A stretch of 64,000 nt of DNA, taken from the NCBI RefSeq assembly GCF_000003815.2, contig NW_023365791.1:104257-168256 (forward strand), given 5' to 3'. Of this stretch, positions 1-64,000 are shown piece after piece. Source of the DNA: Branchiostoma floridae (Eukaryota; Chordata; Leptocardii; Amphioxiformes; Branchiostomatidae). The notes beneath the pieces were generated by a model. That model did no database searches and was not told the origin of the DNA. It saw only the letters and a list, made by a program, of their open reading frames with translations. The translations under genes were made by a program, and so were the position numbers. How positions within the stretch are numbered: position 1 is the first letter of the stretch; each line of letters begins with the position of its first letter.

Positions 1-149
1 ATTCAGGTATGAATCACTATAATAAATTTTAGATAAATGTCTCATTTATATCTAAGTCATATACTTCCAAATAGATTGTGATAAAATAGATTGTTTTGAG
101 AATTTAATAAGCTACATTGTTCATTATCTATACACTTGGTAGCGGTTAA

Positions 150-272
150 TGACGTCACGAGTCATGAATTCTGATGACCTGTGCCTTGGGCTGGAGAAAC
201 GGCTTTGTTGATTGGCTGTATCATGGTGGAAGCTCCTCAAGCGAAAGAAAAGCCGTTGATACAGTATAAAAA
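150..272 (+). promoter_or_regulatory. Possible small promoter: CRE palindrome plus TATA box
   Basis: A perfect cAMP-response palindrome (TGACGTCA) lies at 150-157 and a TATA-like TATAAAAA at 265-272. An AATAAA followed by a G/T-rich stretch lies downstream at 623-628. Together they outline a possible short transcription unit of roughly 350 bases. The reading frames inside it are short and resemble nothing I recognise, so this is only a candidate promoter. Confidence 0.3.
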
Positions 273-489
273 GGCCGAAACCAGGACACAAGTGTGTGTT
301 TCAACTACACACAATGCACGTTTACTTTCTGCTTTGGAAGCAATTCCAGGGAAACCATCTCACAGAGACTCCGGTACAATGGCTGTTCACCGCGCTGTTC
401 ACTGTCAGTGTGAAGACTGTGAATACTAGTAGCGCGCACATAGAAACTTGCGGCATCTCACCTATGGACAATGGCGGCCATCTTGAATT

Positions 490-585
490 CAGTCAAACCT
501 CACGAGATCACGCGAGATCTCGCGATTTTAGCCCCGAGATTCAGTCAAACCTCACGAGATCACGCGATTTTAGCCCCGAGATTCA
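490..585. repeat. Two-copy tandem repeat, ~52 bp unit
   Basis: Two adjacent copies begin AGTCAAACCTCACGAGATCA at 491 and 543. The second copy lacks ten bases (CGAGATCTCG-like) present in the first. The unit is CpG-rich and partly self-complementary. Confidence 0.75.
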
Positions 586-628
586 AGCAGATGCATGGTA
601 GCAAGCATCACATACGCACCTGAATAAA

Positions 629-1659
629 GTGTTGTTTAGAATAGGGTAGTCTTTTTGTGTAAAAATACATTTGAAAATGGTTTGCTTGTTAATTTGACAT
701 TTTTTGTCTACTAATTTCCAAATAAAGGTGCAAATATTAAGACCACTGACTGAGAACTGACTGTATTATATATAGTTAAGTAGAAAGTGCAACAATAATT
801 GACATTAAATATTTTGTCAAATATATTTATTATGACATGAATAAAAACACTGTACAGACGTTTCATTTAAGAAGTATGACTTTAGATACTTTAGTATAAG
901 TTATTGAACCTATTGTCTACTTCATGGTGGTCCTATCCATGTGATCATAATAAAAGTCACTATAGAATAGTCTTTGTAGACCAACAGTTACACAATAAAA
1001 ACAATAAAACAAATTGATAATCGTGAAAACGTATCTAACAATCAGTAATGAATTGTTTCGGGTTGCTAATTTGGTGGCCATTGAAATAATATTGTAATAA
1101 AATGTATACAATAACATTTTATGGTGTATTTCCCTCATCAAAGGGGAAAAGGCTACAAGCATCAGAGCTAGACTATATGTTCTTAAGTTATCTTACAAAT
1201 GCTGCACAAATGTGGCCTATAAATTATGATATATCATTTAATAACATATTTTGAAACTGTTGAACTTTGTTCAGTTAAGCCACATAGTTTTTTGGCTCAA
1301 CAACAGAACCCTCATGCAGTGGTCAGGTAGACTGAGAGGATGCTACAGCAGGCATGGTACTACTACTAGTACTAGGGGCCAGCCAGTTCCCAGTTCTCTT
1401 CAACTTTCAGCTGCTCTTGGGAGTCCTGCCAGGATGACAAAAAAGAATGATTAATCTACTGCTCAAAACAGTATTCTAAAAATACATGGCAACTTCTAAC
1501 GTTACAATTCAAGGAAGCTATTACATACTATACACATACTATGTAGAATGGGATGAGGCTATATAGTCTTCAGTCTTTCATGGAAATCAGCAGAATAACT
1601 AACACAGAACCGTGAGGGAACTGAACATTTGTCGAGATGAATACATAATGAATTAAAAA

Positions 1660-1703
<44 letters not shown>

Positions 1704-2917
1704 ATATTATTAATATTAATGATAACCAAACAAGATGCAAAACTCTTCAGTTTTTCCCTTTGTTTAAAATCACCTATATACACATTCTTTTATTTAGAGC
1801 ATATTTATCAGCCCTGTCAGTCTCCTTTCCTCTATATACTACTTACTTGTTACTTGATAAGGTCTATATACATTTATTTATCACTTGCGGCTTTCCTGGC
1901 TAAGAAAGTTTTCATGTCTTCAGAGCATGCCAATCATAATGCTATGCAGGTATATAAGCTATACTAAGACAATGATCATTTCTGCTATTTAAGCTTCTGC
2001 GTCTAGAAATAAGCCTTACTTCGAAAACTTTAGGCCATGCAATAACATGCCAGGCCCCCTGGGACAGAGAGTTCAGGCGCACTTTTCATGCCAAAAATCC
2101 ATGCATATTGCTCGCGACTAAAAATTTACGGCCGCGTCTAGAAAAAGTTCCTATGTAATAACGCGCCATGATGTGTCTGGAACCCACACAAAAATCCGCT
2201 AGTTCCAGAAAAAATTATGCAGTTAATTACAGACTAATTACTCCAAGACATCCTTGAGATCATTAGTCATCACCTCATGGCCTTGTAAAATTTTCAAAAA
2301 TTCATATCTCACCCGAAATTCGTCCTAGAAACCTCCGGTTTTTTGCATTCGGTAGGACGTCTTCTCCATTATTCAAAAAACAGCCAGTGCGCATGTCTAA
2401 AGCCCGCTCTCTTTCCCAGATCAGTCTGCAAGCTAGGCAAGGCATTAGTTCTACCGACCCTGGGGTCGAGATTTTCCCAGGTCACGTGGTACGATAATGA
2501 GCCAAGCTTTGCTCAGATCATCATCATCATATCCAAGATGGCGGCACCGGTTGTTCTATAGCAGGTTTCTATGTGATAGCGTCTAATGCCGCATTCCCTT
2601 ACGCGCAAATCTTTCCTTTAGAAATAACCCTTTTTCTTCTTCCGGAACGACGCAGAATGGAAGAAATAGAGGTGACTTTCAGCAAGTCAGGTTTCCGATG
2701 AGCCCAGCAGAAGTTTCCATGTGTCACTTATCACAATTTTGTGAGGCTTACTTTTCTCAATATGATAATGAAGTCAAAGTCAAACCAAGCATTCAGAGTT
2801 CAAGTATTCTACTTGAAAGGTAATCATTGCGCAAGTGTGCGCGCCCAGTGAGTCGTGCAGTTAGTAAAGTTACTAGTACTGGTCGGGGAAAACCAGTGGA
2901 AGATGAACTATATTTCA
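629..2917. other. No gene recognised
   Basis: The stretch is AT-rich up to about 2000, with a (TA)n run at 1659-1699, and becomes more GC-rich after about 2030. All reading frames are short and show no domain, codon bias or splice-consistent structure. It runs into an assembly gap, so a 5' exon hidden there cannot be excluded. Confidence 0.5.
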
Positions 2918-3754
2918 NNNNNNNNNNNNNNNNNNNNNNNNNNNNNNNNNNNNNNNNNNNNNNNNNNNNNNNNNNNNNNNNNNNNNNNNNNNNNNNNNNN
3001 NNNNNNNNNNNNNNNNNNNNNNNNNNNNNNNNNNNNNNNNNNNNNNNNNNNNNNNNNNNNNNNNNNNNNNNNNNNNNNNNNNNNNNNNNNNNNNNNNNNN
3101 NNNNNNNNNNNNNNNNNNNNNNNNNNNNNNNNNNNNNNNNNNNNNNNNNNNNNNNNNNNNNNNNNNNNNNNNNNNNNNNNNNNNNNNNNNNNNNNNNNNN
3201 NNNNNNNNNNNNNNNNNNNNNNNNNNNNNNNNNNNNNNNNNNNNNNNNNNNNNNNNNNNNNNNNNNNNNNNNNNNNNNNNNNNNNNNNNNNNNNNNNNNN
3301 NNNNNNNNNNNNNNNNNNNNNNNNNNNNNNNNNNNNNNNNNNNNNNNNNNNNNNNNNNNNNNNNNNNNNNNNNNNNNNNNNNNNNNNNNNNNNNNNNNNN
3401 NNNNNNNNNNNNNNNNNNNNNNNNNNNNNNNNNNNNNNNNNNNNNNNNNNNNNNNNNNNNNNNNNNNNNNNNNNNNNNNNNNNNNNNNNNNNNNNNNNNN
3501 NNNNNNNNNNNNNNNNNNNNNNNNNNNNNNNNNNNNNNNNNNNNNNNNNNNNNNNNNNNNNNNNNNNNNNNNNNNNNNNNNNNNNNNNNNNNNNNNNNNN
3601 NNNNNNNNNNNNNNNNNNNNNNNNNNNNNNNNNNNNNNNNNNNNNNNNNNNNNNNNNNNNNNNNNNNNNNNNNNNNNNNNNNNNNNNNNNNNNNNNNNNN
3701 NNNNNNNNNNNNNNNNNNNNNNNNNNNNNNNNNNNNNNNNNNNNNNNNNNNNNN
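2918..3754. other. Assembly gap (837 N)
   Basis: A run of N of unknown true content. Reading frames that cross it are artefacts. Confidence 0.99.
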
Positions 3755-4209
3755 CGAATCCCGGGAGTCGGGGGTTGTTTCTTTCTGTTCTAACTCGCCC
3801 CTCTGAATTTCTACATTACTACGTTTAACGTTAGTAACGTTATAGTAGCTTTCTTGGTAGCTTTTTGGAGGTATATATAGTGGAACTTCGGGGGAATGAG
3901 CTTCAGAAATTTTTCCCACAAAGGCAAGGTTGTAACGTTTTTTCTAAGACCCGCTGCTCCGCGCAATTGGAAGCTTGAAAAGGTTACTAATTTAACACCT
4001 TTTCATACCTTTATGCTTGGAAATTACGTTTTCCCATTCGATTCCAATAAAATCAACTCAAGCCTTTTCTTTTATTATTTTATCTTATTTGATTTATTCA
4101 TCTGTATGATTAAGAGGGATGCAGCTAGGGCTAAATAGGTGTGACCAATTGCGAAAAACGGGTCATATTTGGAGCCCTTATCTTTTTGCATCTCTGAGGT
4201 CCTCCACCC

Positions 4210-4217
4210 ATATAAGG
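4210..4217 (+). promoter_or_regulatory. TATA-like element before carrier exon 1a
   Basis: ATATAAGG lies about 35 bases upstream of the exon 1a start codon at 4251. The spacing suits a core promoter with a very short 5' leader. It is specific to exon 1a, because exon 1b lies 0.67 kb further on. Confidence 0.4.
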
Positions 4218-4250
4218 TACTGAAGGGCTTTCCTCTACTACTCAGCTGTC

Positions 4251-7200
4251 ATGGCGGACGTTAACCCGATAAAAGACTTCATCGCCGGCGGATTCGGTGG
4301 CGTGTGCCTTGTTTTCGCAGGGCATCCGCTTGATACAATCAAGGTAACGTTGCAAATACTATTTTACACAATATTTATCGCCCAGGATAGCTGTCGCTGC
4401 CTCTTCTGGCTTAGTATAGCCAATCTGGGCTAATGACCTTTCGGTAGAAGTTGCCGATGCGCTGTAGGTCAAGATGACGTAGCGCCTGTCTGATCAGGCC
4501 CCGCCCTCCCACCTTGTTGGATGGCTCCATTGGCTGCTGACAGTAAATTTACATCAAAATCCACAAAATTTGCATGATAATAACATCTACCCTCTGACCC
4601 CTACCCTGATACATCACTGTCCCCTTCTGGTTCACCCCTCCCCTCCCTGTCTGTCTGGAAAGCCGGCTCTTGACCACACTACGCTGGAGTGGTATATCGA
4701 CATAGAAGCTTATCGACTTGATCTCGATCGATACCGCGATTCAGGAAACGTCTACGATATTTATTGAGCTTCTTCTGCGTCCCAACTACTACGCCGTGGG
4801 GTCTAATTTCCATTCACTTCGGTTTCACGTGTACGTCACGTGAACTGCATCTTACCGGCGTTCCTGTAACTTTTACTGTAAGGAGTCTCACATATAGTTC
4901 AGGACAGCTCTACAAAAATGTCTGATGTAAGCCCAGCTAAAGACTTTATAGCCGGTGGTTTTGGAGGAGTGTGCACTGTGGTAACAGGGCACCCACTTGA
5001 TACCATCAAGGTAGGCACCTGTTTAAATGGTTGCAATCATATATGAAGAGTGTACAAACCCTTTTAGGTTGAACAGGTAGTTTTTAGTAAGTTTTTGCTT
5101 TGGTCTCCATGTCTAAGCCCTGACTTGTTAAATGTTTTAAGTGCCTAAACATCCGTGTACATTTACCACCAGTGTGACAGGTGTGAACAAGGTCAAAAGT
5201 ACATGGCCATTTGTGGGGTGTTGCTTTTGCTTTCTGATAAAGGATAACAGCATTCCATTCACAAAATACCAAAAGTCAATAGTTTGTAATGATCCCAAAC
5301 ATTTATGTGGAGGAACTTTCAGAGAATCAGAAAAGAGGGGTTTTGTCATCATGGTTACATTGTCACTGGAAAAGTCAGTTTTTATGTTCCTATCCCAACT
5401 CCTTATCATTTAGGGCTTATTGATTCAAGAAACAACTTATTACATTGGTCTGTCCATTAATTAAGGGCACCATGTGGTACAATGTTTAATCACCAGTCTG
5501 CAGCAGGTTTACGTTTCATCACCCAGCAGCGATATCAGATTGGGTTGACACCAATCTGATATGACCGCTAGGTCATGATTGCAAGTACTAATAGTATATA
5601 CTCCAGGCAGATTTACTGGTGCCATTTGATAGTATCAAAGCTGGTCAAAGGGAGTCAGCCGGGCACTGGTAAATCTGCCTGGAGATACCTGGAAATACTT
5701 ACTTACTTTGGCCACTCCCAATACTTACTAGTGTCACTAAATGCATACAGGTGACTTCAGCTGTCAGCAAGGGCATTAAGATACAGAATATAATGCTACA
5801 TTTGTGATGCAAAGAAAACACAAATTTGTCTCAACTTATTCTGGTAGCACAGATGATAAGTCTAAACATAAAAATTGTATAATTCGTGTATACTTTATTG
5901 TTTGAAGTGCATCTTGCCTGACTACAATTGTGCTTTCAACATGTATTACTCATAGTATAGGCACAGCATTCATCAGTACTAATAGCAAGATGATCAAGTT
6001 GATACAAAATTGTAATGAAGTCTTGTGTTGTGTTGTGTCTGCAGGTCCGTCTCCAGACCCAGCCCACCCCACCTCCAGGACAGGCCCCCAAGTTTGCAGG
6101 AGCATGGGACTGTGCCAGGCAGACAGTGATGAAGGAGGTAATATTTTATTTGCAGCTTTTATTCATAGCAGTACTAGTAACTGTATTGAAATATCAAAAC
6201 TAAAAGTTTCCCTCTGTAAGTTACATACACTTAGCTCTGTTCATTCAAAATCAGCCAAACTGCTTCAGGTATTTTTATTCTCAAGTTTGATGATGACAGT
6301 AGTGATAAACTCTACTCAATTTGGAAATGCCTCAATATGATTTGTCATCAAACATAAACCTTTAGCTGTGGTCTTGTGACTCTTGTCTTATGTATTTTTG
6401 TGTGTATCTTAATCCCAGGGGTTCCGAGGCCTGTACAAGGGCATGGCAGCTCCGATTGTGGGCGTGTCCCCCATGTTCGCTGTATGTTTCTTCGGCTTTG
6501 GACTTGGGAAAAAGTTGCAGGCAGGAGAGAAGACCAATGCTGAGTTGTCGTAAGTTTACTGTAATATTGTCTTCATCATTTAGCAGTTAGTATGTGCCTT
6601 TTGGCATTGACTCAAAGATTCTACTGTATGATATGCTTTTTGAGTACTAGATATGTAATGTTTTAAGAGAAGATATTATAATACTTTTATGGTAGGCTTC
6701 AGCCTTCATATAATCTTGCAAAATTTAGGAGAAGGTGCTATGTTCCCTCTTTTTTTTTATCTAATCCAGCTATAGTTTATGGTAGGTATAGTACATTTGT
6801 ATATCTGATAGCACCGATGATAGTCCACAACGTGTTCTTTCCCATCCTCTATCTTCGTGACAGGTACATACAGCTGTGGAATGCAGGTATGTTGGCAGGT
6901 GTCTTCACTACTGTCATCATGGCACCTGGTGAGCGCATCAAGTGCCTGCTGCAGGTAAGCCGTATTACTGTTCATTCCAGTGGGTAGAATCATCAGTTTA
7001 ATAAGTATATGCAAAACTTGGTCATATAGATATACCTCTTCATTAGCCTAACTGTATCCTCTCTTATGATATCTTTGAGTTCCATTTTTATGTTGTGTCT
7101 TCCTTTTGTCCTTGTTGTCCTTCTCTTTTTCCTTGTAACAACATCGCAAAGTCTCCACTACCTACTAATGTTGTATCCTTGCACCCTGTTTTATATTAGT

Positions 7201-9214
7201 ATATAGATTTTATAGAGACAAACTATCACCTGCTGTTGATCAAATGGCAGAGGGCATCTATAGAAAAGAGCTATTCTATAGTCAGTGTTGGAAAGCCTTT
7301 TTTTCCTGCATACCTACACTGTTGCAGGTTGTATTTTCAGTACTCTATCAACTGTACTTAAGTCTTGTGAGAGAATTAAATCTTAACATATTTGGTGTAT
7401 GTTTGTTTTAGATCCAGGCTGATGCTGGGTCCAAGAAGTATGCTGGCCCGGTGGACTGTGCCAAGCAGCTGTACAGGGAAGGGGGGATCAGGAGTGTGTA
7501 CAGAGGGACAGCTCTCACACTGATGAGGGGTGAGTGGTTTATTTTGAACATTGTCTATCAAATTTTCTGTACATTCAGATGGACACTAGCATCTTATTGA
7601 CATAGCCTAAGTTAGAACTTTACATTGTTTTTCAGATGTACCAGCAAGTGGAATGTACTTCATGAGCTACGAGATTCTGCAACGTAAACTGACACCAGAG
7701 GGGAAGACGTGAGTTGCTTTTTCCTTGACATTCATAACTGTCTTCAAGAGTAATTCTATCTAAAGATGGGAGTACAGGAGGTCTTGTGCATAATTTCTAT
7801 TGAGTTATTTACATACATGATGTTGCCTTACATACAGGATGTTAATCTCCAAATAGATATTGCGGTGGCATAAGATAGTTTCATAAGCTGGCGAAGGAGT
7901 TTAGCCAGCTGAGGATTTTTAAAAAGTCCTTCCCCAGCGTGTGATACTATCATATGCCACCGAAAGATCTGCTTGGAGATTAACAGGAAGTGTCATGTGT
8001 TGCAGAAGCGCCTAGTGGGAAGGAAGTGATCAGATTTTGCTTTAATCAATTGTTCCCTATCTTTCATACAGGCGCAAAGATATGAGTGTAGGGAGGACAC
8101 TGTTCGCTGGAGGTAAGTGCATTCAGCCATTTCAAGTTTGTAGTTTTTTAGAATGAAAGTTCTAAAACTGTTTTTAGAACAGATTTTGTTTAGAGCATGG
8201 GATTCATATCCTACTTTGATTGTATTGTAGAGGAAGAAAAAAATTGGGAGATGAAAAGAACATTTTTAACATCAAGACCTTTCATTTTTCCACCCTAGGA
8301 ATGGCAGGAGTTTTTAACTGGATGGTGGCAATTGCGCCTGACACACTGAAGTCCCGCTTCCAGACAGGTAATATCATTCATTTAAAAGTTGTCATATTAC
8401 TGTCCATTACATATTTCTTGTAAGAATTTTTTTTTATATAACAATGGGACGAGAGTACCCTGAGCCTGACTAAAATCGTGCTCCTAGCTGGGTCATTAAC
8501 CCCAGCCAGCGAGAGATTGATTGTGTAAACACAGGCTAGGGACAAGACTTATTGTTGGTATTGTTTGTATTGCAGCTCCCGCTGGGAAGTACAGTGGTGT
8601 TGGTGATGTGTTACGGCACCTAGTCAGGGAGGAGGGGCCTCAGGCTCTGTTCAAGGGCGTGGCCCCCATTATGGTCAGGGCCTTCCCTGCTAATGCTGTG
8701 AGTACTGAATTCTGATGGATTTTAACTTCTTGCTGTCTGAGTAGTATTTTGGTCACTGAATTCGCTATATTTTCAAGGCCTGGCGACAGAGAAAAGAATA
8801 TGTCAGTTTCTCCATTTGAAATATTGTAGTAGATAAATGTCTGTTGACCCAGTCCAAACCTGCTATTGTATACCTCCATTGAAGTAGTGTACATGTCAAA
8901 GTTTTCAGCTTAGCATCTGAGTGATAAGTGTAGGTATTTCGCACATAAAAATGGCTGACAAACAAGAGAAGTGACTGACCTATTAAAATTTTGTCCAAGG
9001 CATGTTATTCCCATAGCAATGCTTATGGAAAGGCTATCTATGATATCATGTAACTTTTCCCATGAACCATTCAAAGTAGAGTTGAAATCAAAGTCCTTTC
9101 ACCATATTCTGATTTATTTCATGATACAGTCCAAACCTCTTCTCTTTCCAGGCTTGTTTCCTTGGTTACGAGATGTGTATGAAGTTCCTCGACTGGCTGG
9201 CCCCTGGCTGGTAA
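4251..9214 (+). CDS. SLC25A20: Mitochondrial carnitine/acylcarnitine carrier, exon 1a form
   Basis: Exchanges acylcarnitines for free carnitine across the inner mitochondrial membrane, feeding long-chain fatty acids to beta-oxidation (family knowledge). Coding exons: 4251-4343, 6045-6137, 6419-6549, 6864-6954, 7412-7529, 7636-7708, 8072-8112, 8299-8367, 8576-8697 and 9152-9214. All junctions are GT-AG and in phase, giving 297 residues against about 301 in human. The three carrier repeats show their signatures: GHPLDTIK continuing into VRLQTQP after splicing, [11 protein letters not shown], and [11 protein letters not shown]. The PGER and PDTLKSR variants and the end [20 protein letters not shown] fit the SLC25A20 branch. 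Candidate poly(A) signals lie at 9716, 9748 and 10283. A second first exon at 4918-5010 can replace exon 1a. Paralogy to SLC25A29-like carriers is possible but less likely. Confidence 0.93.
4824..4844 (+). promoter_or_regulatory. Twin CACGTG E-boxes before carrier exon 1b
   Basis: Two CACGTG motifs at 4826-4831 and 4837-4842 flank a TACGTCA half-CRE. They sit about 80 bases before the exon 1b start codon. CACGTG is the core site for bHLH-zip factors of the USF, MITF/TFE and Myc types. No similar pair precedes exon 1a, which suggests the two starts are controlled differently. Binding is inference. Confidence 0.45.
4918..5010 (+). CDS. SLC25A20: Alternative first coding exon (1b) of the acylcarnitine carrier
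   Basis: This exon encodes 31 residues, the same number as exon 1a, and ends in the same phase-0 position after DTIK with a GTAGGC donor. It can therefore splice to the exon at 6045 without changing the frame. It differs from exon 1a at six of 31 residues: A2S, N5S, I7A, L20T, F22V and A23T. Three of these cluster just before the GHPLD signature in transmembrane helix 1, which faces the substrate cavity in this family. Third codon positions are highly diverged while the protein is conserved, so both copies look selected. The alternative is a decayed duplicate, but there are no stops or frameshifts. Confidence 0.8.
5599..5687. mobile_element. Short hairpin element related to the CTCCAAGCAGA family
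   Basis: An inverted repeat of about 21 bases runs from CTCCAGGCAGATTTAC to GTAAATCTGCCTGGAG. The inner sequence (gatagtatcaaagctgg, gccgggcac) matches the interior of the elements at 30469 and 38464. The end has A/G changes and no target duplication is recognisable. It lies in intron 1 of the carrier gene. Confidence 0.65.
7843..7982. mobile_element. Mutator-like MITE, TAATCTCC end type
   Basis: The 140 bp element begins TAATCTCCAAATAGAT and ends ATCTGCTTGGAGATTA, with a long imperfect palindrome between. Its flanks are ACAGGATGT and ACAGGAAGT, a 9 bp target duplication with one mismatch. It is inserted in a carrier intron between the exons ending at 7708 and starting at 8072. Confidence 0.85.
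8462..8538. repeat. Short dispersed repeat with AGCCTG/CAGGCT ends
   Basis: The segment runs from AGCCTGACTAAAATCG to TGTAAACACAGGCTAG. A second copy at 46894-46998 shares the tail AGCCAGCGAGAGATTG and TGTAAACACAGGCTA. The inverted ends suggest a very small non-autonomous DNA element. Confidence 0.6.
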
Positions 9215-10726
9215 CAAGGAGAGATTGTCCACAATGCTGCAACCATGGCAACAGTGGAGAATGAATCAGCCAATCACATTAGTGGATGACTGACTGTGTC
9301 AGTCTATAATCAACCCATTATTGAGTAGGAGGGAAACTTGTCACAGCTTCCAATACTAGGCTGTGGACAGCACCAGACTGTGTAGAATGTTTTGGGGAAT
9401 TTCAGATGGTTTTCAGTTATATGACAGGGACCATGCCATTGTCTCAGGAGCATGCAGGGGTGACAAAATAACACTTTTCGAAATGTTCCATTGTTATGTT
9501 TGTGGTCTTGCTGAATGGTCAGGGAAGTTGAACAAAAGTGATACAAATGTACTACTATGTGTTTCACTGGTATGATTTACATGCAGTGCCTATAATATAG
9601 AAGGGAGAAGCACTTTTGTCTCCACTAATAAATTCAGTACTATTGTGATGACTTCATTGCAGTGAGTGAAGACTGTACTTTGATTATTAGATAATGAACA
9701 TATTGTATCCCTACCAATAAAGCTTCCCCAGGGATTTCTTGCCTTCTAATAAAATGCTATACATCCATGATATTCAAAGTATCCAGTAGTAGCTATGGGA
9801 GTAGTAGTCAAACCTCTGGTTATATTTTCTGATGTCAAAAAATGAGTCATGCTAATTTTGGTGTGTTATATGTATATAGGAGCCATATTAGATATAATTT
9901 TGGATAAACTTCTGTAAGGTGTTTGAAGGTGAGGGGCCGAGGGAAAGAGTGAAAATGCTGTTCTGTGAACATGCATTTTGAAATGAACTGGTATTATAAA
10001 CACCATGACTGGCGAACTATATATAAATGTCCCCTGGATCTGATAGATACATGTAGTGTGACTGATAAAAGAATTCAATCAGGTGACCTCAATTTGTTTG
10101 GTTCTCAGAGTTATAAGGGAATGCTGCATACATGTACAAGACAGTGAACACAAACTTAGTACATTTGATTTATAGCACACTCGGTTCATGATGTTTTCTT
10201 CCTTGCCTGTCTCACATCATTTTATTGAAAGCTTTATGTCATAACCATGACATGTATTGAACAAATTGTAACTGTTCAGACAAATAAACATTTTGTCATC
10301 TGACTTGTATTCTGTTTGCAATATGTAGACATGGTCGAAATTATGACATATCCAAGTATAGAAAGCTATTGATGTAAGAAAAATGACACATTATGCGAAG
10401 TGAAGTGACAAAATCCGCTTTCCATTGAACTATACAGGATCTGTCAGAAAACGTCCTAAACATACATCTGCTTGGAGATTAGTTTTGTTTAGGCGTATCA
10501 CTGCAGGGTCGCGTAGTAATATATAGGTCGAAGGTCATACTCAGATATTCCCATTTACGGTTTAACAGCGAGTTTCACATCCTTTTGTCTTCTATTGCCA
10601 TCAGGTTTTTAGTAATATCATTATGTATAAAGCATTTACGTACTTCAAGACAACTTGAAGACAAGCTGCAACGTTACTACTTTTTGTATGTCGGATGTAT
10701 ACAGACTTAGCACACCCGGAACTAAC
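9215..10726. other. Carrier 3' UTR and intergenic stretch
   Basis: Three AATAAA signals at 9716, 9748 and 10283 suggest alternative 3' ends for the carrier transcript. A lone transposon end (ATCTGCTTGGAGATTA) sits at 10466-10481 without a partner. The rest is unremarkable up to the next gene. Confidence 0.55.
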
Positions 10727-13177
10727 ATGGCGAAAGGGGGTGCAGGCAAACGTGTACAAAGGACCAGTTCAGCTTCGTCATCCTCCAGACGCTTCCATAC
10801 TCTCCAGATGGGGCTGAAAATGCTAACGTCGCTGAAGTTCTGGGCCGCCATCCTTGTCGTTGCCCTTGTCCTTGGATTTTACCAGCTAGCCGGTAGGGAA
10901 ACGTTTTCTGATGTCCTCGCCAAGGAGAAGAAAATGTCGGCAGCCCATATGGCACAAGACGCTTCATCAGTAGATCCGTTGAAGACCAAAGCGAAAACCG
11001 ACACCAAAGAACCTAATCCTGTGAAAGATGGTAAAGAACAACATGAGGCATCTGACGAGACTCGTGATACTGAAGATTCCAAGAAAGACTCTCAAATCAG
11101 AGAATACCACGTTTTGCAGATGTTCACGAAAGCTGGGAACAATAGAGGACTGATAGACAAGTTCAAGCTGTGTTTTAATTCCATGATGCAGAAATCCAGC
11201 ATTCGTCCCGACAATGGAGAGATCCTACACCTACATCTTGTATCAGATCCGGATAGCAAGGCCATAGCAGAGGGTATAGTGGACACGTGGCTAAAGAAGG
11301 GCCTGTTGAAGGTAGTGTAAAGTATACTTAGTAACAGTGTATCTAATCTTTAGTGATAGATTCTTAAACTGCAAGTTGAAGTTGAAGTCTGGTGATTTTC
11401 TGACATAATTTACACAATTCTATATATTGTAACGTTACCCTTTTCGTTGTCAAAATTCTTAACCGTTTTTTCACATTGCTGTTTGTTTTCTTTGTCCATT
11501 GATTTATTGATGCCATATATACGGTGGGAATAATATGTCAACAGTGTGACTTGACAAATCCTATTTTAGAAGCATTTATTATGGGGGGGGGGGAGATTAT
11601 TGGGTTGGCTGTACAAATATGACTTTCAGATAAGAAATTCATCAAGTATGTATAGAGTCAACACTTGCATCTGCACAATGTTTTTCACATGTACTGTCTA
11701 CATGAATGGTCTGCCTGACACATGCATCATAATATATAATATATACATGTGTGTATATTGCAAAGATTGCATGGTATATCCAACCTGTCACAAACAAAAA
11801 TTTTGTCTTATGCATGTACTTGTATGTGTCTTTATCCAACTTTCCTTAAAATAGTACTACATATCTTCTTAAAACCAAACTTAGTGGCCAGACTAAAGTA
11901 GGCATGTACTAGTATAAATGGATGCCTACGTGGCAGCCTTATGCAATCATTAAGTATTAGCTGCTCACTCAGCTGTGACTATAAGAGGGGCGGACTTAAC
12001 TGTTAAACCCATTAGAAGGCTTCAGCAGGTGGCTAAGTACCTTGAGAAGTTGAGCTAGGGAATCAAGCAAACCAATCTTCGAAGGTCTACAAATTTGCAA
12101 TGGGATAAAAAATATTCTATTTCAGTATAATTCTGAAGGAATCTCCTAAATATGATGCATAGAAGAAATGATACTGCAGGTTTGAAATACAAAGTAAAAC
12201 ATTCAACAGGCAAGTATAATTTTCAAATCACAATTTCCAAATTCACAGTTTTCCTTCCAGTTTTCAGCAGCAAGATGTGTCTGTCCTTAGTGCTGAAAGT
12301 GTAATCTATGAAGATGTTACCTTCAGTTTGTGTCTGTCACAATTCAGTTTGAATAAGCAACACTATAGTACATGAAAAATTGTAGCAGCTGTGTAATGAT
12401 GCCTACGTATAGACAGAAATAGTGAGCAGTAGTCTATGATATGCAACAATGATACATGTTATGCAAATCAGATGTTAACTAGCCTCTCTTTCCTTTCAGC
12501 TGTCTTTTCATGATCCAGTCCAACTGACAGAGACCCTCTACCCCATTGTAAAACCAATGCAAGAGAAGTTCAGTGCAGGAGCAAATGCTTATTATGGAGA
12601 CTCCATCTTCTTCCTATCTGTGGGTATGCATAAAGTATTCCCCAGTGACACCAAACACATCGTCCAACTCGATTGCGATCTCAAGTTCCGATCAGACATC
12701 CGAGAACTATTTGATATGTTTGACCATTTCGAGTCCGATAACGTCATTGGAATTGCAGAGGAACAGCAGCCGGTATACAGGCATACGTTTTGGCAATACA
12801 GAAATGAGCACAAAGGTACAAAAGTTGGGGACCCCCCTCCCAACGGCCAACCAGGCTTCAACAGTGGCGTTCTGTTGTTGGACTTGGACAAGATGAGGGG
12901 GTCGCGTCTCTACAACTCCCTCCTAAATGGTACGGTGGTGCACACCATGTCGGAGGAGTTCCACTTCAAGGGGCACCTGGGGGACCAGGACTACTTCACG
13001 CTTCTGAGCTACAGGTATCCCCAGCTGTTCCATGTGCTGCCCTGCACCTGGAACCGGCAGCTGTGCACCTGGTGGCAGGACAAGGGGTACCAGGAGGTGT
13101 TCGACTTTTACCACGACTGTGCGGGGGAAATCAACATCTACCATGGAAACTGTAACACTCCAATTCCAGATGGATAG
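10727..13177 (+). CDS. XXYLT1: Xyloside alpha-1,3-xylosyltransferase-like GT8 enzyme
   Basis: XXYLT1 enzymes add the terminal xylose to Xyl-Glc on EGF repeats, notably of Notch, in the ER (family knowledge). Two coding exons, 10727-11311 and 12500-13177, join in phase 0 to give 420 residues; the human enzyme is about 393. A signal-anchor lies near residues 36-54 (FWAAILVVALVLGFY), followed by a charged stem. The catalytic part contains AYYGDSIFFLSVG, the metal-binding DxD as LDCDLKFR (D253, D255), QPVYRHTFWQYR, GFNSGVLLLDL, GHLGDQDYF, CTWNRQLCTWW and the end IYHGNCNTPIPDG. The start at 10727 (AACATGG) has the best Kozak context; an in-frame ATG at 10688 is weaker. The 1.19 kb intron shows no further exon. 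A possible poly(A) signal is at 14182. Confidence 0.9.
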
Positions 13178-15008
13178 TTGTTCTTGTTAATTCGTATACT
13201 TGTCTATGTGTGATTGCTTGTTTGATACTTTGTTGCATAATCTGGCTGCAAATTTTTATATCAGAAGGGAGTAATTGTATGTAATTTTGAGCATTAAGCA
13301 TTACCTTTTCTGTTGCTTATACACTATACCTTTAGTTACCATTTTCTCCTTGTATATTTGTGTGTTTGCTTTGTTGCATAATCTGGCTACCAATTTCTAT
13401 ATAAAAAGATTTATAACATAACTTCAAGTACTGGTAATGCAAGGAACATTTCTTTGGCGTCCTGAGTGTTATTTAGGGATGACATACTATAAGTGGAACA
13501 TGAATGATGCAATTTGTCATAATATTAGCTGAAGAATCATGAAGAATATTATTTGCATTTGGCACAAAGATTACTCATATTTTATTGGACCAATATAAGC
13601 GGAAGTTAAATTACAATAACTGCACTGTAAAATTTTAATCCCTGGCAAGCTGCTGGCAGAATGTGCAATAATTTAAGATGTGCAACAAGATAAATAAGAG
13701 GTGCTTTTACTACCAACATGATCATGACCAATTCTTCTGTTGTTAGATTTTGTACCATTTTTCAATGGTGAAACAATGCAGTCTTATGGACTCATATATC
13801 AATTAAGTAATGTGGATGATTCTTTTTTCCATTGATCTGTCCATGACCTGTTCACAATATCACTATCATGGTTTACTAAGCTTGAAATGAGTTTATGGAG
13901 CTGGTGTATATCTAAATTGCTGTACATAACTCAGATCAACATGTTATAGGGAGATTTTGCAAAGGGCAGAATTCCAGTGCTGTATATCATGCAACCTTTG
14001 AGGTCACATTTTTGCAAAACAAGTTCATCGCATCTTTCCTATTCATTTGTAATATCATTTAGTATCATGAATCATTGTAACTTCACTCACATGCTCACAC
14101 TAACTGTTTTCACTTGGAAATGAGAATTTAGAAACTACCTACTAGTAGTAACAAATGCAACATGATCACAGTGATGTACTTAATAAATCATTTTTCACCC
14201 TCCATGACTTCTGTGTTGTGATGTGAGATGGAAAATATAAATGAGTTGGAAAATATATTATTTTACAGAATCTGAGGAATAGATAAGGATTATGCAGGTT
14301 TCTCGTAAACTTGAAGAAGACACACAGTATTATGACATCTTATGAGATGAGGATGACAAACCAAAACAGTTCAAAATACATCCATGAATTTCTTTATTTG
14401 GGAATAGAAATACTCAACATACAAAATGTATAGAACTCCTTCCTCACCAAAATACAAAATAAGATTATCATTTTTTGTTTCATACTTGTGTGTAAAAATA
14501 TCACCTCAACCTTGGTCCCACATCAGTTTTCACCATATCATGTCACAAAACACTCTTCTGTACACAGATATAATGTGTATGTACAATAAGGAAAATATTA
14601 GAATATAGCAATGGTAAAGAACAATGTGGCTAACTTATAGCTAAAATGTAAATGTACAATAAGACTTAATATGTAATATTCGATCTCAGCATATAAATTT
14701 CATGGAAAGAATCAACATGATTGTGGCTTGCAATTTTGAAAAATGTTGCTAGGTGCATGACTTATCTAATAGTATTCAGAGACTTCAAACAGTACATGGC
14801 TCTCTGGCTAATACACAGTATAATACACATACTGGCTAAAATATAATCCCTTTTATTGATTCAACAATTTAAAAGTAGTGTAATAGAGTGTACAATTTTC
14901 TTAGCTACATGTGTATCAAATTAAAAGAAAATTTGAATGTACACTGTAATTCTTCTTGTGGAAGCACTACAAAGCATTTTAGGCATTAGTTGTTGCTTGG
15001 CTGTGACT
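13178..15008. other. Convergent 3' ends, no gene seen
   Basis: This AT-rich stretch lies between the plus-strand xylosyltransferase and the minus-strand Shisa-like gene. AATAAA at 14182 suits the first gene. TTTATT at 14852, read as AATAAA on the minus strand, suits the second. No supported coding sequence was found. Confidence 0.5.
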
Positions 15009-17023
15009 TCACAGGGGTACTTTAGTTTCAGGTGAATATGGCGGGGGAGGCTCGGCCCACGTTGACGGGCCGCCCGGTACCGGCTGGGGTTGATCCTCGC
15101 GGAGGGGCTCGGCACCGGGATACGGTCGAACGAGGTAAAGTTGTGCTCCTGAGTACGGTGTCTCATCCTGAGAGTATGGCGGTGGTGCCACCGGGAATGT
15201 CGCCATTGTAGCTGCCTCCATATTGGGGTCACCTTAGTAAATTAAAAAACATTGTATCAATGGCAAGTTGACTTACCATATGGTTTCATTCAGCCTCCAG
15301 GAAGAACAGTGACATGTCAGTCACTAATGAAGATCCGAATCAAATCAAATCAAACATAACATTGTATCAAATTTAGTTGCATTATGAAACAAGTAACACT
15401 TAGTGGGACCAAGGAGGGTATTAATGAACCAATAGCATAAATAACACGATAGACTCAACATGTTACCCTATTCATAACTACAGATATTCATATGCATGCA
15501 TGTAGGCAATGCAATTGTACACACTTTTCTATTTTCATGTAGTAATAAGTAGCTGTAATACACCTTACAAAAGTCGCTGTACTTTTGTTTTTTCAATAAA
15601 GATTTCTGTATATAATTGATAGAAAAAACTTACTGAGATATACCAAATAATATTCACAATAAAATGCAGAACCATGAAAAGAAGTTACCTGTAATGGCTG
15701 TTATAGCTGGTTTCTTCTTGGGCTTCTTGGATGACCTTACACAACAGTAGCAGCAACCGATAGTCAGGAGGATCGTGACAAACAAACATGCTGCCACCAT
15801 GCCCAGAACATTAGGAGTGCAGCCGAACACTGGGATCTTCTTACCAAGGGCACAGTCATTATCATCATCTGCTGATGCTGTTACATGTGGAAGGAAAAGA
15901 ATATGATATTTAGCTTAGATATCATATAACATTACACATTTAACAAGGATTCTTCCATTAATTCCCAATAAACCTAGTTGTCAGTACATCATGTATAACA
16001 TTATATGATGTACAGGTACATGTAAGATTGTTATTGTTTTGTTCTGCTTGAAAATGATGCGTTGCTTAGCACTTGCTTTTGATTTCTTATGACAGTGAGG
16101 TTTGGTAAAACCTCCTTGCTTAAAATGAACATTTGATGGGTCTTGGCAACATGACATTAAACTGTACTGAAGTAGCTGATGCCATCTTGGCTACATGACA
16201 TTAAACTGTACTGATAGTAGCTGATGCTATCTTGGCTACATGACATTAAACTGTACTGATAGTAGCTGATGCCATCTTGGCTACATGACATTAAACTGTA
16301 CTGATAGTAGCTGATGCCATCTTGGTTACATGACATTAAACTGAACTAGTAGCTGATGCCATCTTGGTTACATGACATTAAACTGTACTGATAGTAGCTG
16401 ATGCCATCTGAACTTTGATTTTCTGCACCAACCTGTTAGCGGCAGAACTCCAATACGTCAAAGCACTCAATTGAAAATAATCTCTAACGTTACATCCCTA
16501 ACGTTACATCTATTGTCAGCAAGACATTGTTTAAGCCAGGTCTTTACACTGAAAATTTCAACGTGCCTCATCTACGATCGTCAGAAATTTTCTTCTTGTA
16601 GAGACAATAAAGAAGACACACATTAGTGTTATGTATTTTTACTGTGCCACAGCTTCTGACTGACACACAATGGAAATTTCCGCGCTAACACCTGTCGAAC
16701 CAGCTCAAAATCGACCTTATTTTGGAGACGTTTCTGTTCAAATCAAGTATCAAACAAGAAGGTAACGTTACATGGGTAATGGGTAAACCAGTCTGGAACA
16801 AAACAAGCTGGTACTTCTCAACTAAACCTGTTACTAAACCTTATTCCGTGAAACATTGTGTAACATCCATGTACGTAACGTATAAGGTTACGTAGTCAAA
16901 TGTTACCTAATCACAACAGCCAAGGAGGTAAAGTTCAATTCCTCCTTGCAACAACTTACCAAAGTCCAGAACTCCTAACAGCACCGACAGAACAGCTAGC
17001 GCCGTTCTCGGTACTCTACTCAT
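15009..17023 (-). CDS. Reduced Shisa-like membrane protein with PPxY tail (Shisa-like A)
   Basis: Minus-strand exons are 16960-17023 (signal peptide, starts MSRVPRTALAVLSVLLGV), 15689-15877 and 15009-15232. All joins are GT-AG at phase 1, giving 158 residues. The middle exon starts ASADDDNDCAL, has one transmembrane helix (VLGMVAACLFVTILLTIG), then a Cys cluster CCYCC and a basic stretch KKPKKK. The tail carries PPPY twice, which are WW-domain ligands. The exon start matches the ASAEYC start of the full Shisa-like gene at 27-31 kb, but the usual C..Y.D...FxCP...YCC block is missing and only two ectodomain cysteines remain. The Cys-rich and transmembrane exons appear merged or the former lost. 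No Cys-rich exon is visible in the first intron. Function unknown; Shisa relatives retain or sort receptors. Confidence 0.78.
16147..16416. repeat. Minisatellite, ~45 bp unit, about six copies
   Basis: Units containing ATGACATTAAACTG recur at 16151, 16195, 16240, 16285, 16330 and 16372. The spacing is 42-45 bases. The array lies in intron 1 of the reduced Shisa-like gene. Its last 25 bases recur exactly at 19899-19923, inside the 3 kb inverted-repeat element. Confidence 0.85.
16920..16949. mobile_element. Diverged ~30 bp hairpin element
   Basis: CAAGGAGGTAAA is followed by its partner AATTCCTCCTTG. The hairpin is related to those at 35500 and 58722. The flanks AACAG and AACAA would be a 5 bp duplication with one mismatch. 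It lies just inside intron 1, next to the donor of the reduced Shisa-like gene. Confidence 0.45.
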
Positions 17024-17417
17024 GACGGCAGGAGGTACGGCTATGTTTATGAACGCTATCAAACCATGCAAAACTGTCAAAATCTAACTATACTCTGACT
17101 CCACTTCTCAAGAAGAAGGGCCGTGGGGTCAGGTCAGTCGTGACGCACCGCAATACCTGGCGACCGCAAGCAAACGCTATAAAAAACGTTAGCAAAAGTA
17201 AATTAAGAATAGGCGAGAAACAAGAGTTTGAAAACTGTCTTCTTAACCGTAGAGTATTTTAAAAGGTTGTCAAAACAAATCATAAAAGGGAAAAGCTACG
17301 CATATTTTAAGTTACAAAATTGACGTCGCTGCGATTCAATGCGGTGTATAGACATTAGGGTGCTGCCAGACCATATAGCCGAGCATAGATGTGTCGGATT
17401 TCCTAAAAAGGCCGTGG

Positions 17418-18015
17418 GTTGTATCTGTCCACGGGTAGTGCTATACAATTCAAGTGACAAGAATAAAGCACACTTTGTCATCTTGATGCCATAACGTCTG
17501 AAAGTTAATCAGCGTCAACGGCGAAAAAGGGGCTATCCGGGTCAGCGCCTTGCGCGCTTAATCCCAATAGGTTTCGAGCCCTGTAGAAAAGTAACAAAGT
17601 AATTTTCAGTACTCAGATGACTTTTTGCAATCTACACATGGGTACTGCTATACAATTCAAGTGACTAAAGTAACGCACTCTTTGTCATCTTGATGTCATA
17701 ACCCTTGAAAGTAAATGAATATTCAGCGTCTGTGGTGAAAAAGGAGCTTTCCGGTTTTACCAATTTGAGCGGTCAATCCCAATAGGTTTCGAGCCCTGTA
17801 GAAAAGTTACAAAGTAATTTTCAGTACTCAGAACACTTTTTGCCATCTGTCCACGGGTAGTGCTATGCAATTCAAGTGACTAAAGTAACGCACACTCTGT
17901 CATATTGATGCCATAACGTTTAAAAGTTATGAATGTTCAGCGTCAATGGAAAAATTGGCTTTCCGGGTCCCCGACTTGCGCGGTTAGTCCCAATACTAGG
18001 TTTCGAGCCCTGTAG
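17418..18015. repeat. ~213 bp satellite, left block
   Basis: The unit is marked by GTTTCGAGCCCTGTAG (17571, 17786, 18000) and by CGGGTAGTGCTATGCAATTC-like blocks (17433, 17640, 17854). Copies are diverged but collinear. The array is interrupted at 18016 by a large inverted-repeat element and resumes at 21054. Confidence 0.85.
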
Positions 18016-21000
18016 TCTAGGCGATTGGTGCAAAAATTGCTCAAATTATGGTAAAAGCATGAAACTTGGCTCAAGTGTTCCATACAACAATAGAAACAAT
18101 AGAGTTAATTCCAGTTGTGGCGGCCATGTTGGATTTCCGGGGTCATCCGGGGTCATGGCACCAGAACGAGACTGCAGGTGGTACCATCTGGGCATTCTAC
18201 TATATAGGCTGTATTGCAGACATAAGTATGTCATCTTTGGGAGTGCATTTCACCCCTCTAAGGTTAACAACTGCACAATATATGCCTGTTATCTATAGAA
18301 AATATTGTTAGGCACATTTGAATTTGATTTTGGTGATTTTTTTTATCAATTTTTCACATTTTTTTATGGGTGACCTGAGAACAATTAGTGTCAGTGTTTA
18401 TATCATCCATTAGTGCTTTGTATTGGTAACTGTGATATAGTAGGTTTACTATTGGGGTTAAACCCTACAAATACACAAAATATGGGGATGACATCTTTGC
18501 GGGTAGAAATTTAGAAGACATTTGGCAGTTGTTCTGATGATTTATTGATGCCAAGATCCGTTCTGCAAACTACGCTCTATGGGAATGTCATGCCGGGTGT
18601 GCTCCTTTACTTTCTTCCCAATTCATGTTTTCATTGTTTTATTCTAGTTTACACAACATAACCCTACACAAAAAGTCCATGTGTTGGGTCCATAAAATTG
18701 TGGGATGAAATGTAGCAGATTTTTTTCTGTTAGGGATTTTTCAATGCCAATGTTGAGAAAAACGTAAATTTTATCGTCAGTAGAAGAGGTAAATTGGTGA
18801 TAGAACTTAGTAATACATGTACGTAGTTTTATGAACAGATCTGTCAGTCCGATATTTTCATGTTTTTGTAGGGTTTAATAACAGTTACCGATACACAGCG
18901 CACATGGAGGATATAAACACTGACATTAATTGTTCTCAGGTCACCCATAAAAAAATGTGAAAAATTAATAAAAAATATCACCAAAATCAAGTTCAAATGT
19001 CCCAAACAATATTTTCTATAGATAACAGGCATATATTGTGCAGTTGTTAACCTTAGAGGGGTGAAATGCACTCCCAAAGATGACATACTTATGTCTGCAA
19101 TACAGCCTATATAGTAGAATGCCCAGCTGGTACCACCTGCAGTCTCGTTCTGGTGCCATGACCCCGGATGACCCCGGAAATCCAACATGGCCGCCACAAC
19201 TGGAATTAACTCTATTCTAGGGGTGGAGCCCAAAGAAACCTGCTTTTACATGGCAACTGTTGCTAGGCAACTTTTTTTGCATGGCAACGAGTACCAAAGT
19301 GAGTTTAAGTCTACATTTCTGCCTGAAAATGCCTTGATTTGAAGGCCAAATGACACAAAAGTGGGTACTGTGGTAACCAAGACCCATTTGTTTAGAATTT
19401 CGACTGTCCTTCTTAACTGTAAATCTTCAGAAATCTACTTTTATGCAATTTTCTTATAAAAAATGTACATTTTTGGCTTTTGTGTCACAGTACTTCATGT
19501 GATTAGGCTGTAACTTGGTAAAATATGTGATTGACTATTCTATCATAGCACACTGTACAAAATGTGTCAGCAGGGGTACTGTGGTTTGTGAAAAATTGAC
19601 GATTTGGGTAATTTTTACCAATAATGTCAATTTTTAGGGTTCTGTTCCATTGTACATGTTATCTAAATAATTGGCATTAACATGCTTAAATATAGGCAAA
19701 ATCATAAAACCTTAAGTAAATATTAAAAGTCACAATATGGGGCAGGAGAGTTCCATTTTGTAATCTTTAGAACTGCCTAATTTGTTTCTATGGCAACCGT
19801 TGCTAAGGAAAAGATGCGTTCACAGCAACGAGAAGCCCTATAGTTTTATGAAGCTGCTTAAAGTATGTAAAAGTCTTCAGTTCATGAAGCAGTTGTTGTA
19901 GTAGCTGATGCCATCTGAACTTTAGAGGTCTAACATAACTGATACTCAGGTTATTTCAATATAGGGCATAGAAATATACATATGTGGTCTGAAATAGTCC
20001 AAAATCACAAAATTATATCATTCCAAAGTGTATGCCAAAGATGTGAATAATACCCTGTGAACATGTGTTTTCATCACCAGAGATGAAATTCGAGGTCATT
20101 TGGTTTAGTATACCAAGGCACCAGAGTCCAAATTAATTAATTTTTTTGTCAAAATTTCTGAAAAGAGGAAAAAAATCCCAAACTAGACAATTCTAAAGTG
20201 GTCAATGCCAAAAGTGTGCATACGTCCTGTGGCCACTGATATATCCGGATCATTTCCGTTAAGACCATTAACGTTACTCTCTGTAGCCAAATGAAGATGC
20301 AAGACCTGCCTGGTACAAACAATGATATCTTCAGAAAGGCAATCCAAGATAGCGGCACTACCTAATGCATCTAAGGAGGTGGATGCATCATTTAACCCTA
20401 TTCAGACGCTAGATACTTTGAAAGGTAAGAAAATGAAAACTCTCCCGCTTCTTGTTGTTTTTGTTTATTTTGATGTTATTTTGATATGTATTACTCAAGT
20501 TATGCTGCTCTATTTTATCATAGTTTGACACCCCCAAGATAGACATTTTTGGTAAAAAATAGCCCAAAACGGCCATCGTAATTTACAAATCATGACTAGA
20601 TCAACAGCTAAAAGTATCATATATCCAATAGGGGATCATAAAATCTACATTTGTATTTTGAAGCAAGTTTTAATGATGATTCAATGTACTTAAAATCAGA
20701 AGGAGCCCAAAATAGACATTTTAAGTCAGAAACTGCCCCAAACAACCTTTTTTAACAGATTTTCTCGGTCTTGACAAATCAATTTGCACAACATGCTAAG
20801 GAGACCTATTTCTTGTATAATCTGACCAAATTTTAGCTTTGTAACTTGAATTATTATAGCACAGACGTCAATAGTGAAGCTTTTTGCTGGGGAAATCAGT
20901 TACCTAGCAACCGTTGCTAAGAAACGTGCATTTTGAATTGGCTCCACCCTTCAAAATACTTAGTACATACTCAGGAATCATCATGCCAAGTTTCATGCTT

Positions 21001-21053
21001 TTACCACATTTTGAGCAATTCTACCTATATTTTGCACCAATCGCCTAGATTAC
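18016..21053. mobile_element. 3 kb inverted-repeat element inserted in a satellite
   Basis: Terminal inverted repeats of about 55 bases run from TCTAGGCGATTGGTGC at 18016 and end with GCACCAATCGCCTAGATTA near 21053. CTGTAG from the satellite unit is found on both sides. Inside are second inverted arms of about 335 bases (18098-18433 and 18881-19216) with only a few mismatches. GGCAACnGTTGCTAnG motifs recur at 19249, 19793 and 20917. The frames at 17933-18298 and 18844-19233 are two views of the arms and are not genes. No transposase was seen, so it is non-autonomous; superfamily unknown. Confidence 0.75.
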
Positions 21054-21760
21054 TGTAGAAAAGTACCAACGTAATTTTCAGTACTCAGATGACTTTTTGC
21101 TATCTGCCCACGGGTAGTGCTATGCAATTCAAGTGACTAAAGTAAAAGAACGCACACTCTGTCATCTTGATGCCATAACGTTTATTATATAAAAGTTATG
21201 AATATTCAGCGTCAGTGGTGAAAAAGGAGCTTTCCGGTTTTACCAACTTGCGCGGTCAATCCCAATAGGTTTCGAGCCCTGTAGAAAAGTTACAAAGTAA
21301 TTTTCAGAACTCAGAACACGTTTTGCCATCTGCCCACGGGTAGTGCTATGCAATTCAAGTGACTAAAGTAACGCACACTTTGTCATCTTGATGCCATAAC
21401 GTTTGAAAGTTATGAATGTTCAGCGTCAATGGAAAAATTGGTTTTCCGGGTCCCCGACTTGCGCACTTAATCCCAATAGGTTTCGAGCCCTGTAGAAAAG
21501 TAACAACGTGATTTTCAGTACTCATATGACTCTTTGCTATCCGTCCACGGGTAGTGCTATGCAATTCAAGTGACGGAAGTAACGCACACTTTGTCATCTT
21601 GATGCCATAACGCTTGAAAGTTCAGAATATTCAGCGTCAGTGGTGAAAAAGGAGCTTTCCGGGTCTACCAATTTGCGCGGTTAATCTTAATACGTTTTGA
21701 GACCTGAAGAAAAGTAACAATGTAATTTTCAGTACTCAGATGACTTAATCCGAATAGGTT
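21054..21760. repeat. ~213 bp satellite, right block
   Basis: Three to four units continue the array in the same orientation. GTTTCGAGCCC marks lie at 21269 and 21480, with a decayed one at 21694. Spacing is about 211-225 bases. Confidence 0.85.
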
Positions 21761-21764
21761 TTCA

Positions 21765-22350
21765 AGTAAAGCCCGTGGTCAGAGTGTAGAAAGCCATCTG
21801 GCTGCAAAATATTACTTTGTAACGTTTCTACAAGGCTTGAAAACTGTTGGATTTATTAGCCGCGAATGTCGGCGATCCCCCGGAACTAAAATTTAGTTTA
21901 GTAATACGTACATTATGACACTATGTTCTCAACTTGCAAACGTAATGGCGTTAATATCTGCTTAATATGTGCTTGAATTTCAAAGTAAAGCCCGTGGAGA
22001 GTAGATCTAGAAAGCCATTTGGCTGCTAAAAATTACTTTGTTACGTTTCTACAAGGCTTAAAAACTGTTGGATTGGCCGCGAATTTTGGCGATCCGCCCG
22101 GCCTTCATACATGTTCATTTTCATTCATTTATTCATTTCAACTTTATTTCAGGCACTTGGCCCATATCACATACATAAAAGATAATATATTCTTAACTTT
22201 CAAACGTGATGGCGTACATACCTTAAAGTGTGCGTTACTTTTCATACTTGAATTTCAAAGAAAAGCCATTGGATTAGAGTAGCAAGCCATTTGGCTGCTA
22301 AAAATTAATTTGTTACGTTTCTACAAGGCTTGGAAACTGTTGGATTAGAC
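21765..22350. repeat. Satellite units in inverted orientation
   Basis: Three copies carry GTTTCTACAAGGCTTGAAAAC (last base varies) near 21828, 22042 and 22316. This is the reverse complement of the satellite's GTTTCGAGCCCTGTAGAAA in diverged form. The array therefore flips orientation near 21765. Each copy ends in GCGAATnTnGnCGATCC, absent from the forward block. Confidence 0.7.
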
Positions 22351-22839
22351 GCGAATGTCGTCGATCCGTCCGGCCCTCTTTCCGACAATATCAGTCATTT
22401 TCGTGACTAATCATGTAGGTGATGGGTTTAATTCCACGTCAAAGTTCCCTTTTTTGCATCATTTTTTTTTACGTCAAAAAATTTTCCCCGCCCAAAATTA
22501 CAAAAGTAGAAAGGGTAAAGAAACTGAAACCCGGTTGTACTTAAAGCTTGAGGGATACCCTTCATTCCCATACACGACTTTTCTCCTTAAGATGTATTTC
22601 CTGGAAGACACGGCCTCCCGACTTGCTGAGGGCGCGCAGCCTCGACTTGAGACCCCAAATAAACTGGGGTGTGCACCTGGATGTCTTGGGGGTACATGAT
22701 GATAATGTAGTATTTACATAAATCTCAACTTACTTTCAAACGTAATGGCGTCAATATGTAATCGTTGATATTGTACTTTCGATATCATTTATGTTTATTA
22801 CCTTTGCCAGAATGGCTAAGGTTATGAGTCTGTCTGTCT

Positions 22840-23970
22840 GTGTGTTAACAGTATAACTCGAGAAGCCTTGGATGGATCCCGATGATATTTGGTAGGTGGA
22901 TAGGGGTCGGGAAAACGAAGGTCAAGTTCGATAATGGGCCCCCTAGCGGCTTGCTAAGATACTGCAGCAGAACCTCAATATTTGATATCTCGTGTTCTGG
23001 ACATGCTGTGGTTATGATTTTTGAGTGGTAGATAGCCCTTGAGGCAGAGAGTAAGTACCATAAGTTTGGACCCCCTAGCGGCTTGTTTGGAACTGCAGTC
23101 GCCGATTTCCTTTCAAACTTTGGACGAGAATAACTCGAGAACGTGTTGATGAATCATCACGATTTTTGGTATGTAGATAGCCCAAGTAACAATGTACATT
23201 ATGAAATACTAATTATGCAAATCAGGAACTAATTTACATAATTAATGAGGAAAGTTTATAAATCCACTGCATTTCATGATAGGACTTTCAAACTTGTCAC
23301 ATGTATAGATGAGAAAGAGAGAAATATCAATGCATGTTAATTATGCAAATGATGACCTCATTTGCATAATTAATGAGAAAATATAAACGCATTGATGGGT
23401 CATCATGGTTTTTGGTATGTAGATAGCCAAAGGGAAGACTTACATGATGGAATTCTAATCATGCAAATCAACAGCTAATTTGCATAATTAATTAGGAAAA
23501 TGTGTAAATCCACTGCATTCCTTTATAGGACTTTCAAACTTGTCACATGTGCAGCTGAGAAAGACAGAAATATCAATACAAATTAACTATGCAGATGATG
23601 ATCTCATTTGCATAATTAATGGAAATATGAACGTGCTGACGGATCGTCATGATTTTTGGTATGTTGATAGCCTAAGTAAAACGTTACATAATGAGATACC
23701 AGTTATGCAAATTAACAACTAATTTGCATGATTAATGAGGAAAGTTGATAAATCCACTATATTCCGTGATAGGACTTTCAGACTTGTCACATATGTAACT
23801 GAGAAAGATGGCAGAGAGTAAGAGGTGTATGTTTGGGTCCGCTAACATCTTTTCTTGAACTGCAGGAGCCGGTTTAGTTTCCTACTTTGAAAGATAATAA
23901 GTCAAGAAGGGATTGAATGGATCATCATGATTTTTGGTATGCTGACAGCTTAAGTGATGCTTGATACAAT
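22840..23970. repeat. Diverged tandem repeat, ~245 bp unit
   Basis: GATTTTTGGTATG-type blocks recur near 23161, 23408, 23650 and 23930, with a diverged one near 22888. Each is followed by GATAGCC and by AATTATGCAAAT...TTTGCATAATTAAT stretches. No coding potential. Confidence 0.8.
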
Positions 23971-23979
23971 TTAATATTA

Positions 23980-25560
23980 GTATGTAAATAGGGATCTAAT
24001 TTGTATAAGCAATGGCAAAATGTTATGAACCAACTCCAGGCATATAAAATAAAATATAATGAGTAGCACATTTATGTCTTCAGACATCATTCTACATAAC
24101 AAACCTGGTTTATTTGGCAAAGGTATGTGTTCGTGGAACTCTAGTATATACATATATTGGGTGGTAAGAGACAATGTGCAGCAAGTTTTGCTATCTATTT
24201 TAGCTTTCAAAGGAAATTAGGAATTCTTAGTTTCTTCGAATGGGCGTCTGAATGGGATGCTATGCTTGTCTAATGACGAATCGGCGGCCAACTTCATCCT
24301 GGTTGAGGCTGTCCGCCAACCTCCGAAATCGTAAAAGAAACTCCGGTCCGAGACCTTCAGACGGCTAATCAGTGTCAACATGAAAATGTTACATCAACCT
24401 ATGTCGACCCTGAGGACTTTCTATAGGCAATATAAGATGTACATAAGATGTAGTGTTAGTTTATCATGACCCCATATACAAGACCATAAAGTCAACATGT
24501 ATCACATATGTATAGCAAATCTTAATAAGTTTATTAAGACATTATTACAACATACAGGTGTGTGTATAATAATATTTATTTCAGGAAAGTGCCCCACTTA
24601 ACAGCAAATATCAATACAGAGACAAAAATGCACACTCAGTAATTTCTAAGGGATTGCTATTATTCCTTCACTCTATACATTGAATATTTCTGTATATGCA
24701 AACAACTTGAGTGGAGATATATACTTTACGCGATAGACATATGACGTTAAGTGTGTAATATTATGACACGGTGCATAAAAATTAAAATGCCATGAAGCAA
24801 ATACAGGTTGTTGTGTAATTCATTTTCTACATTACATGTATATGGATCTAACTTCTTAATACATATCAAACCTCTTGTATTTGTAACCAAATATTTGCTC
24901 ATCTTTACTTAAACCAAGGACATTATATAAGACGTTATATAACATCCTGGCTTCAATGTACGATACATGGTACAACATCTGTCAAGGTAATAAGACTACA
25001 AATACAAAGTAACAATGCATTTTACACAGCATAATACCTTGGCAAAGCATTCCAAATACAATGTATGTAGTACTTTATATATGATATTCAGCTCCTTCAA
25101 GCACTGGAAGTAATATAGGAAAATACTTGACATCTTTCTTGAACACTGTACATACATGTGAATGTATTGCATTGTAGTTTCCATGGATTTATAGAACATC
25201 ACATCTAGCAGCTCTAATGTGAGATACAATAGAAAACTATAACGCACAATACGGCATACAAATATGAACATCTAAGTAAACATCTTCAGTATAATATACA
25301 TCTAGTATATGAAAATGTACACTTGGAATATCATCTTGATCCATGTTTTATCAAACTGGACAAGTCACAAGAATATATCCCTGCTTTCAAAATATTGCTT
25401 GTTTCAAAATAGAGGAATACTATTGTGCAATGGTACAACAACAAAATAGCTTTACTACACAGTATGTTTAATAGTTAGTCCCATACAACCTTCATGGTCC
25501 CAGCATATGAAAAGCAATTTCTGGCAAGAGTCAGGTCCCAATATAGAAATGGAAGTCAAC
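23980..25560. other. No gene recognised
   Basis: AT-rich sequence with short frames only. A 21-base segment at 24335-24355 matches the last exon of the sulfotransferase gene exactly. Confidence 0.5.
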
Positions 25561-25566
25561 AAACTA

Positions 25567-25773
25567 CTGTAAATGCATTTAAGTTCACAGGGATTTAATT
25601 TCACAGTAGCGGGATGATGACTTTTTGCGGTGGTTTTAAGTTTGTGGTAGCACTATGCACCGTAGTCTCTTACTGTCATGGAGAAATGTTCGTGGTGGAT
25701 TTAAATTCGTGGTGAAATGGCCACAGCGAAAACCGCGAACATAAAACCACTGCGAACGTTTCTGCATTTACAG
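25567..25773. mobile_element. TA-flanked MITE (CTGTAAATGC ends)
   Basis: The inverted ends are CTGTAAATGCATTTAAGTTC and GAACGTTTCTGCATTTACAG, with TA on both sides. A TA duplication is typical of Tc1/mariner-type insertion. A second copy begins at 30395. Confidence 0.75.
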
Positions 25774-27023
25774 TACATTCCTGTATTTCCTATGTCAACC
25801 TATGACAGAAATGCTTTGTGCCTACCCTGTTTTATTCTGGTTTCTTTGATAGTATCTTCCCTTCTAATACCTTATGCAGTTAAAGGTCAAGAAGTATTCT
25901 ATGCATTACAGGCCACACACCAATTTGTGTAAAACATGTCATTGACGTCATGGTAGTTAGATGGTAACCAAGGTCCCAACATACTATGTGGAACACTGGG
26001 AAGCCATTGAATTGCAGGTCAAAAATTTCATAAAATATTCATGGTGGGTCTATTCTTAGCATAATCAGTAGTGGCACCAGAGCAAGCAAGTACCTGGTAC
26101 ATGCATAAAAGCTGTGTTATACTATGTTTCAAGAACATTTAGATCCTTAAACCAAGATTTCTTGAATCTTAAACCATGATATTGCCATAAAATTTTGTAT
26201 GTGCACTTCAGACACAAGAACATGATTCCCCTTTGCCTGGTATATTTGCTACAGTAACCATATGCATTCTCTCCATTAATACTTCTTGCTGGAATCAAAA
26301 GGGGGTTCAAGCAGCATTTTTGTTTGCCAATAATGTACATCACTGATATATTTGTATATTCTTCCTTTATAGAAAAGACTCAAACTGACCGTATGGAATT
26401 TGTGACCTATAAAACAGCTCCTTATGACTAATGCTTATCAATATATTATTATGCCCAAAATTGCAGCCATTTTGATATCATAAATTCTACCATGCAACTT
26501 CAGACACTACATGTGCTTTCTTCCTACTCATGCAAGGGAAATTTTTGAGACCAACAGTAACACAAATCAAGCAAAATCTATCGACTACATGATACTTTTC
26601 TCAGTGGATTCTACACAAGTAAAAACAGCACTTGTATTGTCATTGCTTTACAGTATATAGACATTTACGTGACAAAAGGGATAAACATACTTTGATACGC
26701 AATGATTATTTCAAGTTGGTAAACTCTGTACCTGTACCAGCAACTTTGTCAAACATGGGTTGTGCCCTTTCAAATGCCACCATAAGACCACACCAATTTA
26801 ATTTGTTGCTTCTCAGAATTTAAAAAAAAACGATGGAAAAACATGATGACGACAAAGCCAGAGGATCAGGTTTATGCCTTGGTGAACTCAGTTTTAATTT
26901 TTTTTTTATGGAGTGAATATGGTCATGTTCATGTTTTCTTCCCTGACCATTGCTATATCTTCATAAAATCCAAGAACCAACAAATCATATTGCTGTGGGC
27001 TAACCATGCCTGATCTATCAAGG

Positions 27024-27134
27024 TAGCCTGGTATCCAGTCTTATCACAGCTGCTGAGTCTCTTTGCCCTCTTACACATTTACCATAAACAGATGAAGAGA
27101 TTAGGCAGCTACAATAGAACTGGATACCAGGCTA
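27024..27134. mobile_element. Small palindromic element, TAGCCTGGTATCCAGT ends
   Basis: A 16-base inverted repeat, TAGCCTGGTATCCAGT, brackets about 80 bases. It lies 40 bases past the stop codon of the Shisa-like gene at 27177, so it is probably in its 3' UTR. Confidence 0.7.
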
Positions 27135-27176
27135 TGTTCAATTGGTCTGTGACCTTAAGCCCTGTTCTTTCCCACC

Positions 27177-30100
27177 TCAGTTGGGATAGGGGAGGGGGGC
27201 CGGTGGGGGGTAGGCTGGATCCTTCACAGCCGGGAAGCCTGTAGCTGAGGCATAGGGAGGGGGTGCCTCTGACCCAGGGGCCCCTGGGTACTGAGCAGCA
27301 CCTGGGTAGGGCTGGGCAGCAGGGTAAGGCTGTGCCCCAGGGTAGGGCTGGCTTCCTGGATAAGCCAGGGGGTAGGGCTGTGGTCCCTGAGGGTAGGTCC
27401 CCTGAGGGTAGGTCTGTGGTCCATGGGGGTAGGTCTGTGGTCCCTGGGGGTAGGGCTGTGGTCCTGCCGGATAGGTTGTGGAGGTAGTTGTCATGACAAC
27501 AGGACCACCACCTTAGCAAGGAAATATAAAAGTTAGCAGTGAGTTAATTTGTACAGATACACAGACATTTCATTTTCAAACAGGTCACAATGTAACACAA
27601 GCTGCCATTAATTGGAAACAGGAAGACAATAACGTACAAGCATAAGTTATCAGCATAATGGTACCTAAATTTCCCTAGCTATAGTTACATGTAGTTGCTA
27701 TTGAACGCTTTAGCATGTGACAGTATTTAGTGTAACACTGCTAAATATAAAGGCATGATTTGTAGGTAGCCACTCATGTACCCCCAGGATGAAAATGACA
27801 ATCAGATCCAGGGCTCTAGCCAGCGTCCGTTGACGGAAATTTTCTGCATTTGACAGAAAAATTTTAAAACCAATCCGTCAACCTTGACGGACAAAAATCC
27901 TTGGTGGAAGCTACAGGCGGCTTGGGGACGCGGTCCACGGACGTAAAAGCCACATACTGTTTGTTTTGCTATTGTTATGATTGTTGACAATGTGTGTCGG
28001 CGCCCTTTCGCATAGGATAATCTCATTAAAAACCCGTTTTTCAAGGTCTCAGTGCAGTCTCTCTTACTCATGGAATAGTGTTTTCGCGACAATAGGAATT
28101 GGCTGACGGAAAAAAATTTTGAGCTGGCTAGAGCCCTGATCAGATCCCAGTTCAGGTCCAGACCTGGACCTGATCCTCTAGACTTGTATCAGGCCTACAT
28201 GTAGACCTGAATTTACTGTACTGGTAGTGAGTGGTACCCATTCCTACCAACAATAGATTTCTTTCATTTTTGTTCTTTCACTTTATATCTTATCCTTTGA
28301 CTTTATATCAACTTTGGCATTCTAATTGACATTAATTATCTGTTTTCTGATATTTTTTTTTCAATCTATGACATACAAGTGCTCATTTTACAGCTGTTGG
28401 AACAGTTTACAGTATGGTCGAAAACGGGCAGGAATTAATTATCTGTTTTCTGATATTTTTTTTTCAATCTATGACATACATGTGCTCATTTTACAAAGAA
28501 GAGAAGCACACGCTGATGAAAAAAATAAGACAAAACAAAACAAAACTACACTTACCAACTGCAGTAGTGATGACATGGGCGCGGCTAGCCTGGCGCCGCT
28601 TGTAAATAACACAGCAGCTGCACAGGTAGCAGGAGATCACCGTGATGATGACAATCAGGACAAACACAGCGAACAGGCCGCCCATGATAGTGCCGACGTT
28701 AAAGCCCCTAAAAACAAAACATACAATTGTAAATGTGTGTGTGATGTACTACCTTCACTACAGGAAACTGTAAAGTTCTTTTCATGAATGAGTGGCAAGC
28801 AGGTAAATGATTGAGAAAACTTCATTCAAGGAAATCAAAGTTAATCTCCAAGCAGATNNNNNNNNNNNNNNNNNNNNNNNNNNNNNNNNNNNNNNNNNNN
28901 NNNNNNNNNNNNNNNNNNNNNNNNNNNNNNNNNNNNNNNNNNNNNNNNNNNNNNNNNTCTGCTTGGAGATTAAATCAAAGTACTAGTCTGGTACATGAAA
29001 CTGTGTTACGCAGAAAAAAATCACACGCACAATCATTCATGCTTCAAGCATTGACAATACTGTCCAACTCTAAGTGCTGTTCTGTATAGCATTGAGATTT
29101 TTAAAAATGTACAAAATGTCTCTTGAAATTTTATTGTTTATTGCATTTTCAAGCAGATGTTATGTCAATGCTATATAATTGTTGCTTATTATTGCATTTT
29201 AATGTGTTGACATGTATTGTAATAAGCACATTGCCACTATTTTAAGCCTTGTACAACAATATTGACTATGTATACAAGAATCTAGCATTATCTAGGTGTG
29301 TCAGATTTCATCATTCCAGACACTAAGATATGCTGAGAAAGAATTTATGCCACAGGGAAAAATGCAGAACCTGAATGAAACTGTCTGGACATTTTCATGA
29401 TTACCCATTCTCAAATGAAAGTACCTGGAAGGCCAGTTCCCTTCCAACAACTACTGTGCCCTTTCATGATCTAGCCCAATGGCAACATCCAGCTATAAGC
29501 ATTCATGAGGTATATTTTCAATAAGTTAAAGTATATATACTGTACATGCCTTTTTTTAGCTAGGTGAGCAGGACATTAGGGGATGGCTGGATATTTGTGG
29601 TGGAAGGGGGGTGTATGTACAGTGTAGAAAGGGAGGGGGGTGAATTGGAAAAAAAATTCTCACTGGCCACAGGGTAAAGTGAAAGTGAAACTTGTTGGCA
29701 CTTAACATGACTTTCCTCACTTCACTCAGGTGAAAATAAGTACCTAGCTTCGGTTAGGGCCATCCCTTGGATCGGACGTTGAATGGAGGTCCCCCTGTTT
29801 GAGGAGAGCCACACCTTAAACAGGGGACCTCAATTTAAGGTCTTATCAGAGGGACAGCTCTAACCAGAGCTACATATTACTCATTTTCACCTGTACTGTT
29901 CAGTACAAACCTGGTGTGTTATGCAATAAGGCAGTTTACCAGGTGTGCAAGAATAAACAAACAAACAAACAAACAAACAAACAAACTTACCCAGATCTCC
30001 AGCTGCAGCAGTACTTGTATGTGCTGGTACCGCAGCAGTAGATGTCATCGTGGTCGTCATTGTTGAAGCTGAAGAGGGAATTGCGCGGGCAGCTGAAGCC

Positions 30101-31239
30101 TGAGTTGTAGTCTCCGAACGCGTCTGTGTAGCCGCTGCAGTACTCAGCTGATGCTGTTTCACATGATAAGAAAAATACATCTAATTGATATATAACATTA
30201 CATTTGTGTTTGTTTGTGTACAAATACTGCAATTCTAGATTTGTTAACAATGACCTCCTTTTACTACTGTACTAATTAATACATTTTGGTGACTTGAGCA
30301 GTCACTGTTCAGCTGCTAAAATTTCATAACTGCAACTATTTGATGAGAGCAGAACCTTAGAACCTAGGCAATCCAGCTCAAATCAAATACAGTACTGTAA
30401 ATGCATTAAATTTTGTGAGGATTTAATTTCACAGTAGCGGAGAAAGGACTGTTTGTGGTGGTTCACGGTAATCTCCAAGCAAATCCACGGTGGCGTAATA
30501 TATTTGACTCCCTTTATTTGGCCGGCTATACTCCTTGGCCAGCTTTGATACTATCTTGATGGCACCGTAGGATCTGCTTGGAGATTAGGTTCACGGTAGC
30601 ACCATGCACTGTAGTCTCTTTAATACTGCGATGGAAAAATGTTCGCAGTGGCTTTAAGTTCATCATATTCATGTTTAAATGTTGTGAATTTTGAGTTTTG
30701 ATCATCAAAGCATAATGCCTTGTATGAATGTTACTAAATCAACAATGCATGAAAACAGCAACAATATTATAAGCGAAGTGGCATAATATGATTTGAAATA
30801 TTGTCTTATTTTCACACATCTGTCCCGGCTTGCAAATGTCAATTTCAGTGGGCATTATTAATAAACTGACCTAAAATTCGCTGTTAAGAATAGGAACAGG
30901 AAATACAGGGAGGAAATGTTGTGACTTGTGAGTGTGATACATGTGAGGACTATCTTCTTATGGTTACTCATTAGTCATTACACAATCAAACAAATCGGTA
31001 CTCAGTTGATACGCTGCAAATTAAAAGCATCCCGTGACTTCTGCTTTAAGAGATTATCCATACAAATTATGAAACTTCAAAGGGGACAAATGCAGCGTGC
31101 CCCCCTCCCCAACACAAACGCATGCAGGAACACCCAAACACTATATAAACAGTCAGTAGATGCATGGGACCATGTAGAGGGAATAACTCCGTTTACCTGC
31201 GCCTAGAACCACCAGAAGTGTCGACAGTGTGGCGATCAT
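27177..31239 (-). CDS. Shisa-like cysteine-rich membrane protein (Shisa-like B)
   Basis: Minus-strand exons: 31197-31239 (signal peptide, MIATLSTLLVVLGAG), 29991-30153 (Cys-rich), 28556-28707 (transmembrane) and 27177-27511 (tail). All joins are GT-AG with phases 1, 2, 1, giving 230 residues. The ectodomain shows the Shisa signature: EYCSGYTDAFGDY, FSCPRN, then IYCCGTSTYKYCCSW. The helix is MGGLFAVFVLIVIITVISCYL, followed by CSCC. The tail is long and low in complexity, with repeated QPYPQGP/TYPQG units and one PPPY. Shisa proteins are single-pass proteins that hold receptors in the ER or modify surface receptors and bind WW-domain ligases (family knowledge). The specific orthologue is not clear, so no symbol is given. 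Intron 3 holds a hAT MITE and PIF/Harbinger-type fragments; intron 2 holds a gapped hairpin MITE. Confidence 0.88.
27809..28138. mobile_element. hAT-type MITE with 8 bp duplication
   Basis: The ends are CAGGGCTCTAGCCAGC and GCTGGCTAGAGCCCTG. The flanks are ATCAGATC on both sides, a perfect 8 bp duplication. Length and duplication fit the hAT superfamily. It lies in intron 3 of Shisa-like B and contains no transposase. Confidence 0.9.
28326..28497. repeat. Duplicated fragment of a PIF/Harbinger-type MITE
   Basis: Two near-identical segments, 28333-28393 and 28436-28495, read AATTATCTGTTTTCTGATAT onward. Both resemble the reverse complement of the interior of the element at 47562-48020. The first also extends through the ggtcgaaaac block. 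Confidence 0.7.
28842..28972. mobile_element. Mutator-like MITE with assembly gap in its middle
   Basis: The ends are TAATCTCCAAGCAGAT and TCTGCTTGGAGATTA. The flanks are AATCAAAGT on both sides, a perfect 9 bp duplication. The interior (28858-28957) is a 100-N gap, so the true length is unknown; a strong hairpin may have blocked assembly. Confidence 0.88.
29748..29870. repeat. Palindromic dispersed repeat
   Basis: GCTTCGGTTAGGGCCATCCC on the left pairs with GGGACAGCTCTAACCAGAGC on the right. AGGTCCCCCTGTTT pairs with AAACAGGGGACCT inside. It lies in intron 2 of Shisa-like B. A (CAAA)n run follows at 29955-29986. Confidence 0.6.
30395..30662. mobile_element. TA-flanked MITE, split by a later insertion
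   Basis: The left end CTGTAAATGCATTAAATTTT and the interior CAGTAGCGG...GTAGCACCATGCACTGTAGTC match the element at 25567. It is interrupted at 30469-30587 by a Mutator-like MITE. The right end has decayed. Confidence 0.75.
30469..30587. mobile_element. Mutator-like MITE nested in another MITE
   Basis: The 119 bp element has ends TAATCTCCAAGCAAAT and GATCTGCTTGGAGATTA. The flanks are GGTTCACGG on both sides, a perfect 9 bp duplication. The interrupted host MITE reads on after it, which fixes the insertion order and both boundaries. Confidence 0.92.
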
Positions 31240-31833
31240 GGCTGTAGGCTCCCACTGGACGATTGTTTGCCTACAAAACAACCAACAGGATCACGATTTT
31301 TCGCTAACGCTCTGTTTTGGATGTCGAGTGCGTAGTCACCAATGGCATTCACACCGCAAAAAAAAAAAAAAAAACGCAAATACGTGTTATTACGAATCAC
31401 TCTTTGTGGGGAAAATCTCGCACAAAAATAATACATTATAGTTGATTTCAAAGACTTTAACTTAGATTTTGAATTAAAAAGTACATTATTGCTAGTGAAA
31501 CGTTTTGTGTGCTTTTTATATGCCTAATTTTGGGTTTTAGTTTCGCGTTTTGATGCGCTCATGATGACTCATTCCCACTTTCACTTTCATGACTTCACAA
31601 TGATACGCAATCACATGCATCCCTCTTTAATCTCCTTGTGATATCAAAAAAACGCATCATTTACTGTCAGTGTCTCCAGTGAAACACTGTGTTTAAAATC
31701 ATTAATGAAAGTGAAAGTGACTGGCATAAAGTGACGTGTGACGTCAAACATGTTTTTACAGTCTGTATAGAAATCAGCAAATTTCGAATTGCAGAGTCTA
31801 TTAGATCTATGTATTCAGATGAATGGCATTAGT

Positions 31834-32018
31834 TACTCTCCAAGCAGAGGTGAGGCTTCGGATGATTTTTCAATGCTTTTTTTTAGTCGTTTTTATCAGG
31901 CTTTCTATTTGTCATGTTTCTTGAAGTCCGCCATTGTTACGTTTTGACAATACAAGATACTATCTTGTATTGTCAAAACGTTTAAAAAACAGCCGGAGCC
32001 TAACCTCTGCTTGGACTA
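31834..32018. mobile_element. Mutator-like MITE, TACTCTCC end type
   Basis: The left end TACTCTCCAAGCAGAGGTGA pairs with CCTCTGCTTGGA on the right. Inner arms GGCTTCGG and CCGGAGCC match the element at 43377. The right terminus has lost a few bases and no clear 9 bp duplication remains. Confidence 0.75.
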
Positions 32019-32019
32019 G

Positions 32020-32726
32020 GGCAAACAATAGAAAGTCGGATATGTATTTCTTAAAAAAGCTACTTTGCCTCAGAAAGCATCTGAATTTAATTTGAACTTG
32101 TGTACATATATCGGACAGTCCGACCTTCAATGATTGTGACTTAGAATACACTGCAAAGATATAACTACTTTACCTTTCTAAGAGATTCACTCAGGATTCT
32201 TTATACAATGGCCTGATATTCATCATAAACATGATCTGTCACGGCTACTTTGGTCCACTCTCCGTTTCCACAAGACAATACTCTCATATTTTTAGACTTA
32301 AGACAGTGGAGTATATCATACTACATTAATAATACCGCCATATGAAAGAAAGTAAAACTAATATTCGTTGAGTGTCACTGGAGAAAGACACAGGATGGTG
32401 TCTGAAACGTCTGACCAGTTTCCAAAATCATTTTCAGTTGCTTTGGGCGAATCTTATTACCTGGATATCTAGCCTTCATCGACGTATTTTTAAATTTAAC
32501 GAATTCTTGGTTTGCAATTTGCACTTAACAGTTAACAGTGATCCCAGCAGAAGGGTTTTAAAACTTACCTATCGTTGTGATGCCCGGTGCCGCACTGAGG
32601 AAGGTTGTTGCACAGGTCGACTGGTCAAGAATGCGAGAGCCAGACCAATAATACTAGCCATGATTATTAATGTGCTAGCTTCCACAGCCGTATCCTGTGA
32701 CCTCTGCATACACAGCCACAATAAAC
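32020..32726. other. No gene recognised
   Basis: Only short overlapping frames on both strands. Nothing links them to neighbouring genes. Confidence 0.4.
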
Positions 32727-32869
32727 TATTCTCCAAGCAGAGGTTGGGGCGCGAAGAAAGTAAAGTTCGTTGTCGAGGGATTTTTGCCGGTTCGCTCCCC
32801 TCATGCTGAGCCTGTAAAAAACTCCGACTCCTATAGTATCTCCGCGCCCCGACCTCTGCTTGGAGAATA
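32727..32869. mobile_element. Mutator-like MITE, TATTCTCC end type
   Basis: The ends are TATTCTCCAAGCAGAGGT and ACCTCTGCTTGGAGAATA. Inner arms GGGGCGCG and CGCGCCCC belong to a third interior type. The flanks ACAATAAAC and CAATATAAC agree as a 9 bp duplication if one base was gained or lost. Confidence 0.82.
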
Positions 32870-33005
32870 CAATATAACCTCACACCGTGCGATAGCAACA
32901 AATTGACAGACCATGGGATGTAGTACCAACACTTTTTGCAGAAGAAAGTTGTTTCATATTAAAGAGGAAGATCGAAACGAAAGGTTCATATCTTAATTTA
33001 CTATA

Positions 33006-33183
33006 CAGTCAAACCTGTATTAGGGGCCACCTCTACAGAGGGGCCACCTGTCCATAGTGGCCACTTTTTGTCGGTCCCTTGTGTATTTTATCTACAAGTT
33101 ACCACCTCTATACAGAGGCCACCTGTCTATAGTGGCCAAATTTGTCCGGTCCCTTGAGTGGCTGCTATAGACAGGTTTGACTG
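33006..33183. mobile_element. TA-flanked MITE (CAGTCAAACCTGT ends)
   Basis: The element runs from CAGTCAAACCTGTATTAG to CTATAGACAGGTTTGACTG with TA on each side. The interior has two copies of a gGGCCACCTsTCYATAGTGGCC-like block. The end sequence and TA duplication fit a pogo/Tigger-type Tc1-mariner MITE. Confidence 0.8.
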
Positions 33184-33185
33184 TA

Positions 33186-34204
33186 CTTTGATTCATACGT
33201 ATGCTTGACTTGTTATGTCATTTTAATTTTCTGTAAACCTGTATCATAGACCCCAGGAAGAATAGATGTCACCTGTAAAGTTTGATTGGGATCTCAATAA
33301 ACAAACAAACAAACAAAGGTGACTGACATGTCAGGATATGACATGGTTATGAATAATCATGACTGGTACTACTATGATTGGTCTGGCCCTAACATTCCTG
33401 ACCATCCGGTTCCAGTAACAGCAATGTACAACAAATACGTGAGAAGTTTGCAACTACGATTTACGAATTAAAACAGACGTTGTGAAAGACCCACCAGACC
33501 CGATCGTTAAGCTCTACAGACAGAAAAAAGGGACGGACAACAACACCCCAACATCTACTTTGAGATTGTTAACTAATGAAATTGTAGATTGTTTACTAGT
33601 AAAATGAAATAAAATGAAATAAAATTAAAAGAAAACAGCCACCGTGTAACACACAGCGACAAAATAACGACATTAGTCCATATATAAGAGACGACGATAA
33701 GTTCAATTTCCTAGCTTACAAGCTTTAGAAGCTTAAGCAAGCAACTTGATGGGTTCATGAATGGCAATAGGTACAAAAATGGAGATATTAGACAATATTG
33801 CCGAACTAACTAAATGTATGATTTAGTATTCTGCCCGACATTCTGTCACTCTGCAAACTGTATTCAAATAACTACGGACATACATCAAGACAAAGAAACA
33901 CATGGACCAAAGCAGCACCTTTGTTTTACCGAGGTTTTACTCATCGTTTCTCATTACTTTACAGCTTATTTCTGTCTTTAAAAGCTGGTTACATTAAATA
34001 GCCTTTCTCATCGTAAAAGTAAAATGTCTTATAGACCAAGTCAATCATGCTTTCAAAGAAATAAGATTGTCCCCAGAATGATTAACAAAGCTGAATATTA
34101 CATTATTTATACTAGCATCGGGCAGGTGTAGCAATTCTTATTTTACGTTTGTGGTCATCATAAATAAAAGATTTATGAATTGTTTACAGTCGCATTTGAT
34201 AATA
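33186..34204. other. No gene recognised
   Basis: AT-rich stretch with a short (CAAA)n tract at 33299-33317. No supported feature. Confidence 0.5.
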
Positions 34205-34212
34205 CTAATTAC

Positions 34213-34648
34213 TAGTGGTGCGTACCTCAACTCATATTCAGGTTCAGGTCCGGATTCAAGTCCAGCAGTTCAGGTTCAGGTCCGGACTTATAAGTCCGGA
34301 CCTGATCCCATCATTGCGTATTATGTGCGCTAGAAAGTTTTCTTTTTTGACGGGAAGGGGGGATGGTGCATATAAAATTGCATGTTAGCATTAACTGAAA
34401 TGCAATGTGAAAAATACATGCAAATTATATACAGCCAGTGTAAACACAAAATGTTTTTGGCTTTTTCAAGTGCAAATTTCACTGTCTATGGAAGGTTTTA
34501 GATGGTTTAGAACAAGAAAAGGGAATATAAGTGACAGATAGCTTTTAGCAAGTCCGGACTTGAGTCCAGACATTTAGGTTTTTTTTGGACTTGGACCTAA
34601 ACATTTTTAGGTCCAATTCCAAGTCCGGGCTTTAGGTACGCACCACTA
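34213..34648. mobile_element. hAT-type non-autonomous element with AGGTCCGGAC repeats
   Basis: The ends are TAGTGGTGCGTACCT and AGGTACGCACCACTA. The flanks are CTAATTAC on both sides, a perfect 8 bp duplication. Both subterminal regions carry many AGGTCCGGACTT-like words in both orientations. It lies 40 bases downstream of the sulfotransferase stop codon. Related word clusters occur at 28141-28215, 35790-35860 and 56185-56270. Confidence 0.92.
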
Positions 34649-34689
34649 CTAATTACACAACAGAATGCGCAAATTCTAACAAAGTGTCA

Positions 34690-37667
34690 CTACTTAGGCG
34701 CGGATGGCAATTCATCAGGTACGTTCATTTCATCTAGTATGTCTTTTGCAGAATTGTGGCTCTTTTTATCCGTCTTTTTCCCTTTCTTTTTTATTTCTGG
34801 AAGAGGTGGAGATGGAAGGTTGTCTACTTTTTCTTCTTGTAAAGGTGGAGGTGGAGGGGTGTCTACTTTAGGTGGAGGGGGAAGGTTTTCTTCTTTTTCC
34901 TTTGGTATGGATGGACGTGGAAGGTTGTCTACTTTAGGTGGGGGTGGAAGGTCGCCTTCTGTTCCTTCTGTATCCGTGACATCATTCTCTGATTCCCCCC
35001 TGATTTCGGCGTTCCGTCTCATTATAAACTTAGTGTTCCAGTCCTCGAACTGCAGTTTCAGTTCCTCGCACGTTCTCTGGTGTACCATGAAACCAGTCGT
35101 CCACTTCCCCGCCGGTATGGACAGTTTGGCGATCGTTTCCTCGGTCTCAATCTGCCGACAGTACTCGGCGACCTCGATGTTGACCTCTCGGTAGTAGCTG
35201 ACCTCTTCAAGAAACTCCGGTCCGAGACCCTTGATGGTTTTCCACAGCGTTTGGTTGAAGAAGTCGTACAGCTGGAAGTCTATTTTGTTTATCATCTTTA
35301 GGTTGGAAAGCTGACGACTTCCCATAGGTATGTCCTTATAGCTGTATTAAACACATGGAAAAAAAGCTATCATGGTTTGTAAGGAAGCTCATTGAAGCTC
35401 ACCACTAGAAAATTCAACACAATTGCACAACCGTAGTTGACGTAAAGTCATTCTAGCCTAACAGGCACTAACTTCCCTTAATCAATAAACTATATACCAT
35501 CAAGGAGGTTAAATCAAGACTTGATTTTAACCTCCTTGATACCATTGATACAGTTTACCACTAAATTCCCCAGCTTCAACTGTATGTCTTTACATAAGCC
35601 ATTAATTTCGTCTATTCTTTTATTCTATTTATTTATTGAATGTTCAAACAGCCATTCAAAGACCCATTCAACTCTGTCTAGTTGTTTTTCGAGGGGCCCA
35701 ATCAACAGAAACATGAAATTATCATCATGTTATTACAACGTATGTGTGTAATAAAAATGAATACAGTACCGGTAACGCTTAACGGTCTGGTCCTGGACCT
35801 GATCCTCCTGACCTGAAATATACCTGGACCTGAATTTTCTGTACCAGTACTCAGCCCTAGCTCCTAACTCTTAACAGATAAGGGTATGCAGACAATCTTC
35901 CATGCCCCCCCCCCTCACCTGTAAGTGGTAACAGCCTTGTCCAGGTACAGTATATCCCGCAGCTCCCAGCACATGACGCGCCGCAGCAGCACCAGCGACT
36001 CCGACAGGTGCTCCAGGATCACCATCATACCGAAGTCACGGGTGATGTTCCTGAAATTTTCTATCATAGATAAGACAAGATTACGTTGATGTTATCATCA
36101 GTCCATTAAATCTATAAATATCGAGACATATCTTTTTTTTCAACTTTTTTTTTGATTGTTCGAAATTTCAAACAGTTCATTTTTCTATTATTTAAAGTGT
36201 AAAAAAAATCATATCTAAAAGAGGGCAGTCATGCAGTTTCCTTCGAAATATTTAGGAATATTCATAGCAAAATTATAATTATTTGTCAATAATTGGAAAA
36301 TATTACAAACGTTAGAGAAAAAAAACTGCAGTGAGTTGGAATTGGCTCTATATACCATTACAGTAAAAGACACAATTTGGCCTAAACATAAAGCAGATTC
36401 TTATCTATTGTGTGAAAAACAATTATCATTCAGTTACTATTCATTACCCTTTTTAATGATCTATGTTTATCTACAATTTACTACAATTGTTGTTGTTCAA
36501 TCGCATAATATAATGACATTCTTGCTGTTTTCTTTTTTGACAGTTCTCACCGAGTGATTTTGGCTGGTCGAAGTCTGTTCCCGGTCCGAAGCCGAGGTCC
36601 CGCGCCTGCGCAGACATCCTGACAGACGTGACGAACTGTGTCTCACCGATCCCGCCCTTCTTGTCGGTCAGAGCCGAGGGGTTCTGTGCGATACAAGCAA
36701 GGCTCGAAGTTGTAAACATCATTTAACTGAATTTGAGATGATGTACTTTTATCGATTCATTCGCATGGAATTTTATAATTACTACATTATGTATTATGAT
36801 AGCCTCTGCCGTTTCATCCGGAAATGGACAATACTTGCGCTGTTGCAAAATGAAATATTGATGATAAAACGCACCAACCGTATTCAAATTCTATATGAAA
36901 CTAGCAAAAACCTGATCATTTCAAGGTCTAACTCTAAGCAAGACCTGCCCACATGCAAAATATCAAGACAATCCATTCAGGCCTTTTCAAGTTACCGTAC
37001 GTGTTCACAGTGGACGGACCCAAACGTTCCTATTGAAAATTTGAAGTTTCATGGAGGTAATAAATTGTTTAACATCGTGTTTATTAGCCAATGTTTGTAA
37101 CGGCATTGATGACAATTGGTTTGCAATCCAAATTGAGCCTTGTTCCCAAAGTAGCATGGTCCCTGAAGATGTCAACATGATTCAATGGGCGTTTCATAAG
37201 ATATAACACACCAAAGGTACACATACCTTGAGTATCTTGCTGGCCTGGTTCTTGCCAGTGATGCCGAGCACTTTCCCGACGTCGTAATAATGGAACATGG
37301 ACTTGAAGTGGTTCTCTGGGTTCCGCAGGATGCTGAAGTAGGAGGTGTCCGGGGGCATGACGTCATGTACCTTCCACTTATACGTCATCCCGTGGACGAT
37401 GACGTTGTACCCGCCATCTGCCCAGGGTAGGTCGTCAAAGGTGGCACCCGAGTCTTTGATCCATTTCAGTTCCAACCCTTCGAAGGCATAACAAATAGAT
37501 GTCGTGGATGAATTATATTTGAATATCGTTTACCTGGATGTTTGACCTTCCTAAACGATGTCGTGCGAATGATTAGAAAAAAGATATATTCCTTCAAGCA
37601 GGCATAGCTTTTTCTTGGACCGGAGTGCAGAGTCATATATAATCTGTATAGACTGACAGCAGTAGTT

Positions 37668-37707
<40 letters not shown>

Positions 37708-39172
37708 AAGTATATAGACCAAGAGGACTGCAAAGGAGGGAGTAGTATACAGTCTACAGTGAATGAAGAACATCATTTAAAAATGGATACCATGTGCATG
37801 AGACCATGAGTATAGCAAAGGGGAACGCAGTCGTACCATTTCTGGGCAGTATAACATGTAGGTGGTGGTTGTAGGCGTAACGCATCAACATGCACTGTAT
37901 GGTAGTGGAGCCCGCGCGATTCACCTGGACAAGGGGGACAGAAAATATCACATAAACTCGACAAAATTTAACATCCTTTTTTTTAAGAATTACAAGCTTT
38001 TTTTTATCAAACGCAAGTTGAAAAGATGTCAACTATTTTCTTATCTTCTTATATTTCGTCAGGATTATAAATAATGATTGTACCGATCTTCGTTCATGTA
38101 CAAGCCAGATATATGCTCACATTTGAATAGAAAGAAGCCCTTCGCTGGAGATACAAAATGTTGAAAACAGTTGTAACTTGTCGAAAGTTGATGACAGGAA
38201 AGAACACAAAGAGAAGAAAATCACCTCTATGAAGACGAAGTTGTTCTTAGGATGATCGCAGGACGGCGCTGTTCTCCAGGTTATGCTAAAGATGCCGATG
38301 ATGAAGATAATAGAAAAGTTACTTGCAATATGAACTACTGGATATCGATATCGACCTTATGTGCTTTCCATATACACGCCTGTCTCTCTCTCTCTGTGTG
38401 TGTGTGTTCTGTTGTTTTGAAATATCAGCATGTCGATAGCCTATTCAGAAAATACGTATAAATTAATCTCCAAGCAGATCCTACGGTGCCATAAGATAGT
38501 ATCAAAGCTGGCCAAGGAGTGTAGCCGGCTAAGGGAGTCAAACGGGCACCGGGAGTTTGATACTATACATAACTCACCGTGGATCTGGTTCGAGATTACG
38601 TATAAATGGTATCTTCAGGCATTGTCACAAAGGCCGGCTAATATCTTATAGGATGACAGCCGGATTGTCAGCCGGATTTTCCATTCAGAGCTCTCGCTGT
38701 ATGAAGCCAAAATCTCACGTACATCCGTTGCAGGCTTTGCATTTGTACCCACTGGCAGGTACACCTTTCAAGGCCCCATAGGTCGTTGCTAGCGGAAGCA
38801 CTACATGTATATGTATAACCCTGGCTGTGTTTTTCTCTTGGCTAAAATGAAGTTAAATTGTCACGTACATCTGTTGCATACTCTGCATCTGTACCCTGGT
38901 GCACCTGTAGGTGCTATAGGTCGGTTTGATATATGTACAGCTTTGGCTATGTATTTCTCTCGTCTAAAATGAAATCAAATTGTCACGTACATCTGTTGCA
39001 TGCTCTGCATTTGTACCCCGGTGCCCTGGGCCTGGGCCTGTGCCTGGCCCTCGGTCTGCTCCCCGACCTGCTGCTTCCTGCCGATGGGATACTCGTACAC
39101 CAGCAGCATGAACGCCACGATAACCAACAGTACCGCCACGCTCTGCAACAGTAGCATCTTCTTCCTATCCAT
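34690..39172 (-). CDS. Gal-3-O-sulfotransferase-like (galactosylceramide sulfotransferase family)
   Basis: The family transfers sulfate from PAPS to the 3-OH of galactose in glycolipids or glycans in the Golgi. Minus-strand exons: 38987-39172, 38225-38285, 37837-37924, 37227-37477, 36551-36683, 35919-36060 and 34690-35341. All joins are in phase except the first (phase 0 to 2), where a small exon is missing or misplaced. The start GCCATGG at 39172 leads to a signal-anchor (MLLLQSVAVLLVIVAFMLLV) and a Gln-rich stem. The cofactor loop reads FIEVNRAGSTT; relatives usually have HKTA[S/G]ST, so the loop lysine is replaced. The 3'-phosphate site SILRNPENHFKSMFHYY is intact. VILEHLSESLVLLRR and the ending LGPEFLEEV...EVAEYCRQ match the family. 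An unusual C-terminal extension repeats LPPPPKVDNLP-type units before a basic KKKGKKTDKK stretch. Repeats and MITEs fill the introns. Confidence 0.82.
35500..35539. mobile_element. 40 bp hairpin element with 5 bp duplication
   Basis: TCAAGGAGGTTAAATCAAG folds perfectly onto CTTGATTTTAACCTCCTTGA apart from one base. The flanks are TACCA on both sides. It lies in the sulfotransferase intron between exons 36060-35919 and 35341. Almost the whole element is inverted repeat. Confidence 0.65.
37661..37710. repeat. (GTA)n microsatellite
   Basis: About 16 near-perfect trinucleotide units in a sulfotransferase intron. It generates a poly-Tyr frame on the minus strand that is not a gene. Confidence 0.95.
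38464..38598. mobile_element. Mutator-like MITE, TAATCTCC end type
   Basis: The 135 bp element begins TAATCTCCAAGCAGATCC and ends GATCTGGTTCGAGATTA. The flanks are CGTATAAAT on both sides, a perfect 9 bp duplication. The interior matches the element at 30469 (gtatcaaagctggccaagga). It lies in the sulfotransferase gene between exons 1 and 2. Confidence 0.9.
38715..39030. repeat. Three-copy repeat carrying the end of sulfotransferase exon 1
   Basis: The last ~35 coding bases of exon 1 (VQMQSMQQMY) plus its donor and adjacent intron recur at 38872-38912 and 38716-38755. The third copy can be read VQMQSLQRMY and keeps a GTGAGA donor. One of the extra copies may be a mini-exon; phases do not settle this. 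Confidence 0.7.
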
Positions 39173-39454
39173 GGCGAACTTAGGTTGGCTCAACCTCGGC
39201 CTGGAAAAAGTAGTGTGGCATTTACATCAAGTACTGCCCCGTTTCTTTGTCAGTTTCAACATAAGTCTTCATCCCAGGACGATGCAGCCAATGGGAAAGT
39301 TTCTGACAGCGGATTTTCTATAGGGTTTGTATCTGTGTTCTATAGCCGACCTTCAGCGTAACAGCAGGTATGTGGCGTCAGCTGGGTATGTAGAAAAGGT
39401 ACTACAGTAGAAGCCGCTTAATTGCACACCCAATTTGCCAGTGCATTTCGTGCA

Positions 39455-39780
39455 ATTATCCGAATGGTAGTAGGTAAAGGCAAGGAGGGTGAAAGTCCTT
39501 CTTTCACTTCTTGGTAAAGGTAAGTCCCATAGCCCCGATTTTATGAGGACATAGGGACAGTGGGTCGTTATCCAATTTGACTAGGGCACTGTATTTGAAG
39601 GAGGGGCCCACCCCTCTCCCTTTACCACTTTTTACCTCCCCACCAAAGTCACGTAGCCATTTTACACCCGGGTGGAGTGACGGTCGTGTATAGTGCCTTT
39701 CCTAGGAACACAGCGTCTGGTCAGGAATGCGAACTCTCGACATTGTGTCCGCTAGCATAGCCACTCGACGATGTGTAAGT
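39455..39780. repeat. Possible dispersed SINE-like repeat
   Basis: The composition (aaggtaagtcccatagcccc, cgggtggagtgacggtcgtg, gcgaactctcgacattgtgt) differs from its surroundings. The last part resembles a degraded tRNA-type B box on the minus strand. No second copy is in the window, so this rests on appearance. Confidence 0.3.
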
Positions 39781-41712
39781 TACATAACTACATCGAGCTA
39801 CCTGTCACGTCCTATCATATAAAGCATAGGCTTGAACAATCTTGTGACTTTATGGTTTTGACCGGCGAACGCCAGTGCCAAGTTACATTAAAGCTTCATG
39901 ACCTAGTCATAGTCTTCGTATACAGCACGGTAAAAAAACAGGAACCTAAATGAATTTCATTCCCGACTACAAAGTATACACTACAGAAACAACACCAGAC
40001 AGTGCATGCAAAGCTATATAGTGGAAACATGCCTCCCGGCGCTACAATCACTCTCACACCCACCTATTTAAGGGGCCTTGCATCATGTTGACATTTAACA
40101 CAAGTCGTCCGCGACGCTACGGGGTCTTGCATTCGGGGATTCAAAGAACATAGAGTTAGTTTGTATCCGTCATACAATTACGGTGTTTGTGATTCGTATA
40201 GTCGGATGACTGTACCACCATATTTTCATCGCTACAGCATAATCCAAGGATATGAAATATTGGATACCAGTCTTTCGCCCCAAGTACGTGATGACCTTTC
40301 AGAAGTATGACGTAAGAAGACACGTTTGCCAACTCTAGTCTGAGCAGCAAGAATGTTGAAGAAGAACAGCCATACGTTGTTGTTATTTAAAGACCGAGCC
40401 CACAAACTTATATAAAGACAGCAGTGAAACTTCTAGCATTCAGTCTTATTCACAACGTTTGCGTAAGCTCATTGAGAACGTAACAGACAACGTACTTACA
40501 TTGAACGAACAATCAGAACACAGCAGTAGAGTAGAATCTGTAGTGTACATAGGCGGTGCTCAATGTGCAGTGACCCCAGCATGGTTGGTAATTACTATAA
40601 GGATCATCTGACTTTGTTGTATGGCAGGTTTGTTTCAAGGACTGACCTCGTATGGGTCAGTGCAGTTCTAGCTGTTTTATGGTCGTTACAGGGGGCGCTG
40701 CTGATACGTCACAGCAAATAGAAACAGCAACAAATATTTTCAATATCTCGGAGTGGGCTCATCGAATTTGCTACCAATTATCTACCAACGAACTGTTGAA
40801 CACAGAACTGGAAATTTGATGAAAATCGTACTCACAGAAGGAGACTCTGGGACAAGAACCATAAATAACGTGATTTTAATTGAACAGACCAAGACCACAC
40901 CGCGATATGTTAAAGCAGCCAGAAAGTTATCAATCATTTCCATCGAATCCATCTATACATTGTATTATGTTTCATATACATGATCAGTTGTCGTGGTATT
41001 GTATCAAAGTTAGATTGTGACATTAATATCTGTAATCATTTCAATAGTAGCACTTATTTGCAATATATAGGAAATCTGCTGTACTCTGTACTCCGTTCTT
41101 GCAAACTGCACGGATATTTATAGACAACGCCTGTCAACATACTTAGTAACAAATGTATCACAGATATTCTTCTAACCATTCGCTGCCCATTCTTCATCAC
41201 ACATTTTGAATTCTTAGTAACTAAAACAAACGTTTCTAACGCAAAATATACACTCGTCTTGACAAGGCTATCCCTGCTTCACATGAATTCTTGACTTCCT
41301 CGGAACAAAGACAAACATATCATACATATCCCCGTTTCTTCCTTCTATCACTTTTTTTATAATCGAACGTCTACCGGTAGTGCAATGCTAAACTTTCTTC
41401 CAAAACAAATGTTTACACGGATCAAATTTACAACGAAAACTGTCGCCTTCTTCAGGATCAATACTGATAACCAATCCCTTTAGGACGTAAACTCGCGAGA
41501 CTTACAGACACGTCTTATCAACAGGTGATCTTGCGGATAAGTGGCGTCAGCAATTGATCAAACGTGCCAGGGAGTGACTAAATTTAATATCTATCTGCGT
41601 ATTTCTTTCATACACTTGTACATCCTCATCATGACTTCCATGTGATATTTTCGTTGATATTTCCTTTTCATAATTCTGGTCAAACTCTCTTGAGACGATG
41701 AGGTAGAGCTGG
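39781..41712. other. No gene recognised; likely sulfotransferase 5' region
   Basis: A strong acceptor (tttttccag) lies just upstream of the sulfotransferase start codon at 39172, so a 5' untranslated exon should lie somewhere above about 39.2 kb on the minus strand. No coding frame is supported here. Confidence 0.4.
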
Positions 41713-43295
41713 TTACAGCGAGGTTTGGGATCGGTGCTGGGAGTTAGCCGTGGGAGGGGGGTAGGGGATCTGAACTTCCTCCGTCGGAGGGTAGGGGAAG
41801 GTCCCGCGGGGTGGGTAGGAGTTCCGCCGCTCTTCTTTAGCCGTCTCTACGTTAACGTTGGGCGGGATTCTGGCCGGCTCCGAGGCGCTGGTTCTCATGG
41901 TCCGTAATGGGTAGATGGCGGGGCCTTCCATACCTACTACAATGGGGAATAAAAGAAGGCGATATGACGATATAGTTTTGTAACGTTACGCAAAGGGCAA
42001 TCAACATACCGTGACCGGACAGGACAAGTGTTTTTTTTTTCATTTGCACATAAAAATATGAAGGCATGGACAAGTCATATTTAGGCCATGTTGATTTCAT
42101 TATATCGATGACATCCTCTTGGAACCCCAAAACTGATTGCCAGCGTACGAATAAAAAAGTTGGGCAAAAAAATCTGCCTTCAGTATGAAATCTAAGTAGT
42201 CAGAAAGGTTGAACGAACGACTAAACACGCTGAGTGATTTATACCAAACACTAGAGTTTCATTTTAATTTGTTCTTTCACATTTTCTTTGACGATGGAAT
42301 TTACTTTGGCTTTCTATGACATGAAATCCATATCTTCAACTTAAATTTACGGCATACAAATGTTCATTTTGTGCGATTTAGAGTGATTCAAAACTTTTTA
42401 TTTTATTTTTGCAAATTTTGTCATCCATATGATAAAATTAACATGGCCTTACGAGAATTTAAGATCTATAGAAATATGCATTGATCAGAAGGCAGGCACT
42501 TACTCTCAATAGGCATGTCCCGGTTGGGGTGCTTCATCCTGTAGAGCCAGCAGTAGGGGAAGAAGAAACAGCACAGGACAGTGACGGACAGCACTAGTAC
42601 CATCGCGGCAAACGCTATGGCAAAATACGCTCCACCACTGCAGGGAAACAACAACAATACACTCACCATATACAGTAGGGATGCATTGTGCATAATTATA
42701 AGTGATATACGATCATAAACTTAAGATCGTATATCTGTTACTAATACATGATTGTATACTTCTCTGTTGCGAAAGGTGACAAAACTTTGATAAAAAACTT
42801 TGAAAACGAAGTATAGTATAAATCTCGCTTTCTGTCCATCCATCTTTCCATCCATCCATCCATCCATCCATTCAACCATCCATCCATCCATCCATCCATC
42901 TTCCCTCCATCTCTCCCTAAAACCCTCCGTAACTTCCTCCCTCCCTCCCTAAAACCCTCCCTTCCTTCCATCCTTCCTCCCATCCTCCCTCCTATCCTCC
43001 CTCTCATCCTTCCTCCTATCCTTCCTCCCTTCCATCCTTCCCTCCCTCCACCCTTTCATTCCTTTTTCCACCCCTCCACTCTCCCTCCGTCCACCCCCGA
43101 TGTTGATGTCCCACCTGAGGTTGATGTCTGACGGGGCGACGTCCGCCTCCTTGAAGGGACAGCAGTACCTGAAGGTGCTGGTGCCGCAGCAGTACAGCCA
43201 CGTGCTCAGCCCGTCCGAGCTCTCGTGCATGGGGCAGTGGAAGGACTCCCGATGCCGGCCCATGGCGGTGTCATAGTAACCCTCACACTGCTCTC
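41713..43295 (-). CDS. Shisa-like cysteine-rich membrane protein, 5' exon not found (Shisa-like C)
   Basis: Minus-strand exons: 43115-43295 (Cys-rich), 42504-42637 (transmembrane) and 41713-41933 (tail). The GT-AG joins have phases 2 and 1, as in the paralogues at 27-31 and 45-48 kb. The ectodomain shows [20 protein letters not shown] and [15 protein letters not shown], the clearest Shisa signature in the window. The helix is [18 protein letters not shown] followed by CCFFFPYC. The tail is Pro/Tyr-rich ([20 protein letters not shown]) but has no strict PPxY. A phase-1 signal-peptide exon is required upstream. A candidate signal-like stretch starts at 45488 (MIRVAILVCVTLLSFV), but it lacks a usable GT donor. 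It probably shares a divergent promoter region with the gene starting at 45756. Confidence 0.83.
42084..42448. mobile_element. PIF/Harbinger-type MITE with TTA duplication
   Basis: GGCCATGTTGATTTCATTAT pairs with ATAAAATTAACATGGCC, with TTA on both sides. It is the same family as 47562-48020. Relative to the host gene it lies in the same intron (transmembrane to tail) and has the same orientation. Confidence 0.85.
42835..43085. repeat. (CATC)n and pyrimidine-rich CCTTCCTCC tract
   Basis: A tetranucleotide run of CATC/CCAT units at 42835-42902 is followed by about 180 bases of CCTTCCTCC-like sequence. It lies in the intron just upstream of the transmembrane exon of Shisa-like C. The long Gly/Arg frames it generates are artefacts. 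Confidence 0.9.
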
Positions 43296-43376
43296 CTGGG
43301 AGGGAAAAACATCACCAGACATCGGCCATGTTTAACATTTGTGAAAAAAAAAAAAAACTTCATTGCACAACAATTA

Positions 43377-43570
43377 TACTCTCCAAGCAGAAGTTAGGCT
43401 CCGGCTGTTTTTTTTTGTCGTTTTATCGGGCTTTTTATTCTGTATTGTATCTTGTTTTGTCAAAACCTAACTGGCGAACTTCAAGAAAACGGGATACAAA
43501 AAATCCCGATAAAAGCGACTAAAATAACGTAAAAAAAAACAGCCGGAGCCTAACCTCTGCTTGGAGAGTA
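43377..43570. mobile_element. Mutator-like MITE, TACTCTCC end type
   Basis: The 194 bp element has ends TACTCTCCAAGCAGAAGTTA and TAACCTCTGCTTGGAGAGTA. The flanks are CAACAATTA and CAACAATTG, a 9 bp duplication with one mismatch. The long arms include GGCTCCGGCTGTTTTTTT. Confidence 0.9.
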
Positions 43571-44753
43571 CAACAATTGTACAAGGGACAAAGTATGGTG
43601 GTTACTGGTACATCACTACAGTTCCATGAGGTCACAAGAGTAAACAGTAGAGTATAGGATGGGAATGGTATTTTACAATCATTTGTTTGATTTCTAATGT
43701 CTAGACATTCCTTAATGTATTTTCCTATGTATACCACGCAGGGGTTGTCACATGAAACACGTATGGTTTATCTCCCAGCACGTTCCCCAGTGGTTTCCAC
43801 TTTTCTGGTGCATAAATATGCTGGTATTTTAGATTTTTCACATATCACGATCAAATATCTGCTCGGAGGATATGACACAGTAGTATTTACAAAATAGCTA
43901 CCCCAGTGCAACAACAGATGATAAGGGCTGGCCGTTTTGGTTTCGAGAATGATCCTGGTCCCTACTATTATACTTTCAGGATGTACAACTTGCACCTGCT
44001 GCGTTGATCATTCATTATATACTGTATATGACACAGTAGTAGGTACAATCTAGCTACACCAGTGCAACTAACAATGATAACGTTTAGAGAATCTACCAAC
44101 GTTATGGTTTGGAGAATAATCCTGGTCCCTACGATTACACTTTCAGGATGTACAAATTGCACCTGCTGCTTTCATTTATAGCACATTTCATCGTTCTGCC
44201 TAGCTGTATACTCTGGGTTCAAGTGATATCCCTATTCTATCCGGTGAAACTCGTACCACTAGTGATGCTCACTTTGGACTCTTAGCTATATATGATATGT
44301 ATGATGTGAGTATTCAGCCCCTCTCTGAACGCCATGGACTTGTCCCCAGTACAGCAACGCATTCTTGCCTGCGCCAGAATACAGACGCCGTCACAGATAT
44401 AGTATCATGTTATCTACAGACTGATGTCAGAGATATAACAACATGCCTCCAACAAGTTCGTCACTTACCGATATCAATTAGCTCCATATTTTCCCTACTT
44501 CAAAGCAACACCGTACTTGGTTTCAACTATGCTGTCCTTCTGGCTAACGTCTTATCTTGATTTGTCTACTCTATTCCATGGAAAGATTCAACGCATCTGT
44601 CCATTGCCGCATTTCAGCTTCAGTGGGGTAAAAATATCCTCCCGTGTCAGGGTTAGGGGCGGGTGTCACGTCGGGCGCTACCACTAGAGCGGATCGGACA
44701 GGGGTGGTACTGGGACAAATTTAGCCTCCCTGCCAGGATATGTTCGTTTGTTT

Positions 44754-44873
44754 TATTCTGTAAGTAAGAGGTTGGGTCGCGGGAATAAGTAGTGGCCGGA
44801 ATTTGTACTGGAGTGAGAAGATAAAAACCCGGCCACTACTAATCCTCGCGGCCCAACATCTGCTTGGAGAATA
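44754..44873. mobile_element. Mutator-like MITE, TATTCTCC end type, left end mutated
   Basis: The right end is CATCTGCTTGGAGAATA; the left end has drifted to TATTCTGTAAGTAAGAGGTT. Inner arms GGGTCGCGGG and CGCGGCCC, and GTAGTGGCCGG and CCGGCCACTAC, still pair. The flanks CGTTTGTTT and CGTTTGATT form a 9 bp duplication with one mismatch. Confidence 0.82.
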
Positions 44874-45755
44874 CGTTTGATTGTGCCAATGTAAATGGCT
44901 AAATATACCATTGACTTCCTAATTCAGTCAAATCAAATGACTTTTTAAAAGTTCAGTTTTAGTGCCAATGCATCAGGAAAGAATCCAAGAAAGTAAATGG
45001 CAGTTCAATTTATGATTAAGTGAGGTCGCTTCTGCAACTGCACCCACCCCAACTTTCTAGATCTCCTAGGCCCTTTCATGTCAAAACCAGCTACTGTTAA
45101 CGAGTGACAGATATTACAAATTGATGTCACCAGTCAAGAGCAACCATGCAAAATTGCGACAAAAAGTGTCAGTGCTCCAGACCTTTTTGTTGCAATCTGA
45201 GGGCATTATTAAACTAGAAAGTCAACATCTGCGCGAAAACGCAGAATGATTCCACGTAACCACTCGCCCCTAGTACTATACTATTAAGCTCGCCCTATGG
45301 TATTGCGTGTAAGTAGAAAAAAGATTGCTCATTGCACAGTAATAGCTTATGTCCAATCTAAGCTCAGATTGGCTACAAACGAAAGAGGAAGAGGAAAGAA
45401 AGAAAAGGAACATAACAACAAAACAATGTTTTCCTTGACGGACAAAACTTAATAATGTAACGCATACGAGGATTGCGACACGTATCATCACAGTACATCT
45501 TTAACAGGTCCACCTTTCACACCTGTCTTGTCTTGGTCCCCTGAGTGACAGATGATGCACCCATTATGCAAATCTCACCTGTGTGACGTCAGAGACAGGT
45601 GAGAATGGGTCATCGAACTAATGACAGGTCGTTTTTCCGGTTTCGTATCTGAACGACGACATCAATACACAAAGAACGAGACTACCACCGTGTTTGGTAG
45701 GGAGTTTTACCGAGCGTCAGTCCAGAAGAAGAAGTTTCCAGAAAAGGCTACTAAA

Positions 45756-48501
45756 ATGTTGCGGTCGGTGTTGTTGGTGTTCGCGGTGTTATTCGCCACA
45801 GGTGAGATCACTAAGACGAGTAAAATTTTGTCATGGTCAGTTTGGTGTGTAGAAGTTTATGATTCGCGAAAGTAAACATAGGTTTCGTAATACATGTACC
45901 ATATCCTCGCCCGCGGAACAGGCCCTTACGNNNNNNNNNNNNNNNNNNNNNNNNNNNNNNNNNNNNNNNNNNNNNNNNNNNNNNNNNNNNNNNNNNNNNN
46001 NNNNNNNNNNNNNNNNNNNNNNNNNNNNNNAGACAATGGTACATTCCAGGCGAGTATTAAAACGCTCTTCTAGACGCATGTTACTGTATGTGGTCCAGCG
46101 TAATAAATCTACGCTTTAACTCACCATGTTTATATAAATATATATCACAAATTGCATCAGAAGGAACTTAGTTTGTAATAAAAAATAATGCATATTCATT
46201 GTGGGTCAAAAAGTTTTACAAAACCTGTTTAATGTGCCAATAATTCATCTGACATAAATTATGATAATGAGGGGGGGGCGACATGTGGAACTCGGGATTT
46301 TTAAGCGTAGAATCTAGTCTAACTTACCAAAATAACATAAAATACGCGGCAAGGCACAGCTTTTTTAAAAAGATTTCTTGTTTGGTTACAGAGTCATACC
46401 AATGTATACGTAGCCTCCTTCGCACACTTCGAGTGGGGCTATCTTTATTTTATTTATTCGTTCGGCTGTTTACGGGGCTGCCCAACTAGCCATAGGCTAT
46501 TGCCAAGGGTTAACCCAGCCCCCCCCCCCCCCCTTTATTCGGGGGGGTGGCTGGTTCGTGATTTTCAACGTTGGCTAGGTTCTCTTTAATGTGTCATGAA
46601 AAGGAGTGGATACAAGTATACAGCCTCATAAAAGCTTCAAATTAAGTTCTTACATACACGTACATTCCTACAGTGACAGCTGAGTACTGTCAGAAGTACG
46701 GCTTCTCCTGCCCGCGGAAGAACAGAGGGTTCTTCCTGAACGATGATGATGATGAGATCTACTGTTGTAAAGACAAGACGGGCTGTTGTGACAGCTGTTG
46801 GGACGCCGTGGACACCACTAATTGTGCAAACATCATAAGTACTGCATTAGGAATTGGGTAGGTTTCAATTCAAATTCTTAACCATAGATATACTAGCCTG
46901 GCTAAAACCGCGCCCCTAGCGGTCGGCCCTACAATTGCCGCCGCCCTAGGAGGGGGTAATTAACGCAAGCCAGCGAGAGATTGTGTAAACACAGGCTATA
47001 CCGTTAGATATACAGTTTATCAGCATATTGAACCTTTCAAAACTCGTATTTCGGACGTACTTGTTAGATGGGAGTTAAGTATGTGACAAAATAATGCTGA
47101 AAATTTTCTTTATGTCCGTGAAAGTATATTGTCCTACATGTAGACATATATCTAACGTTGCATGTAAAGATGTACAATTACTGTAGTATTTTGTTATTCG
47201 CACCAATGCTACATAGCAATTTTCATAGCTAAATGGAAGTCTATCCCTCTTCGACGTATACAATCTAGATGTGTATTATCTCTTGTCGTAATCATTGTAA
47301 TGGTTGTTGTTCAACTACATGTTATTTCATTATCTTTTATGACTGTTCAGTACTAGCTAATGTAGTAGTTTTCTTTTTGTTGTAGCACTGCAGTGATTGT
47401 GGGTATCGTGGTGGCTGTTCTAGCGGTGATCACCATTGCTGTGGTACTGTGTGTGTGCTGCTGCTGTCAATGTGCTAAACAGGGACGGAACCAGGGACAT
47501 GTCTACCAGCCACAACCTCAGGGTGGGCACTCTTCTAAAATTAAGTCCTCTTCTAACATAAGGCCACGTTGATTTGATTATATGGATGACATCCGCGCTC
47601 GCACCAATTTTCGGCCATCCCCCCCCCCAAAAAAAAAGTTTTCGACCACACAATAAATTGTGCAAAGCAGCTGTAAAATGAGCACAAATATTCCGTAGAT
47701 TGAAAAAAAGTATCAGAAAACAGATAACTAATGCCATATATAGAATGCCAAAATGAATCTAAAGTAAAAAAATTAGATGTGAAAGGACGGAAAAAAAAAT
47801 CTATTGTTGGTTGGGGGAGGTACCAGTACAGAAAATTCAGGTCCAGAGGATCATGGTATACCATACTATGTGTGTTTAGTCCTATGTTCAACCTTCCTGG
47901 CCACTTTGATTTCATACTGAAGGCAACTTTTTTTTTTTGCCAAACTTTTTTTATTCGCTCGCTCGCATCAGTTTTGGAGTTCCCGGAGGATGTCATCCAT
48001 ATAATCAAATCAACATGGCCTAAATGTATCCATAGTGGGATACCCAATAACGACCTAATTTTCTTCATAGTTATCGGTTCACAGCATTCTACCGCTAGAT
48101 TTAACTAGCTCTTTGCCTGGAATGTTGGAAATGTCTTGCATTTTGAATCTTTTATGTTCTATGATCGGACGATGAACTGTCATTTGGTGATATTTATAGC
48201 TTTTTTGTATGCAGGTCAGCAGATGGTTGTAATGACACAGCAGGGGCAGTATCCCTCCGTCCCTGCCGCACCACCGTACTCACCACCTGACGCAAGCCAG
48301 TACCCCCCTCCAGCAGGGCAGTACCCCCCTCCAGCTGGCCAGTACCCCCCTCCAGCGGGCCAGTATCCCCCTCCAGCTGGTCAGTACCCCCCTTCAGCGG
48401 GCCTGCACCCCCCTCCAGCTGGTCAGTACCCCCCTCCAGCAGCCTACCCACCAGCGCCCCCACCATACTCCCAGGAAACCCCGTACCCACAGAAGATGTA
48501 G
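45756..48501 (+). CDS. Shisa-like cysteine-rich membrane protein with QYPPPAG repeats (Shisa-like D)
   Basis: Exons: 45756-45801 (signal peptide, MLRSVLLVFAVLFAT), 46674-46857 (Cys-rich), 47386-47522 (transmembrane) and 48215-48501 (tail). The joins are GT-AG with phases 1, 2, 1, giving 217 residues. The ectodomain begins VTAEYCQKYGFSCPR, like the paralogue at 30 kb, and has EIYCCKDKTGCCDSCW in place of the usual YCCGTxxxRYCC. The helix is AVIVGIVVAVLAVITIAVVL, followed by CVCCCCQC, a likely palmitoylation cluster. The tail has APPYSPP, about seven QYPPPAG-type repeats and PPPYSQE. The start at 45756 gives a clean signal peptide; an in-frame ATG at 45621 has poor context. A poly(A) signal lies at 48594. 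Intron 1 contains a 100-N gap, intron 3 a PIF/Harbinger-type MITE. Confidence 0.88.
45931..46030. other. Assembly gap (100 N)
   Basis: The gap lies within intron 1 of Shisa-like D. Frames crossing it are artefacts. Confidence 0.99.
46894..46998. repeat. Second copy of the AGCCTG/CAGGCT dispersed repeat
   Basis: It starts TAGCCTGGCTAAAACCGCG and ends TGTAAACACAGGCTA. It shares both ends with the copy at 8462 but has a longer GC-rich middle. It lies in intron 2 of Shisa-like D. Confidence 0.6.
47562..48020. mobile_element. PIF/Harbinger-type MITE with TAA duplication
   Basis: Ends GGCCACGTTGATTTGATTAT and ATAATCAAATCAACATGGCC form an inverted repeat of at least 30 bases continuing through GGATGACATCC. 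TAA lies on both sides. The 459 bp interior has no transposase. It occupies intron 3 of Shisa-like D. Confidence 0.87.
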
Positions 48502-48593
48502 CACGAACGAACGAGAGACTGTGTCCAATATTCTATAATGAATACCATGTACATACAGATTACGATAAATTGTACCTGTTACAATTGTCGCCC

Positions 48594-48599
48594 AATAAA
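48594..48599 (+). terminator. Poly(A) signal of Shisa-like D
   Basis: AATAAA lies 93 bases past the stop codon at 48501, followed by a GT/T-containing stretch. It is the only signal close to this gene's end. Confidence 0.6.
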
Positions 48600-48619
48600 G
48601 TTCTTCCGAGTTCCAGCTG

Positions 48620-49276
48620 GCAGCCATGTATTTCAAACCATATTCCCTTCCCAGAAAAACTTAGCATTTCTCCCGACACCGTGAGTAAAACTTACGTTAT
48701 GTTTAGCTAGGCTACCAGCAACAACAAAGCGTTAAATGATACTCAATATGGTATAGTTTCTGTTTCTCACAAAATCAAGTCGTTTCTTATATTATTAGCT
48801 TCATGAAAATGACTATGACTATAATGTTTAGGGCATGTTAACATTTACAGTATGTATACCAATGCGCACATAATGGCATTGTAAAACTGTCATGGGGCAA
48901 AATGTTCTTGTTTACTGGACAAGCAGTAAAGATCCTATGTCAGCGACGCAGAGACAATTTTTAATATCCTCTTCAATGTGACAAAATGAAACAATATTAT
49001 TACTTTTATAAATGATAAAATGCACTTGTTTTAATTGCTGTTGTACAATCGTATTGTTTGTCACATATTGGAGGAGTTTTTCTATATGATTTAGCTTTCT
49101 TGGTTGAAATACCAATGCGTCTTCTAACCGCTAAATGATGCAATAAAAAGACTTAAAATGTTAAGCCAATTTTAGTAGATGCGTTTCTCTGAGTCCATTA
49201 TTACTACTACTTCTAATAGTGAGCCTATTACTAGTACTGAGCCCATTATTACTACTACATATTCACCCGCTGCTAA
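48620..49276. other. No gene recognised; convergent 3' ends
   Basis: AT-rich region between the plus-strand Shisa-like gene and the minus-strand LRR/Death gene. No clear minus-strand AATAAA was found here. Confidence 0.45.
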
Positions 49277-51376
49277 TCAACTAAGCAAGAACCTATAATT
49301 TTCCTCATCCACGGGAATGTTCTTCAGGTGCTCTGCAAGGCGACCTATGGTGGCTTCCCGACGTTTTTCCCGACGCCAAGTATTCAACATTTCAAAAATA
49401 GCTTGTCGCACGTTGCCCGGATGGTTGCACTTGAATTGGTACAGTTGAGCATCGCTGAATCCAAGTTCAAAGTTGAGTTGCTCCCATTCGTGGCCAAGTT
49501 TAGAAGCAAGTGTCTGAAGCTGCGCTTCCGTCACTGGTTTATTCTGCAAGAAGAAAAATTCATAGATAAGTACTCAGAATCAATGTAAACTGTTTCAAGT
49601 GGGCATTACAAAACAAACAAGAACAATATAATTACACTTCTGGTGTTAAGTCGATGAAATCCAGGTATTAGATAAGATATGCCAAAAAGCTGTTACTCAA
49701 GCAATAGTGAACCATGTGACACTGACGAAAAACAAACGTCTGACCGTTTCCAATTAAAACCATATCCAGTTGCTTAAGTTAACTGCTTTTTGGGACTTCA
49801 GTGTTTTTTCTTTATCGCCTGCTAGCGCCTTTAAATGTGATACATTTAAACATTTATCCGCGTGGTATATATATATCCACCACTTTGAAAACCAGTGTGT
49901 TTGAGAGATATTCATATCCCAGATATGCATAGTTTAGATACACAGGAGTGCATCATACTTTGCATGAGAGATCTCTTTGAACGTATTTTTTCAGGACCTC
50001 GTGGGATTATGTGAGGTTATGGAAATATACGTTACAAGTTTTGATATTTGGAGATTTTTTTATCAACTCGTGCAATCACAAAACTGAAATTCTTCGTTCA
50101 CTTTGCCATTTAAATTCGTTAGAATCATTGGCAGTTGAGATGTATGTTTTTTTGATAGCTGCTTGACTGAGAATGTAGTGAACGCTACCTCAACATTTGG
50201 TATCCTACCACCAGGGTCCTCTTCATCTGGTCTGTACCCAACATTGTCCTCCAAATGAATGGCAGGCCTAGGGTCTGGTGGAGGTCTAAACTTGTACCAC
50301 AAAAATATCAACAGGACAAGAAACAGTATAACCAACAGTACTGCCCCTAAGACACATACGATCCATATAAGACGATCGTCATGATATCCGGATGACGAAG
50401 GTCGGACGGTTCTGTGGTAGGATGTTGACTTTGGTGCTATGAAGGGTTTAGTAGAGCTAGCGTTCATTCCTAGCGTTATTTGGTTCTCTTTCGATCCAGT
50501 TGTGAGATGGTTCTGTGTGCTCAGAACGGGTGTGGTATCTGATGTTCCACTAGACGTTTTGCCATGAATAGATTGGCTGGAGTACGCAATAGTTGTCCTT
50601 GTGCTGTGTACACTCACCCCTATTGTAGGCGTTGTTACTTTAGCTGCTGTGCTATCTGTAGTTCTATGCGTAGTGCAGGCCATGTCAGCAACGTCGACGT
50701 TATCAATGGATCGGCCAATGAGATGCTCCGGTGAAGCACACGTGACATTTTCCCGAAGGGAGATTTCTAAAGTTGTTTCTGACATCCATTCCTTGAAACC
50801 TCGAAGATGACAGTCACATGACCAAGGGTTGTTGTTTAGTTCAATCCTTATTATGAACCCCAGACTACTGAAGAAGATGGCGTTCACTATGCGAATGTTG
50901 TTTTCATCTAGCGCCAAAATTTGCAGATTGTCAAGCCGCTCTAAGCCGGTTGGTACTTCAACTAGGCTGTTTTTATTTAGGAAAATGTATTTAAGCTTTG
51001 GTGAATTTTGAAACGCGTCGTTGTCTACGAACGAAATATTGTTTGAAGCGAGACTGAGGATCTCCAAATTTGGCAAGTTTGCGAATGTTTGTCCGGGTAC
51101 GGTTTTCAAGTCGTTTCTTGGAATGTAAAGTTCTTTGAGATTGGGCAATGCTGCGATGTGAGAATTATTGATTTCGGCGATACGGTTTCCGTCCAAATAG
51201 AGTTTTTGTACAGTCTGAGGTATATTGGGAGGAATCGCTATAAGGTCTTTGTTGATGCAGCGCACTTCTGTACCGCTAGGGCACCTGCACACTGAAGGAC
51301 ACTGCTGACTCATATTGAACACTGTGGCGAGGGTTAGGAAAAGAAATAGAGCAGGGATCTTGCCAATAGACTCCAT
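49277..51376 (-). CDS. LRR transmembrane receptor with spliceable Death domain
   Basis: The main exon, read 51376 to 50102, gives a signal peptide (ESIGKIPALFLFLTLATVF), an LRR N-cap (CPSVCRCP), about five LRRs (LYLDGNRIAEI, LYIPRNDLKTVP, LSLASNNISFV, IFLNKNSLVEVP, LALDENNIRIV), an LRR C-cap (NNPWSCDCHL), a Ser/Thr-rich stalk, one helix (WIVCVLGAVLLVILFLVLLIFLW) and a short tail. A phase-0 donor AAA|GTGAAC at 50102 can join the acceptor ttcttcttgcag and exon 49277-49543. That exon is a Death domain: LQTLASKLGHEWEQL, GFSDAQLYQF, MLNTWRREKR, ATIGRLAEHLKNI. The joined form is 513 residues. Without splicing, translation runs 12 residues to a stop at 50063 (437 residues). The start is the first ATG with a signal peptide; an acceptor near 51465 shows an upstream untranslated exon. 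Death-domain receptors recruit apoptotic or NF-kB adaptors; the ligand is unknown. The weak donor makes the join inference. Confidence 0.8.
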
Positions 51377-51479
51377 CCTTTTTGTGTATTGATACCAATT
51401 GTTGGTGGTGGTGGTGGGGGAGGGGGGAGAGCTCCTCAACTCTAACTATGACGTGATTAGAACCTGCAAAGAACAGAAT

Positions 51480-54205
51480 TGGGCATCATAACATATTTAA
51501 CGTTATTAATGATCTTTTAAGAATTGCACAACAAGCACAATTTGGATGACACTATAATGGCAGTCCCCTCACATCCCTTTCCGTGAAAAAGGGACAAAGA
51601 AGCACCAGCCATAGTATGTACTCCCTGTTCTTTCTAGAAACACAAAATTCGCAAAGAACATGCACAAAGCTTTTTTAGCCATAGCAAGCATTTGCGCTCC
51701 GTGCCTCGCTAGTCAATACTATCAAACGTTACTGTTGTCTTTCATTCTATTACAATATTCGCCTTGGCTTTCTTTCTAGTCGTTGTTGTTTCTTATTTGC
51801 ACATTTGTGTAAATGCTGATGAAATAGGAACCAGTGATTTACATTTTATCATTGACGAAATGTCTAGTAGATATGTATAATACCCTTGGTAGAGAACAAC
51901 AACACCAGGCCAAGCTAACTATGACAACTGGCATGTTTCTTTGTTGACAAAGCTTGTTATCTTCAGTTTGCCTTATGAACTCGAAGTGTCTTCAGGCTAT
52001 GAAAAGTGCTTCGTCATTCACGCAGATTTTGGGTGTCATCTGATATTTCCGAGTCATTGAATACACTTTTGTCACACAAAAGTGGGGATCCAATACCCCC
52101 CCCCCCCAAAAAAAAAGAACACCAATGCTAGACAATACATACATGTCATATGACCTTAACTATATTTAAGGGCAACGGGAACTGTGATGAGTCATCACAT
52201 GCCTCATACCTAACAATACATCAGCTGGGGCATGCTACCGCGCTATTCCGTGTACCATATAGTTTCGTGTTAACTATCCAACACAAATAAATATTAAGTC
52301 AACATTGTATTTACTAGAAAGAGAAATGTCACCAGCGTTAACGTTTTCTATCATATACTAGCAGATTTGAACGAAGTTAAGGTTATGGTTCTAGGGAGAA
52401 TTCAAAACTTCAATGTGAAACCCAACGTATATTCATGACTCAGACCATCAGAATTATTTTATCAAAGTGTGGATAACAGTACAATTATATCAATAAGTGC
52501 AGTGTGACAGAAGTAAATACATATAGGATCTAAAAGCCACAGGGCACTGTCGAAATGTATAGCATGTAAAACACACAGACACACAGACAGACACACAAAC
52601 ACACACACACACAAAATACACACACACACACACAAAATACACACACACACACATTAACCATAAAATAAAGTGGATTAAGAAGACTAAAGAGTGAACCCAC
52701 ACTATCATACCTGTATACATATGCTCACCTGAAACGTTCTTTCAAGCCAGGGACGCCACTTGAATGATTATTGACAATTACCATATATCTCATAAAGATA
52801 TGATTACAACAAGCAAATTGTCTTTATACCTAAGTGCAACATGCACTGCAACAGGTACAGAAACTGGAATTTCAGGAAATGTTCGAATGAAAAATCCCAT
52901 CATGCAATTGGGCGGGGACTTTCATAAGCTATTTTTAGAGTCTCGAGCAATGCAGAAAACAAATTTTATTGAACATGAATATTAAACACAACTTCGTTCC
53001 CCCTCACCTCCCTTAACCATAACCAAGCCCGAGACAATAATTACCTGCTTTGGTTCATATTAACGGTGATTTGACTTGTCGAACTGGCTCCGTGTGACGT
53101 CAGTACCACCTGACAGTGTACAGACTGTTTGTAAACACCGTGTTGAGGAACAATGAACCTGTCCTTCCGTCACTCAGGTAAGACAAAAAGCGCCGCCTAG
53201 TGATCTTGTCTGGAACACTCAAGCTAGTGCTATGTGTGTGGAACGCTCTAAAGTTCTTAGTCTCCACCACACTGACTACGCTGGCTGTTATAGGGAGAAT
53301 AATTTGCCAGGTGAGTTTTGCTACCAGAGGAGTTGGTCGGCCGGAGGGAAACATGAACCTAAGCGTGGACTGCATGACTCCCCTGGTTGAATTCTACGAT
53401 CCCCGTACCCCTGTAGGAAGGCCTGGTGGAGGCTGCCAAGTCCTAAAGGCAAACAAACATATAAATAAACTAACTAACAAGCAAACACACAAGTACACAC
53501 AGAAGTACACACACATTTACAAATTAGTGGTATGTCACTGGCGAACCTATGAACGAAATGTGTTTAAGTACGCGGCTCAGGACAAATTCGTTACAACCAC
53601 ATTTATAGATCCAATGTGTTGAGATTATGTACAATTTATACTCACATCGATGCTTATAAAGTTAACGTGTAATTTACTAACCCCACTCTGTCGGTTTATA
53701 AAATGGCATGTCTCTAAAGCTTCAAATCAATAAGCCTAAATATCTTTCAGCTCTATCTTACTTCCGATCTAAAGTTGGCCTTTCCTTGAACCTGAACGCG
53801 AAATGACCGTGGAGCTATAAAATGGTCAATATAAACAGACAGAAAAGAACGTAATCATCATTACCTGTGGTTTCAGATGCTGTGTTAAAATTTATCTTTG
53901 TCCATTTCATTAGCGCGAGGATTGTTGTGTACCGTTACCAACAGTCTTTCATTTTGTCGATGAAGTTTGGGCATCGCGTTACATTACATAACTCTTATGA
54001 GACAGTAACTTATTAAAGATAGTAGATTTTATCGATGTCTGGAAAATCTTAAGTTAATTTTGTTTGTTTGTTTATTTGCTTGTTTATAGAGATTTTCATT
54101 AGTGTTACATATGTGATTGTGTTCATTTGCTTATTAAATGCATACTATCTGATGTATGAATGTTCATAATTTTCGGGTTGACTTGATAAACCTTGATAGC
54201 TGACT
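51480..54205. other. Upstream of the LRR/Death gene, no gene recognised
   Basis: It should hold the 5' untranslated exon and promoter of the LRR/Death gene, which I could not place. A (CA)n microsatellite with CAGA interruptions lies at 52571-52655. Other frames are short and unlike known proteins. Confidence 0.45.
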
Positions 54206-54215
54206 TGAAAAGTTC

Positions 54216-54415
54216 TACTCTTCACGCAAAAGTTAGGATCCGCGGCCGGCTAGTTTTTTTTTTTTACATCTTTTATGCGTTTCTATCGGGCTTTCTATTC
54301 TGTCAGGTTTTCGTTTTGTCCACTAGCAAGGAAACCAAACATAGTGGAAAGCCAGATAAAACGGCCTAAAAGACGTAAAAAAAACAGCCGAAACCTAACC
54401 TTTTTTTGGAGAGTA
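54216..54415. mobile_element. Mutator-like MITE, decayed left end
   Basis: The right end TTTGGAGAGTA and left end TACTCTTCACGCAAAAGTTA pair imperfectly. Arms GTTAGGATCCG/AACAGCCGAAACCTAAC and TTTTACATCTTTTATGCG/GACGTAAAA match the element at 43377. No 9 bp duplication survives. Confidence 0.75.
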
Positions 54416-54995
54416 GTCTTCATAACTTTAAAACCCACTAAAATGATTTGCTAGACATCTGGAACAGTCGACCACCAGATATAAACACAGCGCCAACTTA
54501 AGCTTCCTTTGAGACATAACAGAAACAACCAAAACTATCGGACTCGAATCATACAGCAGTACTCACTATACACTTGTGTATTATGTTTATTTTTTGCATT
54601 TTGCATGTGTAAAATATGTGTGAGCTTTCATTAATAAACAATGGTTTAAAGAACAAATAATTGGCACGAATTAGATGTGAGGATAGCATACACAACGTTG
54701 CAGCGCTCTGTATGTTAAAAATCAAAGACCTTTTTTCGACGGGCTAACATCTCGTTGACATGTCTTGATGAGGTGTTGGTCCTGATATCGACCGTTGACA
54801 ATCATTACCAGGATTTGCAGAGAAGACACACGATATCGACAACCCGTCATAGATTCATGTTTCATCGGATTATCCAATATGGGCCCTTTGGGTCTTCTAC
54901 CAGAAATTGACAGAAACACAAATTTGTTGGGAGTGAGACGAAATGGCGGTCAATTCCAATCGCGGAGTTAAGCCAGGTTTACGCCAGTAGTGAAG

Positions 54996-55370
54996 CCCCC
55001 TTTTACACTAGAGGCCGCTGCGATGACTGAGCGACCGTCTGGCGACTGAAGGTGGTGTCTCACTGCACTTTGGGCACCGGTGCGGCACTGTGAGGTTCGT
55101 TCACTGCGGCACTAGTTGTGTTATTTTCGCCGATTTTCTTTTTATAATTTAGATGTTGCGTAATACGTAAAGAAATATGACTTAGAAGACAACAAAATAC
55201 ACAAAACGTTAGGAACTTCGTTCTTTATCTCTGAAACTCGCTGAGTAAACTTTCGAACCCCGCAGTGCTGCACCGGTGCCCCAAGTGCAGTGAGATACCA
55301 CCTCAAAAATTTGACAAATCCAATGTTGGTCCCTGCACGGTCGCTCAGCGAACGCCGTCTAGTGGAAGTG
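54996..55370. mobile_element. Inverted-repeat element, CCCCCTTTTACACTAGA ends
   Basis: Left CCCCTTTTACACTAGAGGC pairs with GCCGTCTAGTGGAAGTG. GAGCGACCGT on the left pairs with ACGGTCGCTC on the right, and CACCGGTGC words lie inside. The core GACAACAAAAnACACA is shared with copies at 58372, 59058 and 62098. Confidence 0.7.
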
Positions 55371-55740
55371 GAGAGAATTGCGTAGGAATCGAATTTCATT
55401 ACACGGCTTCAACTCGCTGTGGAATTACCCCGTCCTCAGAGATGACAGATAAGGTGTGATTCTTCTATCTGGTTTAGCCCAAAGGGAGAAATGAGGCCCA
55501 GCCGATCTTTGGCACCTAGGAATATCGGTCTGAGACTCAGAACTCTTCACAGGGAAGGAGGGAGGAGGATTAATTGGCGAGCGGCCAGTAGGTTAGGTTG
55601 GAGGGCATGAGTATTAAAGCCGGGGGTACGGGCTTCTGTAGACAGACGACATCTCTGACCTCCCCATGTAAATGGATGGCTGTGGAGGTGAAGGTCTATG
55701 TAGACCGGAGTCTTTCGTTTGATTTTACATTTCTTCCAAA

Positions 55741-56175
55741 GTTACGTACGTAGGTACAGGTACAGGTACGTAGGTACAGTACATGTACATGTACAGGTAC
55801 AGGTACATAGGTACAGGTACAGATACATAGGTACAGGTACAGATACATGGGCGTAGGTATAGGTACAGGTACGTAGGTACAGGTACAATTACGTAGGTAC
55901 AGATACAGGTACAAATACTTGTAAGTACCTAGGTACGGGTACAGGTACGTAGGTACTGGTACAAGTACAAAGGTACAGGTACAGGTACTGGTGCACGAAC
56001 AGGAACTAGGTACAGGTACGTAGGTACATACAGGTACAGGTACAGGTACGTAGGTACATACAGGTACAGGTACATGTACGTAGGGCCTACGTACATGTAC
56101 CTGTACAAGTACGTAGTTACGTAGGTACAGGTACAGGTACAGATACGTAGGTACAGGTGCCTACGTACAGCTAGC
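55741..56175. repeat. Degenerate GGTACA/GTACGT array
   Basis: About 430 bases built almost only from GTACAG, GTACGTAG and GTACAT words. Every word is near-palindromic around GTAC. Frames through it read as Tyr/Leu/Cys repeats and are not genes. Confidence 0.95.
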
Positions 56176-57150
56176 TACAGGGAAACTCGATGTTCAGGTC
56201 CGGACCTGCACTTTAACTGCAATTTTACATGTATCTGTGCAGGTTCAAGGTTTAGGTATACAGCCCTAGCTGCTAGAATGACGAATATGGGCACATTTGA
56301 ACCACTCTATATCCAAGGAAACCGTTGATCAAGTCTTTGATCTTGGTCTTTCATTTTTTCTCAAGCCTTTTCTTTTCCTTTTTTATTGGTCTCACCACGC
56401 ACGGCCACTCGATATATCACCATTCGCTGGGTGAATGGTTCCCATTTACTATTTCTGTGATCGCAACAAGATTACCAGACTGTGCGATGCGAACTTTTGA
56501 TCCAATTTCCAGGCATCCAACTTTATAAGGCCACAATAAGTCACGGCGAGACAGGAATCCGATAGACTACACACTTCCATCGGGGCAAGTTGAATGGCTG
56601 GCTGACCTGTGATTAAAATTACGGGGGTGGGACGAGCTGGATCGATGGTGGTCCGAGGATGAATCCCTGCGATCCCACCGGCCATGTTTCAGGAGACAGT
56701 TAGTGCTTGAGGTCAAGCCGCCATAACTTATCATTAGCCTGTACCAGACTACGGGATAGGGCGGGCAATTTATCATTGCAGCGGGGTGGGGGAATCATTA
56801 AGCGGTTGTAAAGCTACTGTCTTCACGGTACTGTCTTGGCTTTCGGCATACAGTTTGTGCATGTATGTATATAAGTCAGATTGACGGTTGAATAAGAGAC
56901 GGTTGTCATGTAAAATGCATAAGTTGGTCATTCTGGAAGGCATCCAAAGCCAGATGGGTTTTTGGTTCTTAACCTGGAAAAATAATCGAAGTTCGTTGGT
57001 TGGGTAATCTGTAAGGTTTATCATTACTAGTACTGTCTGGTCTTTTCCGTGGCATTAACCGGAGGCACAACGGCTGATCATGAGTGGTTGTTTATAGGGG
57101 AAGAGGCGCAGCTCGACTTCAGTCTGTTTATTTTTCGTCTTCTTCGTGTT
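56176..57150. other. No gene recognised
   Basis: An AGGTCCGGACCTGCAC cluster at 56191-56206 resembles the hAT element at 34213. Otherwise there are only short frames. Confidence 0.45.
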
Positions 57151-57345
57151 AAGGCCATTATCATTTGATTATATGGATGGCACCATAAAACTCGTGCGAG
57201 CGTGCGAAAGCATGCACTGCTCGACTTCAGTCTGTCTATTCTATCTATTTTTCTTCTCATCCATGTTGTATATAAGACCATGGTCATATGGATGGCACCC
57301 TAAAACCGATGCGAGCGTGCGAAGAGATCGTTGGACAAAGATAGT
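57151..57345. repeat. PIF/Harbinger-type MITE fragments
   Basis: Two segments (from 57151 and from 57278) carry TTTGATTATATGGATGGCACC-like ends followed by GCGAGCGTGCG. Both resemble the ends of the 47562 element in the same orientation. They appear as a decayed tandem pair. Confidence 0.6.
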
Positions 57346-58365
57346 CATTATTAAGAAGTCAACATGTCAGTGCCATGGTCTGGAAGATTGACCAAATGAC
57401 TGAACACATGGTATACTATGTAGAGTCTATCAACCAATACAGTATTCATTTCTTTCACATTATCTTCTCTGACTTTTGAAGATGTATATCATTAGTACAC
57501 GTTTTCGAATATTTTCAATTTAAGATACATAATTGCCAAATCTCGCAGCTTCTTTGCAGGATTTACAATATGGGCGTAAACTTTTTTAGGACACAGACAG
57601 CTGTTGATGCGCGCGTATGCGGTCTATAAAGAAAGCACGTGGGACCTAATGAAGTTTTCATTGAGTTCAACTCGAAAGCCTATAACGCTGGTAACTATCA
57701 ATCCGTTTCTCCTTTCGGTACATCGGCACCTTCCATCACCGGATCATCCATATAACGATCGATCCCTATTCATTATTTACACGTCTCCTTACCGATAGTC
57801 AATGTCCTGTGAGTCAACGGCTGATCATTAATCACCACGGGCGGGTCCGGCCATAGTTTCAAAGTGATGAATGACTTTCCTTGTTGTGCGGGTCTTTGCA
57901 TATATCCTTTCTTATTCGAGTAATGCTTTCCTGCGGATGAAAATGTTAGGAACTAGTATGAAGCCGACCCATGCCACATCTATTATTGACGTCTGTATCT
58001 GGCTGTATATGATAGACAGCTAGTGATATTGCACGGCGTATGAATCTTGTTACGTCTTCTGCGTCATTTATTTTAGTACGCCAGATGAAGAAAGGAACCA
58101 TGCAATAATGACTGGAGACCGATATTACGTTTCTGCGACGAAACCTTGGTCGTTTTATTTGCTTCAAGACAAAAGCACTGTGACACTGCACTCAAGTTAG
58201 TACCTTATTTCAACAGTGCCACATACAATGAACAACGATAAACTTCATAAATTTAGCAATAATGCTAACAATGAATGAAGAAATGGAACAAAAATATGGT
58301 GCGCAAACGTCCCCGTGTAACCGTTTATGTAATAATTTGAAGATGCTGTAAAATGTAAAGGTACT
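57346..58365. other. No gene recognised
   Basis: Mixed composition with short frames only. No splice-consistent coding structure found. Confidence 0.45.
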
Positions 58366-58369
58366 ATGA

Positions 58370-58483
58370 TTAAAAGACAACAAAATAAAGTGTAAAAAAA
58401 ATGGTACTTTCTCTCTGAAATTCGTTAAGTTCGTCAAACTTTTGGTCATTCCGCGGTTGCATCCTGTTGTGGAAAGGGGGTAT
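58370..58483. repeat. Truncated copy of the GACAACAAAAnACA element family
   Basis: It contains AAGACAACAAAATAAAGTG, TTCGTTAAGTTCGTCAAACTTTTGGTCATTC and a terminal GTTGTGGAAAGGGGGTA. These match the right half of the elements at 58943 and 61983. Confidence 0.6.
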
Positions 58484-58721
58484 TAGTCGTCCGGGAGTAA
58501 TGAAATCCTCTACTTGCTTTCTGTTCAAAGAAACTTTCCTCAAAAGACTAGTAATCAAAGGTTCACAAGCGCCGCAGACGGGACGACTTCGTGTGAAATT
58601 CCCTTTGATACTTTCCCGTCACTGCAGCTTACTCCGTCTAATTCAAGCCGGCGTCGTCTTACATTTACGTGAGAACCGTTATTCAGCGATATGGAGAAGT
58701 GACTGAAACCGTTACATGTTA

Positions 58722-58759
58722 TCAAGGAGGTTGAAAAAGGGGTTTTTCAACCTCCTTGA
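58722..58759. mobile_element. 38 bp hairpin element with 5 bp duplication
   Basis: TCAAGGAGGTTGAAAAA pairs perfectly with TTTTTCAACCTCCTTGA around GGGG. The flanks are TGTTA on both sides. It has the same end as the element at 35500 but a different loop. Confidence 0.68.
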
Positions 58760-58942
58760 TGTTATCGACAAAAGTCAAGGTAATGCCTGTACCTTTAAAA
58801 GCACTGGCGAGACGCTGAATCTTTGAGCACTGAAACGTACACGGTTCTGAGAATCAGAAAACGTGATTTGAATCCTGCCAATGTTTCTCTGAAAAGACGG
58901 AACATGAAAGACCTTTCTCAACATACAAGCTATATCCTAAGG

Positions 58943-59181
58943 CCCCCTTTCCACTTGACGGCGATCGTGCTGCGCTCTCACTGCGACCTAGATAGGATAT
59001 GTGTATCCTTCGCTTTCACACAGAGTATGTTATACAAATTGTAAAAGTGTGACAGAGAAGACAACAAAACACACAATGGGTAAAAAGATTTGTTTCCTGT
59101 CTATACATTTCGTTGAGAGATATGTCAAATTTGACGTCGCAGAGAGAACGCGGTGAGATCGCCGTCCTAGTGGAAAGGGGG
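58943..59181. mobile_element. Inverted-repeat MITE, CCCCCTTTCCACT ends
   Basis: CCCCCTTTCCACTTGACGGC pairs with GCCGTCCTAGTGGAAAGGGGG, continuing through GATC. The interior has GAAGACAACAAAACACACAA. Nearly full length at 239 bp; no clean target duplication is visible. Confidence 0.78.
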
Positions 59182-59431
59182 TATAACGGAATAAAATATT
59201 CCACGATGGTTTTCGGTGTAAGATTGTTGGAATTCATTCGGAATATGTATTTTCTTTGATGCTTTTATGGAGGAAAGGAAAGACGTGGCATTACAAAGAA
59301 AGTTCACCTAAGCCTTCTATTTCTACCCAAGGAAATGGAAACATGAATCTTGAGCCTGTGTTCTAAAGGCGCCGCCAGAATACCTTTGCTGCTGGGATAC
59401 AATCACTGTCGTGACTGCCGCCGTACTACAA

Positions 59432-59826
59432 GAGTACTGTCGGCCCTTCAGACAGCGAGGAGACAGTAAATGATGTAGTGGATTTTGTAAGACTCGCGAA
59501 GGATATCGATGGACTGAAACTTTCTGCTCTCTTCACTGTGATGAATGCGTAGCGGAGAGTTTCTACGCATTCATAGATTTGCATGTTGCATTACTCTCGT
59601 TCAAGTGTCTACGTATACTGTACCCATCCTTCCAACGCCCCAAGAATATATTTCTTTTACTCTGGTATCCGTAACGACCACAAAAAAGAGACAGTACTGT
59701 CGGCCCATAAGACAGCGAGCAGACAGTAAATGATGTAGTGGATTTTGTAGGACTCGCGAAGGATATCGATGGACTGAAACTTTCTACTCTCTTCACTGTG
59801 ATGAATGTGTAGCGGAGAGTTTCTAC
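59432..59826. repeat. Tandem duplication, ~257 bp period
   Basis: A block of about 130 bases from GTACTGTCGGCCC through GCGGAGAGTTTCTAC is present at 59433-59562 and 59690-59826 with few differences. The sequence between the two copies is unique. Confidence 0.85.
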
Positions 59827-59844
59827 TCCGCAGGTTTGCCAAGG

Positions 59845-60104
59845 GCTCGATCGATGTGAGGGAATTCGTGGAGCGACAGGTCTGGTTCTGGAGAAATGTC
59901 ACATGTGTAAACCGTCACCATGCAACAAAGAGACACATTCTGATAAGAAAAGCCCCTTCACACGGGAATAGGAATGAGCCGGTATGCCGTCTGAATAAAA
60001 TTCTTTGTATATTGCTGAGAATTTGTAGAACGACAGGTGTGGTTCTGGAGAAATGTCACATGTGTAAAACGTCACCATGCAACAAAGAGACACATTTTGA
60101 TGAA
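59845..60104. repeat. Repeated GGAATGAGCCGG/GTCACATGTGTAAA segments
   Basis: TGGTTCTGGAGAAATGTCAC...CAACAAAGAGACACAT occurs at 59882-59938 and 60038-60095, and again at 61040-61097. GGAATGAGCCGGnATGCnGT recurs at 59971, 60974 and 61136. These are overlapping pieces of one element family on both sides of the LINE fragment. Confidence 0.7.
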
Positions 60105-60951
60105 TGAATGACCTTTATTGTACATTTGTGCTCAAACAAGCTAAGTACAGGTCGTAGAGCTAGTGATAAGGTACAATTTTGACAAAAAAGGTATCTTATC
60201 ATCTCTACATATGCTAATACATTCAAGTATGTACAAGTTCAACTTCTTCTCGCTTCTTAAAACAGTTATAAACATAAGGACAAATGGAATCAATTATATA
60301 TGGCTTATCTAATTGCATGAGAAATATAAATTTTTCCGTGGTATTCAAGTATCGGAAATTTGGGAACATAAGTTGTATATTTTCAAAAAGGACGTTTCTT
60401 TCGTTGTTGTATAAAGTACATTCAACAATAAAGTGACACTCATCCTCTATCTTATTCAAGTTACAGTATTGGCAGATTCTTTCTTCCAGAGGAATGTGGT
60501 TATGTCGGCCTTTTTCAATGTGGAGTCTATGTGAACTAATGCGGAGCTTTGTGATGGCTGTTCTGTGCCGAATGTTTGCAATCTTTAAGTAATTCTCGTC
60601 GTTGTAAGTAGTTTTAAGTAATCTGTATGTTCGTAATTTGTTGTTGCTGCGCATTGCTGTTACGAAAGATTGAAGGTACATATCTTTTAAACGTTGGTCG
60701 ATGGATGGAATTATTTGTGATGGATTTAGGACAGATGATATGGGAGAGTGCCAGACATAGCCAAAACCACATTCCTCTAGCGTCTTGCGGACTCCAGAAG
60801 CCCAGCATTTAGCGCCTAATGTGTCCAGTTTACGTTGACACAAAAGAGCGTCTGCTGATAGACTATCAGCTGGCACGTTCTGGCGTACTCTAATATACTG
60901 TTTGATGGCGTTAAGGGATGCTTCTAGTTGATAAGAAGGACTGCATTTTAA
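60105..60951 (-). mobile_element. 5'-truncated LINE, C-terminal end of the reverse-transcriptase ORF
   Basis: The open frame ends at 60223 and can be followed upstream to about 60951 (CSPSYQLEASLNAIKQYIR). It carries a C-terminal zinc-knuckle-like motif, CQYC...ECHFIVEC, preceded by LRISSHRLHIEKGRH. This layout is common at the end of non-LTR retrotransposon ORF2 proteins in marine invertebrates. The reverse-transcriptase domain itself is absent. The 3' end carries AATAAAGGTCATTCATTCA, a short terminal repeat seen in CR1/L2-like elements. The clade cannot be fixed from this piece. Confidence 0.75.
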
Positions 60952-61124
60952 AGGCCCCCTTCACACGAGATACGGAATGAGCCGGAATGCTGTCTGAATA
61001 AAATTCTTCGTATATTGCTGGGAATTCGTAGAGCGACAGGTGTGGTTCTGGAGAAATGTCACATGTGTAAAACGTCATTATGTAACAAAGAGACACATAT
61101 CTGATAGGAAGGACAGTATTCTTA

Positions 61125-61522
61125 AACGAGAATCGGAATGAGCCGGTATGCCGTCTGAATAAAATACTTTTGTATATTCCTGGGAATTCTTAGTATATTC
61201 TAGAAATTCTTCACTGCATTCCAGATATTTGTGCAAATTCTTGTGGCCGTCCCGAATGTTTTTGTCACGCTCAAAACTTTTGAGGTGCATTTGAGGCATT
61301 CAAAATATATTCTAGCTATTCTAACACTATCTAACTGCAGTACGACCGCATTCTAAGGCATTCAAACATTATTCGAAACAATTTGATCTCATTCGATGTA
61401 GAACCGGTCGGCCACAAGAAAGAACACAAATATCTGGAACGCAGTGAGAATTTCTAGAATATACAACGAATACCCAGGAATATACAAGAATTCTCATTCA
61501 GTCGGCATTCCGGCTCATTTCG
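61125..61522. mobile_element. ~400 bp foldback element
   Basis: AATGAGCCGGTATGCCGTCTGAAT on the left is matched by ATTCAGTCGGCATTCCGGCTCATT on the right. Inner arms AATTCTTCACTGC and GCAGTGAGAATTTC, and CAGATATTTGTGC and GCACAAATATCTG, also pair. A partial copy precedes it at 60952-61100. Confidence 0.72.
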
Positions 61523-61982
61523 CCCCTTGAAGAGGATGTGGCATGAATTTTGCAAATTCTAATCACTCCGGTTGGTTCTACTTGATTCCTGATGCTTCGG
61601 TTTCAGTGTGAAGGCCCTATAACTTCCTTTCGTATGAAAAGAAGATAGAGAGATGCTTTGTTGCTTTCTTACATGTAGATTTACATGTTGAATCACTCTC
61701 TTGTTCAAATGAGACCATAGAGAAGAGACAAAAGAAATGGTCGTTCTTCTCTATGTACGAACAGTAATTCTTCATTCTTCCTTTTGCAGAGAAACCTTTT
61801 CAAGAACCGGATACAATCCATTATCTGTAGGCACAGGTAATAAACACAACGCTGGCGCTACGTTTTCATACGCACATTAATCTCCACTGTCGTTCTGCCT
61901 CACAAAGTTTGCTTGCATCAATCTTTATTCTCTAACGTTATATAAGTCTCCTTTGCGTGATACACTTTAACTACTATGTAGG

Positions 61983-62636
61983 CCCCCTCTCTACCAGACG
62001 GCAATCGTTGAGCGACCATGCATTAACCAACATTGCATTTTTGTGACCTTTGATTTCATAATAGGAATAAGATTCAAGACGTAAAAGTATGATTTAAACG
62101 ACAACAAAACACACACACACAACGTAAAAAGTTTCTGGGGGGGGGGGGGCAGACCAAATCTATTTGTTGCTTTTCGGATTTTTCAGGAAAAGAATTGGAC
62201 CAACAGGTCGAAAAAAAATTAAGATGATTTTTTTAAAAGGTCTGAGGTGAAGATATACGACCTAAATAACCCCAAAACAACAGCCTGATGACTTGAATGG
62301 TCCGTTATATACAATGAATCCACATTTCTTTGATTGGTTACTAATGTTCTGAACAAAAGGCATTGTTTTTAGACTGAAATTATATGTGTGTGGCTCTGAA
62401 TGGCAATATTTACAGGTTTGTGATAGCAAAACCTGTATCATTTTTTTTTCTCGGGAGTTTTTCAATTATGAAATTTTTGTTTCTTTTTTGAAAATGAATA
62501 AAAAGAGGCACAAACAAATCCGAGAAGCAACAAATAAAATTGATGTGGCCTTTTCTATGAATTCGCTGAGCAATCTGTAAAATCTTTGGTCATTCGGCTG
62601 TCACAGCGGGGTCGCAGCCTCTATTGAAAAGAAGTT
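61983..62636. mobile_element. Longest copy of the GACAACAAAACACACA element family
   Basis: The left end CCCCCTCTCTACCAGACGGC with CGTTGAGCGACC pairs loosely with GGGGTCGCAGCCTCTATTGAA on the right. The core ACGACAACAAAACACACACA is at 62098. An extra ~250 bases inside, absent from other copies, may be a nested insertion. Confidence 0.6.
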
Positions 62637-62639
62637 GTA

Positions 62640-63725
62640 AGAGCCCAACGGTTCTACTGGCAACACTTCAAAATAAAGATCAACGGAGTTCAACGACTCA
62701 GCCATCAAGCGCGCCCATCAACCATCAGCCGGACAACCACAACTGACCTTTATGAAGGGACGAAACACCGTAATTGATTCCACGGAAGGCTTAAGAGATT
62801 AGGACGGTAAGACAGATAGAGCCTTTATTAAAGTGCAAGATTTGTGAGCATATTCCACACATCAGTCATAAACGCTTATACCCCCAGAGCCTCTCTATAC
62901 TAGTACATTAACGTTGTTGTTATGATGGATCTATCCGTAATAACTTATCCTACAGGGCTACGACAGGCTCAACAGTTTGTCTTCTGTCCCCGTATCGGTT
63001 TTTCCCTCTCTCTTATCAAAGAGATTGATCATACATATGAATAATAAGAGTATCCCAGCCGATTCCACGGCCTAGGCAAATGTTTGTAAGAAATCCAATT
63101 CATTTTGTTTATCGAGTATCGTATCTTTTTGATCAGGAAGAGATTTGATCTTCGAGAAACGTAATGAATTGGAATCTGATCAGAAATAGACGTTCCCGAG
63201 ACAGATGGAATTTGGTCGTTATTTTCGGGCTTTCATCACCATTTTCCACAAGACTGCTCTTTAAGTATACCACATAGAGGCTTACAACATGGTCATTTCG
63301 CGGTAGGCAGTATAGTGTGGTTATCTCTACCATTGGCAGGTTAACTGCGCGTTTAATTCATGCGCGTCTTTTTGTAGGTTTTCACCGGTTACGATTTCTT
63401 AGTACGTCAATTTACCAGTTCGGCCACTTCAGATTGCTTTAAAAGCTAGTGTCCTTTCTTTTCTAGTTCTTCTTTCTTTCGTTCTTCTGTTTTTTATGTA
63501 CTCTTTTGTTTCGTTGAAATTCTAAAGTTTCGGGGTTAAAGATTTCAGTTCAGATAGAGCAAGCCATGTCGTATCCCGTTAATATGCAAAGTACATATTA
63601 GGTCAAACTAATCTACTGTTGATCGGTTGTTATGACATCATTACGCTGAACCGACCACGGCGAGATTACATTAGACCTCTATAATTTCTTCTGTTGATCA
63701 AGCAGGGTTCACTTAATGATGTTGT
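62640..63725. other. No gene recognised
   Basis: Low-repeat sequence with short frames only. It could be regulatory DNA for a gene outside the window; nothing in the sequence proves it. Confidence 0.4.
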
Positions 63726-63731
63726 GAGTAG

Positions 63732-63978
63732 GTGATCATCAAGCTCCAAGGATAGACGAGGATACAGATTACAGCATAAACGTATTTATCAAATGTAAAA
63801 GACAATGAAAATTGTGACTTCATGAAAGAAAATGAACTTGGAAAACTGGTCTATGTGATCATCAAGCTCCAAAAATAGACGAGGATACAGAGTACAGCAT
63901 AAACTGTACTTATAAAAAGTAAAAGACAATGAAAATTGTGATTTCTTGAAAGAAAATGAACTTGAAAAACGGGCAATA
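63732..63978. repeat. Tandem duplication, ~123 bp unit
   Basis: Two copies starting GTGATCATCAAGCTCCA (63732 and 63856) are nearly identical through GAAAGAAAATGAACTTG. Differences are a few substitutions and single-base indels. Confidence 0.9.
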
Positions 63979-64000
63979 TACCTACGTACATGTATTGTTT

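What the first reader, a model, noticed from the sequence alone, without database searches (positions are those of the whole stretch)
49277..51376. LRR receptor joined to a Death domain
The LRR ectodomain with caps, mucin-like stalk, single helix and cytoplasmic tail can splice in phase 0 to a canonical Death-domain exon behind a strong acceptor. An LRR-transmembrane-Death receptor is not a standard vertebrate architecture. It would link Toll-like pattern recognition directly to death or NF-kB signalling. Lancelets are known for new combinations of LRR, TIR and Death domains, so this is plausible.
Basis: partly seen in the sequence, partly recalled or inferred. Interest (0 to 1): 0.7.

Follow-up and report, generated by a model that had tools for sequence, protein, structure and literature searches.

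The report
LRR surface receptor with Death domain
A lancelet-like genome appears to encode a cell-surface receptor that joins a leucine-rich-repeat sensor through one membrane helix to a cell-death signalling domain, and the same unusual layout is found in five other genes of that genome, once in a single unbroken reading frame.

Summary
On the minus strand, 51376-50063 is a 437-codon LRR receptor (signal peptide by eye, LRRNT, LRRs, LRRCT, Ser/Thr-rich stalk, one TM helix, tail). A Pfam Death domain (6e-13) lies 558 bp after the proposed donor, behind a strong phase-0 acceptor. Joining 50102|49543 gives 513 aa. The junction alone is weak evidence: the donor is mediocre and other phase-0 donors exist. 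Paralogues in the same genome carry the argument. Of 15 Death-exon relatives (E<=1e-6), 5 have an LRR-TM part on the same strand or in the same frame. One (C18) encodes signal peptide-LRR-TM-Death in a single 349-aa ORF; a second does so from its last LRRs onward, behind an assembly gap. Two duplicated three-exon genes have in-phase junctions and dN/dS 0.31. Control, small: 0 of 14 other Death exons. So LRR-TM-Death is a real layout here, and the window gene very probably has it. Its LRR type and intron phase differ from the C18 genes, suggesting a separate fusion. The window Death domain is CRADD/RAIDD-like, not MyD88- or IRAK-like; a CARD-Death adaptor is the likeliest partner, but a test of known CRADD contact residues was inconclusive. 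No RNA. No paper found describes it.

The parts
51464..51465 (-). AG of a likely acceptor; the exon would start at 51463, before the ATG; an in-frame stop at 51448 makes 51376 the first usable ATG of this exon
   Evidence: read from sequence; upstream stop; acceptor not scored
51302..51376 (-). signal peptide (aa 1-25), ATG with A at -3 and G at +4
   Evidence: by eye
51218..51301 (-). LRRNT cap (aa 26-53)
   Evidence: Pfam PF01462 E=0.0016, below cut-off; cysteines
50807..51214 (-). leucine-rich repeats (about aa 55-190)
   Evidence: Pfam LRR_8 4.6e-25; PDB matches LGR4, LRRC15, FLRT, TLRs
50675..50806 (-). LRRCT cap (about aa 191-234), CDC...C...C
   Evidence: sequence; Pfam PF01463 E=0.083, below cut-off
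50378..50671 (-). Ser/Thr-rich stalk (aa 236-333)
   Evidence: 40% S+T
50288..50368 (-). single transmembrane helix (about aa 337-363)
   Evidence: hydropathy 3.57; helix in a model of low overall confidence
50102..50287 (-). cytoplasmic tail up to the proposed donor (aa 364-425)
50063..50101 (-). read-through tail (12 aa + stop) of an unspliced 437-aa form
49544..50101 (-). proposed phase-0 intron, 558 bp; donor AAA|GTGAAC, acceptor TTCTTCTTGCAG
   Evidence: frame
49656..49990 (-). dispersed repeat inside the proposed intron: all 52 non-self DNA matches of the locus fall here
   Evidence: query 1511-1845
49277..49543 (-). Death-domain exon with stop codon (88 aa)
   Evidence: PF00531 6.1e-13; CRADD 3.1e-12
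50189..50189 (-). alternative phase-0 donor GAG|GTAGCG (drops 29 aa of the tail)
50618..50618 (-). alternative phase-0 donor GGG|GTGAGT (would remove most of the stalk and the TM)
49538..49543 (-). AATAAA at the first six bases of the Death exon; could end the unspliced form
49030..49035 (-). ATTAAA, possible poly(A) signal 3' of the Death exon (another begins at 48965)

Best explanation
The locus encodes a 513-aa single-pass receptor: LRR ectodomain, Ser/Thr-rich stalk, one TM helix, and a cytosolic CRADD/RAIDD-type Death domain added through a phase-0 intron. Most likely mechanism (inferred): ligand or partner binding by the LRRs clusters the receptor, the Death domains nucleate a Death-Death assembly with a CARD-Death (RAIDD-like) adaptor, and the adaptor's CARD recruits a caspase or NF-kB branch. 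With five genes on C18 it makes six of this layout found in the genome. Shown by sequence: each domain, the frame compatibility, and the layout in a single ORF in a paralogue. Inferred: that this particular junction is used, the partner, and the outcome.
For: Domains in the window. In-frame junction with a strong acceptor. No own start for the Death exon, and no other Pfam domain over cut-off on that strand up to 64000. A 349-aa signal peptide-LRR-TM-Death ORF at C18:6969158-6970207, and at C18:10037572-10038309 an ORF running from the last LRRs through TM to Death. In-phase LRR-TM, linker and Death exons at C18:1.485 and 1.505 Mb (all junctions phase 1, corresponding sites in both copies, dN/dS 0.23 ectodomain, 0.31 Death), and in-phase LRR-TM and Death exons at C18:6.966 Mb. 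5 of 15 Death relatives at E<=1e-6 have an LRR-TM part against 0 of 14 control Death exons. Window Death domain: CRADD 3.1e-12; profile of nine relatives: CRADD 1e-18, PIDD 4e-12. Tandem Death exons on C5, with one upstream exon tested and found to be a CARD (1.7e-16), supply candidate adaptors.
Against: No transcript evidence. The donor is mediocre. The window acceptor is phase 0, while 11 of 12 scorable relatives, including the three spliced C18 genes, have phase-1 acceptors as best site. The window LRR matches only two of the five C18 genes at 1e-4 (26-27% identity, L033 and L035) and has an ordinary LRRCT. The gene has no close copy in the assembly (next 30% for LRR; at most 45% for Death; by DNA only the intron repeat), so selection on it could not be tested. 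CRADD residues known for PIDD binding: 3 of 7 kept, no more than the 27 of 78 overall. For the L033 Death domain alone CRADD (3.3e-5) is hardly ahead of THOC1 (5.2e-5) and RIPK1 (8.1e-5). The Death tree is unresolved. The control is weak: 8 of 14 had only 1.5 kb flanks; against the six 3-kb controls alone p=0.26.
Confidence: 0.75

Rival explanations
1. The LRR-TM gene is complete without the Death exon (437 aa, stop at 50063), and the Death exon is the last exon of another gene whose other exons were not recognised.
For: Mediocre donor; an AATAAA at 49543 could end the short transcript; phase 0 differs from the C18 genes; a dispersed repeat lies between the two; some LRR relatives on C18 and C218 show no Death match in their frame.
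Against: No other Pfam domain over cut-off on the minus strand up to 64000; no start in the Death frame; only short ORFs in the intron; the layout is real in paralogues.
Confidence: 0.12
2. Both forms are made: splicing gives the Death receptor, and intron retention with early polyadenylation gives a 437-aa decoy without Death domain.
For: Open tail to 50063, weak donor, AATAAA at the start of the Death exon.
Against: No RNA; the AATAAA is also coding sequence and may be coincidence.
Confidence: 0.3
3. The receptor signals in a Toll-like way, its Death domain entering a MyD88/IRAK-type or FADD/RIPK1 assembly, not a RAIDD-type one.
For: LRR ectodomain resembles TLRs and other LRR receptors; RIPK1 and FADD come next after CRADD; for L033 the lead of CRADD is slight.
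Against: For the window domain CRADD leads by about six orders of magnitude; MyD88 and IRAK are absent from the 30 matches at E<=1.
Confidence: 0.25
4. It is an adhesion or guidance LRR protein with a Death tail (a dependence receptor, as UNC5 and p75NTR are held to be; recalled), not an immune sensor.
For: Short LRR whose PDB matches include LGR4, LRRC15, FLRT and LRRTM; long stalk.
Against: The C18 relatives look like a duplicating family, which fits immune receptors better; neither point is decisive.
Confidence: 0.25

Closest known systems
CRADD/RAIDD (CARD-Death adaptor)
   Same: Death domain: 27 of 78 residues identical, best PDB match
   Different: no CARD; here on a membrane receptor
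PIDD1 (LRR-ZU5-Death, cytosolic; recalled)
   Same: LRR and Death in one protein; Death profile match 4e-12, though the window domain alone gives only 0.023
   Different: no ZU5 found; here a TM helix and LRRs that would be extracellular
Toll-like receptors
   Same: LRRs with caps, one TM helix, cytosolic signalling domain
   Different: Death in place of TIR; few LRRs
TNFR-family death receptors
   Same: single-pass receptor with cytosolic Death domain; loci L028 and L037 of this genome have related Death exons near TNFR-like exons (TNFR repeats by eye)
   Different: LRRs, no TNFR repeats
Amphioxus hybrid genes TNFR-caspase, LRRs-caspase, death-NACHT, TIR-SAM (PMC2575513, passages)
   Same: lancelet domain shuffling that shortens an immune pathway
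   Different: LRR-TM-Death is not in the passages read; figures and supplements not seen
Lancelet RIPK2-like LRR-Death-Kinase (PMC11747288, passages)
   Same: LRR plus Death in a lancelet protein
   Different: has a kinase; the passages mention no TM

Membership tests
Toll-like receptor | cytoplasmic TIR domain | tested here: not met
   no TIR in the gene or on the minus strand 49277-64000
Toll-like receptor | LRR ectodomain with caps and one TM helix | tested here: met
   caps below Pfam cut-off, recognised by cysteines
TNFR-type death receptor | cysteine-rich TNFR repeats | tested here: not met
TNFR-type death receptor | cytosolic Death domain behind one TM helix | tested here: inconclusive
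   present if 50102|49543 or 50189|49543 is spliced; no RNA
PIDD1 | ZU5 between LRR and Death, no TM | tested here: not met
   no ZU5 match; TM present
CRADD/RAIDD | N-terminal CARD | tested here: not met
   no CARD match on the minus strand to 64000; a CARD is found at C5
CRADD/RAIDD | Death domain of the CRADD type | tested here: met
   best PDB match 3.1e-12; contact residues inconclusive, 3 of 7; tree unresolved
LRR-TM-Death genes of C18 (this genome) | LRR, one TM helix and Death in one protein | tested here: inconclusive
   same layout if spliced as proposed; one ORF in L027, and in L029 from its last LRRs
LRR-TM-Death genes of C18 (this genome) | same LRR subfamily, extra-cysteine LRRCT, phase-1 intron where spliced | tested here: not met
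   LRR match to two of five only, 26-27%; ordinary LRRCT; phase 0 against phase 1

The most novel reading that the evidence does not exclude
Lancelets have built, at least twice (window gene and C18 family), a surface counterpart of PIDD: LRR-TM-Death receptors that gather CARD-Death (RAIDD-like) adaptors directly, giving an extracellularly triggered PIDDosome-like caspase platform without TIR, MyD88 or TNFR.
Probability: 0.25. Interest if true: 0.75.

Novelty: new variant of a known kind. Interest (0 to 1): 0.58.

Why it matters
It would be a receptor class in which Toll-like recognition and death-receptor signalling sit in one chain, a link that vertebrates make through separate adaptors. 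A one-ORF gene makes the layout independent of gene prediction, so it can be cloned and tested directly. It also looks like a case where one kind of signalling domain was joined to different LRR receptors within one genome.

Tried and rejected
Structure prediction without an alignment gave low confidence (Death pLDDT 54.5; LRR-TM pLDDT 46.4); no fold search was made. The Death tree did not resolve (its row top7 was translated on the wrong strand and is meaningless). In the acceptor script the rows L009 and L020 were read on the wrong strand (seen) and are not counted; L012 and L015 are the one-ORF genes; 12 of 15 relatives remain, 11 of them phase 1. The strong donor 50618 was considered as the true exon end and set aside: it would discard 172 open codons (chance 2e-5) holding a TM helix. 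The first Fisher test used a wrong denominator (5 of 13); the correct one is 5 of 15 against 0 of 14, two-sided p=0.042, and is weak because 8 controls had 1.5 kb flanks. CRADD contact residues as proof of a RAIDD-type partner: not enriched. A paper on amphioxus immune genes (PMC2493400) is not held. Literature: ten searches, nine on this layout or related Death proteins, one (86) on the RAIDD-PIDD interface; no LRR-TM-Death receptor was seen in the listings, or in passages of the ten papers opened. Supplements, figures and most full texts were not seen.

Full report
What is in the window. The minus strand 51376-50063 reads as 437 aa within a 460-codon open frame; 100 Markov simulations of the window gave at most 233 codons. 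It holds a signal peptide (by eye), an LRRNT (CPSVCRC), LRRs (Pfam LRR_8 4.6e-25), an LRRCT (CDC...C...C), a stalk with 40% Ser+Thr, one TM helix and a short tail. The caps fall below Pfam's cut-offs and are recognised by their cysteines. 49543-49277 encodes 88 aa with a Pfam Death domain (6.1e-13, over cut-off).

The junction. 50102|49543 spans 558 bp, is in phase and gives 513 aa. The acceptor ranks in the best 0.5% of 3595 AG sites of the strand, the donor only in the best 11% of GT sites (the position weights are a recalled consensus). Two other phase-0 donors exist: 50189, of similar score, and 50618, the best of the region, which would discard the TM helix. Phase agreement is therefore weak evidence by itself. 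The Death frame has no ATG before the domain, so some upstream exon is needed; a Pfam scan of the three minus-strand frames from 49277 to 64000 finds nothing over cut-off but this LRR gene and this Death domain (one further match, Haem_bd 0.038, is below cut-off). Short exons could escape such a scan.

The genome. The window lies at C233:104257-168256 of a 513,431,437-base assembly in 431 contigs, which by size and 19 large contigs fits a Branchiostoma assembly (recalled; not proven). The family search scored 150 Death matches out of 588 candidates. The window's LRR part and Death exon each have only themselves as a close match; the next are 30% and at most 45% identical. By DNA, 52 non-self matches were found and all lie in 49990-49656, inside the proposed intron: a dispersed repeat. 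So there is no allele or copy with which to test selection, and the stretch between the LRR and Death exons carries repeat sequence rather than a recognisable exon.

Paralogues that show the layout. One search gave 15 Death-exon relatives at E<=1e-6 (150 of 194 candidates scored, so a lower bound). I took 9.9 kb (3.6 kb for one) at all 15, in 14 loci. Five of 15 have an LRR-TM part. L027 (C18:6969158-6970207) is one open frame of 349 aa with signal peptide, LRRNT, LRRs, LRRCT, TM helix and Death domain (Pfam Death 1e-13; its LRR matches are below cut-off; its LRR part is 49-55% identical in tblastn to those of L029 and L038). L029 (C18:10037572-) has its last LRRs, LRRCT, TM and Death in one frame behind an assembly gap. 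L038 (C18:6.966 Mb) has an LRR-TM exon and a Death exon whose best acceptor and second-best donor join in phase 1 over 379 bp, giving 423 aa. L033 and L035 (C18:1.485 and 1.505 Mb) are a duplicated pair with an LRR-TM exon, a 108-nt linker exon and a Death exon; both junctions are phase 1 and the sites correspond in both copies. Between the copies dN/dS is 0.31 overall, 0.23 for the ectodomain, 0.23 for TM and tail, 0.31 for Death with C-terminus, 0.81 for the linker. The other ten relatives: two Death exons of the C5 cluster (three in tandem; the one upstream exon tested is a CARD, 1.7e-16), two Death exons behind TM-LRR-ROC-COR frames on C12, two near TNFR-like exons (by eye), four not assigned.

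Control. None of 14 other Death exons (8 with 1.5 kb flanks, 6 with 3 kb upstream) has an LRR match in tblastn at 1e-4. 5 of 15 against 0 of 14 gives two-sided p=0.042; with the six longer controls only, p=0.26. The control is small; the one-ORF gene is the stronger argument.

Same layout, probably a different parent. Among the five C18 genes the LRR parts are 35-55% alike in tblastn pairs (86% for L033/L035); the window LRR matches only L033 and L035 (26-27%) and a further LRR frame in locus L027 (23%), not the L027 one-ORF gene, L029 or L038. It has an ordinary LRRCT where theirs carries extra cysteines, and a phase-0 acceptor where 11 of 12 scorable relatives have phase 1. I infer a separate fusion of a related Death domain, but the Death tree is unresolved: by path length the window domain lies nearest a C5 Death domain of the CARD cluster.

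Which pathway. phmmer of the window Death domain against PDB sequences: CRADD 3.1e-12, RIPK1 1.9e-6, FADD 2.4e-5, TNFR1 7.5e-5, PIDD 0.023; MyD88 and IRAK not among the 30 at E<=1. A profile of nine relatives (window, five C18, three C5): CRADD 1e-18, PIDD 4e-12, RIPK1 1.4e-11, FADD 4e-11. One C5 domain alone: CRADD 2.7e-12. L033 alone: CRADD 3.3e-5, THOC1 5.2e-5, RIPK1 8.1e-5, so no clear preference. Of the seven CRADD residues named as hot spots for PIDD in PMC11405013 (passages), the window keeps three (Y146, K149, V156) and the other eight domains two to four, no more than overall identity predicts. A RAIDD-type assembly is thus the leading guess for the window receptor, not a result.

Literature. 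PMC2575513 (passages) reports lancelet hybrids such as TNFR-caspase (supported by cDNA) and LRRs-caspase. PMC4284660 (passages) reports that lancelets gain domain pairs at more than 10 per Myr, that shuffling is biased to 1-1 phased exons, and that transposon fragments are enriched in translocated regions; the window's phase-0 junction is outside the main route, and its intron holds a repeat. PMC11747288 (passages) mentions LRR-Death-Kinase. PMC3196919 (passages) reports a FADD-caspase-8 pathway in amphioxus. I found no LRR-TM-Death receptor in ten searches (listed in Tried and rejected); supplements and most full texts were not read.

Verdict. The window junction itself still needs RNA.

Noticed in passing
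window 46646-48501 (+): Exons of a cysteine-rich, single-TM, (PPPAGQY)n gene that looks Shisa- or WBP1-like (recalled), convergent with the LRR-Death gene; no Pfam match.
   Followed up: partly
window 49656-49990: Dispersed repeat in the proposed intron, found at many places of the genome and at some of them on both strands nearby; perhaps a small inverted-repeat element.
   Followed up: partly
window 10631-13177 (+): Exons of a glycosyltransferase family 8 gene (Glyco_transf_8 2.5e-8), possibly of the XXYLT1 kind (recalled).
   Followed up: no
window 34690-35346 (-): Exon resembling the end of galactose-3-O-sulfotransferase (1.9e-5, below cut-off) with a long proline-rich extension.
   Followed up: no
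L026:1488-4994 (-) and L032:1197-4715 (-): Frames of 1169 and 1173 aa with an N-terminal TM (by eye), LRRs, ROC and COR, followed by a Death exon: membrane-anchored ROCO-Death candidates.
   Followed up: partly
L025 (C5:12391000-12400900): Three related Death exons in tandem, with a CARD exon upstream of the first (1.7e-16): RAIDD-like adaptors, perhaps expanded.
   Followed up: partly
G000 C18:6977262, 10066403, 10072974; C218:53767: Relatives of the C18 LRR ectodomain without a Death match in the same frame: the LRR family may carry different tails.
   Followed up: no
window 49538-49543 (-): AATAAA forms exactly the first six bases of the Death exon; could act as poly(A) signal of an unspliced form.
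   Followed up: no
window 60223-60960 (-): Frame that looks like the C-terminal end of a LINE protein (by eye); Pfam gives only a weak LicD match below cut-off.
   Followed up: no
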